A DNA stretch of 48,171 nt from Pseudomonadota bacterium (GTDB lineage: Bacteria; Pseudomonadota; Alphaproteobacteria; Acetobacterales; Acetobacteraceae). The stretch covers positions 1-48,171 of the forward strand of contig JAJZUI010000003.1 of assembly GCA_021847175.1 (NCBI GenBank), written 5' to 3'. Positions 1 to 48,171 of the stretch are shown piece after piece. Position 1 is the first letter of the stretch; each line of letters begins with the position of its first letter. The notes below the pieces were generated by a model, which worked only from the letters and a program-made list of their open reading frames with translations, had not been told where the DNA came from and did not search any database. The position numbers and the translations under genes were made by a program.

Positions 1-977
1 CTGTTGAGATGGTCACCGGCGCCGATCTTGAAGACGCCGATGAGTTCGTGCTGGCTGCGGTAGAAACTGCCCTGCCCCGGCGAGGTTTTGTTCCAGACCA
101 CGAGGTTCTTGTATTCTGAGAACGTCTTCCGCGCGGCCTGGAGCAACTCGCCGATGTGGCGCCAGTCGATGCAGACGAAGGCGATCGCGCCGTCGGTGCA
201 GTGCGGGACCACGTTCGAGAAGACGGCTTTGAGGAACGCGATGTACTGCCGTTCCGTCATCTCTCCCGCGGCGAATGCAAACTCCCGGTGCTTTATCTGC
301 CCGCGACCCTGGACGTGGCCGAGGATCTTCACGTTGTAGGGCGGATCGGTGAACACCATGCGGGCCGAGGCACCGTCCATCAGTCGCTCGAGGTCGCCGC
401 TCGACCGCGCATCACCGCAGGCGACGCGATGCCGACCTAGCTGCCACACGTCGCCAGGCCGCGTGACAATCTCCCCTTGCACATTGGATCCGGTGTCCTC
501 CGGCTCCGGGATCGGCGGTCCATGGTCCGCCTCGATCTGGTCGATCTCGCCGAGGCTGAAGCCTGTGATGGTGAGGTCGAGGCCGATCGGCGGTAGCAGC
601 TCGAGTAGTGCCTCGAACTCGGTGTGCAGCACGGCGCGGTCCCAGCCGGCGCTTTCTGCGAGCTTGTTGTCGGCGATGGCGAACGCTCGCTTCTGCGCGT
701 CGCTGAGGCCGGTCACCGTCAACGTCGGCACCGTCGCAAGCTCGAGGAGCCGCGCAGCCTCCAGGCTCCCGTGGCCGTAGAGGAGGACACCCTTCTCATC
801 GAGGAGCAGAGGGCGCAGGTAACCGAACGCCCGCACACTCTCGGCAATACCCTTGATCTGCCGCTTCGAGTGGGTGCGCGCGTTCCTCGGGTTCAGGTGG
901 ATCGCGGCGAGCGGGCGATGCACCACCTGCGATGACAGTTTGCCCGCGGCGATGAGCGGTCCCTTCCCGCCTGTCAT
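1..977 (-). CDS. ParB-domain-fused site-specific DNA methyltransferase (C terminus cut by window edge)
   Basis: My translation of the minus strand from ATG 975-977 runs open for about 325 residues to the window edge, so the C terminus is missing. The N-terminal 110 or so residues look like a ParB/Srx-type nuclease-like fold (HLNPRNARTHSKRQI, then a glycine-containing YGHG motif and IADNKLAE). A methyltransferase half follows, with the catalytic DPPY motif at residues 211-214 inside MVFTDPPYNV. Such fusions methylate adenine or cytosine N-groups using S-adenosylmethionine and occur in prophages, plasmids and islands, usually without a partner restriction enzyme. The start was chosen because MTGGKGPLIAAG directly precedes the ParB-like part; the frame stays open a little further upstream, so a longer form is possible. 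An AT-rich inverted repeat lies about 220 bp upstream. The target sequence cannot be read from this fragment. Confidence 0.85.
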   Translation of the reverse strand, partial: MTGGKGPLIAAGKLSSQVVHRPLAAIHLNPRNARTHSKRQIKGIAESVRAFGYLRPLLLDEKGVLLYGHGSLEAARLLELATVPTLTVTGLSDAQKRAFAIADNKLAESAGWDRAVLHTEFEALLELLPPIGLDLTITGFSLGEIDQIEADHGPPIPEPEDTGSNVQGEIVTRPGDVWQLGRHRVACGDARSSGDLERLMDGASARMVFTDPPYNVKILGHVQGRGQIKHREFAFAAGEMTERQYIAFLKAVFSNVVPHCTDGAIAFVCIDWRHIGELLQAARKTFSEYKNLVVWNKTSPGQGSFYRSQHELIGVFKIGAGDHLN

Positions 978-1191
978 CGGCTGTCTGCCCAAGCGCACGG
1001 AGTGTGTGCCGGAAGCCCGACCACGGATGCAGCGCTGGCGTCGCGGTAGCGCGCCCGCGGTGCGCCGCGGCCAACGACACTTCGGTCGGCTCCTCCCGCC
1101 AGCGGCATCCTCGCCGATGCCCAAACGCGCAGTACGCGCGGCGAACTTGAGGCGTTGACCGTCCTCACCATGACCAGCTTGCCCTGATTTA

Positions 1192-1213
1192 ATGTTAATG
1201 CAAACATTAACAT
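1192..1213. promoter_or_regulatory. AT-rich inverted repeat, candidate operator
   Basis: ATGTTAATG (1192-1200) and CATTAACAT (1205-1213) form a perfect 9-bp inverted repeat around CAAA, in an AT-rich patch of an otherwise GC-rich region. It lies upstream of the methyltransferase gene and just downstream of the 157-residue gene, both on the minus strand. It contains AATGCAAACATT, whose complement AATGTTTGCATT differs by one base from AATGTTTACATT at 1755-1766. A regulator-binding site is the simplest reading; a terminator is less likely because the stem is AT-rich and has no T-run. Confidence 0.5.
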
Positions 1214-1230
1214 AATCATGGCCAAAATTA

Positions 1231-1704
1231 TTACCTCGCCGCCGCGGCGCCGAGCGCGCGGTCGAGCGACCGGGCGCAAATCGACAGGTTAAGAACAGAG
1301 AATGACGGTAGCATTCTTTTTGCGAGGAATTTGTCGAGCGACGCTCCCTTCGGCACCGCCGTCCACTGCATCTCGCTCTCCGGGGTAACGACGATACGAA
1401 CGTCGTGATCACCCGAGTCAGCGAGAACACCGCGAAGCGACTGGTGCATGCGTGAGATCGACGCGGCAACGATCGCCGCGGATCGTGGCACAAGACGGGC
1501 GCGTTCCAGCTCGAGGGCGATCAGCATCACGAACGCGTTGTCCTCGCTGTAGTCGATCCGCTGGCCGCTCCCCGGCGTCGGGAGCTCCGGCAGCCCCAGA
1601 TTCCTTAGGTACCGCAGCCGCCCGCGGAATGCCTTTATCGCGTCGGGCTTGACCTTCAGCACTTCGGCGAGCGCGGCTTCGACTTGCTTGTACCCGAGCG
1701 ACAT
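1231..1704 (-). CDS. Unknown 157-residue protein, possible DNA-binding protein of a mobile region
   Basis: The frame runs from ATG 1702-1704, preceded by an AAGAGGG ribosome-binding site, to TAA at 1231. The N-terminal 90 residues are helical and basic (KQVEAALAEVLKVKPDAIKAF, then RIDYSEDNAFVMLIALELER) and read like a winged-helix, MerR-like recognition region followed by a helix. This resemblance is by eye and not proven. No enzyme motif, signal peptide or membrane segment is seen. The gene precedes the ParB-methyltransferase gene on the same strand with a 253-bp gap, and related inverted repeats lie on both sides, so an autoregulating role is plausible. Confidence 0.6.
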   Translation of the reverse strand: MSLGYKQVEAALAEVLKVKPDAIKAFRGRLRYLRNLGLPELPTPGSGQRIDYSEDNAFVMLIALELERARLVPRSAAIVAASISRMHQSLRGVLADSGDHDVRIVVTPESEMQWTAVPKGASLDKFLAKRMLPSFSVLNLSICARSLDRALGAAAAR

Positions 1705-2006
1705 GGTTGCCCTCTTGAGTGATCACTTTCTACTCCGGAGGGACTCATGGAGTCAATGTTTACATTATCTTTCTATCCGGCACCTTTGGCTCTAGTCGCC
1801 GTCACGAGGTGCTGGGCATGGCCGTCCGGCACAGCGGAGGCAGAACGGTTTCCAGCCAGGCTGTCATGCTCGCCGGCTCGTCGCCGCTGGCGCGGGCGGG
1901 GCCGACCACCTCGGATGCGCACGTAGGACTGAAGGCAGCGGCCCCGAGGTGCTCATTGCCACCGGGCAGCGCTGCCGCGTGGGGCTGTTGAAAAGCCCGC
2001 TGTTTC
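1705..2006. promoter_or_regulatory. Gene-free stretch with promoter region of the 157-residue gene and an IS end
   Basis: No convincing gene is seen. A 10-bp palindrome AGTGATCACT (1718-1727) and the palindrome-like AATGTTTACATT (1755-1766) lie just upstream of the minus-strand 157-residue gene and could be operator sites. From about 1980 the sequence GGGGCTGTTGAAAAGCCC reads like the outer end of an insertion sequence whose transposase remnant follows at 2007. The stretch in between shows nothing recognisable. Confidence 0.45.
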
Positions 2007-2204
2007 TCAACCTGGCAGTGCAGCGGCCACAACTGTCCTGCGGCAGTCGGGTGCCAACACGGACAACGTCGAGGCTGCCATCTGAGCGAGCCGCAGGACC
2101 TGGAGGGTAATCAATGTTTTGCCGATCGCGAGAAGACTGGCCGCCAGCTCGGCGGCCAGCCGCTTGAGGTTGATCGCGACGGCGGTTAGGAACGCCTGTG
2201 CGCC
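2007..2204 (-). pseudogene. C-terminal remnant of an IS1182/IS5-like transposase
   Basis: On the minus strand a frame reading GAQAFLTAVAINLKRLAA and ending at TGA 2007-2009 resembles the last 60 residues of DDE transposases of the IS1182 type, where an AFLTA...NLKRL segment is followed by a hydrophobic tail. The rest of the transposase is absent: at about 2200 the sequence changes to an IS630-type transposase in another frame. GGGGCTGTTGAAAAGCCC just beyond the stop looks like its terminal repeat. The family assignment is by eye. Confidence 0.6.
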
Positions 2205-2569
2205 AAGCCACTCGCCTTGGCCATCGAGCGCAAGGCCCAGTGCGTCGCCGCGGGCGGGTCCTCGTGCAGCGTGCGCTCGACCACCGCGGCAATCTGCGCG
2301 GGCGAGGCGGCGGCGAAGGCGCGGCCACGCGGGGCGTCCCGGAACAGGCCGTCAGCGCCGTCCCACATGTAGCACTTCTGCCAGCGCCAAATCGTCGGCT
2401 TGCCCTTCCCCGTGGCAGCGCGGATCGCCATCGTGCCCGCGCCGTCCGCGCTCATCAGCACGATCCGAGCCCACCAGACATGTTGCTGCGGGCTCTTGCG
2501 GTCGCAGACCACGCCCTCGAGCCGCTCCCGCTCGCCCGGCCGCAGCCGGACCTCAACGCCTTCCCTCAT
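2200..2569 (-). pseudogene. N-terminal fragment of an IS630-family transposase
   Basis: From ATG 2567-2569 the minus strand encodes MREGVEVRLRPGERERLEGV and then a helix-turn-helix region (GKGKPTIWRWQ) and RTLHEDPPAATHWALRSMAKASGL. This matches the first 120 or so residues of IS630-type transposases, which recognise the element ends. The DDE catalytic part is missing: the match stops near 2200, where a fragment of a different transposase begins in another frame. The gene cannot make an active transposase and marks an old deletion or nested insertion. Confidence 0.85.
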
Positions 2570-2835
2570 CCACACAGGCTCGCACGTCCGGCCAGCATGG
2601 GAATCATCAACGTCGATCAAACCACTAGGCCCACTCCAATAGGGTTCCCTTTTGCGCGCTGATTGACACTTGCCGCCTGACCTCAACGTCGTCCCGACAC
2701 CAGAAGCGCTGCCCCAGCAAGTTCCACATCATCCGCTATATGCTGCCAGACCGCCGGCCCGATCCTACTGTTCAGGGACGAGCGGCTCCGGCAGACAGAT
2801 GTCGTTGCCGCCCTGCCCGGCGGATAGAGCGTTCG

Positions 2836-4239
2836 ATGGCCCGCACGAAAACCGTCACACCCGAAGCCCTGGCTGCCCTGGGCGCCGAGGCGCTGGCCGA
2901 GGTGCTGATCGCGCACGCCGCAACCGATCCGACCTTGCGCAAGAAGCTCGGCATGCTGCTCGCAGGCACGGAGGGGCCGGGCCAGCTCGCCGCCGAGATC
3001 GACAAGCGGATCAAGACCATCGGCCGCTCCCGCTCCTTCGTCGATTGGGAGAAGCGCAAGCCGCTGGTGCACGAACTCGACCATCTGCGGGTGACGATCG
3101 CGACCCGGCTCGCCAAGCAGGACGCCGCACGGGCGATCGAACTGCTGTGGGACCTCATCGGCATTGCGGACGCGGTGATGGAGCGCGTCGGCGACGGCAT
3201 CGGCGAGGTGGAAGACGTGTTCGGTGCCGCGATGGAGGATCTCGGTCGGCTGTCGGCCGCGCAGCCTCGGGGTGATACGAAGGCGCTGGCCCGCCGGGTG
3301 CTCGCCTACTGCGAGCGCGATGGCTTCGGCACGACCGACGCGCTGATCCGCCATATGTCGGAGGCGCTGGGCGCAGGCGGACGCGCGGAAATCCGCAGCA
3401 AGACCGAGGCAGTGCTGAAAACCGCCCCGCGATCCTCCGGCCCGCAGGACTGGCGCGCGGATGCGAAGCGTTGCCATCTCGCCTTTCGCCTGGCGCTGCT
3501 CGCCGATCTCGAGAAGGACACCGATGCCTTCATCGTCGCCATTCGTGCCGGCGGGATGGAGGGCACGCACGCGCTGGATGTCGCCGAACGCCTGATTGCC
3601 GCAAACCGGCCGGCCGAGGCGCTGGACTGGCTCGATAAGCCGCGCCGGCGCGTCGAGGACGTGGACGATGATGGCACCGACACCGACCTTCGGATTGCCG
3701 CGCTCGACGCCCTGGGGCGCAAGGACGAGGCGCAGGCTGTCCACTGGCAGCATTTCGAGCGCTTCCTGAGTGTCGAACACCTGCGGGCCTATCTGAAGCG
3801 CCTGCCGGATTTCGAGGATTTCGAGGCGGAACAGAAAGCGCTCAATATCGCCGCCGCGCACAAGCAGGCCGCGCGAGGGCTGGCGTTCTTCATCGAATGG
3901 CGGGCACTCGATCGCGCCGACCGCCTGGTGCGCGAGCGGCTGACCGCACTCGACGGTCGCCTCTACGAGGTCTTGCGGCCGGCCGCGGAAGCGCTCGATG
4001 AGAAGTTCCCGGAAGCCGCCAGCCTGCTCTACCGTCGCCTGGTCGAGAGCGTGCTCGAACGCGGCTCATCGAAGCGGTACCAATACGCCGCGCGCGATCT
4101 GCTGTCCTGCGCGCGGCTCGCACCGCCTCTGCCGGTACCGGGATCGATCGAGGGCCACGCGGAGTTTGTCGCGCGGCTGCAGAAGGCGCATGGGCGGAAA
4201 TACGGGTTCTGGGGGTTGATCGAACCAAAGGGACGTTGA
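2836..4239 (+). CDS. DUF6880-family protein of unknown function
   Basis: The start ATG 2836 gives MARTKTVTPEALAALGAEAL; an upstream ATG at 2740 would add 32 arginine/proline-rich residues unlike the rest. The 467-residue product matches my memory of DUF6880 proteins along its length: an N-terminal ALAEVLIAHA segment, IARSRSFVDW-like TIGRSRSFVDWEKRKPLV, the central VDAFI-like DTDAFIVAIR, and the signature SVEHLRAYLKRLPDFEDFEAE, ending with HGRKYGFWGLIE. It is alpha-helical, like TPR/HEAT-type scaffolds, with no signal peptide or catalytic motif visible. It is followed after 4 bp by the next gene, so the two are probably co-transcribed. Confidence 0.75.
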   Translation: MARTKTVTPEALAALGAEALAEVLIAHAATDPTLRKKLGMLLAGTEGPGQLAAEIDKRIKTIGRSRSFVDWEKRKPLVHELDHLRVTIATRLAKQDAARAIELLWDLIGIADAVMERVGDGIGEVEDVFGAAMEDLGRLSAAQPRGDTKALARRVLAYCERDGFGTTDALIRHMSEALGAGGRAEIRSKTEAVLKTAPRSSGPQDWRADAKRCHLAFRLALLADLEKDTDAFIVAIRAGGMEGTHALDVAERLIAANRPAEALDWLDKPRRRVEDVDDDGTDTDLRIAALDALGRKDEAQAVHWQHFERFLSVEHLRAYLKRLPDFEDFEAEQKALNIAAAHKQAARGLAFFIEWRALDRADRLVRERLTALDGRLYEVLRPAAEALDEKFPEAASLLYRRLVESVLERGSSKRYQYAARDLLSCARLAPPLPVPGSIEGHAEFVARLQKAHGRKYGFWGLIEPKGR

Positions 4240-4243
4240 GCCG

Positions 4244-4894
4244 ATGGCCAAGCGCACGACACCGCCCTCCGCGAGCGACGACCAGGTGCGGGCCCTTCTC
4301 GAGCGCTACCACTGCCCGGTGCCGTTCCACGCCGTGCGCACGCGCTTCCTCGGCAACATCGCCTCGCCGGATATGCAGGGCTCGCCGATGAAGATGGTCG
4401 AGGCGCTGTGGGGCGGCGAATTGCCGACCTTTGAGTCCATCGACGAAGCCAACGAACTCATCGGCGCGCTGGTAATGGGCCTGTGGAACCGGCTCACGCG
4501 GCATCAGGAACGCTCGGCGCCCTTCCGGCTGACTCGCCTCGACGTTCCTGCTACGCACAACGGGATGGCCACACTCGCCCGGCTGCGGCGCGAGGAGATG
4601 GAGGGATTCGTTGAAGGTCTTTTCGGCGACAAGGAAAGCCTCGACCTGCCGGAACGGGCGCACAAGGCGCTCGGCACCCTGGCGGAGATCCGCGCGATGC
4701 TGGAAGCGTCGCAGGTCTTGGCCGAGGACGCGACCAAGCCGGCCCCGCCCGGCGAGATTGCTGTCACTCTCGGTCATTTCCGCGAACTGACCCGCATCGC
4801 CGAGCACGAGATGCACGAGGTCGTGCTGTCCTGCACCCGCGCGCGCAGGCAGATGCTGGCGGCACTCCCGGCGAACCGTCCGGTGCTGCACTGA
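4244..4894 (+). CDS. Conserved-looking hypothetical protein, 216 residues
   Basis: ATG 4244 starts 4 bases after the stop of the DUF6880-type gene, which argues for one transcript. I do not recognise the family. The product is soluble, has a conserved-looking middle (DMQGSPMKMVEALWGGELP, then NELIGALVMGLWNRLTRHQ) and a charged C-terminal half. UPF0149/YecA-like proteins share an acidic helical look, but I cannot support that assignment. The recD2-like gene follows on the same strand after 111 bp. Codon usage resembles the neighbours. Confidence 0.65.
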   Translation: MAKRTTPPSASDDQVRALLERYHCPVPFHAVRTRFLGNIASPDMQGSPMKMVEALWGGELPTFESIDEANELIGALVMGLWNRLTRHQERSAPFRLTRLDVPATHNGMATLARLRREEMEGFVEGLFGDKESLDLPERAHKALGTLAEIRAMLEASQVLAEDATKPAPPGEIAVTLGHFRELTRIAEHEMHEVVLSCTRARRQMLAALPANRPVLH

Positions 4895-5005
4895 TCGTGC
4901 GCCGATGTGGGGGCGCTACGCCAGCTTCCTGCTCCCCGAAGCAACCGCCCGGCGCTTCTGCACGACCTGCTCGCCCCACTGGTGGCCGCCTGACGGAACC
5001 AGGCG

Positions 5006-7206
5006 ATGACCGAGCGCCAGGCCCCGTGGCCCGATGGCGAAGTGCTCGCCGGCATCGTCGAGCGGGTGACGTTCCACAATGCCGAGAACGGCTTCGCCGT
5101 GCTGCGGGTGAAGGCGCGCGGGCACCGCGACCTCGTCACCATTGTCGGCCACACCGCCGCCATCGCCGCCGGCGAGTGGATCACCGCCACCGGGGAGTGG
5201 GTGAACGACCGCACCCACGGCCAGCAGTTCAAGGCGCGGTTCCTGAAGACCTCGGCGCCGACCACGGCCGAGGGGATCGAACGCTACCTCGCCTCCGGCA
5301 TGATCCGCGGCATCGGCCCGGTGTATGCGAAGAAGTTGGTCCGCGGTTTCGGCGAGGCGGTGTTCGACATCATCGAGGGGGCGCCGCAGCGCCTGCGCGA
5401 GGTGGGCGGGATCGGCGAGGTCCGGGCGAAGCGCATCGTCGATGCCTGGGCCGAGCAGAAGGTGATCCGCGAGATCATGGTGTTCCTGCACAGCCACGGC
5501 GTCGGCACAGCGCGCGCGGTGCGCATCTTCAAGACCTACGGGGCCGACGCCATCCAGGTGATGAGCGAGAACCCGTACCGGCTCGCGCGCGACATCAGGG
5601 GCATCGGCTTCAAGACGGCGGACGCCATCGCCGCGCGACTCGGTATCGAGAAGACGGCGATGATCCGCGTCCGCGCCGGCATCGGCTACGCCCTCTCCGA
5701 GGCGATGGACGAGGGGCACTGCGGCTTGCCGGTCGCGGACCTGATCCCGCTCGCGGAGCGCCTGCTGGAGGTGCCGGAGGCGCTGATCCGCACCGCACTC
5801 GATCTCGAACTGGCCGATGGCGCCGTGGTCGCCGATCGGGTCGGCGAGGCGGACTGCATCTTCCTCGCCGGCCTCTGGCATGCCGAGCGCGGCATCGCCG
5901 AGAGGCTGCGCGCGATCGCGGCCGGCGCGCTTCCCTGGCCCGCGATCGAGGCGGAAAAAGCCATCCCCTGGTGGAGCGGCGGATCGGCATGACGCTCGCC
6001 GAGAGCCAGCGCCAGGCGGTCGGCCTTGCCCTCGCCTCGAAGCTGCTGGTGATCACCGGCGGGCCCGGCGTCGGCAAGACGACGATCATGCGGGCGATCC
6101 TCGCAATCCTCGCGGCCAAGGCGGTGCGCATCCTGCTCGCGGCCCCCACCGGGCGGGCGGCGAAGCGGATGAGCGAGGCCACCGGCTTCGAGTCCAGGAC
6201 GATCCATCGCCTGCTGGAGCTCGATCCGCGCACCGGCGGGTTCCGCCGCGGGCCCGACCATCTCTTGGAATGCGACCTGCTGGTGATCGACGAGGCCTTC
6301 ATGGTCGACGTGCCGCTGATGCGCGCGCTGACCCGGGCGATCCCCGCGGCGGCAGCCCGGCTGGTGGTGGGCGACGTGGATCAGCTCCCGTCGGTCGGGC
6401 CCGGCCAGGTGCTGGCGGACCTGATCGGCTCCGGCGCGGTGCCGGTGGTGCGGCTGACCGAGATCTTCCGCCAGGCGGCATCCAGCCGCATCATCACCAG
6501 CGCGCACCGGATCAATCGCGGCGAGATGCCGGACCTGGCCCGCGCCGAGGCCGGGAGCGATTTCCACTTCGTCCAGGCTGACGACCCGGAGACGGCGGTC
6601 GCCCGCATCATCGATCTGGTGAAGACCCGTATCCCCCGCCGCTTCGGGCTCGATCCGGTGCGCGACATCCAGGTGCTGTGCCCGATGGCGCGTGGCGGGG
6701 TCGGCGCGCGGTCGCTCAACATCGATCTCCAGGCCGCGCTGAATGGCGAGGCGACGCCGAAGGTCGAGAAATTCGGCTGGACCTTTGCGCCCGGCGACAA
6801 GGTCATGCAGATCGAGAACGACTACGACCGCGAAGTCTACAACGGCGATATCGGCTTCATCACGGCGATCGACACGGAGGAAGCCGAGATCTCCGTGAGG
6901 TTCGACGGGCGTGAGGCAGCCTATGGCCTCGGCGATCTGGATGCGCTGGTGCCGGCCTATGCGGCGACGATCCACAAGGCGCAGGGGTCGGAGTATCCAG
7001 CCGTAGTGATCCCGGTGCTGACGCAGCACTACACCATGCTGCAACGCAACCTGCTCTATACCGGCATCACCCGGGGCAAACGGCTGGTCGTGCTCGTCGG
7101 CAGCCGCAGGGCGGTGGCGATTGCGGTCCGCAATGTCTCCGGCCGGAAGCGGTGGTCGAAGTTGCGGGAGTGGATCGCGGCGTCTCCCGCCCCCGCTGCG
7201 GGGTGA
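5006..7206 (+). pseudogene. recD2: RecD2-type 5'-3' DNA helicase gene split by a frameshift
   Basis: RecD2/YrrC helicases are RecBC-independent SF1B enzymes that unwind DNA 5' to 3'. The first frame (5006-5992) holds the RecD2-specific N-terminal OB and helix-hairpin-helix region (GIGPVYAKKLV, GGIGEVRAKRIV, IRGIGFKTADAIA). The second frame has Walker A (GGPGVGKTT), Walker B (LLVIDEAFMVDV), QLPSVGPGQ and the C-terminal HKAQGSEYPAVVIPV, ending in a UvrD-like TGITRGKRLV. The frames meet near 5970, where CCCCTGGTGG lacks one G compared with the expected IPWVERRIG. The first frame stops at TGA 5990-5992, overlapping ATG 5989-5991 of the helicase part. Either this is a true lesion or sequencing error, or the halves are made as two coupled proteins. 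Confidence 0.85.
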
Positions 7207-7608
7207 CCTTGCTCATGTCCTCTCTTCCCGGGCGCAGCAGGAATAACGGACCGAGGAACACAAGGCAGCATCGAAAGGGGGCCGAGGAAACGGCGTTCGT
7301 GCAGCCAAGCCCTTACCCGGCACTCAGATCCTTGAGTTAGCGGCGTACACGCCTGTTCAGACCCCGGACGTTTCCCTGTTGTGATCGCGGGTGCCGCGAT
7401 CAATTCCCTGTTACCCCGCACAGGGAATTTCGTCGTACTAGCCTGTTTCCACTGCCGGAATCGACACCCCAAGTCCCGCGAGGCAGCGATTTTGCCCAAA
7501 TTCCCTGTTGTTTTCCCTGTTCGCAGGGAATTTCGGTGGAGAGACGGGTTCGCTCATGACTGCACGCTCAGCCAGTCTTGGACAAGAAACCCTCGAACTC
7601 TGCTCTTC
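7207..7608. repeat. Gene-free stretch with repeated TTCCCTGTT hairpins
   Basis: No gene is supported here. The sequence TTTCCCTGTT occurs at 7371-7380 and again inside 7498-7533, with a variant at 7403-7412. Two stems are formed: AATTCCCTG (7402-7410) with CAGGGAATT (7421-7429), and AAATTCCCTG (7498-7507) with CAGGGAATTT (7524-7533). A third stem, GATCGCGG (7383-7390) with CCGCGATC (7394-7401), sits between. From memory, similar tracts occur beside islands in GC-rich alphaproteobacteria. No tRNA was seen next to it. Confidence 0.6.
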
Positions 7609-8325
7609 TCAAGGCCGCGTTCGCGCTCGCCGAGCGGCCCGCAGTGCCAGCGCGTAGACAGCGAACAGGGGCAGGTACAGGAGGCCATTATAGGGGGCGA
7701 TCCATGCGTCACCAGATGGAATGAGCGCCTGCGGCACCAGGTCGTGAACCGATCCCCGGGCACCTTCCAGAAGTACCCCGATTACCGAGTAGGGCCTCAT
7801 GTCATCCTCATCCCAGCGGAGTGCCGCCGTCGCCACGAGAAGAAGATCCGCGATAAGGAGCAGCGCGCGTGGCGGTCGATCGTTCCGGCGCAGCACCCTG
7901 GCATGCACGGCGACGTGAAGCAGGCGTGTCGTCAGAAGGAAGCCCGTCCCGATCTCCCAAAGAATGACCCACGCGCCGTAGGCGATCACCACCACGGTCG
8001 ACACGGTGACGGAAAGCAGCAAGGGGAACACCAGGCTGCGGGCCGCCAATGCCTGGGCAAGCGCGCTCCAGCCGACCGTCACGATTGCCACCAGGCCGAG
8101 CCCGTAGAGAATGACGACCAGGGGGCGGAACAGGTGGCCAGGCAGCCCCATGCCGAAACGGATTTCCACCGCGAGGGAGATTGCGGCGACGGCGCCCAGG
8201 ATGGCGACGACGACCGCCAGGACCCGTGAAATCGTCCCCGTTTTCCTGTCGACCAGCAAGCCGGTCCAGACGGCGGGCACGATGACGATCAAGGTCGTCA
8301 GGCCGCCGATCAGAGTCGCCGGCAT
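7609..8325 (-). CDS. Multi-pass inner-membrane protein, unknown function
   Basis: The 238-residue product has about six hydrophobic segments: TLIVIVPAVWTGLLV, a long AVVVAILGAVAAISLAV stretch, LVVILYGLGLVAIVTV, VFPLLLSVTVSTVVVIAYGA and others, with a charged cytoplasmic loop RVLRRNDRPPR. The C terminus ends in a run of arginines. No family motif is recognised. It is convergent with recD2 and divergent from birA. The 287 bp between it and birA hold only a large hairpin. Confidence 0.6.
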   Translation of the reverse strand: MPATLIGGLTTLIVIVPAVWTGLLVDRKTGTISRVLAVVVAILGAVAAISLAVEIRFGMGLPGHLFRPLVVILYGLGLVAIVTVGWSALAQALAARSLVFPLLLSVTVSTVVVIAYGAWVILWEIGTGFLLTTRLLHVAVHARVLRRNDRPPRALLLIADLLLVATAALRWDEDDMRPYSVIGVLLEGARGSVHDLVPQALIPSGDAWIAPYNGLLYLPLFAVYALALRAARRARTRP

Positions 8326-8458
8326 GCTCGCCTCCTCGCGGTGCGGACGGGTCGATAAGCCGGGCGAACTTTACGCCGTCTCGTGTCGCCTCCCAAGCAG
8401 CGCCGCGGGCACTCGTTTCTCGCGCGTCAGGGTTCCGCTCGGTCCACGATGCCGCCCG

Positions 8459-8503
8459 CCCGTGCCGCCCGGGCTCGACGTCTTGCCCGGGCGGGCGCAC
8501 GGG
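8459..8503. terminator. Strong GC hairpin in the gap upstream of birA
   Basis: CGCCCGGGC (8466-8474) pairs with GCCCGGGCG (8485-8493), and an outer arm CCCGTGC (8459-8465) pairs with GCACGGG (8497-8503) across a 3-nt bulge. The gap 8326-8612 lies upstream of two divergent genes, so the hairpin ends neither of them. It may be the terminator of a gene lost from this site, or a leader structure of birA. It has no T-tract. Confidence 0.4.
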
Positions 8504-8612
8504 TGATACGGGACGAACCAGCAAGGAACCCGCCAGCCGATCGGACGCGCGCTGAACCATGTCGGACCGACGGAACCCGCGCACGGGCAATGCCGCAGGC
8601 GGATGGGCCTGA

Positions 8613-9335
8613 ATGAGCCCGCGCTTTGCCATCGCCGTGCACGACGAGCTTCCTTCCACCAACGACACCGCCAAGGCGCTCGCGGCGGCGGGGGCACCGC
8701 ACGGCACCACGGTCTGCGCGCGGCGGCAGACCGCGGGGCGCGGGCGGCTCGGGCGGCAGTGGGTGAGCCCGCCGGGCAACCTGCACGTCTCGTTCGTGCT
8801 GCGTTACGATATCCCGCCCGCCCGCCAGGCCGAGCTCGGCTTCGCCGCGGCACTGGCCGCCGCCGATCTCGTCGACCGCCATCTCGCGGGGGGTGAGCGC
8901 GCGCGGCTGAAATGGCCCAACGACGTGCTGGTCGGGGATGCGAAGATCGCGGGCATCCTGCTCGAGGCGGATGCCGCGCCGGCGGCGCCATGGCTCGTGC
9001 TCGGCATCGGCGTGAACCTGCGCCACGCGCCGCCGGACCTGCCCTATGCGGCGGCCAGCCTTTCCGGTCTCGGTGTCGTGCCGCCGGAGCCGGAGGCGGC
9101 GGTCGACCAGCTTGCGGCCGCGCTCGGCACCTGGCTCGCAGCATGGGAGAGCGAGGGCTTCGCACCGCTGCGCGCGGCCTGGCTGCGACGCGGCCCGGCG
9201 CCGGGAACGCCGCTTCGCGTCACCGGCGGGGACGCGACACGGCAGGGCGAGTTCCTCGACCTCGCGGCCGATGGCGCGCTCGTGCTTTGGACCCGGAACG
9301 GCGCAATGCGCGTCACCAGCGGCCTGGTTTCATAG
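8613..9335 (+). CDS. birA: Biotin-[acetyl-CoA-carboxylase] ligase
   Basis: The enzyme activates biotin with ATP and attaches it to the lysine of the biotin carboxyl carrier protein, which fatty-acid synthesis needs. The catalytic-domain signatures are present: the ST-N-D substrate motif near residue 15, the biotinyl-AMP loop GRGRLGRQW (42-50) and KWPND (100-104), followed by KIAGILLE and GIGVNL. At 240 residues it lacks the N-terminal helix-turn-helix of E. coli BirA, so it is a monofunctional ligase without repressor activity. In many alphaproteobacteria birA follows nuoN; here it follows an unrelated region and precedes vgrG after 84 bp. It is a core gene at the edge of accessory DNA. Confidence 0.93.
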   Translation: MSPRFAIAVHDELPSTNDTAKALAAAGAPHGTTVCARRQTAGRGRLGRQWVSPPGNLHVSFVLRYDIPPARQAELGFAAALAAADLVDRHLAGGERARLKWPNDVLVGDAKIAGILLEADAAPAAPWLVLGIGVNLRHAPPDLPYAAASLSGLGVVPPEPEAAVDQLAAALGTWLAAWESEGFAPLRAAWLRRGPAPGTPLRVTGGDATRQGEFLDLAADGALVLWTRNGAMRVTSGLVS

Positions 9336-9419
9336 CGCGGGCTATCGCGCAACGGCGCGCGAAGCCGGCTTTGCGGCAGCGCGCCGGTGCCGGTATGGTG
9401 GCCGCGCAGGAGGGGCATA

Positions 9420-11408
9420 ATGGCGGCTGGCGGGGCTGGTAGCGAGCGGACGATGCTGAGCATGACCACGCCCTTGGCCAGCGTGTCGCTGCAGCCGGTG
9501 CGGCTGCACGCGACGGAGGGAATCAGCGAACTCTTCGCCTTCGAGGTCGAAATGGTTTCGCAGGACGGAGGGATCAAGGCCGGCGACCTGCTCTACCAGC
9601 CCGCCTGCGTGACGCTGACGCCAAAGGTCGGCTCGCCGCGGCATTTCCACGGCATCGTGCGCGAGTTCCGCGCCGAGGGAAGGCGGGGCGGCGGTCACGG
9701 CTATCGCGCGCTGCTCGTGCCGCGCCTGGCCTTCGCCGGGCAGACCGCGGATTGCCGCATGTTCGACCGGAAGACGGCGCTGCAGGTGATCGAGACGCTG
9801 CTGGATGAAAACGGCGTGACGGATTTCGACGATTCGAAGGTCACGCGCACGCTGCAGCAACGCGATTACGTCTGCCAGTACAACGAGACCGATCTCGCCT
9901 TCATCACGCGCCTGATGGAGGAAGAGGGCCTGTATTATTTTTTCACCTTCACCGACAGCGCGCACACGCTGGTGATCGCCGACTCCAACAGCGCCTTCGC
10001 CAGCATCAAGGACCCGGATGCCTGGGTGAGCACGGGCACCACGATCGACGTGATCAACGACTGGCGCCGCATCGACACGACCGTCGTGGGCAAGGTCTCG
10101 CTTAGCGACTACGATCCGCTGAAGCCCAACACATCGCTGCTCAAGAACACCCCGACCAAGCTCTCGACCAGCGGCCACCCCAAGCGCGACACGTTCCACT
10201 GGCCCGCGCTCTCGACCGACCCCGACACGATCACCAACCGGACGCTGTTCCACCAGGAAGCGCACGAGGCCTTCGCCACGCTGTTCGCCGCCGCCGGCAA
10301 CAACCCGGAATTCGTCCCCGGCGGCAAGTTCAAGCTGCAGAAGAAGCTCGACACGCCGGAGGGGGCCGCGGGCGACTACGTGATCCGCCACGTGGTGCAC
10401 GACGCGGCCGAGGAGGTGCTCGCCAACACCGGCGTCACGACGGGCTACCGCAACAGCTTCTCCTGCTTTCCCGTCGCCACCACCTGGCGCCAGCCGCTCG
10501 TGACCCCGCGCCCGCGCATGCTGGGCGTGACCAGCGCCAAAGTGATCGGCGAGGACGGCGAGGAAATCACCACGAACGAGAACGCCTGCATCAAGGTCAA
10601 GATGATGTGGGACCATGCCGACGTGGCAACGAACGACAACATGATCTGGCTGCGCGTCATGCAGCCCTGGGCGGGGAACGGCTGGGGCTGGCAGCACCTG
10701 CCGCGCCAGGACAGCGAGGTGATGGTCGCCTTCGTCGATGGTGACATCGACCACCCGATCGTGCTCGGCGGGCTCTACAACGCCCAGCAGATGCCGCCCT
10801 TCACGCTGCCGGACGAGAAGAACAAGACCGGGCTTCGCACGCGCTCCACCAAGAAAGGCAGCGGCTCCAACTATTCCGAGTTTTCCTTCGACGACACCAA
10901 GGGCTCCGAACTGGTGCTGCTGCACGCGGAGAAGGACCACACGGTCGAGGTCGAGAACGACCACACGGTCAAGGTCGATCACGACCAGATGATCACCGTG
11001 AAGAACGACCAGAAGACGGAAGTGAAGCACGACCAGACGCTGACGGTGGACAACGACCGCAAGGCGACGGTGAAGAACAACGAGACGATCGAGGTCCAGG
11101 GCAAGCGCAGCACCACCGTCAAGGGCGACAACACGACGGAGGTCCAGCAGGGCAACGAGAAGCTCACGGTCGACCAGGGCAACATCACCATCGCCGCGCA
11201 GGCGGGCGCGGTGAAGATCACCGCGATGCAGTCCATCGAGCTCACCGTGGGATCCAACACGGTCAAGATCGACACCAGCGGCGTGTCCATCAACGGCACC
11301 ATGGTCAAGCTCGCCGGCAGCGCGATGCTCGACATGAAGGCACCGATGACCACCCTGAAGGGCGACGGCATGCTGACGCTCAAGGGCGGCATCGTGATGA
11401 TCAACTAG
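9420..11408 (+). CDS. vgrG: Type VI secretion spike protein VgrG
   Basis: VgrG (TssI) trimers form the gp27/gp5-like puncturing tip on the Hcp tube. The start at ATG 9420 follows a good AGGAGG at 9408-9413 and gives 662 residues; a start at 9387 would have no such site. Residues 10-370 or so carry the gp27-like region (TPLASVSLQPVRLH, DYVCQYNETDLAFITRLM, EEEGLYYFF). Then comes the OB-fold (WLRVMQPWAGNGWGWQHLPR, FVDGDIDHPIVLGGLYN) and a C-terminal beta-helix of about ten 8-residue repeats of the type HTVEVEND. The protein ends with the beta-helix (GGIVMIN), so no evolved effector domain is fused. It heads the first T6SS block and is followed by a DUF6931-like gene and PAAR. Confidence 0.96.
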   Translation: MAAGGAGSERTMLSMTTPLASVSLQPVRLHATEGISELFAFEVEMVSQDGGIKAGDLLYQPACVTLTPKVGSPRHFHGIVREFRAEGRRGGGHGYRALLVPRLAFAGQTADCRMFDRKTALQVIETLLDENGVTDFDDSKVTRTLQQRDYVCQYNETDLAFITRLMEEEGLYYFFTFTDSAHTLVIADSNSAFASIKDPDAWVSTGTTIDVINDWRRIDTTVVGKVSLSDYDPLKPNTSLLKNTPTKLSTSGHPKRDTFHWPALSTDPDTITNRTLFHQEAHEAFATLFAAAGNNPEFVPGGKFKLQKKLDTPEGAAGDYVIRHVVHDAAEEVLANTGVTTGYRNSFSCFPVATTWRQPLVTPRPRMLGVTSAKVIGEDGEEITTNENACIKVKMMWDHADVATNDNMIWLRVMQPWAGNGWGWQHLPRQDSEVMVAFVDGDIDHPIVLGGLYNAQQMPPFTLPDEKNKTGLRTRSTKKGSGSNYSEFSFDDTKGSELVLLHAEKDHTVEVENDHTVKVDHDQMITVKNDQKTEVKHDQTLTVDNDRKATVKNNETIEVQGKRSTTVKGDNTTEVQQGNEKLTVDQGNITIAAQAGAVKITAMQSIELTVGSNTVKIDTSGVSINGTMVKLAGSAMLDMKAPMTTLKGDGMLTLKGGIVMIN

Positions 11409-11417
11409 AGGCGCGCG

Positions 11418-12059
11418 ATGTCCGGCACCAGGTCCGCTCCCCCATCCGCCCCTCTCGCATCGGCCTCCCCAGGCGCCGGGCTCGCGAAGCTGCGCGCGGC
11501 ACCGCTGGCCACGGTGCGAGAGAGCGGCGAGCTCTCCGCCGCGGCGCTGGCGCTGATCGCCGGCTGCGCCGACGCGCCCGCCGCGCTGGAGGCGCTGGAG
11601 GCCGACGGCATGGCGACGGACGCGGTGAAGCTCGTCGCCCACGCCCTGCCGCGGCGCGAGGGTGTATGGTGGGCCTGCATGTGCGCCCGCGCGACGATGC
11701 CGGCCGACCTGCCACCCGCCGATCGCGCGGCGCTCGACGCCGCGGAGGCGTGGGTGCGCAAGCCCAGCGACGAGAACCGCCGCGCCGCCTTCGCCGCGGC
11801 CGAGCAGGCGCGCTTCGGCACGCCGGAAGCCTGGGCCGGGGTCGCCGCGTTCTGGAGCGGTGATTCCATGGCGCCCGCCGGCCAGCCCGCGGTGCCGCCG
11901 GCGCCGCACCTCGCGGGGCTCGCCATCACCGGCGCCGTCACCCTTGCCTCCGTGCGCGCCGATCCCACGCGCCAGGCCGCGCGCCTCGCGCGCTTCCTCG
12001 CCAGCGGGCGCGACATCGCCTCGGGCGGGCCGGGCCGCATGGACCCGGAGGCATCCTGA
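11418..12059 (+). CDS. DUF6931-like protein between VgrG and PAAR
   Basis: The 213-residue product is alanine-rich and helical, with a short disordered N terminus and the segment AVKLVAHALPRREGVWWACMCAR, followed by AAEAWVRKPSDENRRAAF. I recall this pattern from DUF6931 proteins coded beside vgrG and PAAR genes. It has no signal peptide or enzyme motif. It starts 9 bp after vgrG, and its stop codon overlaps the PAAR start (GATGG at 12058-12062), so it is translated with the spike proteins. A role as loader or adaptor for the VgrG-PAAR tip is the natural inference; a cargo protein is also possible. Confidence 0.7.
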   Translation: MSGTRSAPPSAPLASASPGAGLAKLRAAPLATVRESGELSAAALALIAGCADAPAALEALEADGMATDAVKLVAHALPRREGVWWACMCARATMPADLPPADRAALDAAEAWVRKPSDENRRAAFAAAEQARFGTPEAWAGVAAFWSGDSMAPAGQPAVPPAPHLAGLAITGAVTLASVRADPTRQAARLARFLASGRDIASGGPGRMDPEAS

Positions 12060-12349
12060 TGGGCCAGCCCGCCGCGCGCGCCACGGACATGCATGTCTGC
12101 CCGATGGTCACTGGCATCGTGCCGCATGTCGGCGGGCCGATCCTGCCGCCTGGCTGCCCCACCGTGCTGATCCAGTCACTCCCGGCCGCGCGCGCCACGG
12201 ACCAGGCGACCTGCGTCGGCCCGCCGGACATGATTGCCATGGGTTCGCCCACGGTGCTGATCGGCAACATGCCTGCGGCGCGCATGGGCGACCCGTGCGG
12301 GCACGGCGGCACGATCGTGCTCGGCTGCTTCACCGTGCTGATCGGGTAA
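12059..12349 (+). CDS. PAAR-domain spike-tip protein
   Basis: PAAR proteins cap the VgrG spike with a sharp cone that binds a metal ion. The 96-residue product consists of the repeat alone: MGQPAARATDMHVCPMVTG, then a PPGCPTVLI, VLIGNMPAARMGDPCGHGG and VLGCFTVLIG. Histidines and cysteines at H-C-P and CGHGG fit the zinc site. No effector extension is present. Its ATG overlaps the TGA of the preceding gene, and the tagH gene starts 13 bp downstream. Confidence 0.93.
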   Translation: MGQPAARATDMHVCPMVTGIVPHVGGPILPPGCPTVLIQSLPAARATDQATCVGPPDMIAMGSPTVLIGNMPAARMGDPCGHGGTIVLGCFTVLIG

Positions 12350-12362
12350 GGATAAGGCGACG

Positions 12363-13928
12363 ATGGCCCTGGTGCTCTCCATCCTGCGCTGCCCCGAGAC
12401 CGTTTCGCCGGAACGAAGGCGCGTGACGGGCGGCGAATACGCGCTCGGGCGCGGCTCGGAGAACGAGTGGCCTCTCGCCGACCCTGAGCGCGTGCTGTCC
12501 AAGCGCCACTGCGTGATCGCCTTCCGCGCCGGGTCCTGGCAGGTCGCCGATATCTCCACAAACGGAACGTTCCTCAACCGGGACGCGGAGCCGATCGGCC
12601 GCGGCGCCGCGCGCGAGCTTCGCGACGGCGACCGGCTGCGGCTCGGCCCGTACGAGTTCGAGGTGCAGATCGAGCCGGAGGCGCAGGCCGCGCCCTGGGG
12701 CTCGCCGGCCGCGCGCCCGGCGGCACCAACCGGCCCCTCCGCCTTCGGTGCGTCCCCGTTTGGGAACGACCCGTTGGGCCCCTCCCCATTCGGCGACGAT
12801 CCGCTGGCGCCGCCGCGCGGCAGCGCGGATCCGTTCGGGGGCGACCCGCTGCTGGGGCCCGGGTCGCGCGATCCGTTCGCTGCCGAACCGTCGCGCCAGG
12901 GGCCGCTGGCGGCGAACCCGATCAGCCTCGGCAACGAGTTCGGGCAGCCGCCCCCGGCGCCGCCCCCGTTCCGCCAGGCGACCGACCCCGACCACGTGCC
13001 CGCCTTCGAGCAGGCGTTCCGCGCGCCGACGCCGACCCCGCCGGCGCTGCCGCCGGATCTCGACGACTGGGATCTCGACCTCGCCCCGAAACCGGCGGCA
13101 CCGCCCGCGCCGCCGATGGCAGCCCCCCCGCCCCCGCCACTCGTTCCGCGCGCGGCCAGCCCTTCGCCGGCGAGCCCGCCGGCTGCCCCGCCTGCCGCCG
13201 CGCAGGCCGATCCCTTCGCCGATCTATCCCCGTTCGGCGAGCCCGCTGCGCCGACACCACCGGCGCCGGCACTGGTGCCAACGCCGTCGCCGGCAGCGCC
13301 GCCGGCGCGCGCGGCGGCACCTGTCGCGCCGCAGGCCGCAGGCACGGACGGCCTCCTCGCCGACTTCATGCGCGGCGCCGGTATGGATGTGGCCGCCATC
13401 GCCGATCCCGCCGCCACAATGGCGGCCCTCGGCGCCGCGTTCCGCGAGCTGGTCTCGGGACTGCGCCAGGCACTGATGGCGCGCGCCGCCGTCAAGGGCG
13501 AGTTCCGCATCGAGCAGACGATGATCCGCGCCCGCGGCAACAATCCGCTGAAATTCTCGGCCGACGACGACGACGCGCTGAGCGCGCTGCTCGGCACTGG
13601 CCGGCGCGTCGACATGGCGCCGGCCGAGGCGGTGGCGGACGCGCTGCGCGACATGCGCCTGCACGAGCTCGCCTCGGTCGCCGCGATGCAGGCCGCGGTG
13701 CGCTCGCTCGTCGCGCGCCTCGATCCCGCGCCGCTGCGCGCCGAGGCGGAGCGCGGCGGCGGCATGCTGCCGGCGCAAAGGCGCGCCCGCGCCTTCGAGC
13801 TCTACGAGAAGCTGCACGCCTCCGTGACCCAGGGCCTGGCCGACGATTTCGACAGCGTGTTCGGCAGGGCCTTCGCCCGCGCCTACGAGGAAGCGCTGCG
13901 CGACGCCGACGAAAGGAAGAGAAGCTGA
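12363..13928 (+). CDS. tagH: FHA-domain protein TagH (ImpI/VasC type)
   Basis: The N-terminal FHA domain carries the phosphothreonine-binding residues R30-G-S, S46, R48-H49 and N67-G-T. After it comes a Pro/Ala-rich linker, about residues 110-330, with repeated PFGNDPL/PFGDDPL/PFGGDPL units. The C-terminal 190 residues form the TagH domain (FMRGAGMDVAAIADPAATMA, then KFSADDDDALSALLG, ending FGRAFARAYEEAL). FHA proteins of this type recruit phosphorylated T6SS components and activate assembly. It follows PAAR and its stop touches the tssJ start. The partners are the kinase at 37270-39372, PppA at 21336-22070 and possibly phosphorylated TssL. Confidence 0.93.
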   Translation: MALVLSILRCPETVSPERRRVTGGEYALGRGSENEWPLADPERVLSKRHCVIAFRAGSWQVADISTNGTFLNRDAEPIGRGAARELRDGDRLRLGPYEFEVQIEPEAQAAPWGSPAARPAAPTGPSAFGASPFGNDPLGPSPFGDDPLAPPRGSADPFGGDPLLGPGSRDPFAAEPSRQGPLAANPISLGNEFGQPPPAPPPFRQATDPDHVPAFEQAFRAPTPTPPALPPDLDDWDLDLAPKPAAPPAPPMAAPPPPPLVPRAASPSPASPPAAPPAAAQADPFADLSPFGEPAAPTPPAPALVPTPSPAAPPARAAAPVAPQAAGTDGLLADFMRGAGMDVAAIADPAATMAALGAAFRELVSGLRQALMARAAVKGEFRIEQTMIRARGNNPLKFSADDDDALSALLGTGRRVDMAPAEAVADALRDMRLHELASVAAMQAAVRSLVARLDPAPLRAEAERGGGMLPAQRRARAFELYEKLHASVTQGLADDFDSVFGRAFARAYEEALRDADERKRS

Positions 13929-14392
13929 TGCAACGACGCCACCTGTTCCGGCACCTGGCCTTGGGCACGCTCGCGGTTCTCGCGGGCTGCGCGGCGCCGC
14001 CACCGGCGCCAGCCACGCTGTCGCTCACCATCGTGGGCGGCGCCAACCAGAACCCCGACCCGTCCGGTCACGCGGCCTCCGTCGCGGTGCGGATCATCCA
14101 GCTCGCCTCCGCCGGGAGCTTCATGCAGGCCGACGTGTTCGCACTGATGAACCGCGAGCAGGCGACGCTCGGCACCGCCGATCTCGGCTCGGAGCAGGTT
14201 CTGGTCAGCCCCGGCCAGACCGTGACCGTCTCCCACCCGCTCAAGCCCGGCACCAACGCGATCGGCATCGCGGTTTTGTTCCGCGACATCAACCATGCCA
14301 CCTGGCGCGTCAGCGCGCCGGTGCCCGCGACCGGCGACGTGAAGCTCAAGCTCACCACGAACGGTCTCGTCGCCACCCTGACGAAGGGCTAG
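13928..14392 (+). CDS. tssJ: T6SS outer-membrane lipoprotein TssJ
   Basis: TssJ is an outer-membrane lipoprotein that holds the periplasmic part of TssM. The 154-residue product has a twin-arginine-like start (MQRRHLFRHLALG), a hydrophobic stretch and a lipobox LAGC with the lipidated cysteine at C21. The mature part has the beta-sandwich pattern of the family (LSLTIVGGANQNPDPSG, ASVAVRIIQL, SAGSFMQADVFAL). It overlaps the tagH stop codon by one base and is followed by tssK after 29 bp. Confidence 0.93.
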   Translation: MQRRHLFRHLALGTLAVLAGCAAPPPAPATLSLTIVGGANQNPDPSGHAASVAVRIIQLASAGSFMQADVFALMNREQATLGTADLGSEQVLVSPGQTVTVSHPLKPGTNAIGIAVLFRDINHATWRVSAPVPATGDVKLKLTTNGLVATLTKG

Positions 14393-14421
14393 GCTCGCGT
14401 GGCAAGAACCGGGAAGGCGCG

Positions 14422-15750
14422 ATGACCTGGACCAACCGCGTGGTCTGGCAGGAAGGCATGTTCCTGCGCGCGCAGCATTTCCAGCAGCAGGACCGCGCGC
14501 TGGAGGCAATGCTGCGTGGCCGTACCGCCGCGCTGCGCCCGCACCCGTGGGGCATTACGGAGCTCGCGATCGACCGCGACCTGCTGGCGACCGGGCGCTT
14601 CGCGCTCGCGCACGCGGCGGGCGTGTTCGAGGACGGCACGCCGTTCGCGATCCCGGGCGAGACCGACCATCCACCACCGCTCGACCTCGGAGAGGGCGTG
14701 CGCAACGCGGTGGTTTATCTGGCGCTGCCGGTGCGCCAGCCCGGCGCGGTGGAGGTCGGGGCAGAGGGCGCCGAGGGGCGGCTCGCGCTGCGCGAGTTCG
14801 AGGCATACGACACGCACTCCGGCTCGCCCACGCCGGCGCCGATCCAGGTCGGGCGGCTGCGGCTGCGCTACATGCTCGAGACCGAGGAACGCGCCGGCTA
14901 TCTCTGCATCGGGCTCGCGCGCGTGGTCGAGGTCGCTGCGGACAAGCGCGTGACCCTGGATGACCGCTGGGTTCCGCCGGCGCTGCTGTGCGGTGCGACG
15001 GCGCCGCTCGCGGGGCTGATCGCGGAGCTTTCCGGCATGCTGCACCAGCGCGGCGAGGCGATGGCCGCGCGCCTGGTCGCCCCCGGCTCGCGCGGGGCGG
15101 CGGAAGTGCAGGACTTCCTGCTGCTGCAGGCGATCAACCGCTGGCAGCCGGTGCTCGCGCATTGGGCCGAGGGCGGCAACGTCCACCCCGAGGATCTCTA
15201 CCGCACGCTGCTCTCGATGGCCGGCGAGTTCGCCACCTTCACCGACACGCAGACGCGGCGGCCGGGCAACTACCCAGCCTATCGCCACGACGACCTGCAG
15301 CGCAGCTTCGCGCCGGTGGTGGCGGACCTGCGCCGCTCGCTCTCCGCGGTGATCGAGCAGAATGCGATCCCGGTGCCGCTGCAGGAGCGCCGGCACGGGC
15401 TGCACGTGGGGCAGATCGTCGACCGCTCGATCCTGCGCGGTTCGGTGTTCGTGCTGACGGTGCAGGCGGACGTGCCCACCGAGACGCTGCGCGCGCAGTT
15501 CCCGAGCCAGGTGAAGATCGCCGGCGTCGAACACATCCGCGAATACGTGATGAGCCAGATCACCGGCATCCCGGTGCGCGCGCTGCCGGTGGCGCCGCGT
15601 CAGCTGCCCTTCTATGCCGGGGCGACGTATTTCGAGCTCGACCGCAACGCTCCGCATTGGCAACAGATGCAGAGCTCCGGCGGCTTCGCGATCCATGTCT
15701 CGGGCGAGTATCCGGGCCTGCGCATGGAGTTGTGGGCGATACGCGGCTGA
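14422..15750 (+). CDS. tssK: T6SS baseplate protein TssK
   Basis: TssK links the baseplate wedge (TssEFG) to the TssJLM membrane complex. The 442-residue product starts with the family hallmark VVWQEGMFLRAQHFQQQDR, has the usual length, and contains GEFATFT and QDFLLLQAINRW typical of TssK. Its C-terminal domain contains PVAPRQLPFYAGATYFELDR. It lies between tssJ and tssL, the usual place. A strong Shine-Dalgarno sequence is not obvious; GGGAAGG lies upstream of the ATG. Confidence 0.96.
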   Translation: MTWTNRVVWQEGMFLRAQHFQQQDRALEAMLRGRTAALRPHPWGITELAIDRDLLATGRFALAHAAGVFEDGTPFAIPGETDHPPPLDLGEGVRNAVVYLALPVRQPGAVEVGAEGAEGRLALREFEAYDTHSGSPTPAPIQVGRLRLRYMLETEERAGYLCIGLARVVEVAADKRVTLDDRWVPPALLCGATAPLAGLIAELSGMLHQRGEAMAARLVAPGSRGAAEVQDFLLLQAINRWQPVLAHWAEGGNVHPEDLYRTLLSMAGEFATFTDTQTRRPGNYPAYRHDDLQRSFAPVVADLRRSLSAVIEQNAIPVPLQERRHGLHVGQIVDRSILRGSVFVLTVQADVPTETLRAQFPSQVKIAGVEHIREYVMSQITGIPVRALPVAPRQLPFYAGATYFELDRNAPHWQQMQSSGGFAIHVSGEYPGLRMELWAIRG

Positions 15751-15822
15751 GCGCGCATGGGATGACCATGCGCGGATCGGCGTGACGGTTGAAGGACGTG
15801 ACGGGCTGAGGGCGAGGCAGGG

Positions 15823-17220
15823 ATGAGCGACAACCCATTCGGCGAGCCGGACGACAGCGAGCGCACGGTGATTCGCCCGGTGCCCGGCGGCCGGCGGCCG
15901 CCCGAGGCACCGCCCGGTGCCGCGCAAGCCGGGCCGGGCGGCGCCTTCGGGGGCTTGGGCGGCGCGCCCACCGGCCCGGGCGCCGGTTTCGCGGCGGCGT
16001 CGCCCACGCCTTCCGAGGGTGCGGAGCAGATCCGCTTCGGCACTTCGCCGCTGCTCGCGGCGGCGGCGCCGCTGCTGCAATTGCTGGCGCGGCTGCGCAA
16101 CACGCTGAACCAGCCCGACCCCGCGGAGCTGCGCGAGCGCGCGGTGCGGGAGATGCGCCAGTTCGAGGCCGCCGCGCGCGACGCGCAGATCCCGATGGAG
16201 CTGCTGCGCCCGGCGCATTACGCGCTGTGCGCCAGCCTCGACGACGCGGTGCTCAACACGCCCTGGGGCAGCCAGAGTGCGTGGGACACGCGCTCGCTCG
16301 TTTCGACCTTTCACCAGGAAGTGCGCAGCGGCGAGCGCTTCTTCTCCGTGCTCGCGCAACTGCGGCAGAACCCCGGCAGCTTCCTGCCGGTGCTCGAGCT
16401 CATGTACATGTGCCTGGCACTCGGCTTCCAGGGCCAGTACCGGCTCTCGCCGCGCGGGCAGGGCGAGCTCGAGCGGATCCGCGAGGACCTCTACACCATC
16501 ATCACCCGCCAGCGCGGCGCGGCGGAGGCCGGGCTGTCGCCGCACTGGCAGGGTGTTGCCGCGCCCTACCGGCCGGCGCGCGCACGCCTGCCGGTGTGGG
16601 TCGCGGCGGTCGGCGGCGTGCTGGTGGTGGCGCTGGCCTTCCTCGGCTTCTCGCGCAGCCTCAACGCGCGTTCCGACGCGCTGTTCGAGGCGATGGTGAA
16701 CGCGCCGCCCACCGCGATGCCGCGCCTGGTGCGCGCCGCCCCGGTGGTGCCGCCGCCGCCACCGCCCGCACCGGCGCGGCCGGGGATCCTCGAGCGGCTG
16801 CGCGGCTTCCTTGCCCCGGAGATCAAGGAGGGGTTGGTGACCGTTCTCGGCACGGAACAGATGCCGATCGTGCGCATCCGCAACACCGGCATGTTCGCCT
16901 CCGGCAGCGCCACCGTGGAATCCAGGGTGATCCCGACGCTGGAGCGCATCGGCAGCGCGCTCAAGACCGAGAAGGGCCAGGTCATCGTGTACGGCTATAC
17001 CGACAACGAACCGATCCACACGGTGCAGTTCCCCTCCAACTTCGTGCTGTCCGCGAAGCGCGCGGAGGCGGCGCGGGCGATCATCCTGAAGACCTTCGCC
17101 GAGCCCGCCCGCATCCAGGCCGTGGGCCGCGCCGACGCCAACCCGATCGCCAGCAATGCCACCGCCGCGGGGCGCGAGCAGAACCGGCGCATCGAGGTGG
17201 TGCTGCGGCGGCAAGGGTGA
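15823..17220 (+). CDS. tssL: T6SS inner-membrane protein TssL with C-terminal OmpA/peptidoglycan domain
   Basis: TssL (DotU family) forms the membrane complex with TssM and TssJ. The first 90 residues are Pro/Gly-rich and include SERTVIRPVPGGRR, with T15 placed like the threonine phosphorylated in Agrobacterium TssL. Residues 90-240 are the cytoplasmic DotU domain (RPAHYALCASLDDAVLNTPW). One membrane segment follows at about 258-280 (LPVWVAAVGGVLVVALAFLG). The periplasmic C terminus, about 340-465, is an OmpA-type domain (YGYTDNEP, FVLSAKRAEA, NRRIEVVL) that binds peptidoglycan, as in 'evolved' TssL proteins. It precedes tssM by 24 bp. Confidence 0.96.
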   Translation: MSDNPFGEPDDSERTVIRPVPGGRRPPEAPPGAAQAGPGGAFGGLGGAPTGPGAGFAAASPTPSEGAEQIRFGTSPLLAAAAPLLQLLARLRNTLNQPDPAELRERAVREMRQFEAAARDAQIPMELLRPAHYALCASLDDAVLNTPWGSQSAWDTRSLVSTFHQEVRSGERFFSVLAQLRQNPGSFLPVLELMYMCLALGFQGQYRLSPRGQGELERIREDLYTIITRQRGAAEAGLSPHWQGVAAPYRPARARLPVWVAAVGGVLVVALAFLGFSRSLNARSDALFEAMVNAPPTAMPRLVRAAPVVPPPPPPAPARPGILERLRGFLAPEIKEGLVTVLGTEQMPIVRIRNTGMFASGSATVESRVIPTLERIGSALKTEKGQVIVYGYTDNEPIHTVQFPSNFVLSAKRAEAARAIILKTFAEPARIQAVGRADANPIASNATAAGREQNRRIEVVLRRQG

Positions 17221-17244
17221 GCAGGCAGGGCTGAGGACGCAACG

Positions 17245-20200
17245 ATGAAGACAATCCTGGGCTGGCTGCTCTCGCGCTGGTTCCTCACCGGGCTAGGCAC
17301 CGCGATCCTGGCGGCGCTGGTGTGGCTGTTCGGGCCGTTGCTGGCGCCGCTCGCGAGCTGGATCGTACGGCTGGCGATCGTCGTCGTGATCGCGCTGGTG
17401 TGGTTCGGGCTTAATTTCTGGATCTCGCGGCGCAAGCGCAATGCCGATGCCGCGATCGTCGCCGGCGCCACGGCGACCGCGCAGGAGGGACCGGACGCCT
17501 CCGCCGAGGAAGTGGCGGCGCTGCGCGAGAAGCTCACGACGGCGCTCGGGCTGCTGCGGCGCGCCCGCGGCACCCGCGGCTATCTCTACGAGCAGCCCTG
17601 GTACGTCATCATCGGCCCCCCTGGCGCGGGCAAGACCACGGCACTGCTCAACGCCGGGCTGCAGTTCCCGCTCGCCGCCGAAATGGGCCAGGGGGCGGTC
17701 GCGGGCATCGGCGGCACGCGGATGTGCGACTGGTGGTTCACCGAGAATGCGGTGCTGATCGACACCGCCGGGCGCTACACCACGCAGGATTCCGACGCCG
17801 CGGTGGATCGCGCCGGGTGGGAGGGCTTTCTCGACCTGCTGCGCCGCACCCGCTCGCGCCAGCCGCTCAACGGCGTGCTGGTGGCGATTTCCATCGCCGA
17901 CATCGCGACGGCGCCCGCGGCCGAGCGCAGCGCCCATGCCCGCGCCATCCGCCGGCGCATCAAGGAACTGACCGACCGGCTCGGCGTGCGGCTGCCGGTC
18001 TACGCGCTGTTCACCAAGGCCGACCTGCTTGCCGGCTTCACCGAGTATTTCGACGACCTTGACCGCGAGCGGCGCGACCAGGTCTGGGGCGCGACGTTCC
18101 CGATCGCGCCCGGCGAGGCCGGACCGGTGGCGGGCTTCGCGGCCGAGTTCCAGGCGCTCGTCAAGCGCCTCGGCGAGCGCCTGTTCGACCGCCTGCAGGC
18201 CGAGCGCAGCCCCGACCGGCGCGCGCTCATCGCCGGCTTCCCGGCGCAGGTCGCCTCGCTCGAGGCGCCGATCACCAGCTTCCTCACCGAGGCGTTCGGC
18301 GGCTCCAAGCTCGATCCGGCGCCGTTCCTGCGCGGCGTCTACCTCACCTCAGGCACGCAGGAGGGGACGCCGATCGACCGCCTGACCGGCGCGCTGTCGC
18401 GCGCGTTCGGCGTGGACCAACGCCGCGCGCCGAGCCTGCGCCCGGAACAGGGCCGCAGCTATTTCCTCGGCCGCCTGCTGCGCGAGGTGGTGTTCGGCGA
18501 GGCAATGCTGGTCTCCGCCCGCCCCGGTGCCGCGCGGCGCCAGGCGCTGGTCCGCGGCGTGGCCTTCGCCGCCGTCGCGCTCGTCACCCTCGGCGCCGCG
18601 GCGGCGTTGTGGATGCAGGACGCGTCGAGCAACGCGCAGATCGCACAGGCGCAGGCGGCGCTCGCTTCGTATCGCGCCACCGCCGCCAAGCTGCCGCTCG
18701 ATCCCGTCAACGATGCCAATCTCGCCGCCATCGCGCCGCTGCTCGACCAGGCGCGCGCGCTGCCGGACGGCTATGACCATCCCGCGCGCGGCACCGGGAT
18801 TGGCCTGTCGCAGCGCGCCAAGATCGGCGCCGCCTCACGCGAGCTCTATCGCCAGGCACTGGAGCGCGTGCTGCTGCCGCGACTGATCTGGCGGCTGGAG
18901 GGCCAGATCCGCGGCAACCTCGACAAGCCGGAGTTCGCCTACGAGGCGACGCGCGTCTACCTCATGCTCGGCAACCAGGGCCCGCTCGACCCCGCGCTGG
19001 TGAGCGAGTGGATGAAGCTCGACTGGAGCAACCTTTATCCCGGCGTCGGCAACCAGGCGCTGCGGACCGACCTCGGGAGGCATCTGGCGGCGCTGCTCGC
19101 CAACCCGCTGCCCTCGGTGCCGTTGGACGGAAGGCTGATCGCCGACGCGCGCGCCACGTTCAGCCGCGTGAGCCTGGCCGAGCGCGTCTATTCGCGGCTG
19201 CGTCCGCTGGCGGCGAGCGTGCCGCCGTGGACGCCGGGCGAGGCGCTCGGCGCCTCCGGAGCGCCGCTCTTCGTGCGCGCCTCGGGAAAGCCGCTGACCG
19301 ATGGCATCCCCGGCCTCTACACCCGCGCCGGCTTCTACAAGGTGGTGCTGCCGTCGCTGCCGACTGCGGTGAAGCAGGTGGCGAGCGAGAGCTGGGTGCT
19401 GGGCACCAACGCGCAGATCAACCCGACCGGCCCGCAGATGGTCAACCTCGAGCACGACGTGATCGCGCTCTACACGGCGGGCTACATCAAGGCCTGGGAC
19501 GGGATGCTGGCGGACCTGAACATCGCGCCGCTGACCAGCCTCGGCGAGGCGGTGCGCGAGCTCTACGTGCTCGGCTCGCCGCAATCGCCGATGCGCAGCC
19601 TGCTGGCTTCGGCGGCGCATCAGGTGGCACTGTCGGTGCCGCCGAAGCCGCCGGCGGGCGCGCAGGCCGCGGGCAAGGTCCCGGCGCTGCCGGCGAAGCT
19701 GGGCGGGACCGCGGCGCAGCTCAAGGGGCTGCTCGGCAACCAGGCCGGACCGCCACCCCCGCCGCCCGGCCAGGCGGTGGACAACCACTTCAAGGCGCTG
19801 ATCGATTTCGTCGGCACGGGCCCCGGCGCGCCGATCGACACCGACATCAAGCTCATCAACGATCTGCAACAACAACTGAGCCAGATCGCGGCGGCGGCAC
19901 CGGGCAGCGCGCCGGCGCCGACGCTCGCTTCCGGCGGCGACCCGGGCCAGCTCCTGACCGCGGCAGCGAGCCAGGCGCCGGCGCCGGTCTCCCGCTGGCT
20001 GCCGGCGCTCGCGCAGAGCGCCGACGCCCTGCGCGGCGGCGGCGCGAAGGCGCAGGTCGCAGCGGCCTTCAACGGCAGCGGCGGGCCGGGCACGCTGTGC
20101 CAGCGAGCGGTCGATGGGCGCTATCCGTTCTTCGCCGGCGCGGCCAGCGAGATCCCGCTCGCCGACTTCGCGCGCCTGTTCGCGCCGGGCGGTCTGCTCG

Positions 20201-20760
20201 ACTCCTTCTTCAACACCCAGCTCAGGCCGTTCGTGAACACGTCGGGCCCGGTATGGACGGTGCAGCCGGCGAACGGCGTGCCACCGCCGATCTCGGCCGC
20301 GGACGTCGCGGAGTTCCAGCGCGCGTCGCAGATTCGCGACATGTTCTTCGCTGGCGGCGGAACGATGCCCGCGGTGCGCTTCAATATCACGCCGGTGAGC
20401 CTCGATCCGGGTGCGAAGGAGGTGAGCATCGATTTCGGCGGTGTGACGGTCGCGAACACGCACGGCCCGGTGCAATCCACGCCGATCACCTGGCCCGGTC
20501 CCAGCGGCATGAGCCTGGTGCGGCTGGTGTTCGACCCGGCCTCGCCCGGCACCACGGGCGTGATCGAGGCGCACGGCCCCTGGGCCCTGTTCCGCCTGTT
20601 CGACCAGGGCAACCTCACGCAGACCGGCTCGGCGGACCGCTACACGGTGACCTTCCAGCAGGGCGGGCGCAGCGCCTCCTTCGACATCCGCGCCGACAGC
20701 GTGCTCAACCCGTTCGATCCCGCCGTGCTGCACCAGTTCCGCTGCCCCGCGGTGCGCTGA
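17245..20760 (+). CDS. tssM: T6SS inner-membrane protein TssM (IcmF)
   Basis: TssM spans the inner membrane and its periplasmic part binds TssJ. Its 1171 residues give the usual length. Two N-terminal membrane segments (about 10-30 and 33-60) precede the cytoplasmic NTPase domain with an intact Walker A, GPPGAGKT (124-131), followed by LIDTAGRYTTQD as Walker B-like. A third membrane segment lies at about 432-455 (ALVRGVAFAAVALVTLGAA). The large periplasmic region ends with the IcmF C-terminal domain (WPGPSGMSLVRLVFDP, GPWALFRLFDQ). A low-complexity GPPPPPPGQ run lies near residue 835. It is followed by tagF after 3 bp. Confidence 0.97.
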   Translation: MKTILGWLLSRWFLTGLGTAILAALVWLFGPLLAPLASWIVRLAIVVVIALVWFGLNFWISRRKRNADAAIVAGATATAQEGPDASAEEVAALREKLTTALGLLRRARGTRGYLYEQPWYVIIGPPGAGKTTALLNAGLQFPLAAEMGQGAVAGIGGTRMCDWWFTENAVLIDTAGRYTTQDSDAAVDRAGWEGFLDLLRRTRSRQPLNGVLVAISIADIATAPAAERSAHARAIRRRIKELTDRLGVRLPVYALFTKADLLAGFTEYFDDLDRERRDQVWGATFPIAPGEAGPVAGFAAEFQALVKRLGERLFDRLQAERSPDRRALIAGFPAQVASLEAPITSFLTEAFGGSKLDPAPFLRGVYLTSGTQEGTPIDRLTGALSRAFGVDQRRAPSLRPEQGRSYFLGRLLREVVFGEAMLVSARPGAARRQALVRGVAFAAVALVTLGAAAALWMQDASSNAQIAQAQAALASYRATAAKLPLDPVNDANLAAIAPLLDQARALPDGYDHPARGTGIGLSQRAKIGAASRELYRQALERVLLPRLIWRLEGQIRGNLDKPEFAYEATRVYLMLGNQGPLDPALVSEWMKLDWSNLYPGVGNQALRTDLGRHLAALLANPLPSVPLDGRLIADARATFSRVSLAERVYSRLRPLAASVPPWTPGEALGASGAPLFVRASGKPLTDGIPGLYTRAGFYKVVLPSLPTAVKQVASESWVLGTNAQINPTGPQMVNLEHDVIALYTAGYIKAWDGMLADLNIAPLTSLGEAVRELYVLGSPQSPMRSLLASAAHQVALSVPPKPPAGAQAAGKVPALPAKLGGTAAQLKGLLGNQAGPPPPPPGQAVDNHFKALIDFVGTGPGAPIDTDIKLINDLQQQLSQIAAAAPGSAPAPTLASGGDPGQLLTAAASQAPAPVSRWLPALAQSADALRGGGAKAQVAAAFNGSGGPGTLCQRAVDGRYPFFAGAASEIPLADFARLFAPGGLLDSFFNTQLRPFVNTSGPVWTVQPANGVPPPISAADVAEFQRASQIRDMFFAGGGTMPAVRFNITPVSLDPGAKEVSIDFGGVTVANTHGPVQSTPITWPGPSGMSLVRLVFDPASPGTTGVIEAHGPWALFRLFDQGNLTQTGSADRYTVTFQQGGRSASFDIRADSVLNPFDPAVLHQFRCPAVR

Positions 20761-20763
20761 GGG

Positions 20764-21339
20764 ATGGCGGAGGCGCGCGGCCAGTCGGGCTTCTGCGGCA
20801 AGCTGCCGAGCCGCGGCGATCACCTGGCACTCGGGCTGCCGCGCGGCTTCACGGATCCGTGGAACGCCTGGCTCGACGCAACGCTGCCCGCCGTGCGCGC
20901 GGAACTCGGCGAGACTTGGCGCGACGCATGGATGGAGGCGCCGATCTGGCATTTCTCGCTGCCCGGCGGACAATGCGGGCCGGGATCGGTGCTGGGCGTG
21001 TGGATGCCGAGCGTCGATCGCGTCGGTCGACTGTTCCCGCTCACGCTCGCCTTCGTTGCCGAGGGCGCGGCGGCGCCGGCCGATGACGCCGCCTGGCGCG
21101 AGGCCGCGGAGGCGGCAGGCCTCGCCGCACTCGCCAGCGACATGACGCCGGAGGAACTCGCCTCGCGCCTCGCCGCCGCACCCTCGCCCGGCGAGGGGAC
21201 GGAGCCGCCGGGGCCGGCGCGGTGGTGGACGGACGGCGCGCCGCGCGTGCCGGCGGGGAGCCTCGCGCTCGACCGTCTGCCGGAGCCGGAATGTCTCGCC
21301 GGCATGCTCCTTGCCCGGCGGCGGGAGACGGCGCCGTGA
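20764..21339 (+). CDS. tagF: T6SS post-translational regulator TagF (ImpM)
   Basis: TagF-type proteins repress T6SS activity independently of, or together with, the threonine-phosphorylation pathway. The 191-residue product begins with the family signature (GFCGKLPSRGDHLALGLPR, WNAWLDATLPAVRAELG) and continues with SLPGGQCGPGSVLGVWMPSVDRVGR. ATG 20764 follows the tssM stop by 3 bp. Its stop (21337-21339) overlaps the GTG start of pppA, so the two negative regulators are made together. Confidence 0.94.
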   Translation: MAEARGQSGFCGKLPSRGDHLALGLPRGFTDPWNAWLDATLPAVRAELGETWRDAWMEAPIWHFSLPGGQCGPGSVLGVWMPSVDRVGRLFPLTLAFVAEGAAAPADDAAWREAAEAAGLAALASDMTPEELASRLAAAPSPGEGTEPPGPARWWTDGAPRVPAGSLALDRLPEPECLAGMLLARRRETAP

Positions 21340-22070
21340 GCGGGCTGCGCTATCGTTCCGAGGGCATCACGCATCCCGGCGCGGTGCGCACACATAACGA
21401 GGACGCGTTCGTCGAGCGGACGGATATCGGGCTTTGGGCGGTGGCCGATGGCGCCGGCGGCCACGAGGCGGGCGAGCTCGCCTCGACAATGCTGGTCGAG
21501 GCACTGGGCAGCATCCCGGCCGGGCTCTCGGCCTCCGAGCTGCTTGCGCAGGTGCGGCTGCGCGTCACCGCCACCCACAGCGCGCTGCGCGCCGAGGCGG
21601 CGCGGCGCGGCCCGCGCACCACCATCGCCTCGACGCTGGTGGTGCTGCTGGCGCGCGACAACCATTTCGCCTGCCTCTGGGCGGGCGACAGCCGCATCTA
21701 TCTGCTGCGCGACGGCGCGCTGCACCAGCTCACGCGCGACCACAGCCTAGTGCAGGAGCTGGTGGACAACGGCATGCTGCGACCGGAGGAGGCCGAGGGA
21801 CATCCGCGCGCCAACGTCATCACGCGCGCGATCGGTGCCGACGACGCCCCGCCCGAGCTCGACAAGGTGAGCGACCGCGCGCTGCCCGGCGACCGGTTCC
21901 TGCTGTGCTGCGACGGGCTGAACAAGACGTTGCCGGAGCCGGAACTCGCCGCCCTGCTGGGCGCCGGGGACACGCCGGCCGCAGCCTTGGTCGAGGCCGC
22001 GCTGCGCCGCCGCGCCACCGACAACGTCACCGCCATCGTCGTCGAGGCGGTGATGGACCCCGGGGCGTAA
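21336..22070 (+). CDS. pppA: PP2C-type protein phosphatase PppA
   Basis: PppA removes phosphate from threonines placed by the T6SS kinase and so turns the machine off. The start is GTG 21336, overlapping the tagF stop as GTGA; an upstream ATG would lie inside tagF. The 244-residue product has the metal-binding PP2C motifs: R-T-H-N-E-D (18-23), ADGAGGHEAG (37-46, usually DGMGGH), LWAGDSRIYLLR, LLCCDGLN and TDNVTAIVVE with D229. No membrane segment is present. It ends block 1 of the T6SS, and a strong hairpin follows 72 bp after its stop. Confidence 0.95.
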   Translation: MSGLRYRSEGITHPGAVRTHNEDAFVERTDIGLWAVADGAGGHEAGELASTMLVEALGSIPAGLSASELLAQVRLRVTATHSALRAEAARRGPRTTIASTLVVLLARDNHFACLWAGDSRIYLLRDGALHQLTRDHSLVQELVDNGMLRPEEAEGHPRANVITRAIGADDAPPELDKVSDRALPGDRFLLCCDGLNKTLPEPELAALLGAGDTPAAALVEAALRRRATDNVTAIVVEAVMDPGA

Positions 22071-22142
22071 CGGCCGGCCGCACGCCGGCAGCCCGCCCCA
22101 GGAAGCAACCGGGACCGGAAGAACCCGGACGCGGAAAGAAAA

Positions 22143-22174
22143 GACCGGACCGGGCGAGGCCGCCCGGTCCGGTC
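22143..22174. terminator. Bidirectional terminator between pppA and hcp
   Basis: GACCGGACCGGGC (22143-22155) and GCCCGGTCCGGTC (22162-22174) form a perfect 13-bp stem with a 6-nt loop (GAGGCC). It lies between the convergent pppA (+) and hcp (-) genes, so it can stop transcription from both sides. An A-rich run precedes it on the plus strand, giving a T-rich tail on the minus strand; the plus-strand tail is weak in T. Confidence 0.8.
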
Positions 22175-22206
22175 CGATCATCGATGCCGAGAAGCCTGGC
22201 GGAAGC

Positions 22207-22689
22207 TCAGATCACCTTGGCCGTCGCGAGATCGTATGTGACCGTCTCCGGCGACTCGGTCTCGCCAGCAGCGCCAAGCGGCGTCACCTTCATCTCGACC
22301 TTGGTGAAGTTCAGGGAAAGTGATTCGGACGGACGCTCGCCGCCGCTCGACAGAGAGTAGCCGCTGATCATCGTGTTCGTGAGCGTGAATGTCAGGAAGT
22401 TTTCAAGCTTGCCCTTGTCGGTCTTCACGAAGTCGATGATGACGGTCTTGCCCTCGCCCTGCAGCGCCTCGTTGAGGAGCTTGATCGAGCCCTTGTCCTG
22501 ATCCTTCGTGCACGTGATCTCGCTGACCGACGGCGCGCTCGACTCGCGGTCGGCGGCGGCACCGGTCGGCGAGGAGATGCCGCGCCCGACCCCCCACTGG
22601 AAGGAGTTCAGCTCGACCCAGTCCTTGTGACCCTCTGCCGTGACGTCGCCTTTGATCGCCAGGCTGTCGTAGTTCATGTAGATCGGCAT
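22207..22689 (-). CDS. hcp: T6SS tube protein Hcp
   Basis: Hcp (TssD) hexamers stack into the inner tube that is fired out of the cell, and may carry small effectors. The 160-residue product starts MPIYMNYDSLAIKGDVTAEG and contains the family pattern WVELNSFQWGVGRGI, DQDKGSIKLLNEALQGEGK and VIIDFVKTDKGK. A strong GAGGAGATG site precedes the ATG at 22687-22689. It lies downstream of clpV on the same strand with a 155-bp gap that contains hairpin-forming sequence, so it may have its own promoter as well. Confidence 0.96.
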   Translation of the reverse strand: MPIYMNYDSLAIKGDVTAEGHKDWVELNSFQWGVGRGISSPTGAAADRESSAPSVSEITCTKDQDKGSIKLLNEALQGEGKTVIIDFVKTDKGKLENFLTFTLTNTMISGYSLSSGGERPSESLSLNFTKVEMKVTPLGAAGETESPETVTYDLATAKVI

Positions 22690-22844
22690 CCATTCATCTC
22701 CTCTGCGGGCCCGGGCCGGGCCTGGTTTCTTTGGCGGTCACCCGAACGGGCGTGACCGGTTGCGGTTGAAACAGCCACGCGCCGCCCAGCCCAGGCGCGG
22801 CACGCTTATCCGGTGGTGGCGTTCGGCTCCGATCAACGTCTCCC
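22690..22844 (-). promoter_or_regulatory. clpV-hcp gap with imperfect hairpin
   Basis: Within this gap GGTCACCCG (22736-22744) can pair with CGG (22747-22749) and GTGACC (22752-22757) across a 2-nt bulge. A GGGCCCGGGCCGGGCC stretch lies nearer to hcp. The structure could reduce read-through from clpV or stabilise the hcp message. No clear -35/-10 pair is seen. Confidence 0.35.
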
Positions 22845-25490
22845 TCAGGTCACCGTATAGACGAAAGAGCCCGACGGCTCCACACCGACGGTAAGGCGAC
22901 TCACGTTGGCGCCATCGGCGAGGCGGGCCAGCACCTCGGCGGACAGCTCCGGCAGCACGGTGCGCGAGAGGATGTTCTCGATGTTACGCGCGCCGGAGGA
23001 GCTTTCCGTGCAGCGCGCGGCAATCGTTTCGACCAGCGTCGGGTCGTACGCGAAGTCGGCGCGATAGGCCTCGCGCACGCGCCGCCTGATGCGGTCGAGC
23101 TGCAGCACCACGATCTTGCGGATGATCTCGTCCGAGAGCGGGAAGTAGGGCACGAGCGTCACCCGGCCGAGGAAGGCGGGCTTGAAGTACTTCATCAGCT
23201 CCGGCCGCAGCGCCTCGGCGAGGCCGGCCGCATCCGGCGCGGTGTCGGGATCGGCGAACAGCTTGGCGATGAGGTCGGTGCCGGCGTTGGAGGTCATGAT
23301 CAGGACGGTGTTCTTGAAGTCTATGTCCCGCCCCTCCCCGTCCTTCATGTTGCCCTTGTCGAACACTTGGAAAAAGACGTCCTGCACGCCGGGATGCGCC
23401 TTCTCCATCTCGTCGAGCAGCACCACCGAATAGGGGCGCCGGCGCACCGCCTCCGTCAGGATGCCGCCCTCGCCGTAGCCGACATAGCCAGGCGGCGAGC
23501 CCATCAGCAGGCTGACCTTATGTTCCTCCTTGAACTCGGTCATGTTGATGACCGTCATGTTTTGTTCACCGCCATAGAGCAGGTCGGCGAGTGCCAGCGC
23601 CGTCTCGGTCTTGCCGGTGCCGGAGGTTCCGACCATGAGGAACACGCCGATCGGCTTGCGCGGATCCGTGAGCTTGGCGCGGCTGGTGCGGATCGCCTGC
23701 GCCACAGCCTCCAATGCGTGGTCCTGGCCGACGATACGCTTCTGCAACATTTCCTTGAGGTTGAGCACGGTGCGGATCTCGTCGGACTGCATCCGCCCGG
23801 CAGGAATGCCGGTCCAGCTCTCGACGATCTCGGCGACCGCCTGCCCGTCCACCACCGGGTAGATCAGCGGCGTCTCGCCCTGCAGCTCGCGCAGCGCGGT
23901 GGACACTTCCGCGAGATTCGCCCGCAGCGCGTCCTTGTCTTCCTTCGATTCCGGGTCCTCGATCGAGGCGCGGATATCGCCGATCCGGGCGGCGAGTTCC
24001 TTCTCCGTCGTCCAGCGCTCCTCGAGCGCCGTGCGCTCGGCCTCGACCTTGGCGCGCTCCTCGATCAGCTCGGCGCGGCGCGCCTCATGCGGCAGGCCGG
24101 CGGCCATTTCGCGATCCAGGATCGCGACCTCGGTGTCGATGAGGTCGAGTCGGCGGATGCGATCCTCGAGCGCCGCCGGCATCGCCGCCTGGCTCATGCC
24201 GACGCGCGCGCAGGCGGTGTCGATCAGGGAGACCGCCTTGTCCGGCAGCTGGCGCGAGGGGATGTAGCGGGCGGAGAGCTTCACCGCCGATTCCACCGCG
24301 TCGTCGAGAATGCGCACGCCGTGGTGCTTCTCGAGCGTGGCGACGATGCCGCGGACCATGGCGATCGCGATCGGCTCCGACGGCTCCTCGACCTTGACCA
24401 CCTGGAAGCGCCGGGTGAGCGCCGGGTCCTTCTCGAAATATTTTTTGTATTCGGCCCAAGTGGTGGCCGCGATCGTGCGCAGCTCGCCACGCGCGAGCGC
24501 CGGCTTCAGCAGGTTGGCGGCATCGCCCTGCCCCGCGCTGCCGCCAGCGCCGATCAGCTGGTGCGCCTCGTCGATGAACATGATGATCGGCTTCGGGCTC
24601 GCCTTGACCTCCTCGATCACCGACTTGAGCCGGTTCTCGAACTCGCCCTTCACGCCGGCGCCAGCCTGCAGGAGGCCGAGGTCGAGCGTGCGGATGATCA
24701 CGTCCTTGAGCGCCGGCGGCACATCGCCCTGCGCGATGCGCGCGGCAAAGCCCTCGACCACCGCGGTCTTGCCGACGCCGGCCTCGCCGGTGAGGATCGG
24801 GTTGTTCTGCCGCCGCCGGGTGAGGATGTCGACGACCTGGCGGATCTCGGTGTCGCGGCCGAGGATGGGGTCGATCTTGCCCGCCCGCGCGCGCGCCGTC
24901 AGATCGATGGTAAACTGATCAAGCGCCCCGGAACCCGCGGGTCGCGGCGCGCCGGGCTCGCCCTCGCCACCCGTGGCCGGCGCGCCATCGACCGAGGTCG
25001 TGACGCTCGCCGCCTCGACGCTGTCGCGGGTGATGGTGAGCAGGTCGCGCTTGAGCGCGTCGGCCTGGATGCGACCGAACTGCCCTGAGATGTCGCGCGT
25101 GTGGCGAGACAGTGTCTCATCCGCCAGCATCGCCCACAACAGATGGCCCGAGCGCACACGCGACAGCCCGTGTTCGACGGAGGCGAACAGCCAGGCCTGC
25201 TTCGCCGCCTCGACGATTTCCGGCGACAGCGAGGGAGCGCGGGCGTTGCCGGTCTTGAGCCGGTCGAGCGCGCGGTTGAGGTCGGCCATCAGCCGACCGT
25301 GATCGGCCTCGTAATGACGCAGGATGGCGGCGATGTCGGTGTCGGTACCGTCGGCGAGCTTCACCAGCCAGTGCTCGATCTCGACGTTGTAGTGTGAACG
25401 CGAGAGTGTCAGTCCGGCGGCTGCCTCCAGCGCGCGGCGGCAATGATCGTCGAGCCGCGCCACCAGAGCCTTCAGGTCGATTGCCGCCAT
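22845..25490 (-). CDS. clpV: T6SS sheath-recycling ATPase ClpV (TssH)
   Basis: ClpV is a AAA+ Clp/Hsp100 ATPase that pulls contracted TssB/TssC sheaths apart for reuse. The frame is open far upstream, but MAAIDLKALVARLDDHCRRA at ATG 25488-25490, after GGGAGGATCT, is the true start: the N-domain begins there as in other ClpV proteins. The 881 residues hold the N domain (1-150), the first AAA module with Walker A GEAGVGKT (235-242), a coiled middle region (EERAKVEAERTALEERW), and the second module with Walker A GTSGTGKT (621-628) and VVLLDEMEKAHPGVQDV. It is divergent from tssA and lies upstream of hcp. Confidence 0.97.
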   Translation of the reverse strand: MAAIDLKALVARLDDHCRRALEAAAGLTLSRSHYNVEIEHWLVKLADGTDTDIAAILRHYEADHGRLMADLNRALDRLKTGNARAPSLSPEIVEAAKQAWLFASVEHGLSRVRSGHLLWAMLADETLSRHTRDISGQFGRIQADALKRDLLTITRDSVEAASVTTSVDGAPATGGEGEPGAPRPAGSGALDQFTIDLTARARAGKIDPILGRDTEIRQVVDILTRRRQNNPILTGEAGVGKTAVVEGFAARIAQGDVPPALKDVIIRTLDLGLLQAGAGVKGEFENRLKSVIEEVKASPKPIIMFIDEAHQLIGAGGSAGQGDAANLLKPALARGELRTIAATTWAEYKKYFEKDPALTRRFQVVKVEEPSEPIAIAMVRGIVATLEKHHGVRILDDAVESAVKLSARYIPSRQLPDKAVSLIDTACARVGMSQAAMPAALEDRIRRLDLIDTEVAILDREMAAGLPHEARRAELIEERAKVEAERTALEERWTTEKELAARIGDIRASIEDPESKEDKDALRANLAEVSTALRELQGETPLIYPVVDGQAVAEIVESWTGIPAGRMQSDEIRTVLNLKEMLQKRIVGQDHALEAVAQAIRTSRAKLTDPRKPIGVFLMVGTSGTGKTETALALADLLYGGEQNMTVINMTEFKEEHKVSLLMGSPPGYVGYGEGGILTEAVRRRPYSVVLLDEMEKAHPGVQDVFFQVFDKGNMKDGEGRDIDFKNTVLIMTSNAGTDLIAKLFADPDTAPDAAGLAEALRPELMKYFKPAFLGRVTLVPYFPLSDEIIRKIVVLQLDRIRRRVREAYRADFAYDPTLVETIAARCTESSSGARNIENILSRTVLPELSAEVLARLADGANVSRLTVGVEPSGSFVYTVT

Positions 25491-25682
25491 AGATCCTCCC
25501 TTGCGCGCGCGGCCGTTTCCCGCGGGCGGCGCGCAGCCTAGGGGCGGCATCAGCGATGTGTCCAGAGTGAAACGTGTGGCAACGTGAACACGCAGGAAGG
25601 ACGAACGGGTGCGAGGGCGGGATTGCTGGCGCCGCGGGTTCCGCCCACAATGGACGCGGGGACGGATCGGGGGGAGGCGGTC
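25491..25682. promoter_or_regulatory. Divergent control region between clpV and tssA
   Basis: This 192-bp gap must hold the promoters of the clpV-hcp and tssA-tssG transcription units. The sequence around 25568-25593 contains related half-sites, AACGTG twice and an ACACG, giving CGTGT...ACACG as a weak inverted repeat. No clear sigma-54 or sigma-70 promoter was found by eye. Upstream ATGs at 25584 and 25650 are in the tssA frame but lack a good ribosome-binding site. Confidence 0.45.
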
Positions 25683-26804
25683 ATGGCCGACGGGCCGGAT
25701 GGGATCGACGTCGCGGCGTTGCTGCAACCGATCGCGGGGGACGCGCCAGCCGGCACGGACCTGCGAGAGGATTTCTCGCCGCAATCCATCTACTACCGTC
25801 TGCGCGACGCGCGCGCCGAGGCACGTGCCGCCGAGCGCGCCGCCGATGAGAACCCGGAAGTTGAGACGCCCCCGCCGCAGCAATGGCGCACCGTGCGCGA
25901 ACTCGTGGTTGCGGCGCTCGCGGAGAAGGCGAAGGACCTGGAGCTCGCGGCCTGGCTCACCGAGGCGCTGGTGCGCAGCGACGGGCTCGCAGGACTTGCC
26001 GCGGGCGCGCGCCTGATCGCGGGGCTCGCCGATGCGTTCTGGGACCAGAACCTCTACCCGGTGCCTGACGAGGACGGCATCGCGACGCGCGTGGCGCCGG
26101 TGACCGGCCTCAACGGCGAGGGTGGCGACGGGACACTGATCCAGCCGCTGCGCAAGCTGGTGCTGTTCAGCCGGGCGGACGGCACCAATGTGCCGTTCTG
26201 GCAGTATGAGCAGTCCGCCGAGCTGCAGGGCATCGGCGATGCCGCGCGGGTCAAGCAGAGGCTTGCCGCCGGCGTCATGCCTTTCGCGGACATGGAGACG
26301 GCGGCACGCGCCGCCGGCGGCGCGCGTTTCGCGGCGCTGCGCGCGCTCGCCCGCGCGGCGCTGCGCGAATGGGCGGCGATGGGCGAGATCCTCGACGCCA
26401 AGGCCGGTACCGACGGCCCGCCGACCAGTCGCGTGCGCGATCTCGTCAAGCAGATCCTGGACGTCGCCGAACGCTACGCGCCGCCCGAGGCGGTGGAGGA
26501 AGCAGCGGCCGAGGCGGGGATGGTAGAGGATGGCGCCGGCGAGGGCAGCGCGGTGAATGCCGGCGGGCCGCCAGCGAAGGCGGTGGTGACGCGCGAGGAC
26601 ATGCTGCGGGAGTTGGCGCGCATCGCGGAGTTTTTCCGACGCACCGAGCCGCAATCCCCGCTCGCCTACACGCTCGACGAGGCGATCCGCCGCGGCCGCA
26701 TGAGCTGGCCGGAGCTGCTCGCCGAGGTGGTGAGCGATGCGAATGTCCGCGCCTCCGTCCTCAGCCAGCTCGGCATCCGCCCGCAGGAGGAGAAGGCCGG
26801 CTGA
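25683..26804 (+). CDS. tssA: T6SS baseplate/sheath-assembly protein TssA
   Basis: TssA binds the baseplate and leads tail assembly. The start at ATG 25683, after GGGGGAGGCGG, gives 373 residues; MDAGTDRGEAVMADG from ATG 25650 is an alternative. The N-terminal ImpA_N domain is clear (VAALLQPIAGDAPAGTDLRE, WLTEALVRSDGLAGLAAGAR, FWDQNLYPVPDEDG), followed by the middle KLVLFSRADGTNVPFW. The C terminus with PQSPLAYTLDEAIRRGRMSWP is of the short TssA type. A 189-bp stretch without a gene separates it from tssB. Confidence 0.95.
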   Translation: MADGPDGIDVAALLQPIAGDAPAGTDLREDFSPQSIYYRLRDARAEARAAERAADENPEVETPPPQQWRTVRELVVAALAEKAKDLELAAWLTEALVRSDGLAGLAAGARLIAGLADAFWDQNLYPVPDEDGIATRVAPVTGLNGEGGDGTLIQPLRKLVLFSRADGTNVPFWQYEQSAELQGIGDAARVKQRLAAGVMPFADMETAARAAGGARFAALRALARAALREWAAMGEILDAKAGTDGPPTSRVRDLVKQILDVAERYAPPEAVEEAAAEAGMVEDGAGEGSAVNAGGPPAKAVVTREDMLRELARIAEFFRRTEPQSPLAYTLDEAIRRGRMSWPELLAEVVSDANVRASVLSQLGIRPQEEKAG

Positions 26805-26993
26805 CGCCGGACATGAAACGTTCGTTGACCAGCCGCCCCGGCGATGCCTACCTTGTCGCCGCGGGGAGCGCCCGGACCGCCGGAAGGGAACGGGTGGACG
26901 CGGCGCCCCGGTTGGTCATGCCAGAAGATCATCCGAAGCCGGTGAGCCGGGCGCGGCAGGCGCGCGCGGCGGGGTACGACAGGGAGGACTTTG

Positions 26994-27503
26994 ATGAGTG
27001 CGTCCGTTCACGACAAGCTGAACCGTGTGCGCAAGCCGCGCGTGCATATTTCCTATGAGGTCGAGACGGAGGGCGCCCAGATTCAACGCGAGCTGCCCTT
27101 CGTCGTCGGCGTCATGGGCGATTTCTCCGGTGACCCGACGCAGCCGCTGCGCCCGCTCACCGAGCGTAAATTTGTCCAGATCGACCGTGACAATTTCGAT
27201 GACGTCATGGCCCGCATGGCGCCGGGGCTGAAGCTCAAGGTCGACAACACGCTCGCCGGCGACGGCTCGCAGATGGCGGTCGATCTGAAGTTCAACAAGA
27301 TGGAGGATTTCGAGCCCGCCCGGGTTGCCGCCCAGGTGCCGGCGTTGCAGGCGCTGATCGACACCCGCAACAAGCTGCGCGACCTGATGAGCAAGGTGGA
27401 CCGCTCGGAGGAGCTCGAGAACCTGCTCGAGCAGGTGCTCAAGAGCGAAGAAGAATTGAAGTCGCTGTCGGGCCAGCTTGGCCTCGGCAAGCAGGAGGGC
27501 TGA
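26994..27503 (+). CDS. tssB: T6SS sheath protein TssB
   Basis: TssB (VipA) pairs with TssC to form the contractile sheath. The 169-residue product starts [20 protein letters not shown] at ATG 26994 with AGGGAGGA upstream; a TTG at 26991 is less likely. Family motifs are seen: [28 protein letters not shown] and [14 protein letters not shown], with a coiled C-terminal tail rich in E/L ([13 protein letters not shown]) that packs on TssC. It is followed by tssC after 4 bp. Confidence 0.96.
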
Positions 27504-27507
27504 GCCG

Positions 27508-28998
27508 ATGTCCGGAGCGAAAACCGCGGCGGGCGCCGCCACCACCACGGAAGAAGCCGGCGTCAACCTGCTCGACCAGGTCGTCGCCGCGACCAAACAG
27601 ACGGAGCCCGACCGCGCGCAGGACCTCGTCAAGACGCTGGTCGAGCAGGCGCTCTCGGGGACCGTCACCTTCGACAAGAACCTGACGCGCACCTTCAACG
27701 CGGCGATCGCCGCGATCGACCGCAAGCTTTCCGCGCAGCTCAACGCGATCATGCACGACCCGAAATTCCTCAAGCTCGAAGGGTCGTGGCGCGGGCTCAA
27801 TTATCTGGTGATGAACTCGGAGACGGGCACCTCGCTGAAGCTGCGCGTGCTCAACGTCACCAAGCGCGAGCTCAACCGGGACCTGACCAAGGCGGTGGAG
27901 TTCGACCAGAGCCAGCTGTTCAAGAAAATTTACGAGAACGAGTTCGGCACCCCGGGCGGCGAGCCCTATGGCGCGCTGATCGGCGACTACGAGTGGACCA
28001 ACCACCCTGACGACATCGACACGCTGCGCCTCGTCTCCAACGTCGCGGCGGCCAGCTTCGCGCCGTTCGTCTCGGCGGCCGGTGCGCAGATGTTCGGCTT
28101 CTCCGACTGGACCGAACTGTCCAAGCCGCGCGATCTCGCGAAGATCTTCGAGACCGCCGAATACACCAAGTGGCGGAGCTTCCGAGACAGCGAGGACAGC
28201 CGCTTCGTCTCCCTGGTGCTGCCGCGCGTCATCGCCCGCCTGCCCTATGGTGCTGCGACCAAGCCGATCGACGAGTTCAGCTACGAGGAGGCGCCCTATG
28301 ACGCGAACGGCGCCGCGCTGCCGATGCAGCATCATGATTATTGCTGGATGAATGCCGCGTACACGATGGGCGCGCGGCTCACCGACTCCTTCGCGCAGAG
28401 CGGGTTCTGCGTGGCCATCCGCGGCGCCGAGGGCGGTGGCAAGGTGGAGGGGCTGCCCAACCACGTCTTCACCTCCGACGACGGCGACCTCGACACAAAG
28501 TGCCCGACCGAGATCGGCATCACGGACCGGCGCGAGTTCGAGCTCTCCAACCAGGGCTTCCTGCCGCTCTGCCACTACAAGAACACCGACTACGCGGTGT
28601 TCTTCGGCGCCCAGACCGTGCAGAAGCCGAAGAAGTACGACCGGCCGGACGCCACGGCCAACGCCGCGATCTCGGCGCGGCTGCCCTACATCATGGCGAC
28701 CAGCCGCTTCGCGCATTTCCTCAAGGTGATGGCGCGCGACAAGATCGGCTCCTTCATGGAGGCGAGCGACTGCGAGGTCTGGCTCAACCGCTGGATCAAG
28801 AACTACGTCAACGCCAACGAGAACGCGGGGCAGGAGACCAAGGCCAAGTACCCGCTGCGGGAGGCGCGCGTCGAGGTGAAGGAGATTCCGGGCAAGCCGG
28901 GCTCTTACAACGCCGTCGCCTACATGCGGCCCTGGCTGCAGATGGAGGAGCTGACCACCAGCATGCGCATGGTGGCGCGCATCCCGCAGAAGGCCTGA
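27508..28998 (+). CDS. tssC: T6SS sheath protein TssC
   Basis: TssC (VipB) is the large sheath subunit. ATG 27508 gives 496 residues, the expected length. Typical segments are [74 protein letters not shown] and the C-terminal [14 protein letters not shown] and [11 protein letters not shown]. The region is intact with no sign of frameshift. The next gene is a divergent paralogue and starts 3 bp later. Confidence 0.97.
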
Positions 28999-29001
28999 CA
29001 C

Positions 29002-30540
29002 TTGGCGGAGGCGGAGGCGGGGACCGAGACCCCGCCGCGCCCAACGCGCGACATCGTGCTCGACGGTCGGTTCGTCGGCACGGGGCGCGAGGCGGCGGCG
29101 GTGCATGTCGCCGCCTTCGTCGCCACCCCCGATCCCGCCGCGTGGCTGCGCGAGTGGTTCGGCGCCGAGCGCGCGACCTTGCTCGCGGGCGACGGCGCGC
29201 GGCTGCGGCTGGAACTCGATCGTGACATCGCGGCAATCGACGCGCTGATTGCCTCCCAGCTCGATGCGATCCTGCATCATCCCCGCCTGCGCCGGCTGGA
29301 GGGCGCCTGGCGCGGCCTCGCTTGGCTGATCGGCGGCATCGAGCCCGGCGGCCGGGTGAAGGTGCGGGTACTGAGCGCCGCCTGGCAGGAGCTGGTGCGC
29401 GATCTCGAGCGCGCCGCCGAGTTCGACCAGAGCCAGTTGTTCCGCAAGATTTACGAGGAGGAGTTCGGCACCCCTGGCGGCGAGCCCTATGGGCTGGTGG
29501 TGATCGACCACGCGGTGCGCCACCGCCCCGCCGCCGGCGCGCCCACCGACGATATCGGCGCGCTCAAGCTGCTGGCGGGCGTCGCGGCGGCTTCCTTCAC
29601 GCCTACCGTGCTCGGGGTCGCGCCGGAACTGCTGGGACTCGACGGGTTCGCCGATCTCGCGGGGCTGAGCGATCCGACCGCGGGGTTCCGCGGCAGCGAA
29701 TACGCGCGCTGGCGCGGCCTGTTCACGCTCGAGGACATACGCTTCCTCGCCCTCGCCCTGCCGCGCATGCTGGCGCGCCCGCCCTGGCAGCCCTCACCGC
29801 TGCGCGCCGAACCGTTCCGCTACGAGGAAGATGCGCCGGACGCGGAAAGCCGCGTCTGGATGAACCCGGCTTATGCGTTCGCCGCCACCGTCGCGCGCGC
29901 CTTCGCGGATTTCGGCTGGCCCGCCGACGTGCGCGGCGTGGAGACGGATCAGCGCGGCGGCGGGCTGGTCGACGAGCTGCCGCTCGAACCCTTCTCCACC
30001 GAGCCCGGCCTGATCTGGGTTCGCCCGCCGCTCGAGGTGGTGCTGACCGACAACCAGGAGCGCGCGCTGGTCGATGCCGGGTTCATGCCGCTCGCCAGCA
30101 TTCCGTGGTCGGAGGACGCAGTGTTCGGCGCGGTGCGCAGCCTGCAGGCGCCGCGTCTCTATGCCGGCGCCGCGGCCGAGGCGGCCAACGCCAACGCGAG
30201 GCTCTCGGCGCAGATCAACACACTGCTCTGCGTCTCGCGCTTCGCCCACTACATCAAGGTGCTGGGGCGCGACATGGTCGGCTCCTTCCGCACGGCGGAG
30301 GAGATCGAGCAGCAGTTGCAGACCTGGCTCAACCGTCACGTCAACGCGAGCGTTACCGGCGGTGCCGAAAGCCGCGCGCGCTATCCGCTGCTCGGCGGGC
30401 GCGTGACCGTGCGCGAGCGACCGGGCCGACCTGGCGTGTTCGGCTGCGTCATCCAGCTGCAGCCGCATTTCCAGCTCGACGACGTGTCCGCGAGCTTCCG
30501 CCTTGTCACCGATATCGCGGCCCCCGGATCCGTGCGATAG
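29002..30540 (+). CDS. Second TssC-like sheath protein (ImpD/TssC40 type)
   Basis: The 512-residue product is a divergent paralogue of TssC. It shares [50 protein letters not shown] and FAHYIKVLGRDMVGSF, but the N-terminal 70 residues differ. It starts with TTG at 29002, three bases after the tssC stop; GTG codons further in would remove conserved sequence. Two consecutive TssC genes are known from imp-type clusters (ImpC/ImpD in Rhizobium, TssC41/TssC40 in Agrobacterium), where the second is less essential. Its role is not settled; a modified or end-specific sheath ring is possible. Confidence 0.93.
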   Translation: MAEAEAGTETPPRPTRDIVLDGRFVGTGREAAAVHVAAFVATPDPAAWLREWFGAERATLLAGDGARLRLELDRDIAAIDALIASQLDAILHHPRLRRLEGAWRGLAWLIGGIEPGGRVKVRVLSAAWQELVRDLERAAEFDQSQLFRKIYEEEFGTPGGEPYGLVVIDHAVRHRPAAGAPTDDIGALKLLAGVAAASFTPTVLGVAPELLGLDGFADLAGLSDPTAGFRGSEYARWRGLFTLEDIRFLALALPRMLARPPWQPSPLRAEPFRYEEDAPDAESRVWMNPAYAFAATVARAFADFGWPADVRGVETDQRGGGLVDELPLEPFSTEPGLIWVRPPLEVVLTDNQERALVDAGFMPLASIPWSEDAVFGAVRSLQAPRLYAGAAAEAANANARLSAQINTLLCVSRFAHYIKVLGRDMVGSFRTAEEIEQQLQTWLNRHVNASVTGGAESRARYPLLGGRVTVRERPGRPGVFGCVIQLQPHFQLDDVSASFRLVTDIAAPGSVR

Positions 30541-30614
30541 GATCGGCGCGATAAGGTCGGACACGATCGGCGGAGACGCCAGGAATCAACGCGAGGGAAG
30601 CGGGAGGAAGAACG

Positions 30615-31424
30615 ATGCCGGATGGTGCCGAGACGGCTGGAACCCTGTTCCGGGCCGGCAGGCTGGGCGAGGCGATCGATGCCGCGGGGGCGGCGGTGCG
30701 CAAGGCGCCGACTGATCTCGGCGCGCGCGTACTGCTTGCCGAGCTGCTGCTCGCCGGCGGCAATCTCGAGCGCGCCGACGTGATCCTCGACGCTGCCTCC
30801 GAGGCCGATCCCGCGGCCGCAGTGGTGATCGCCGAGTTCCGCCAGTTGCTGCGCGCAGAGATGGCGCGCCGCCAATTGCGTCGCGATGGGCGCGTGCCGG
30901 AATTCCTGGGCGAGCCGGGCGAGCCGGAGCGCGCGGAACTCGCGGCCCTGGTAGCGCTGCGCGGCGGCAACCTCGCGGAGGCGGCGCGCCAGGCCCAGGC
31001 GGCGGAGGCGGCGCGCCCGCGAGCCCCGGGCATGCTGGCCGGCAAGCCGATCGACGATTTCCGTGACGCCGACGATCTCACCGCCGGCTTCTTCGAGGTG
31101 CTGACCACCACAGGCAAGTATTTCTGGATCCCCACCGGGCGCGTGGAATCGTTGCAGTTCCATCCGCCGAAGCGGGCGCGCGACCTGATCTGGCGGCGTG
31201 CCAGCATGTCGGTGCAGGACGGACCGGACGGCGAGGTCTACCTTCCCGCGACCTATGCGAGCGACGAGCCGGATCTCTCCGCGGCGCTGCGCCTCGGCCG
31301 TGAGACCGAGTGGCATGAGCTGGCTCCCGGCCTGGTGCGCGGCGTCGGCCAGCGTGTCTTCCTCGCCGGCGATGAAGCGGTAGGGATCATGGACCTGACC
31401 GAACTCTCCTTCGCCGCTGCCTGA
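30615..31424 (+). CDS. tagJ: T6SS accessory protein TagJ (ImpE)
   Basis: TagJ/ImpE proteins bind TssB in the HsiE1 system and influence sheath-ClpV interplay. The 269-residue product has an N-terminal TPR-like repeat region (LFRAGRLGEAIDAAGAAVRK, VLLAELLLAGGNLERADVIL) and the family-specific C-terminal half (DDLTAGFFEVLTTTGKYFWIP, VESLQFHPPKRARDLIWR). A GGAAG site precedes ATG 30615. It lies between the second tssC and tssE, as impE does in Rhizobium. Confidence 0.94.
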   Translation: MPDGAETAGTLFRAGRLGEAIDAAGAAVRKAPTDLGARVLLAELLLAGGNLERADVILDAASEADPAAAVVIAEFRQLLRAEMARRQLRRDGRVPEFLGEPGEPERAELAALVALRGGNLAEAARQAQAAEAARPRAPGMLAGKPIDDFRDADDLTAGFFEVLTTTGKYFWIPTGRVESLQFHPPKRARDLIWRRASMSVQDGPDGEVYLPATYASDEPDLSAALRLGRETEWHELAPGLVRGVGQRVFLAGDEAVGIMDLTELSFAAA

Positions 31425-31482
31425 TGCGCCGCATCCCGTCATCGTCGCGAGGCCGTCCGCGCCGGGCGGACACAGGCGGCGC

Positions 31483-32037
31483 ATGAGCGGGCGCGGGCGC
31501 GATCCACGTGGCGGCTGGAGCGATGGCGGGCGCGGCGAGGCCGCGGCGCGGCGCAGCCCCGTGCGCGCCCTGCTGCCGCTGCTCGACCGGCTGATGGACG
31601 ACAACCCCGAGTCCGAGCGCGACCCGCCGCTCGGTAGCGTCGAGGCGCTCGCGCTCCTGCGCGCCTCGGTGCGCCGCGACCTCGAGGCGCTGCTCAATGC
31701 GCGGCGCCGCCACCGCTCTTGGCCCGCGGAACTCGCCGAGCTCGCGACCTCGTCGCTGGGCTACGGCATCCCGGACTTCACCGCGGGGACGATGAACGAT
31801 CCCCGGCGGCGCGAGGCGCTGCGCGCGGAGATCGAGGCGACCATACGCCGCTTCGAGCCGCGGCTCGCGACGGTGAAGGTGTCGCTGGTGGAGGGCGCCA
31901 ACAAGCTGGAGTCGACGTTGCGCCTCCGTATCGATGGGCTGTTGCACGCCGACCCAGCGCCAGAGCCGATCGCCTTCGACACCACGCTCGACGTCGCTAC
32001 CACCGATGTCGAGGTCAAGGGCCGCGACGATGTCTGA
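31483..32037 (+). CDS. tssE: T6SS baseplate protein TssE
   Basis: TssE is the gp25-like wedge protein of the baseplate. The 184-residue product has a basic, Gly/Arg-rich N-terminal 25 residues and then the gp25 pattern: LLPLLDRLMDDNPE, LRASVRRDLEALLNARRR, SSLGYGIPDFT and a C-terminal beta-hairpin (LRLRIDGLLHADPAPEPI). The start at ATG 31483 is the first in frame. It overlaps the tssF start by 8 bases. Confidence 0.94.
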   Translation: MSGRGRDPRGGWSDGGRGEAAARRSPVRALLPLLDRLMDDNPESERDPPLGSVEALALLRASVRRDLEALLNARRRHRSWPAELAELATSSLGYGIPDFTAGTMNDPRRREALRAEIEATIRRFEPRLATVKVSLVEGANKLESTLRLRIDGLLHADPAPEPIAFDTTLDVATTDVEVKGRDDV

Positions 32038-33862
32038 CACGCTGCTACCATACTACAACCAGGAACTGGTCGCGATCCGGCGGCTCGCCGCCGAGTTCGC
32101 CGAGGCCAACCCCAAGATCGCCGGGCGCCTGCGCCTGTCGCGCGACGCGGTGGATGACCCGCTGGTCGCCCGCCTGCTCGACGGCGTCGCCTTCCTCGCG
32201 GCGCGCGTGCAGCACCGGCTCGACGACGAGTTCCCGGAACTGACCGACGCGCTGCTGGGCGTGCTCTACCCGCACTACCTCGCCCCCTTCCCGTCCACCG
32301 CCGTGGTGCAGTTCGCGCCGCAGCCGGATCTGCCGGGACCGGCGCGGATCGGGCGCTTCTTTCCGCTCGACAGCGAGCCGGTGCGCGGTGAGACCTGCCG
32401 TTTCCGTACTGCTTACGAAACGACTCTGTGGCCGGTCGAGATCGAGGCGGTGCGCCTCTCCGGTCTGCCGCTGGCGGCACCGCCGAACCCGCGCGCGGCG
32501 GGGGCGATGAGCGTGCTGCGCATCACGCTGCGCACCGCGACCCCGGACAAGACCTTCGCCGAGCTGGGTCTCGACCGGCTGCGGCTGTTTTTGCGCGCGG
32601 CGCCGAACATCGCCCTGCCGCTCTACGAACTTCTGGCCGGGCACACGCTTGGCGTCGCCTACGCGGACGGTCCCGCCGATGCCGCCGCCGTGTTCGCGGG
32701 GCCGGAGGCGATCGAACCGGTGGGCTTCGCGCCGGAAGAGGCGCTGCTGCCGTGGCCCGCACGCAGCTTCTCCGGCTTCCGCCTCCTGTCGGAGTATTTC
32801 GCGGCCCCGGAGAAATTCCTGTTCCTCGACCTTGCCGGGATCGAGGCGAAGACCCGCTCCGCCACCGCGCCCGCCGGAAGCCGGCTCGAGATCTTCGTCT
32901 ATCTCGACCAGGCGCAGCCCGACCTCGAGCGCATGGTGGGGGCCGACGCGCTGGCGCTGGGCTGCACGCCGGTGGTGAACCTCTTTCCCCAGCGCTGCGA
33001 CCCGATCCCGCTCACGCAGATGGCCACCGAATACCGCGTGGTACCCGATGCGCGCCGCCCCGCGGCCTTCGAGGTCTGGGGCGTGGAGCGGGTGCGCGAG
33101 AGCCACCCCGATGGCACGTCGCGCCCTTGGCGGCCGTTCTACCGCCTCACCCATGGCGATCCGCAGGCGGAGACGCCAGGCGGCTTCTACCTCGTCGCGC
33201 GCCGCGACAGCCCGGCGCCGCTGCGCGGCACCGAGGTCTATCTCGCGCCGTTCGACCCGACGCTCGACCCCGACATGCCGTCCGAGAGCGTGCTGTCGGT
33301 CGATGTGCTGTGCAGCAACCGCGACCTGCCGACGGAACTGCCGTTCGGCGGTGGCCATCCGCGTCTGCGCCTCGCCGAGGGGGCGGCGGCGGTGGCGCGC
33401 GTCACCTGCCTCACCGCCCCCACCACACCCGCGCGCATGAAGCTGCGCGAGCACGGGTTCTGGCGGCTGGTCTCGCACCTCTCGCTCGGTCATCTCTCGG
33501 TGGTGGGCGAGGCGGAGGGCGCGAACGCGCTCAAGGAAGTGCTGCGGCTCTACGATCTGCGCGACTCGGCCGACAGCCGGGCGGCGATCGGTGGCCTGCT
33601 GGCGGTGCGCGCGGCACCCGGCGCGGCACGCGTACCGGGCGCGCGCGTCGGCGCCTTCTGTCGCGGCCTCGATGTCACGCTCGAGTTTGACCAGCGCGTC
33701 TGGCAGACGAGCGGGCTGTTCCTGATGGCCGCGGTGCTCGACCGCTTCCTCGGCCTGCATGCCAGCGTGAACGCGTTCGTGCGCACGCGCGCGGTTCTGC
33801 GCGGACGTGCCGGGGCCGTCGCCGCGTTCCCGCCGCGCGCCGGCGCGCGCACCCTGCTGTGA
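32030..33862 (+). CDS. tssF: T6SS baseplate protein TssF
   Basis: TssF (gp6-like) forms the baseplate wedge with TssG and TssE. ATG 32030 starts MSDTLLPYYNQELVAIRRLA, the family start; the frame is open further upstream inside tssE. Its 610 residues contain FAEANPKIAGRLRLS, VARLLDGVAFLAARVQHRLDDEFPE in two motifs and YPHYLAPFPS, with the C-terminal CRGLDVTLEFDQRVW. It overlaps tssE by 8 bases. The stop TGA (33860-33862) lies in a 14-bp tandem duplication described separately. Confidence 0.96.
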   Translation: MSDTLLPYYNQELVAIRRLAAEFAEANPKIAGRLRLSRDAVDDPLVARLLDGVAFLAARVQHRLDDEFPELTDALLGVLYPHYLAPFPSTAVVQFAPQPDLPGPARIGRFFPLDSEPVRGETCRFRTAYETTLWPVEIEAVRLSGLPLAAPPNPRAAGAMSVLRITLRTATPDKTFAELGLDRLRLFLRAAPNIALPLYELLAGHTLGVAYADGPADAAAVFAGPEAIEPVGFAPEEALLPWPARSFSGFRLLSEYFAAPEKFLFLDLAGIEAKTRSATAPAGSRLEIFVYLDQAQPDLERMVGADALALGCTPVVNLFPQRCDPIPLTQMATEYRVVPDARRPAAFEVWGVERVRESHPDGTSRPWRPFYRLTHGDPQAETPGGFYLVARRDSPAPLRGTEVYLAPFDPTLDPDMPSESVLSVDVLCSNRDLPTELPFGGGHPRLRLAEGAAAVARVTCLTAPTTPARMKLREHGFWRLVSHLSLGHLSVVGEAEGANALKEVLRLYDLRDSADSRAAIGGLLAVRAAPGAARVPGARVGAFCRGLDVTLEFDQRVWQTSGLFLMAAVLDRFLGLHASVNAFVRTRAVLRGRAGAVAAFPPRAGARTLL

Positions 33863-33876
33863 GCACCCTGCTGTGA
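33849..33876 (+). repeat. 14-bp tandem duplication at the tssF/tssG junction
   Basis: GCACCCTGCTGTGA occurs twice in a row, at 33849-33862 and 33863-33876. The first copy ends with the tssF stop and the second carries the GTG start of tssG (33873-33875) followed by A. Without the duplication the two genes would overlap as GTGA, as tagF and pppA do. Fourteen is not a multiple of three, so the first GTG cannot start tssG in frame. Confidence 0.9.
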
Positions 33877-34952
33877 CCCCGGGCTCGCCGCTCGCGCGAC
33901 TCGCACGCGCGCCGTGGCGCTTCGGCTTCGATGCGGCAGTGCGGCTGCTGATGTTGCGACAGCGCAGCGAAGACCCGGCCGGCGCCATCGCCTTCCGCGC
34001 CTCGTCGGGCCTCGCCTTCCCCGCCGCCGAGGTGAGCGAGGTGAAGCTCGAGGGCGAGACCCCGCGTCTTTCCAGCCCGGTGATGACGCTGGCCGGAGCG
34101 ATGGGCGTGCTGCCACGCTATTACACGGAGGCGCTGGCCAGCGCGCTGCGCCAGCGTTCGCCCGCCTTCGCCGCCTTCCTCGACCTGCTGGCGCAGCGTC
34201 TGGTGGGTCATTTCGCCCGCGCCGGCATCAAGTACCGCCCGCACCGCGCGGTCGAGGCGGCAGCCCTCCAGCGCGCCGCGAGCGCCGGGGCGGATACCGC
34301 GCCGCGAGCCTCGGCCGATCCCGTCGCAGCGGTGCTGTTCGCGCTGACCGGGTTCGGCACCGGCCATCTGCGCGAACGTGTCGCCGCCGGCACCGATCCG
34401 CTGCTGCACTACGCGGGCACCTTCGCGCTGCGGCCGCGATCGGCGGACCGGCTCGCGGCGCTGGCAAGCGACTGGCTCGGCCGGCCGGTCGAAGTCTGCC
34501 AGTTCGCGGGCGCCTGGCTGCCGCTCTCGCGTAGCGAGCAGACCCGCCTGCCGACCGGCGCGCGGCCCGGAGCGCATGGCCGGCTCGGCGTCGATGCCGC
34601 GATCGGCGAGCGCGCCTGGGACATCCAGGGCCGGGTGGTGCTGCGCATCGGCCCGCTCGAGCGCGGGTCCTTCGTGGCCCTGCTGCCGGACCGCGAGGGA
34701 CTGCGCCAGTTCGTTTCGCTGGTGCGCGCCTATCTGGGCCTGGAGACCGATTTCGCGGTCAATCTCGTGCTCGCCGCCGCCGCCGTGCCGCCGCTCGAGC
34801 TTTCTCCCGCCGCCGAGGCGCCGCCACGGCTCGGTTGGAACACCTGGATGCCCATGCCGCGCGGCCGCACCGCGGATGCCGCCGAGGCAGTGTTCGAGGC
34901 CGCCGTCGTCGAGGCCGAAACGTTGCGGGTCACCAAGGAAACGCCCGCATGA
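33873..34952 (+). CDS. tssG: T6SS baseplate protein TssG
   Basis: TssG (gp7-like) pairs with TssF in the wedge. The start is taken as GTG 33873, giving MTPGSPLARLARAPWRFGFD, because the family start PWRFGFDAAVRLLM follows it directly; the ATG at 33807 lies inside tssF. The 359 residues contain FRASSGLAFPAAEV, GAMGVLPRYYTEAL, RAGIKYRPHRAV, HYAGTFALRPRSADRL and WDIQGRVVLRIGPL. The stop TGA (34950-34952) overlaps the ATG of the methyltransferase gene. Confidence 0.95.
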   Translation: MTPGSPLARLARAPWRFGFDAAVRLLMLRQRSEDPAGAIAFRASSGLAFPAAEVSEVKLEGETPRLSSPVMTLAGAMGVLPRYYTEALASALRQRSPAFAAFLDLLAQRLVGHFARAGIKYRPHRAVEAAALQRAASAGADTAPRASADPVAAVLFALTGFGTGHLRERVAAGTDPLLHYAGTFALRPRSADRLAALASDWLGRPVEVCQFAGAWLPLSRSEQTRLPTGARPGAHGRLGVDAAIGERAWDIQGRVVLRIGPLERGSFVALLPDREGLRQFVSLVRAYLGLETDFAVNLVLAAAAVPPLELSPAAEAPPRLGWNTWMPMPRGRTADAAEAVFEAAVVEAETLRVTKETPA

Positions 34953-36484
34953 CATCCGCCGCCGGCTGGTCGGCCGGCTACGTCACCGACACCGCCTATA
35001 TGCGCGGCTACTACCCCGAGCAGTCGCCGGTGCAGCTCGCCCTTGCTGCCCTGCTGATGGGTGTGCAGACGGACCTGCCGGGCCCCTCCGACGAGGTGAG
35101 CTACCTCGAACTCGGCTGCGGGCAGGGTTTCGGCGCCACGGTGCTGGCCGCCGCCAATCCCGGCTGGCGGATCACCGCGGTGGATTTCAATCCCGCCCAC
35201 GTAGCGGCGGCGCGGCGCACAGCGGCGGAACTCGGCCTCGCCAATATCCGCTTCCTTGAGGCCGATCTCGCCACACTGCCCGAGGATCCGCTGATGGCAG
35301 AGATCCCCGAGGCGGATGTCGCAAGCCTGCACGGCGTCTGGTCCTGGGTTTCACCCGAAGTGCGCGGCGGCATCGTGCGGCTGCTGCGCGCGAGGGTAAG
35401 GCCGGGCGGTCTCGTCCATATCAGCTACAACGCGCTGCCCGGCTGGCAGAGCGCGCTGCTGCTGCAACGCCTGGTGCGCGAGGCGGGACGACGCCTTGCC
35501 CATGGGAGCATCGAGCAGGCCCGTGCCGGCCTCGACCTGGTACGCGATCTGATGGCCGCGGAGGCCGACGGTCTCGCCAAGTCCACGCGGGTGACGGATA
35601 TCCTGCGCCTGCTCGAGAAAGCCGCGCCGGACTATATTGCCCACGAGTACATGAACGGCTGCTGGTCGCCCTGCTGGCACGCTGACGTCGCGACCGATCT
35701 CGCCGCCGCCAAGCTCGACTATATCGGATCCGCAAGGCTGCTGACCAACTTCAATGACCTGATGCTGACCGAGGCGCAGCGCGCCATCGCGAACCGCTTC
35801 GCCGATCCGCTGATGCGCGAGCTGGTTGTGGATGCCTGCAACGAGCCCACACTGCGTCACGACATCTACGTCCGCGGCACGCGCCGGCTTTCCATCGGCG
35901 CGCGCGACACGGCGCTCGAGGCGGTCACACTGGCGCTGCCCATGCCGCCGGAGGAGATGATCTACGCCGTCACCGTGCCGGCCGGGCGCGCCTCGCTTAA
36001 CGAGGCGTATTACCGCCCGATGATCGAGCACCTTGCGGAGGGGCCATGCACCGTGGGCGAGCTGCTCGCCCTGCCGGCGCTGGCCGGACATGCGCGCAAT
36101 CCCACGGAGGTGGTGGGCATGCTGCTCGGGTCCGGCCAGGCCCTGGCGCTGGCGCGGCCGGGCACGCCGATGAACAACGTCTCGCGCCACCTCAACGCCC
36201 TGACCCGAACGCGCTACCTGAACGCGGATACGATGACCCGGCCCAGCGCCATGGCGTGCCCGGCGCTGGCCGGCGGCCTGCCGACGGCGCTCGCGCATTT
36301 CTACGTCGCCGAGCGCTTCGCCGCGGCTGGCGGCATCGACGCGACGGGCATCGACACCGAAGCATGGGCGCGCCAGCTCGCTCCCGCAGACGCGCCGGCC
36401 GAGGGCATCGCGGCGCTCGCGAAACAGATGGCCGACGAGGTGCGCCGCCACGGCAGATTGTGGCGCTGGCTTGGCATCGCCTGA
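34949..36484 (+). CDS. SAM-dependent methyltransferase with regulatory domain (PKMT-like)
   Basis: The N-terminal 210 residues are a class I Rossmann methyltransferase: motif I LELGCGQGFGA (53-63), the acidic residue in AVDFNP (D79), ADLATLPED and LRARVRPGGLVHISYNALPGW. The second half (about 210-511) has the pattern of the regulatory domain found in rickettsial protein-lysine methyltransferases (HEYMNGCWSPCWHADVA, YIGSARLLTNFNDLML). Such enzymes methylate lysines of surface proteins; that target is not shown here. ATG 34949 overlaps the tssG stop as ATGA, so it is co-translated with the T6SS baseplate gene. No signal peptide is seen, so it acts in the cytoplasm. Confidence 0.85.
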   Translation: MTSAAGWSAGYVTDTAYMRGYYPEQSPVQLALAALLMGVQTDLPGPSDEVSYLELGCGQGFGATVLAAANPGWRITAVDFNPAHVAAARRTAAELGLANIRFLEADLATLPEDPLMAEIPEADVASLHGVWSWVSPEVRGGIVRLLRARVRPGGLVHISYNALPGWQSALLLQRLVREAGRRLAHGSIEQARAGLDLVRDLMAAEADGLAKSTRVTDILRLLEKAAPDYIAHEYMNGCWSPCWHADVATDLAAAKLDYIGSARLLTNFNDLMLTEAQRAIANRFADPLMRELVVDACNEPTLRHDIYVRGTRRLSIGARDTALEAVTLALPMPPEEMIYAVTVPAGRASLNEAYYRPMIEHLAEGPCTVGELLALPALAGHARNPTEVVGMLLGSGQALALARPGTPMNNVSRHLNALTRTRYLNADTMTRPSAMACPALAGGLPTALAHFYVAERFAAAGGIDATGIDTEAWARQLAPADAPAEGIAALAKQMADEVRRHGRLWRWLGIA

Positions 36485-36567
36485 ACGGCGGCGCGAGGTT
36501 CCGGCTGACACCGGGCCGGATCGCTGCTATTCTTTTAAATCGAGTTTCAAGAATGGGGTAATGCGTC

Positions 36568-37203
36568 ATGGCGAAGCTTTCCATCGCCCTCGCCGCCGCT
36601 GCCGTGGTCGGTATGACCGCGGGAGCGCAGGCACAAACCAATCCGAGTGCGAACCAGATCATCAAGGCACTGCAGCCGACTGGCACCATCTCCGGCACGA
36701 CGCGCGGCATCCGCCCCGCCGGCACGCCGCCGCCGACGCCGGCGCCAGCCCCGACCGTCCCGGCCGCCATGCCGGCGACCGCGGCGCCCGGCGTGAGCGT
36801 GGCCACTCAGCCCGCCAGCACGCCCGCGCCTGGCGCGACCCAGGCGACCAAGCCGCCGTCGGTCAACCTGTCGGTGGAGTTCGCCAATGGCTCCGCGGCG
36901 CTTACGCCGGCGGCGCGGCATACGCTCGACCAATTGGGCAAGGCGCTGACCTCGGCCGAGCTCGCGAGCTACCGCTTCCGCATCGCCGGCCACACGGACA
37001 CGGTCGGCACCCACGCCTACAACCTTACGCTCTCGCAACAGCGGGCGGACGCGGTGGCGCATTACCTCGAGAGCAAGTTCTCGATCCCCGCCTCGCGGCT
37101 GCAGGCGATTGGGCGCGGCGAGCAGGGCCTGCTGGTGCCGACGCCGCCCCAGACGCCGGAGCCTCGCAACCGCCGCGTCCAGATCACCAACCTCGGCACC
37201 TGA
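36568..37203 (+). CDS. Secreted OmpA-family peptidoglycan-binding protein
   Basis: The 211-residue product has a signal peptide (MAKLSIALAAAAVVGMTAG, cleavage probably after A22 in AQA-QTN), a Pro/Ala/Thr-rich linker (about 45-95) and a C-terminal OmpA domain (VEFANGSAALTPAARHTLDQ, FRIAGHTDTVGTHAYN, LSQQRADAV, NRRVQI). OmpA domains bind diaminopimelate in peptidoglycan. No lipobox is present, so it is a soluble periplasmic protein. It follows the T6SS methyltransferase after 83 bp, in which TTTTAAATCGAG may be part of a promoter. It could anchor the T6SS or the exoprotein at the cell wall. Confidence 0.88.
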   Translation: MAKLSIALAAAAVVGMTAGAQAQTNPSANQIIKALQPTGTISGTTRGIRPAGTPPPTPAPAPTVPAAMPATAAPGVSVATQPASTPAPGATQATKPPSVNLSVEFANGSAALTPAARHTLDQLGKALTSAELASYRFRIAGHTDTVGTHAYNLTLSQQRADAVAHYLESKFSIPASRLQAIGRGEQGLLVPTPPQTPEPRNRRVQITNLGT

Positions 37204-37207
37204 GACC

Positions 37208-37239
37208 TATCCGGCCGGATGAAACCATCCGGCCGGATA
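37208..37239. terminator. Bidirectional terminator between ompA-like and kinase genes
   Basis: TATCCGGCCGGAT (37208-37220) and ATCCGGCCGGATA (37227-37239) form a perfect 13-bp stem with loop GAAACC. Because ATCCGGCCGGAT is itself palindromic, the two arms are also direct repeats. It stands between convergent genes ending at 37203 (+) and 37270 (-), so it can end both transcripts. Confidence 0.8.
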
Positions 37240-37269
37240 CCGCACGCTACCTTGTAGCCGGCGCGCGCG

Positions 37270-39372
37270 TCACTGCGCCGCGGTGCGCACGAGGATCGCG
37301 CGCACCGACACTTTCACGCCCTTGGCCTCGGCGGCCTGGATCGCCGGTCCGAGGGCCGCGAGATAGGCCGAAAGCGTGTCGTTCGCTGGGCGCGGCGTGC
37401 TGAACAGCGGCGCCGAGGACGCGATGGCGAGAATCATGTCGGTGCCGTAGGGCGGTGCCACGGTCCAGCCGATCGTGGACGCGCTGCAGTTGCAGAACGC
37501 CGGGTCGCCGATCGCGACCGTCGCCCCCGCCGGCAGCACCTTCGAGGCTGCCGCCGCGTCGACAGGGAGGTGTTTCACCGTCCCGTCCGGCAGCGTGATG
37601 TCGAGCATCTTCTCGTCGGCAGATGGCTGCAGGTGCGCGAGGCTGCCGTCGTTGGCGATGTAGTCCACCAGCAGGTAGCTCGGATAATCGGGCAGGCGCA
37701 GCTGCGGGATGACGTGCGCGTCCTTGAGCAGGCGCCCGGAGGCGCCGGCGAGGGAGAGGCCGAGTGCCGGCGCGGTGCCGAAGGCGGGAACCGCCGCGTG
37801 CACCGCATCAAGCACCGGGCAGTAGGGGCCGGAGAACGTATCGACCCCGAGCGTCGCCTGCGACGCGCCGGCGCTCGCCAGCGCCTGGCGCAGGGCTGAA
37901 CGCTGCGCCTCGCCGAGCAATCCGCCGACCTGCACGCCGCCGTCGGACGCAACGGAGCCATCGAGCATGGCGCACGGGACCGGCCCCAGCGCCGCCGCGA
38001 GGTGCCGACTCAGCGCCGCGGTATCGATCGCCGGCGCCGGTGTCGGCGCGGGTGAGGCGGCCGGGGCGGGCGATGGAGCCGGGGTTGGCGTGGGCGTCGG
38101 CATGGGCGCGGGGGTCGTCGTTGGCGCCGGGGTTGGCGCCGGTATGGGGGCCGGTTGGGGCGTCGCCGGTTGGGGCGCCGGTGCGGGGGCGGATTTCGGG
38201 GCGGGTGCCGGGGTCGGCGTCGGGGCTGGTGCCGGTGCCGGCTTGGGCGCGGGCGCCGTTGCCGGGGTGGAGACGGGCGCGGGTTTTGGTGCGGGCGTCG
38301 GCGTGTTGCCGCCGAGCAGGAAATATCCGCCCGCCGCGACCGCCACGACCACCGCCGCGATGCCGCCGAGCAGTAGTGCCCTGCCACCCTGCGACGGTTT
38401 CGGTTCCGGACCGGGCGACGGAGCTGGCACCGCAGCAGGTGGCGTGAGCGGCGCGTTGCCGAGCGCGATCCCGGCGGCGCTGCTCATCACCAGCGTCGCC
38501 TCGGTGGCGTCGCCCTCACCAGCGGCCCTTGCGGCCGCCACGGCCGGTTCGCCACCGCCCTCCATCGCCTGGCGCAAGGCGGCCGCGAAGGCGGCGGCGT
38601 TGGGGAAGCGCGCGTCGGGGCGCTTGGCCATCGCGCGCGCCACCACCGCGTCGAAGGCATGCGGCGCAGTCACCGAGAGATCCGACGGGCGCGGCGGATC
38701 CGTGTTCAGCACCTTGTGCATGATCGCCGTCATGCTGCCGTCGAACGGCCGCTCGCCGGTGAGCATCTGGTAGAGAACGACGCCCGCGGAATAGATGTCG
38801 GTGCGCAGATCGACCGTCTGGCCCATGAACTGCTCGGGCGACATGTAGGCGGGCGTGCCCATGATCGTGCCCGCCTGCGTCATGCTGCTGCTCTCGATGC
38901 GGGCGATGCCGAAATCGGCAATCTTCACCGTGCCGTCGCGCGTCAGCATGATGTTGGCGGGCTTGATGTCACGATGCACCACGCCTCGCTCGTGGCTGTA
39001 GGCGAGGCCGGCGAGCAGCCCCTCCATCACCCGCACGATCTCCCTGGGCGGCAGGCGCTCGTTGGCGTCGAGAACCGCCTTGAGCGAGCGGCCGTCGATG
39101 AACTCCATCACGATGTAGGCGAGGCTGTCGGTCTCGCCGTAATCGAAGATGCCGACGATATTGGGATGCGCGAGGCGTCCCGCGGCCTGCGCCTCGCGCT
39201 TGAAGCGCGCGAACTCATCCACCGCCTCGGTGTCGTTCGGGTCGGGCCGCACCGCGGTCTTGATGGCGACGCGGCGGTCGATCACCGGATCGAGGGCGTC
39301 GTAGACCGTGCCCATCGCCCCTTTGCCGAGGACGCCGCGGATTTCGTACTTGCCGAGCTTCTCGCCTTCCAC
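37270..39372 (-). CDS. ppkA: Membrane Ser/Thr protein kinase with periplasmic DUF4384-like domain (PpkA type)
   Basis: The likely start GTG 39370-39372 gives 700 residues, 28 bp after the CHAT stop; an ATG at 39468 would overlap that gene. The Hanks-type kinase domain is complete: GKGAMGTVY loop, K38 in [11 protein letters not shown] with D135 (133-140), DFG at 153-155 and [10 protein letters not shown]. One membrane segment lies at about 330-350 ([20 protein letters not shown]), then a Pro/Ala/Thr-rich stretch of 120 residues. The periplasmic C terminus has a BON-like part ([26 protein letters not shown]) and a DUF4384-like part ([27 protein letters not shown]). It is the only kinase seen near the T6SS, so it is the likely partner of PppA and TagH. 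Confidence 0.9.
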
Positions 39373-39400
39373 GCCGTCCGTTCCCGTCTTGCGACGGCGA

Positions 39401-42400
39401 CTATAGCGGCGCGTTGTGGCGCGTGGGAGATGCGGAAGCCGTGGTGTGCATGCCCTCGCCGCCGCCATCGCCGATCAGCGCGAACGGCGCCCAGTAGAAC
39501 GGGTGCGAGAGCTCCGCCGGAAGCCCCTTCCCCGCGCCGTCGATCATCGCGAGTTCCGCCGAGCGTAGCGCGCCGCCCAGCCCCGCCGAGGGCCTTGCCG
39601 CGTAGCGCGCGAGCGTGTCGGCGATCAGGTAGGCGGCGGTCTGGTCGTTCACCGACCAGTGCGTGACGATCAGCGCCCGAGCGCCGGCGTAGAAAAACGC
39701 GCGCGCCAGGCCGGACAGGGCTTCACCCGCCTGCCCGCCGGAAGGCCCACCTGTGTTGCAGGCCGAGAGGATCACCGCGTTGGCATCCAGATGCAGCCCC
39801 GTCACCTCGGAGGCGGTCAGCAGCGCGCCGGACGCGTTCCTCGCCCCGGCGGGCGCCGAGGTCACGATCGCCGGCTCGTTCTGGCAGGCGAGGTCCGTGG
39901 GCAGCAGCGCATGGGTGGCGAAGTGGAGGATGCGGTAGCGGCTGAGCGGCAGCTTCTCGACCGCCGCGGCTGTGAAGGCGGGACCGAGCAGTTCGTCGCG
40001 CCTGCTGGCGCCCAGCAGTTCCCGCGCCGCCGTGAGCTCGCGCGTGGCATAGGGCAGCGGCGGCAGGCCGGCAAAGAGCTGCGCGCTGTCGCCGCAGCGC
40101 GCGCCGAAGCTCGCCTGCGCCTGCGCCAGCGTCACCGGCTGGAAATCGCCGAAGCCGAACCAGGGCCTGGTCGCGCGCGACGTGCCGGCGACGCGGCGCA
40201 GCGAAACGAAGTTCGCCGCCGCCGGCACGTGCGCCACCGTCATCTCGCGGATGAGCCAGGGCGCGGCACCGAGATCGCCGGCGTTGCCGGGCGCGGTCAG
40301 GAGCAGCGCGAAGGGCAGCGACAGCAGCGGCCCGCTCGGCGCCACGACGAGACGGCGCGTGCCCGCGAAGGCCTTGCCGAAGCCGCCGAACACGTCCTGG
40401 TAGAGGGTGTGCGCGTCGGCGACGTCGAAGGGCGGCGGCGCAGCACTCGTGCCCTCGATGCTGGCGCGGATGTGCTGCACCAGCCCGACCATGCGCGGCT
40501 CGCCGCCCGGGATGCGCGCCACGTGGATGGCGCCGTCGCGCAGCAGGAACGACCAGCCGTGGTTCGGGCCCAGCACGGTATCGACGAAGGCCTCGCCCGG
40601 CCGCAGGGCGGCGAAGACCTGCTTCGCGCTCGCCACCTGCTGCACCAGCTGGCCATAGTTCGGCGCCGCCGCCTGCAGCGCCGCATCGGCGTTGGCGAGC
40701 GTCTTGCGCGCCTCCGCGATGCGCGCCTCGAGCGCGGCCGGCGCGGCGGCCTGGCCGGTGATCTGCTGCATGCGGTCGCGCTCGCGGTAGAGCCGGCTCA
40801 GCGCCTGCGCCGCATCCTGCCGCGCGCGGATCGCGGCACCGACCTTCGGGTTGCGCGCATTCGCCGCCAGCCGCGCCGTCGCCTGCGCGATTTCGGTGCT
40901 GGTCACCGTGCCCTGCGCGAGCTGGCTCGCCGCGAACATCTCGGCGAGGAGGTCCTGGGCCTTGGGGCCGTGCGCGTTGGCTGCATAGGCGTCGAGGCAG
41001 GGGTCGATGAGCGTCGCGCTGGTGCCGAGCTTGAGGTCGCGCAGCAGCCCGATGGCGCGATGGCACAGGCCGAGCGCCGCGTCGGGCTGACCGGCGGCGA
41101 CCAGCTGGCCGGCGCGCAGCAGCTCGGTCTCCGCGACCGGCCGGCTGTCGGGGATCGCGCGGGCGAAGTCCGCGGCCGCCGCGCCGAAGGTGCTTGCCGC
41201 CGGACTGTGCAGGCCGGCGGCGCTGAGATCGGCCGCGGAGGTGCGCGTCAGCCGCGCCACCAGTACCGGCTGCGTGACCCCGTTGGCGGCCGCCAGCGTC
41301 TGGGCCGAGCGCAGGGCGGCGAGCGCCTCCTTCTGCTGGCCGAGCCGGCGCAGCACGATCGACTCGTAGCGCCGCACCTCGATCAGCCCGAGCAGGCTGT
41401 TGCGGGTGGTGATGTTCGTCAGAAGGTTGCGGTTAGGCAACAATTGGCCGAGATTGGCGCCGGGGCCGGCGAAGACCGAGCCCGCGGTGTCGGGCGCGGG
41501 CCTGGCTTCGAGCACCCCCTTCGGCAGCAACTGCGCGTAATCCTTGGCCGCCACGCGTAGCTGCTTCAGCGCGATCCTGAGATGGCCCTCGTTGAGCGCG
41601 TGCAGCGCCTCGTAGTGGTTGAGCCGCGCGATGGTCGTGGGATCGGAGGCGCGCGGCGCCAGTGCAGCGGCCTCCGCGAACAGGCGGTCCGCCTCGGGGT
41701 AATGGCCCTGGTCCGAGACCTGCAAGGCGAGGTCCATGATGGTGAGGGCGGTGTCAGGGTTGTGCTGCCCCAGCGCCTTGCGCTGCAGCGCCAGCGCCGC
41801 GCGATAGGCCGCCTCGGCGCCGGCGAAATTCTCCGCCGCGTTGGCCTCGGCCGCGACGGTCATCAGCTGGTCGTACTGGCCGACATCGCCCGAGCTGAAG
41901 GCCTGGGCAGCGAGCCGGCTGGCCAGCAGCTCATCCGCGCCGGAGGTGACCGCGGCGCTCGCCGCCGACGGGCTGATGCGCCCGGCCATCACGCCCATCG
42001 CGCGTTCCATCGCCGGCAGTGCCGGCAGCACGCCGTCGGCGTACCAGCCCTGCCCGCCGATCGACGCGACAAGGGCCACGTGCGGCCAGCCGCCGACCCG
42101 CTGCGTGCACTGCAGCAGTTCCGCGGGTGAGCCGTTGAGGATCGTGGTCGCCTGCGGCGACTGGCAGCGGTAGCGGCTCTCCAGCGCCGAACGCCAGCTG
42201 CCGCCCGCGGCGAGCGCCGGCAGGGCGGCGGGGCTCACCCGGCCGGCCGAGGAGACCCGCGCGCTAGGCTGCTGCCAGGTGCCGCAATAGACGGAGCCGT
42301 TGCCGCCGTTGCGCAGCAGCGTGCACGCCTCGTTCGCGGTGTTGTGGCCGAGCGGCAGCCCGCCGACGTGCCCCCCCGGCAGCGAGGTGCCGGCGACGTA

Positions 42401-42472
42401 GGCTGAGGCCGGCGGCTGCGCGCAGCCGGCCAGGACCGTGAGCAGCACCAGCGGGACGAGGGGAAGGCGCAT
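39401..42472 (-). CDS. CHAT-protease lipoprotein with TPR-like repeats
   Basis: The 1023-residue product starts with a lipoprotein signal (MRLPLVPLVLLTVLAGC, lipidated C17), so it is fixed to a membrane facing the periplasm. The middle (about 190-500) has TPR-like helices (AEAAYRAALALQRKALGQHN, DTALTIMDLALQVSDQGHYP). The C terminus is a CHAT domain of the caspase-like clan: H854 in ILHFATHALL and C905 in ILSACNTGG form the expected dyad, followed by GLARAFFYAGARALIVTHWSVND. A region resembling the CHAT-linked N-terminal part, GEAFVDTVLGPNHGWSFLL, precedes it. It starts about 1 bp after the stop of the exoprotein gene. Most CHAT proteins are cytoplasmic; a lipid-anchored one is less usual. Confidence 0.93.
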   Translation of the reverse strand: MRLPLVPLVLLTVLAGCAQPPASAYVAGTSLPGGHVGGLPLGHNTANEACTLLRNGGNGSVYCGTWQQPSARVSSAGRVSPAALPALAAGGSWRSALESRYRCQSPQATTILNGSPAELLQCTQRVGGWPHVALVASIGGQGWYADGVLPALPAMERAMGVMAGRISPSAASAAVTSGADELLASRLAAQAFSSGDVGQYDQLMTVAAEANAAENFAGAEAAYRAALALQRKALGQHNPDTALTIMDLALQVSDQGHYPEADRLFAEAAALAPRASDPTTIARLNHYEALHALNEGHLRIALKQLRVAAKDYAQLLPKGVLEARPAPDTAGSVFAGPGANLGQLLPNRNLLTNITTRNSLLGLIEVRRYESIVLRRLGQQKEALAALRSAQTLAAANGVTQPVLVARLTRTSAADLSAAGLHSPAASTFGAAAADFARAIPDSRPVAETELLRAGQLVAAGQPDAALGLCHRAIGLLRDLKLGTSATLIDPCLDAYAANAHGPKAQDLLAEMFAASQLAQGTVTSTEIAQATARLAANARNPKVGAAIRARQDAAQALSRLYRERDRMQQITGQAAAPAALEARIAEARKTLANADAALQAAAPNYGQLVQQVASAKQVFAALRPGEAFVDTVLGPNHGWSFLLRDGAIHVARIPGGEPRMVGLVQHIRASIEGTSAAPPPFDVADAHTLYQDVFGGFGKAFAGTRRLVVAPSGPLLSLPFALLLTAPGNAGDLGAAPWLIREMTVAHVPAAANFVSLRRVAGTSRATRPWFGFGDFQPVTLAQAQASFGARCGDSAQLFAGLPPLPYATRELTAARELLGASRRDELLGPAFTAAAVEKLPLSRYRILHFATHALLPTDLACQNEPAIVTSAPAGARNASGALLTASEVTGLHLDANAVILSACNTGGPSGGQAGEALSGLARAFFYAGARALIVTHWSVNDQTAAYLIADTLARYAARPSAGLGGALRSAELAMIDGAGKGLPAELSHPFYWAPFALIGDGGGEGMHTTASASPTRHNAPL

Positions 42473-42473
42473 G

Positions 42474-45400
42474 TCAGTAATCCTTCCGCGCGATGCCCGG
42501 CAGCAGGATCTGAAAGTCGTTGTTCTGCGGCGGGGCCACCGACAGCATGAGACCGTTCAACGGGTTCGAGGGTATGACAAGAACCACCGGCAGCACCACG
42601 CACGAGACCGACTCGATCGGGCAATTGTTAAGCGTGTAGTTGCCGTTCTGCGCCGGCACGATCTTCGAGTTCTGTGCCGCCGTGGTGCCGGTGAGCGAAC
42701 CGACGGAGCCGTTAAGTCTTGCGCTGCCGACGCCGCCGATCACGGTGAGGCCGGCAACATTGAGGTTGCCGGTCGCGCTGCCGCCCTGGATGCCGAGGAT
42801 GAGGTTGAGCGCCGAGCCCTGGAGGTTCGCGAGCGAGACCGTGCCGCCCGTGAGCGGCAGTTGCAGCCGCAGCGTCGCCGACGGCGCGTTGCCAGGCGAA
42901 ACGGTGGTCTGGCCGACCTGCCGGATCTGCGCGTTCGGGCCGCTGACGCTGATGTAGCTACCGGGATTGGAAGGCGCCGCGCCGATCTGCTGGCTGGTCG
43001 GCAGCCCGTCGGTCACGATGTTGCCGGCGATGGTGACCTGGCCGATCGCGCTGATGGCGAGGTAGCCGGCGACGATCGGGCCCTGGATGACGAGCGGCAG
43101 GTTGTCGCCCAGCGCCAGCGTGCTGCCGGACATGACGAAGGGTCCAAGCGTGCCGACGTAATCGCCGCTGCCGAAATCGGCGAGTTGCGTCGCCGAGCCG
43201 GTGATCCTGCCCGCCACCAGTCCGCCTGAGACGTGCTGGACCGTACTCGTGCTCGCGAGGCTCCAGGTGTTGGCGACCGTGAGGTCGCCCGTGACGACGA
43301 CGGGCTGGGTCTCGCGGAGGTAGAAATTGGCGACGTCCAACGGGCCCGTGATCGTGAGCGGCGCACCGTCAACGAGGGACAGGTTCTGGCCATGCGCGGC
43401 GATGGTGCCGAGCGTGCCGATCCGGTTGCCGGTCTGCGCCAGGTCGATCCCGCCGCTGGCGACCCTTGCGGACAGGGCGGTGTTGCCCGTTATGGAGCCG
43501 ACGGCGGTCTCGATCACGGCGGTCGTAAGGCCCCGCGTGCTCGAGGTGAGGGCGACAGCCGGCGCCGCGATCGGGCCGTTGAGAACGATGGCCGGCACGT
43601 TGGCGCCGGCGAACCCATTGCCGGCCGTGAGGGAAACCACGCCGCCGGAGGTGAGCGGCGCGTCGACGGCGATCGCGATGCCGGTGGCGCTGTCCGTGAT
43701 CGTGAGATTGCCGCCAGCCGCGATCGGGCTGGAAAGCGCGAGCGGGATCGTGTCGGCGACGAGGAACGCTCCGGTGGTCGCGTGCCCGGCGACGCTGCTG
43801 ATGCGGTTGCCCGTGCCGGCGAGCGCGACACCACCGCTCGCGGCCGCCGCGCTGACGACGGTGGCGCCGGCCGGACCCTCGAGCACGCTCGAGGACGATT
43901 GCAGGATCGCAGCGCCCGGGATGCCCGCAGCGGTGCTCGCGAGCGCGATGGCCGACCCCATGAGGGTGCCGTCCAGCGTCATCGGCACCCCAGCTCGGGC
44001 GCTATCTGTCAGCACGATGTTGCCCGTGGCGGCGGACAGCATGCCGGATTGCACGAGCGGCGCGACGTCGGCGATCGCGATGCCGCCGGGCGCGGCAAGC
44101 CCGGTGACGGCATCGATCGAATTGTTAACGGAACCCAACGACACGCCGCCGCCGCCGATGCCGCCGGTGCTGGTCAGCACCATCGCACGCACCGCGCCGC
44201 CCGTGCCCTCGCCGAACCCGCTCGCCGCGGTCACGTCGAGCGTGCCGGCGCCGGCATCGAGCGTGCCCGCCACCGCGACCGGGCCCGCGTTCGCGACCAG
44301 CGTGACGCCGTTGGCGCCGGCGAGCGAGCCGGTGACGCGCATGCCTGCGGGATCGGTAATCGCCACCGTGTTGGCGACGAGCCCGCTGATGGTCAGCGGC
44401 GCGATATCGTTGATCAGGACGTCGCCGCTCGACACCAGCGGCGCGCCAATGATGTCGATCGAGCTGGCTTGGATGGTGAGGTCGCCGAGGCCAGCGTGGC
44501 TCAGCAAGGTTGCGGCAACGATCGTTCCGCTTCCGAGGAGCTGGGTAAAGGCGCTGCCGGAAATGTCGAGCGTGCCGGGGGTCAGCAGCGAGCCGGACAG
44601 CAGCGCACTCCCCGACGGGGTCGCGAGCCGCACCCCGACGGTGCCGGAGATCGTTCCCATCACGTTCAGCGCAGTTCCGGCGGCATTATCCGTCACGGCC
44701 ACGCTCGCCGCGCTCACGGAGGCCGGGATCAGCAGCGGCGCCTGGTCCGCGAGGGTGAGAACGTATCCGGGCAGCGACAGGGCGCCGAGCACGCCGATGC
44801 TGTTCGCCGAGGCGCCCAGCAGCACGTTGCCGCCCAGGCCGCCAGTGCTTTGCAGCGTGCTGGCGAGGATCGCGCCGCCGCTCTGCGTCGCCCCGGCGGC
44901 GCTCGTCAGATCCACGATTGCGCCGGGCGAGCCCACGGTCCCGGACAGCAGCAGCGGCCCCGCGATCGCATCCAGGCTCACCAGGGACGTGCCGGAAGCC
45001 TCGCCGGTCACCGAGATGGTCGGCGCCGCGAGCATGATGCCTGTCCCGCTGACGCTGCCCAGGACGGCGAGCGACTGCGCCGAGAGCACATCCACGCCGC
45101 CGGCCGATGCGAGCGAGCCGAGTGCGGCGATACTGTTGCCGGCGAGGGCCAGGTTGAGCGAGGCGACACCGGAGGCGCTCTGCACCACCCCCGCGCGCAC
45201 CGTCCCCGCGCTCTGCGTCACCGCGCCAGGCGAGCTCACGTCCAGCACGCCGCCCGCTCCCGCGTCGACGGAACCGGCCAGCAGCAGACCGCCCGCGTTC
45301 TTCGCGTCCAGCGTGATCCCAGACGCACTCAGCGGGCCGTCCACCACCAGCGGCTGGTTGTCGATCAGCGCGAAGCTGCCGCCCGTCACCGCGAACGTGC

Positions 45401-48171
45401 CCAGCGTCGCGATCGTGTTGCCCGCGCCAAGCGACACGTTGCCCGCCGCCGAGCCCACCAGCGTCGACGCGATCAGCGTCCCGCCGCTCTGCGCAATCCC
45501 GCCCGCGCTCGACAGGTCCAGCGTGCCACCGACATCCACCAGGCCCGACAGCGACAGCGCCTGACCCGCCGCCGTGTCCGCCAGCGTCGCCGTCGATGCC
45601 TGCACCGGGCCCGCCACGTCCAGCGTGCCGCTGCCAACCGACACATCCACCGTGCTGCCCGCAGCCGCAACCTTGCCGAGCACGCCGATCGTGTTGCCGT
45701 TGCCAAGCAGCACCGACCCCGTCGGGCCAGACGGCAGCGTCAGCGTCCCCGCCGAGATCACCCCGCCCGCACCCTCCGTCACGCCCAACCCGAGCGGATC
45801 GAGCGTCACCGCGCCGCTGCCCGCCAGCGTCCCGCCAGCGAGCGTGATCCCCGGCGCCTGCACCCACACCGATCCCGCCTGCGCCACCCCATCGATCGAC
45901 AGCGCACCCGTCACCGCCAGCGACAGACCGCCGCCCGACGTCACCGCCACGTCGCCCAGCGCGCCGATCGTGTTGCTGCCCGCCACCAGCGACAGACCGC
46001 CCAAGCCGATCCCCCCGCCACTCGCCAGCGTGCCCGCGACAATCGTGCCGCCAGCCTGCGCAATCCCGCCGTTCGGCGCGCTCAGGTCCAGTGTGCCGCC
46101 AGGCGCCGTCTGCACGCTGCCGCGAAGGCTGATCGCCGGACCCGTCGCGGTATCGTCCAGCACCACGTTGCCCGACGGCGCCGCGATCACCGATGCACCC
46201 GACAGGCTCAGCGCCGCCGTGTCCTGCACCACCACGTCGCCCGCCCCGGCCTGCAGCACGCCGATCGACGCGATGCTGTTCAAGCCGCCCAGCGTCACTC
46301 CCTGCCCGATGGTCCCAACACTCGTCAGCAGCGGCGTCGCCAAAACCCCCGACGCCGTGCTCGACACCCCGCCATTGAGCGCGTTGAGCGTCACCGACGT
46401 CGAACCCGCGAGCGAACCCGCGAGCGTGATCGCCGTCCCAGACGCCTCGTCCGACAGCATCACCACACCACCGCGAACCGGACCCGTCACGTCCAGCGCC
46501 AAACTGTCGTTGACCGATATCGCTCCCGTCCCAGCATCCACCGAGCCGAGGTTGGGGATGGCGTTGGTGGCACTGCCAAGATGCAGACTGCCCACCGCGC
46601 CCTCGAACGTGCCGCCGGCGGCGAGCGTCAGCGGCTGGTTGACTACCGCGCCGCCCGTCGTCTCCAGGTCCAGCGTGCCGACCCCGGTCGCATTCACGGT
46701 CCCGCCCGCGGTGATGCTGCCGGCGGTCGCGGTCGCGAGGTCGGTTCTGCCCAGCCGCAGCGTCCCCGCGGTGATCGCGCTCAGGTCGCCCGGCGCGATG
46801 GCGTTGGGGGCGGAAGAGGCCAGCGCCACCTTGCCGCTGTTGCCGGTGGGACCGAGCGCCACCAGCCCGCCGGGTGCGAACAACGACCCGCCGGCCGCGA
46901 ACGCGAAGATGTTGTCTGCGATCTCGAGCGTCTGACCGCCGCCGACCGTGACCGTGCCCGCGACCGTGAGCGGCGACGTGTCCCGCAGCCGCAGGTCGCC
47001 GCCGGTCACGCCGAGCGTGGAAAGCGTGCCGATGACGTTTGCCGTGCCTGAGAGATCGGCCGTGCCGGCGATGCCGCCGCTGCTGGTGAGCGTCGAGGCG
47101 ATGAGCCGGCCGCTCGCGGCGTGGATGCCGCCCCCCGCCGTGGAGAGATCGAGCGTGCCAGCAGCGGGATCGGCCGCGAGGGTGCCGCCGACGGTGATGC
47201 CGGCGGTGCCGCTGTTTGCGACGGTGATGCTGGTGGCCGAGACCAGGCCCGCAATCTGCGGATCGAGGCTGCCGGTGAGCGTCACGCCGAAGCCAGATGC
47301 CAGCACGTTGCCGACATTCTGGATTGCGTTCGCCGAGTTCCCCAGCGCCACGTCGCCACCCGCCGTCGGCACCAGCAGCGTACCCGCCGAGATCACGCCG
47401 GACGCCGTTTCCGTGATCCCGCCATTCGGGGCCGAGAGCGACAGCGTGCCAGGCGTCGACACGCCGGCGTTCAGCGTGATCGCCGTGCCTGCGGCCCTGT
47501 CATTGACGACGACGTTGCCGGCCTGCAACGAACCGGCGACAGTGAGGGCACTGACGTCGATGAGGCGCACGTCACCGGTGAGCGTGCCGATCGCGCCGAG
47601 GGTCGCGAGCGTGTTGGTGGCCGCGTCGAGCGTGACGCCGCCCTTTAGGCCGGTCGAGGAGGTGAGCTCCGTGGCCACGAGCGTGCCGCCGTTCTGCGTC
47701 AGCCCGCCGGCGGCGTTGGCGAGCAGCGTGTCGGCCTGGAGCGTGCCCGCGGAAAGCGTGATCGTTCCGGTCCCGGCCTCGATATCGAGCACCGGGATGC
47801 CGGCGAGATTGGCGCTTCTGGCAACGTTCACGCCCGTGCCCTGGAGGACCAGGTCGCCTGCGGTGATGGCCGCCAGCGCCGCGGGGTCGATCGAGACCGT
47901 GTTCGCCCCGCCGGCTCCGACGCCGAGGCCGTCGGTCGGCGGAAACGCCGCGATCGCCACGGTGCCGCCCGGCGCGACCAGCGAGCCGCCGCCAGACACC
48001 AGGCCGCCGACCGTGAGGCCGATCGGATCCAGGGTCGGGACCGACACCGTGCCGCCGAGCGTGAGCTTGCCGGTATCGGTGAGCTGCAGGCCGCCGCCGG
48101 TCACCGCGAGGGAGCCGAGGGTGCCGATCGCGTTGGTGCCTTGCAGGTTCATGCCGCCGGCCACGCCGAGG
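42474..48171 (-). CDS. Giant repetitive secreted protein, TpsA/filamentous-haemagglutinin-like (5' part beyond window)
   Basis: The frame stays open from the stop at 42474 to the window edge, giving about 1898 residues without an N terminus. About sixteen copies of a roughly 95-100-residue unit are seen, each carrying an N-x-I-x-x-LG motif (GTNAIGTLG, SANAIQNVG, GSNTIGALG, TGNRIGTLG), a turn like DEASGTAITL or DTAAGQALSL and TLDLSAPNGGI. The unit suits a right-handed beta-helix. The C terminus has the only cysteines I see (NNCPIESVSC), followed by VVLPVVLVIPSNP and LLPGIARKDY, as in TpsA exoproteins linked to CHAT genes. The N-terminal secretion domain and a TpsB-type transporter are expected beyond 48171. 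Confidence 0.82.
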   Translation of the reverse strand, partial: LGVAGGMNLQGTNAIGTLGSLAVTGGGLQLTDTGKLTLGGTVSVPTLDPIGLTVGGLVSGGGSLVAPGGTVAIAAFPPTDGLGVGAGGANTVSIDPAALAAITAGDLVLQGTGVNVARSANLAGIPVLDIEAGTGTITLSAGTLQADTLLANAAGGLTQNGGTLVATELTSSTGLKGGVTLDAATNTLATLGAIGTLTGDVRLIDVSALTVAGSLQAGNVVVNDRAAGTAITLNAGVSTPGTLSLSAPNGGITETASGVISAGTLLVPTAGGDVALGNSANAIQNVGNVLASGFGVTLTGSLDPQIAGLVSATSITVANSGTAGITVGGTLAADPAAGTLDLSTAGGGIHAASGRLIASTLTSSGGIAGTADLSGTANVIGTLSTLGVTGGDLRLRDTSPLTVAGTVTVGGGQTLEIADNIFAFAAGGSLFAPGGLVALGPTGNSGKVALASSAPNAIAPGDLSAITAGTLRLGRTDLATATAGSITAGGTVNATGVGTLDLETTGGAVVNQPLTLAAGGTFEGAVGSLHLGSATNAIPNLGSVDAGTGAISVNDSLALDVTGPVRGGVVMLSDEASGTAITLAGSLAGSTSVTLNALNGGVSSTASGVLATPLLTSVGTIGQGVTLGGLNSIASIGVLQAGAGDVVVQDTAALSLSGASVIAAPSGNVVLDDTATGPAISLRGSVQTAPGGTLDLSAPNGGIAQAGGTIVAGTLASGGGIGLGGLSLVAGSNTIGALGDVAVTSGGGLSLAVTGALSIDGVAQAGSVWVQAPGITLAGGTLAGSGAVTLDPLGLGVTEGAGGVISAGTLTLPSGPTGSVLLGNGNTIGVLGKVAAAGSTVDVSVGSGTLDVAGPVQASTATLADTAAGQALSLSGLVDVGGTLDLSSAGGIAQSGGTLIASTLVGSAAGNVSLGAGNTIATLGTFAVTGGSFALIDNQPLVVDGPLSASGITLDAKNAGGLLLAGSVDAGAGGVLDVSSPGAVTQSAGTVRAGVVQSASGVASLNLALAGNSIAALGSLASAGGVDVLSAQSLAVLGSVSGTGIMLAAPTISVTGEASGTSLVSLDAIAGPLLLSGTVGSPGAIVDLTSAAGATQSGGAILASTLQSTGGLGGNVLLGASANSIGVLGALSLPGYVLTLADQAPLLIPASVSAASVAVTDNAAGTALNVMGTISGTVGVRLATPSGSALLSGSLLTPGTLDISGSAFTQLLGSGTIVAATLLSHAGLGDLTIQASSIDIIGAPLVSSGDVLINDIAPLTISGLVANTVAITDPAGMRVTGSLAGANGVTLVANAGPVAVAGTLDAGAGTLDVTAASGFGEGTGGAVRAMVLTSTGGIGGGGVSLGSVNNSIDAVTGLAAPGGIAIADVAPLVQSGMLSAATGNIVLTDSARAGVPMTLDGTLMGSAIALASTAAGIPGAAILQSSSSVLEGPAGATVVSAAAASGGVALAGTGNRISSVAGHATTGAFLVADTIPLALSSPIAAGGNLTITDSATGIAIAVDAPLTSGGVVSLTAGNGFAGANVPAIVLNGPIAAPAVALTSSTRGLTTAVIETAVGSITGNTALSARVASGGIDLAQTGNRIGTLGTIAAHGQNLSLVDGAPLTITGPLDVANFYLRETQPVVVTGDLTVANTWSLASTSTVQHVSGGLVAGRITGSATQLADFGSGDYVGTLGPFVMSGSTLALGDNLPLVIQGPIVAGYLAISAIGQVTIAGNIVTDGLPTSQQIGAAPSNPGSYISVSGPNAQIRQVGQTTVSPGNAPSATLRLQLPLTGGTVSLANLQGSALNLILGIQGGSATGNLNVAGLTVIGGVGSARLNGSVGSLTGTTAAQNSKIVPAQNGNYTLNNCPIESVSCVVLPVVLVIPSNPLNGLMLSVAPPQNNDFQILLPGIARKDY

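Follow-up and report, generated by a model that had tools for sequence, protein, structure and literature searches.

The PpkA-PppA-Fha pathway of P. aeruginosa, S. marcescens and A. tumefaciens controls T6SS through a membrane Hanks kinase, and in A. tumefaciens the PpkA-dependent phosphorylation of TssL on Thr14 recruits Fha (PMC3953482). Envelope proteins that partner PpkA have been described in three systems, namely TagQRST, RtkS and TssW, of which TagQRST and RtkS act as periplasmic activators of their T6SS kinases; none is described as similar to the exoprotein and peptidase considered here. In two-partner secretion (TPS), the C-terminal disulfide loop of HMW1 and HxuA retains the TpsA exoprotein in TpsB from the periplasmic side, and the known maturation proteases are not encoded in these operons (PMC5422565). 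The TpsA protein CdrA has a tail in the periplasm, which LapG cleaves in a manner governed by c-di-GMP (PMC5422565). The DUF4384 domain has been reported in proteins that have a kinase domain at the N-terminus and also as the C-terminal part of caspase-fold proteins from Alphaproteobacteria (PMC6426788). No paper combining the terms “CHAT domain” and “two-partner secretion” was found in the literature searched.

An operon of exoprotein, CHAT lipoprotein and membrane kinase

The window analyzed here is an entire contig of 48171 bases, taken from a 3.70 Mb draft genome of the Acetobacteraceae (290 contigs, 94.5% complete, G+C 70.5%). Genes were called by GC3, and the results are limited by the incompleteness of draft genomes. 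At one end of the window, a TpsA-type exoprotein (42474..48170), a CHAT lipoprotein (39401..42472) and a membrane Hanks kinase (37270..39372) are encoded on the reverse strand, as are all motifs within them, with gaps of 1 and 28 bp. The TGA of the exoprotein gene is followed by one base and then by the ATG of the CHAT gene at 42472, and the CHAT stop codon by 28 bases and then by the GTG of the kinase gene at 39372. This confirms the three-gene arrangement beside a T6SS proposed in an earlier, sequence-only reading. The arrangement exceeds chance, because the identical gene order was found again in many genera when the loci of relatives were compared; the 60 loci fetched have the order tpsB, tpsA, CHAT, often followed by the kinase. 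Convergent with the kinase gene is that of an OmpA-family periplasmic/outer-membrane protein (36568..37203, forward strand; PF00691, 9e-22), a conserved neighbor which adjoins the kinase in many relatives. A methyltransferase with a regulatory domain (34835..36484, forward strand; PF10119, 1e-24, and PF13649) sits between TssG and OmpA, a position kept in several relatives. Rfam and tRNA scans gave no matches.

The exoprotein reading frame is open at the contig end, leaving 1898 aa present, and comparison with syntenic relatives places the N-terminal TPS domain beyond it. Since the N-terminus is cut off by the contig end, the part within the window matches neither Pfam nor NCBIfam, and for the same reason the lack of a match in a TPS-domain search of its own genome was expected; control genomes likewise gave none. 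A syntenic exoprotein (L044) carries the TPS domain (PF05860, 1.4e-24), and in relatives TpsB is encoded directly upstream of tpsA (ShlB 3e-11 and POTRA_2 2e-10 in a representative gene); no TpsB gene is present on the window's contig. Near the C-terminus is a Cys loop, NNCPIESVSC (42600..42629), a candidate periplasmic disulfide anchor, and two Cys occur in the tail of 45 of 56 TpsA-position proteins of the family. The conserved extreme C-terminus, ILLPGIARKDY (42477..42509), corresponds to an LPN[VI][SA]xxD[YF]-stop pattern found in most TpsA of the family. As in HMW1 and HxuA, there is a large repetitive exoprotein with a Cys loop near its C-terminus and, in relatives, a TPS domain paired with a ShlB/POTRA_2 TpsB; unlike in those systems, a protease gene lies inside the operon and the exoprotein has the conserved LPNxxxxDY-type end. 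By analogy, the Cys-loop tail probably stays periplasmic, and since the loop of HMW1 and HxuA is periplasmic, the tail would be the part of TpsA within reach of a periplasmic lipoprotein. The ends of TpsA are family-specific, with LPN[VI][SA]xxD[YF] in Acetobacteraceae and GNEDLW/GKDALW-like endings in other families, mostly after a C-x(n)-C loop. In this comparison, which covered the tails of CHAT-linked systems, such ends are candidate tags by which the paired CHAT protein may recognize its TpsA.

The second gene encodes a predicted lipid-anchored TPR-CHAT cysteine peptidase of 1023 aa (PF12770, 5e-46), whose TPR region matches kinesin-light-chain-like TPR. Its signal peptide, MRLPLVPLVLLTVLAGC, contains a lipobox LAGC (42422..42433) with Cys17, for which lipidation is predicted, and the catalytic residues of the CHAT domain are found as His854 in LHFATHALL (39902..39928) and Cys905 in ILSACN (39755..39772). 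All three residues are invariant in alignment A1. Its sequence indicates a cysteine peptidase of the active type that is located outside the cytoplasm. It is the sole CHAT gene product of the genome (94.5% complete), and its nearest relative (92%) is from MAG REEB303. The TPR-CHAT proteases Csx29/Craspase and HetF share the combination of TPR with a CHAT domain bearing a His-Cys dyad; the protein described here differs in its lipobox-predicted location outside the cytoplasm and in its link to secretion and signaling rather than to CRISPR or cell division. The closest working analogue of TpsA-CHAT is CdrA/LapG. In CdrA-LapG-LapD, too, a TpsA exoprotein keeps a tail in the periplasm, the cysteine protease acts outside the cytoplasm, and the signaling partner spans the membrane. 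However, the operon holds neither a LapG-type protease nor a LapD receptor: the protease is a lipid-anchored TPR-CHAT protein, and the partner is a Ser/Thr kinase here, or a CHASE2 cyclase elsewhere, instead of a c-di-GMP receptor.

The third gene encodes a PpkA-like kinase of 700 aa (PF00069, 7e-53) with all Hanks catalytic motifs, one transmembrane segment (38314..38379, from hydropathy and sequence) and a periplasmic domain, and thus has the architecture of PpkA. A juxtamembrane EATLVM motif (38485..38502), identified by eye, is a candidate phospho-Thr and FHA docking site; inspection found motifs of the type [DE]x[DE]AT[LMIV] at this position in kinases of genomes with and without T6SS alike. 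The earlier suggestion of a periplasmic DUF4384-like domain (PF14326, 37408..37680) stands for the isolated C-terminal segment, which scores 28.7 against a cut-off of 27, and for 25 of 27 kinase orthologues, in which the domain was matched; within the full protein the score of 25.0 falls below the cut-off. An AF2 model of residues 471-700 has a pLDDT of 90.4, and a fold search with the DUF4384 domain gave no confident PDB match. The kinase had been called the only one near the T6SS, and it proves to be the only Hanks kinase over the cut-off in the whole genome (94.5% complete). An anti-phage defense reading (PD-T4-6, MADS) was considered. In PADLOC only the kinase has matches, to PD-T4-6 models and largely through its catalytic domain, the best one spanning aa 6-446; the CHAT protein and the exoprotein have none.

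The T6SS cluster and candidate phospho-threonine sites

The rest of the contig encodes VgrG, PAAR, TagH, TssJ, TssK, TssL, TssM, TagF, PppA, Hcp, ClpV, TssB, two TssC-like proteins, TagJ, TssE, TssF and TssG. The cluster had been described as complete, which is borne out except that TssA (ImpA) was not recognized among the ORFs scanned (8613-36484). On the forward strand lie TagH/Fha (12363..13928; PF00498, PF20232, TIGR03354), whose FHA domain is the presumed phospho-Thr reader, TssL (15823..17220; PF09850), TagF (20764..21339; PF09867, 6e-35) and the phosphatase PppA (21291..22070; PF13672, 2e-15). The kinase therefore shares its contig with TagH, TagF and PppA, the linkage expected of a PpkA, and no tagQRST-like genes occur among the Pfam matches of the window genes scanned, in agreement with the sequence-only reading. 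The N-terminus of TssL carries a DDSERTVIRP motif with Thr15 at 15865-15867, and a DDSDRTV[IV]R-like N-terminal Thr motif is present in 20/20 relatives fetched; it resembles the PpkA target of A. tumefaciens (PMC3953482). The locus thus shares with the PpkA-PppA-Fha pathway a membrane Hanks kinase, PppA, TagF, TagH and the TssL motif. It differs in having DUF4384 as the periplasmic domain of the kinase and no TagQRST in the window, in co-encoding the kinase with a TPS system and a CHAT lipoprotein, and in that orthologues of the kinase persist without T6SS. The candidate partners, TpsA, CHAT and OmpA, are extracytoplasmic or envelope proteins as are TagQRST, RtkS and TssW, which they are likened to by role and not by sequence.

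Several further features of the cluster were recorded. The tandem TssC-type sheath genes (27478-28998 and 29002-30540) both match VipB, and the second also matches TIGR03355. A DUF6931 protein (11418-12059) is encoded between VgrG and PAAR, and beside VgrG also in L061, L105 and L237; it is a candidate T6SS adaptor. The 1269-aa ClpV ORF is a start-codon artifact, with the likely start at 25490.

In most relatives, a single-TM protein of 330-400 aa is encoded opposite the kinase, and HE[LIV][SGA]H is present in all 41 sequences compared (an example at L053:3418-4206 plus 40 relatives), with an invariant NE beyond the HExxH. This protein belongs to no Pfam family, and a fold search gave no confident PDB match despite an AF2 pLDDT of 95. 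Its cytoplasmic N-terminus carries DDDTVRL-like motifs (acidic-Thr-hydrophobic) similar to that of TssL. These motifs track T6SS: under a pattern set after the sequences had been viewed, they are found in 29/30 genomes with T6SS and 1/11 without (Fisher p 1e-7, not fully corrected for phylogeny). On the tree of the HExxH protein, the number of changes is 5 for T6SS and 6 for the motif, and none of the independent pairs runs in the opposite direction, these pairs (3-5) being too few for a sign test. The sole T6SS-negative genome that keeps the motif (L042, G243) is a draft 88% complete in about 520 contigs, so a T6SS may have been overlooked there or recently lost. In the genus of the window the interval from kinase to OmpA lacks an HExxH gene; the protein is therefore evidence on the system and not part of the window. 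It also occurs in another family, in the order HExxH-tpsB-tpsA-CHAT (L241, L246). The simplest reading of these sequences would be that Thr motifs link the substrates of the kinase to the FHA protein of the T6SS.

Distribution within and outside the Acetobacteraceae

We examined 249 genomes of the same family, searching for the kinase via its catalytic domain (kinase clade defined by E below 1e-90) and for T6SS by TssK and then TssC, the latter checked in CHAT-positive or kinase-positive genomes. A clear CHAT relative is found in 96/249 genomes and TssK in 109/249, with 75 containing both (Fisher p 2e-18, uncorrected for phylogeny). TssK alone gave false T6SS absences, as TssC was present in 8 of 25 genomes tested as T6SS-negative, and adding this marker places a T6SS in 79 of the 96 CHAT-positive genomes; an operon found mostly without T6SS would have spoken against the proposed link, and in the family the opposite is seen. 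The kinase is present in 96 of the 249 genomes, accompanied by CHAT and T6SS in 71, by CHAT only in 15, by T6SS only in 10 and by neither in 0. That the kinase belongs with T6SS is indicated by its being the sole candidate in the window's genome, by the 10 genomes with T6SS only, and by nine places where it is not adjacent to CHAT and lies within 28 kb of tssK. An association of the TpsA-CHAT pair with the kinase is indicated by an adjacency kept in three arrangements, with TPS-CHAT co-directional, divergent or downstream relative to the kinase, and many loci show synteny with TssG, TssF and PppA. In the environmental acidophile Acidocella facilis ATCC 35904 (L059/L199), the locus reads tpsA-CHAT-kinase-HExxH-OmpA-TssG.

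A dedication of the operon to T6SS is not supported. The 15 genomes with kinase and CHAT that lack both TssK and TssC span seven genera; the kinase adjoins CHAT in twelve of them and lies at most 13 kb away in the remaining three, and some of these T6SS-less loci (L117, L123, L128) retain PppA-like genes together with the kinase. Falsiroseomonas bella is an example of a T6SS-less species. The module therefore has some T6SS-independent role, and the T6SS link is real but non-exclusive. TPS-CHAT occurs without a detected kinase in 22/60 loci of the family. Among 385 sampled Alphaproteobacteria, 64 have CHAT relatives, 56 of them without a strong TssK. Class-wide, 7 other genomes have both, and in 4 of these CHAT and tssK are no more than 35 kb apart (chance about 1e-5). 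Outside the Acetobacteraceae, a CHASE2-nucleotide cyclase (adenylate/guanylate) often occupies the place of the kinase in TPS-CHAT operons, adjoining TpsA-CHAT in L242, L243, L245, L248 and L249 by Pfam and in L244, L247, L251 and L256 by inspection. In L247 there is, in addition, an MscS channel that bears a cyclic-nucleotide-binding domain. From these cyclases it follows that the constant element is TpsA-CHAT, often with a transmembrane signaling enzyme, and that kinase plus T6SS is the Acetobacteraceae version of it.

Proposed surface sensing and T6SS control

The reading we favor, and to which we give even credence, is that TPS-CHAT is a surface- or envelope-sensing module coupled to a PpkA-type kinase shared with the neighboring T6SS, the kinase reading the state of TPS-CHAT and licensing the T6SS. 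TpsA would be exported through TpsB with its Cys-loop tail left in the periplasm, where the CHAT lipoprotein may bind or cut it. The periplasmic DUF4384 domain of the kinase would then read the state of the TpsA/CHAT/OmpA assembly, and the kinase would phosphorylate Thr at acidic-Thr-hydrophobic motifs in itself, in TssL and, in relatives, in the HExxH protein. The FHA domain of TagH would read phospho-Thr and license T6SS assembly, with PppA resetting the system. The sequence-only reading keeps its connection of kinase with T6SS and of TpsA-CHAT with kinase, and the signal it proposed, namely the exoprotein or its cleavage acting inward, is a candidate. In its strict form, the purpose of exoprotein and CHAT would be to switch on the T6SS kinase as a functional substitute for TagQRST, for which the T6SS in 79/96 CHAT-positive genomes, the shared synteny and the periplasmic activators of T6SS kinases elsewhere would speak; set against the 15 genomes with kinase and CHAT but no T6SS, and a class-wide distribution that is mostly T6SS-free, such dedication is improbable.

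It is rather unlikely that information flows the other way, with the kinase as sensor and T6SS and TPS-CHAT as parallel outputs, such that the kinase would control, through CHAT, whether TpsA is retained or released and would separately license T6SS. CdrA/LapG, in which cytoplasmic c-di-GMP controls the cutting of a TpsA tail in the periplasm (PMC5422565), is a precedent, and the persistence of the kinase, in some loci with PppA, beside TPS-CHAT in T6SS-less genomes and the CHASE2 cyclases in its place elsewhere are consistent with such an arrangement, but with CHAT predicted to lie outside the cytoplasm, a cytoplasmic kinase would have to act on it across the membrane, and the external position of DUF4384 points to inward sensing. 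Mere neighborhood, in which the kinase serves the T6SS and TPS-CHAT is an unrelated adhesin brought adjacent by a shared genomic island, would account for the TPS-CHAT loci without a detected kinase in the family and in other families. We consider it very improbable, given the retention of kinase and CHAT without T6SS, the adjacency kept across three arrangements, and the Thr motif of the HExxH partner, which tracks T6SS presence.

Under the favored model of a kinase shared between the two systems, the constant company of CHAT, T6SS or both in relatives suggests that surface sensing and T6SS firing share one switch. TpsA-CHAT is a genetically defined candidate input for a T6SS kinase outside Pseudomonas and Serratia, for which relatives with the TpsA-CHAT-kinase module and without T6SS form a natural control group. 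Two-partner secretion gains a built-in protease and signaling partner, and a caspase-fold peptidase is predicted to be placed outside the cytoplasm. More tentatively, TpsB-TpsA-CHAT may be a general alphaproteobacterial surface-to-cytoplasm signaling system, using a lipid-anchored caspase-fold protease to translate the state of a giant secreted protein into signals carried by kinases or cyclic nucleotides; in Acetobacteraceae this system would be wired into the T6SS phospho-switch via Thr motifs gained and lost with T6SS.
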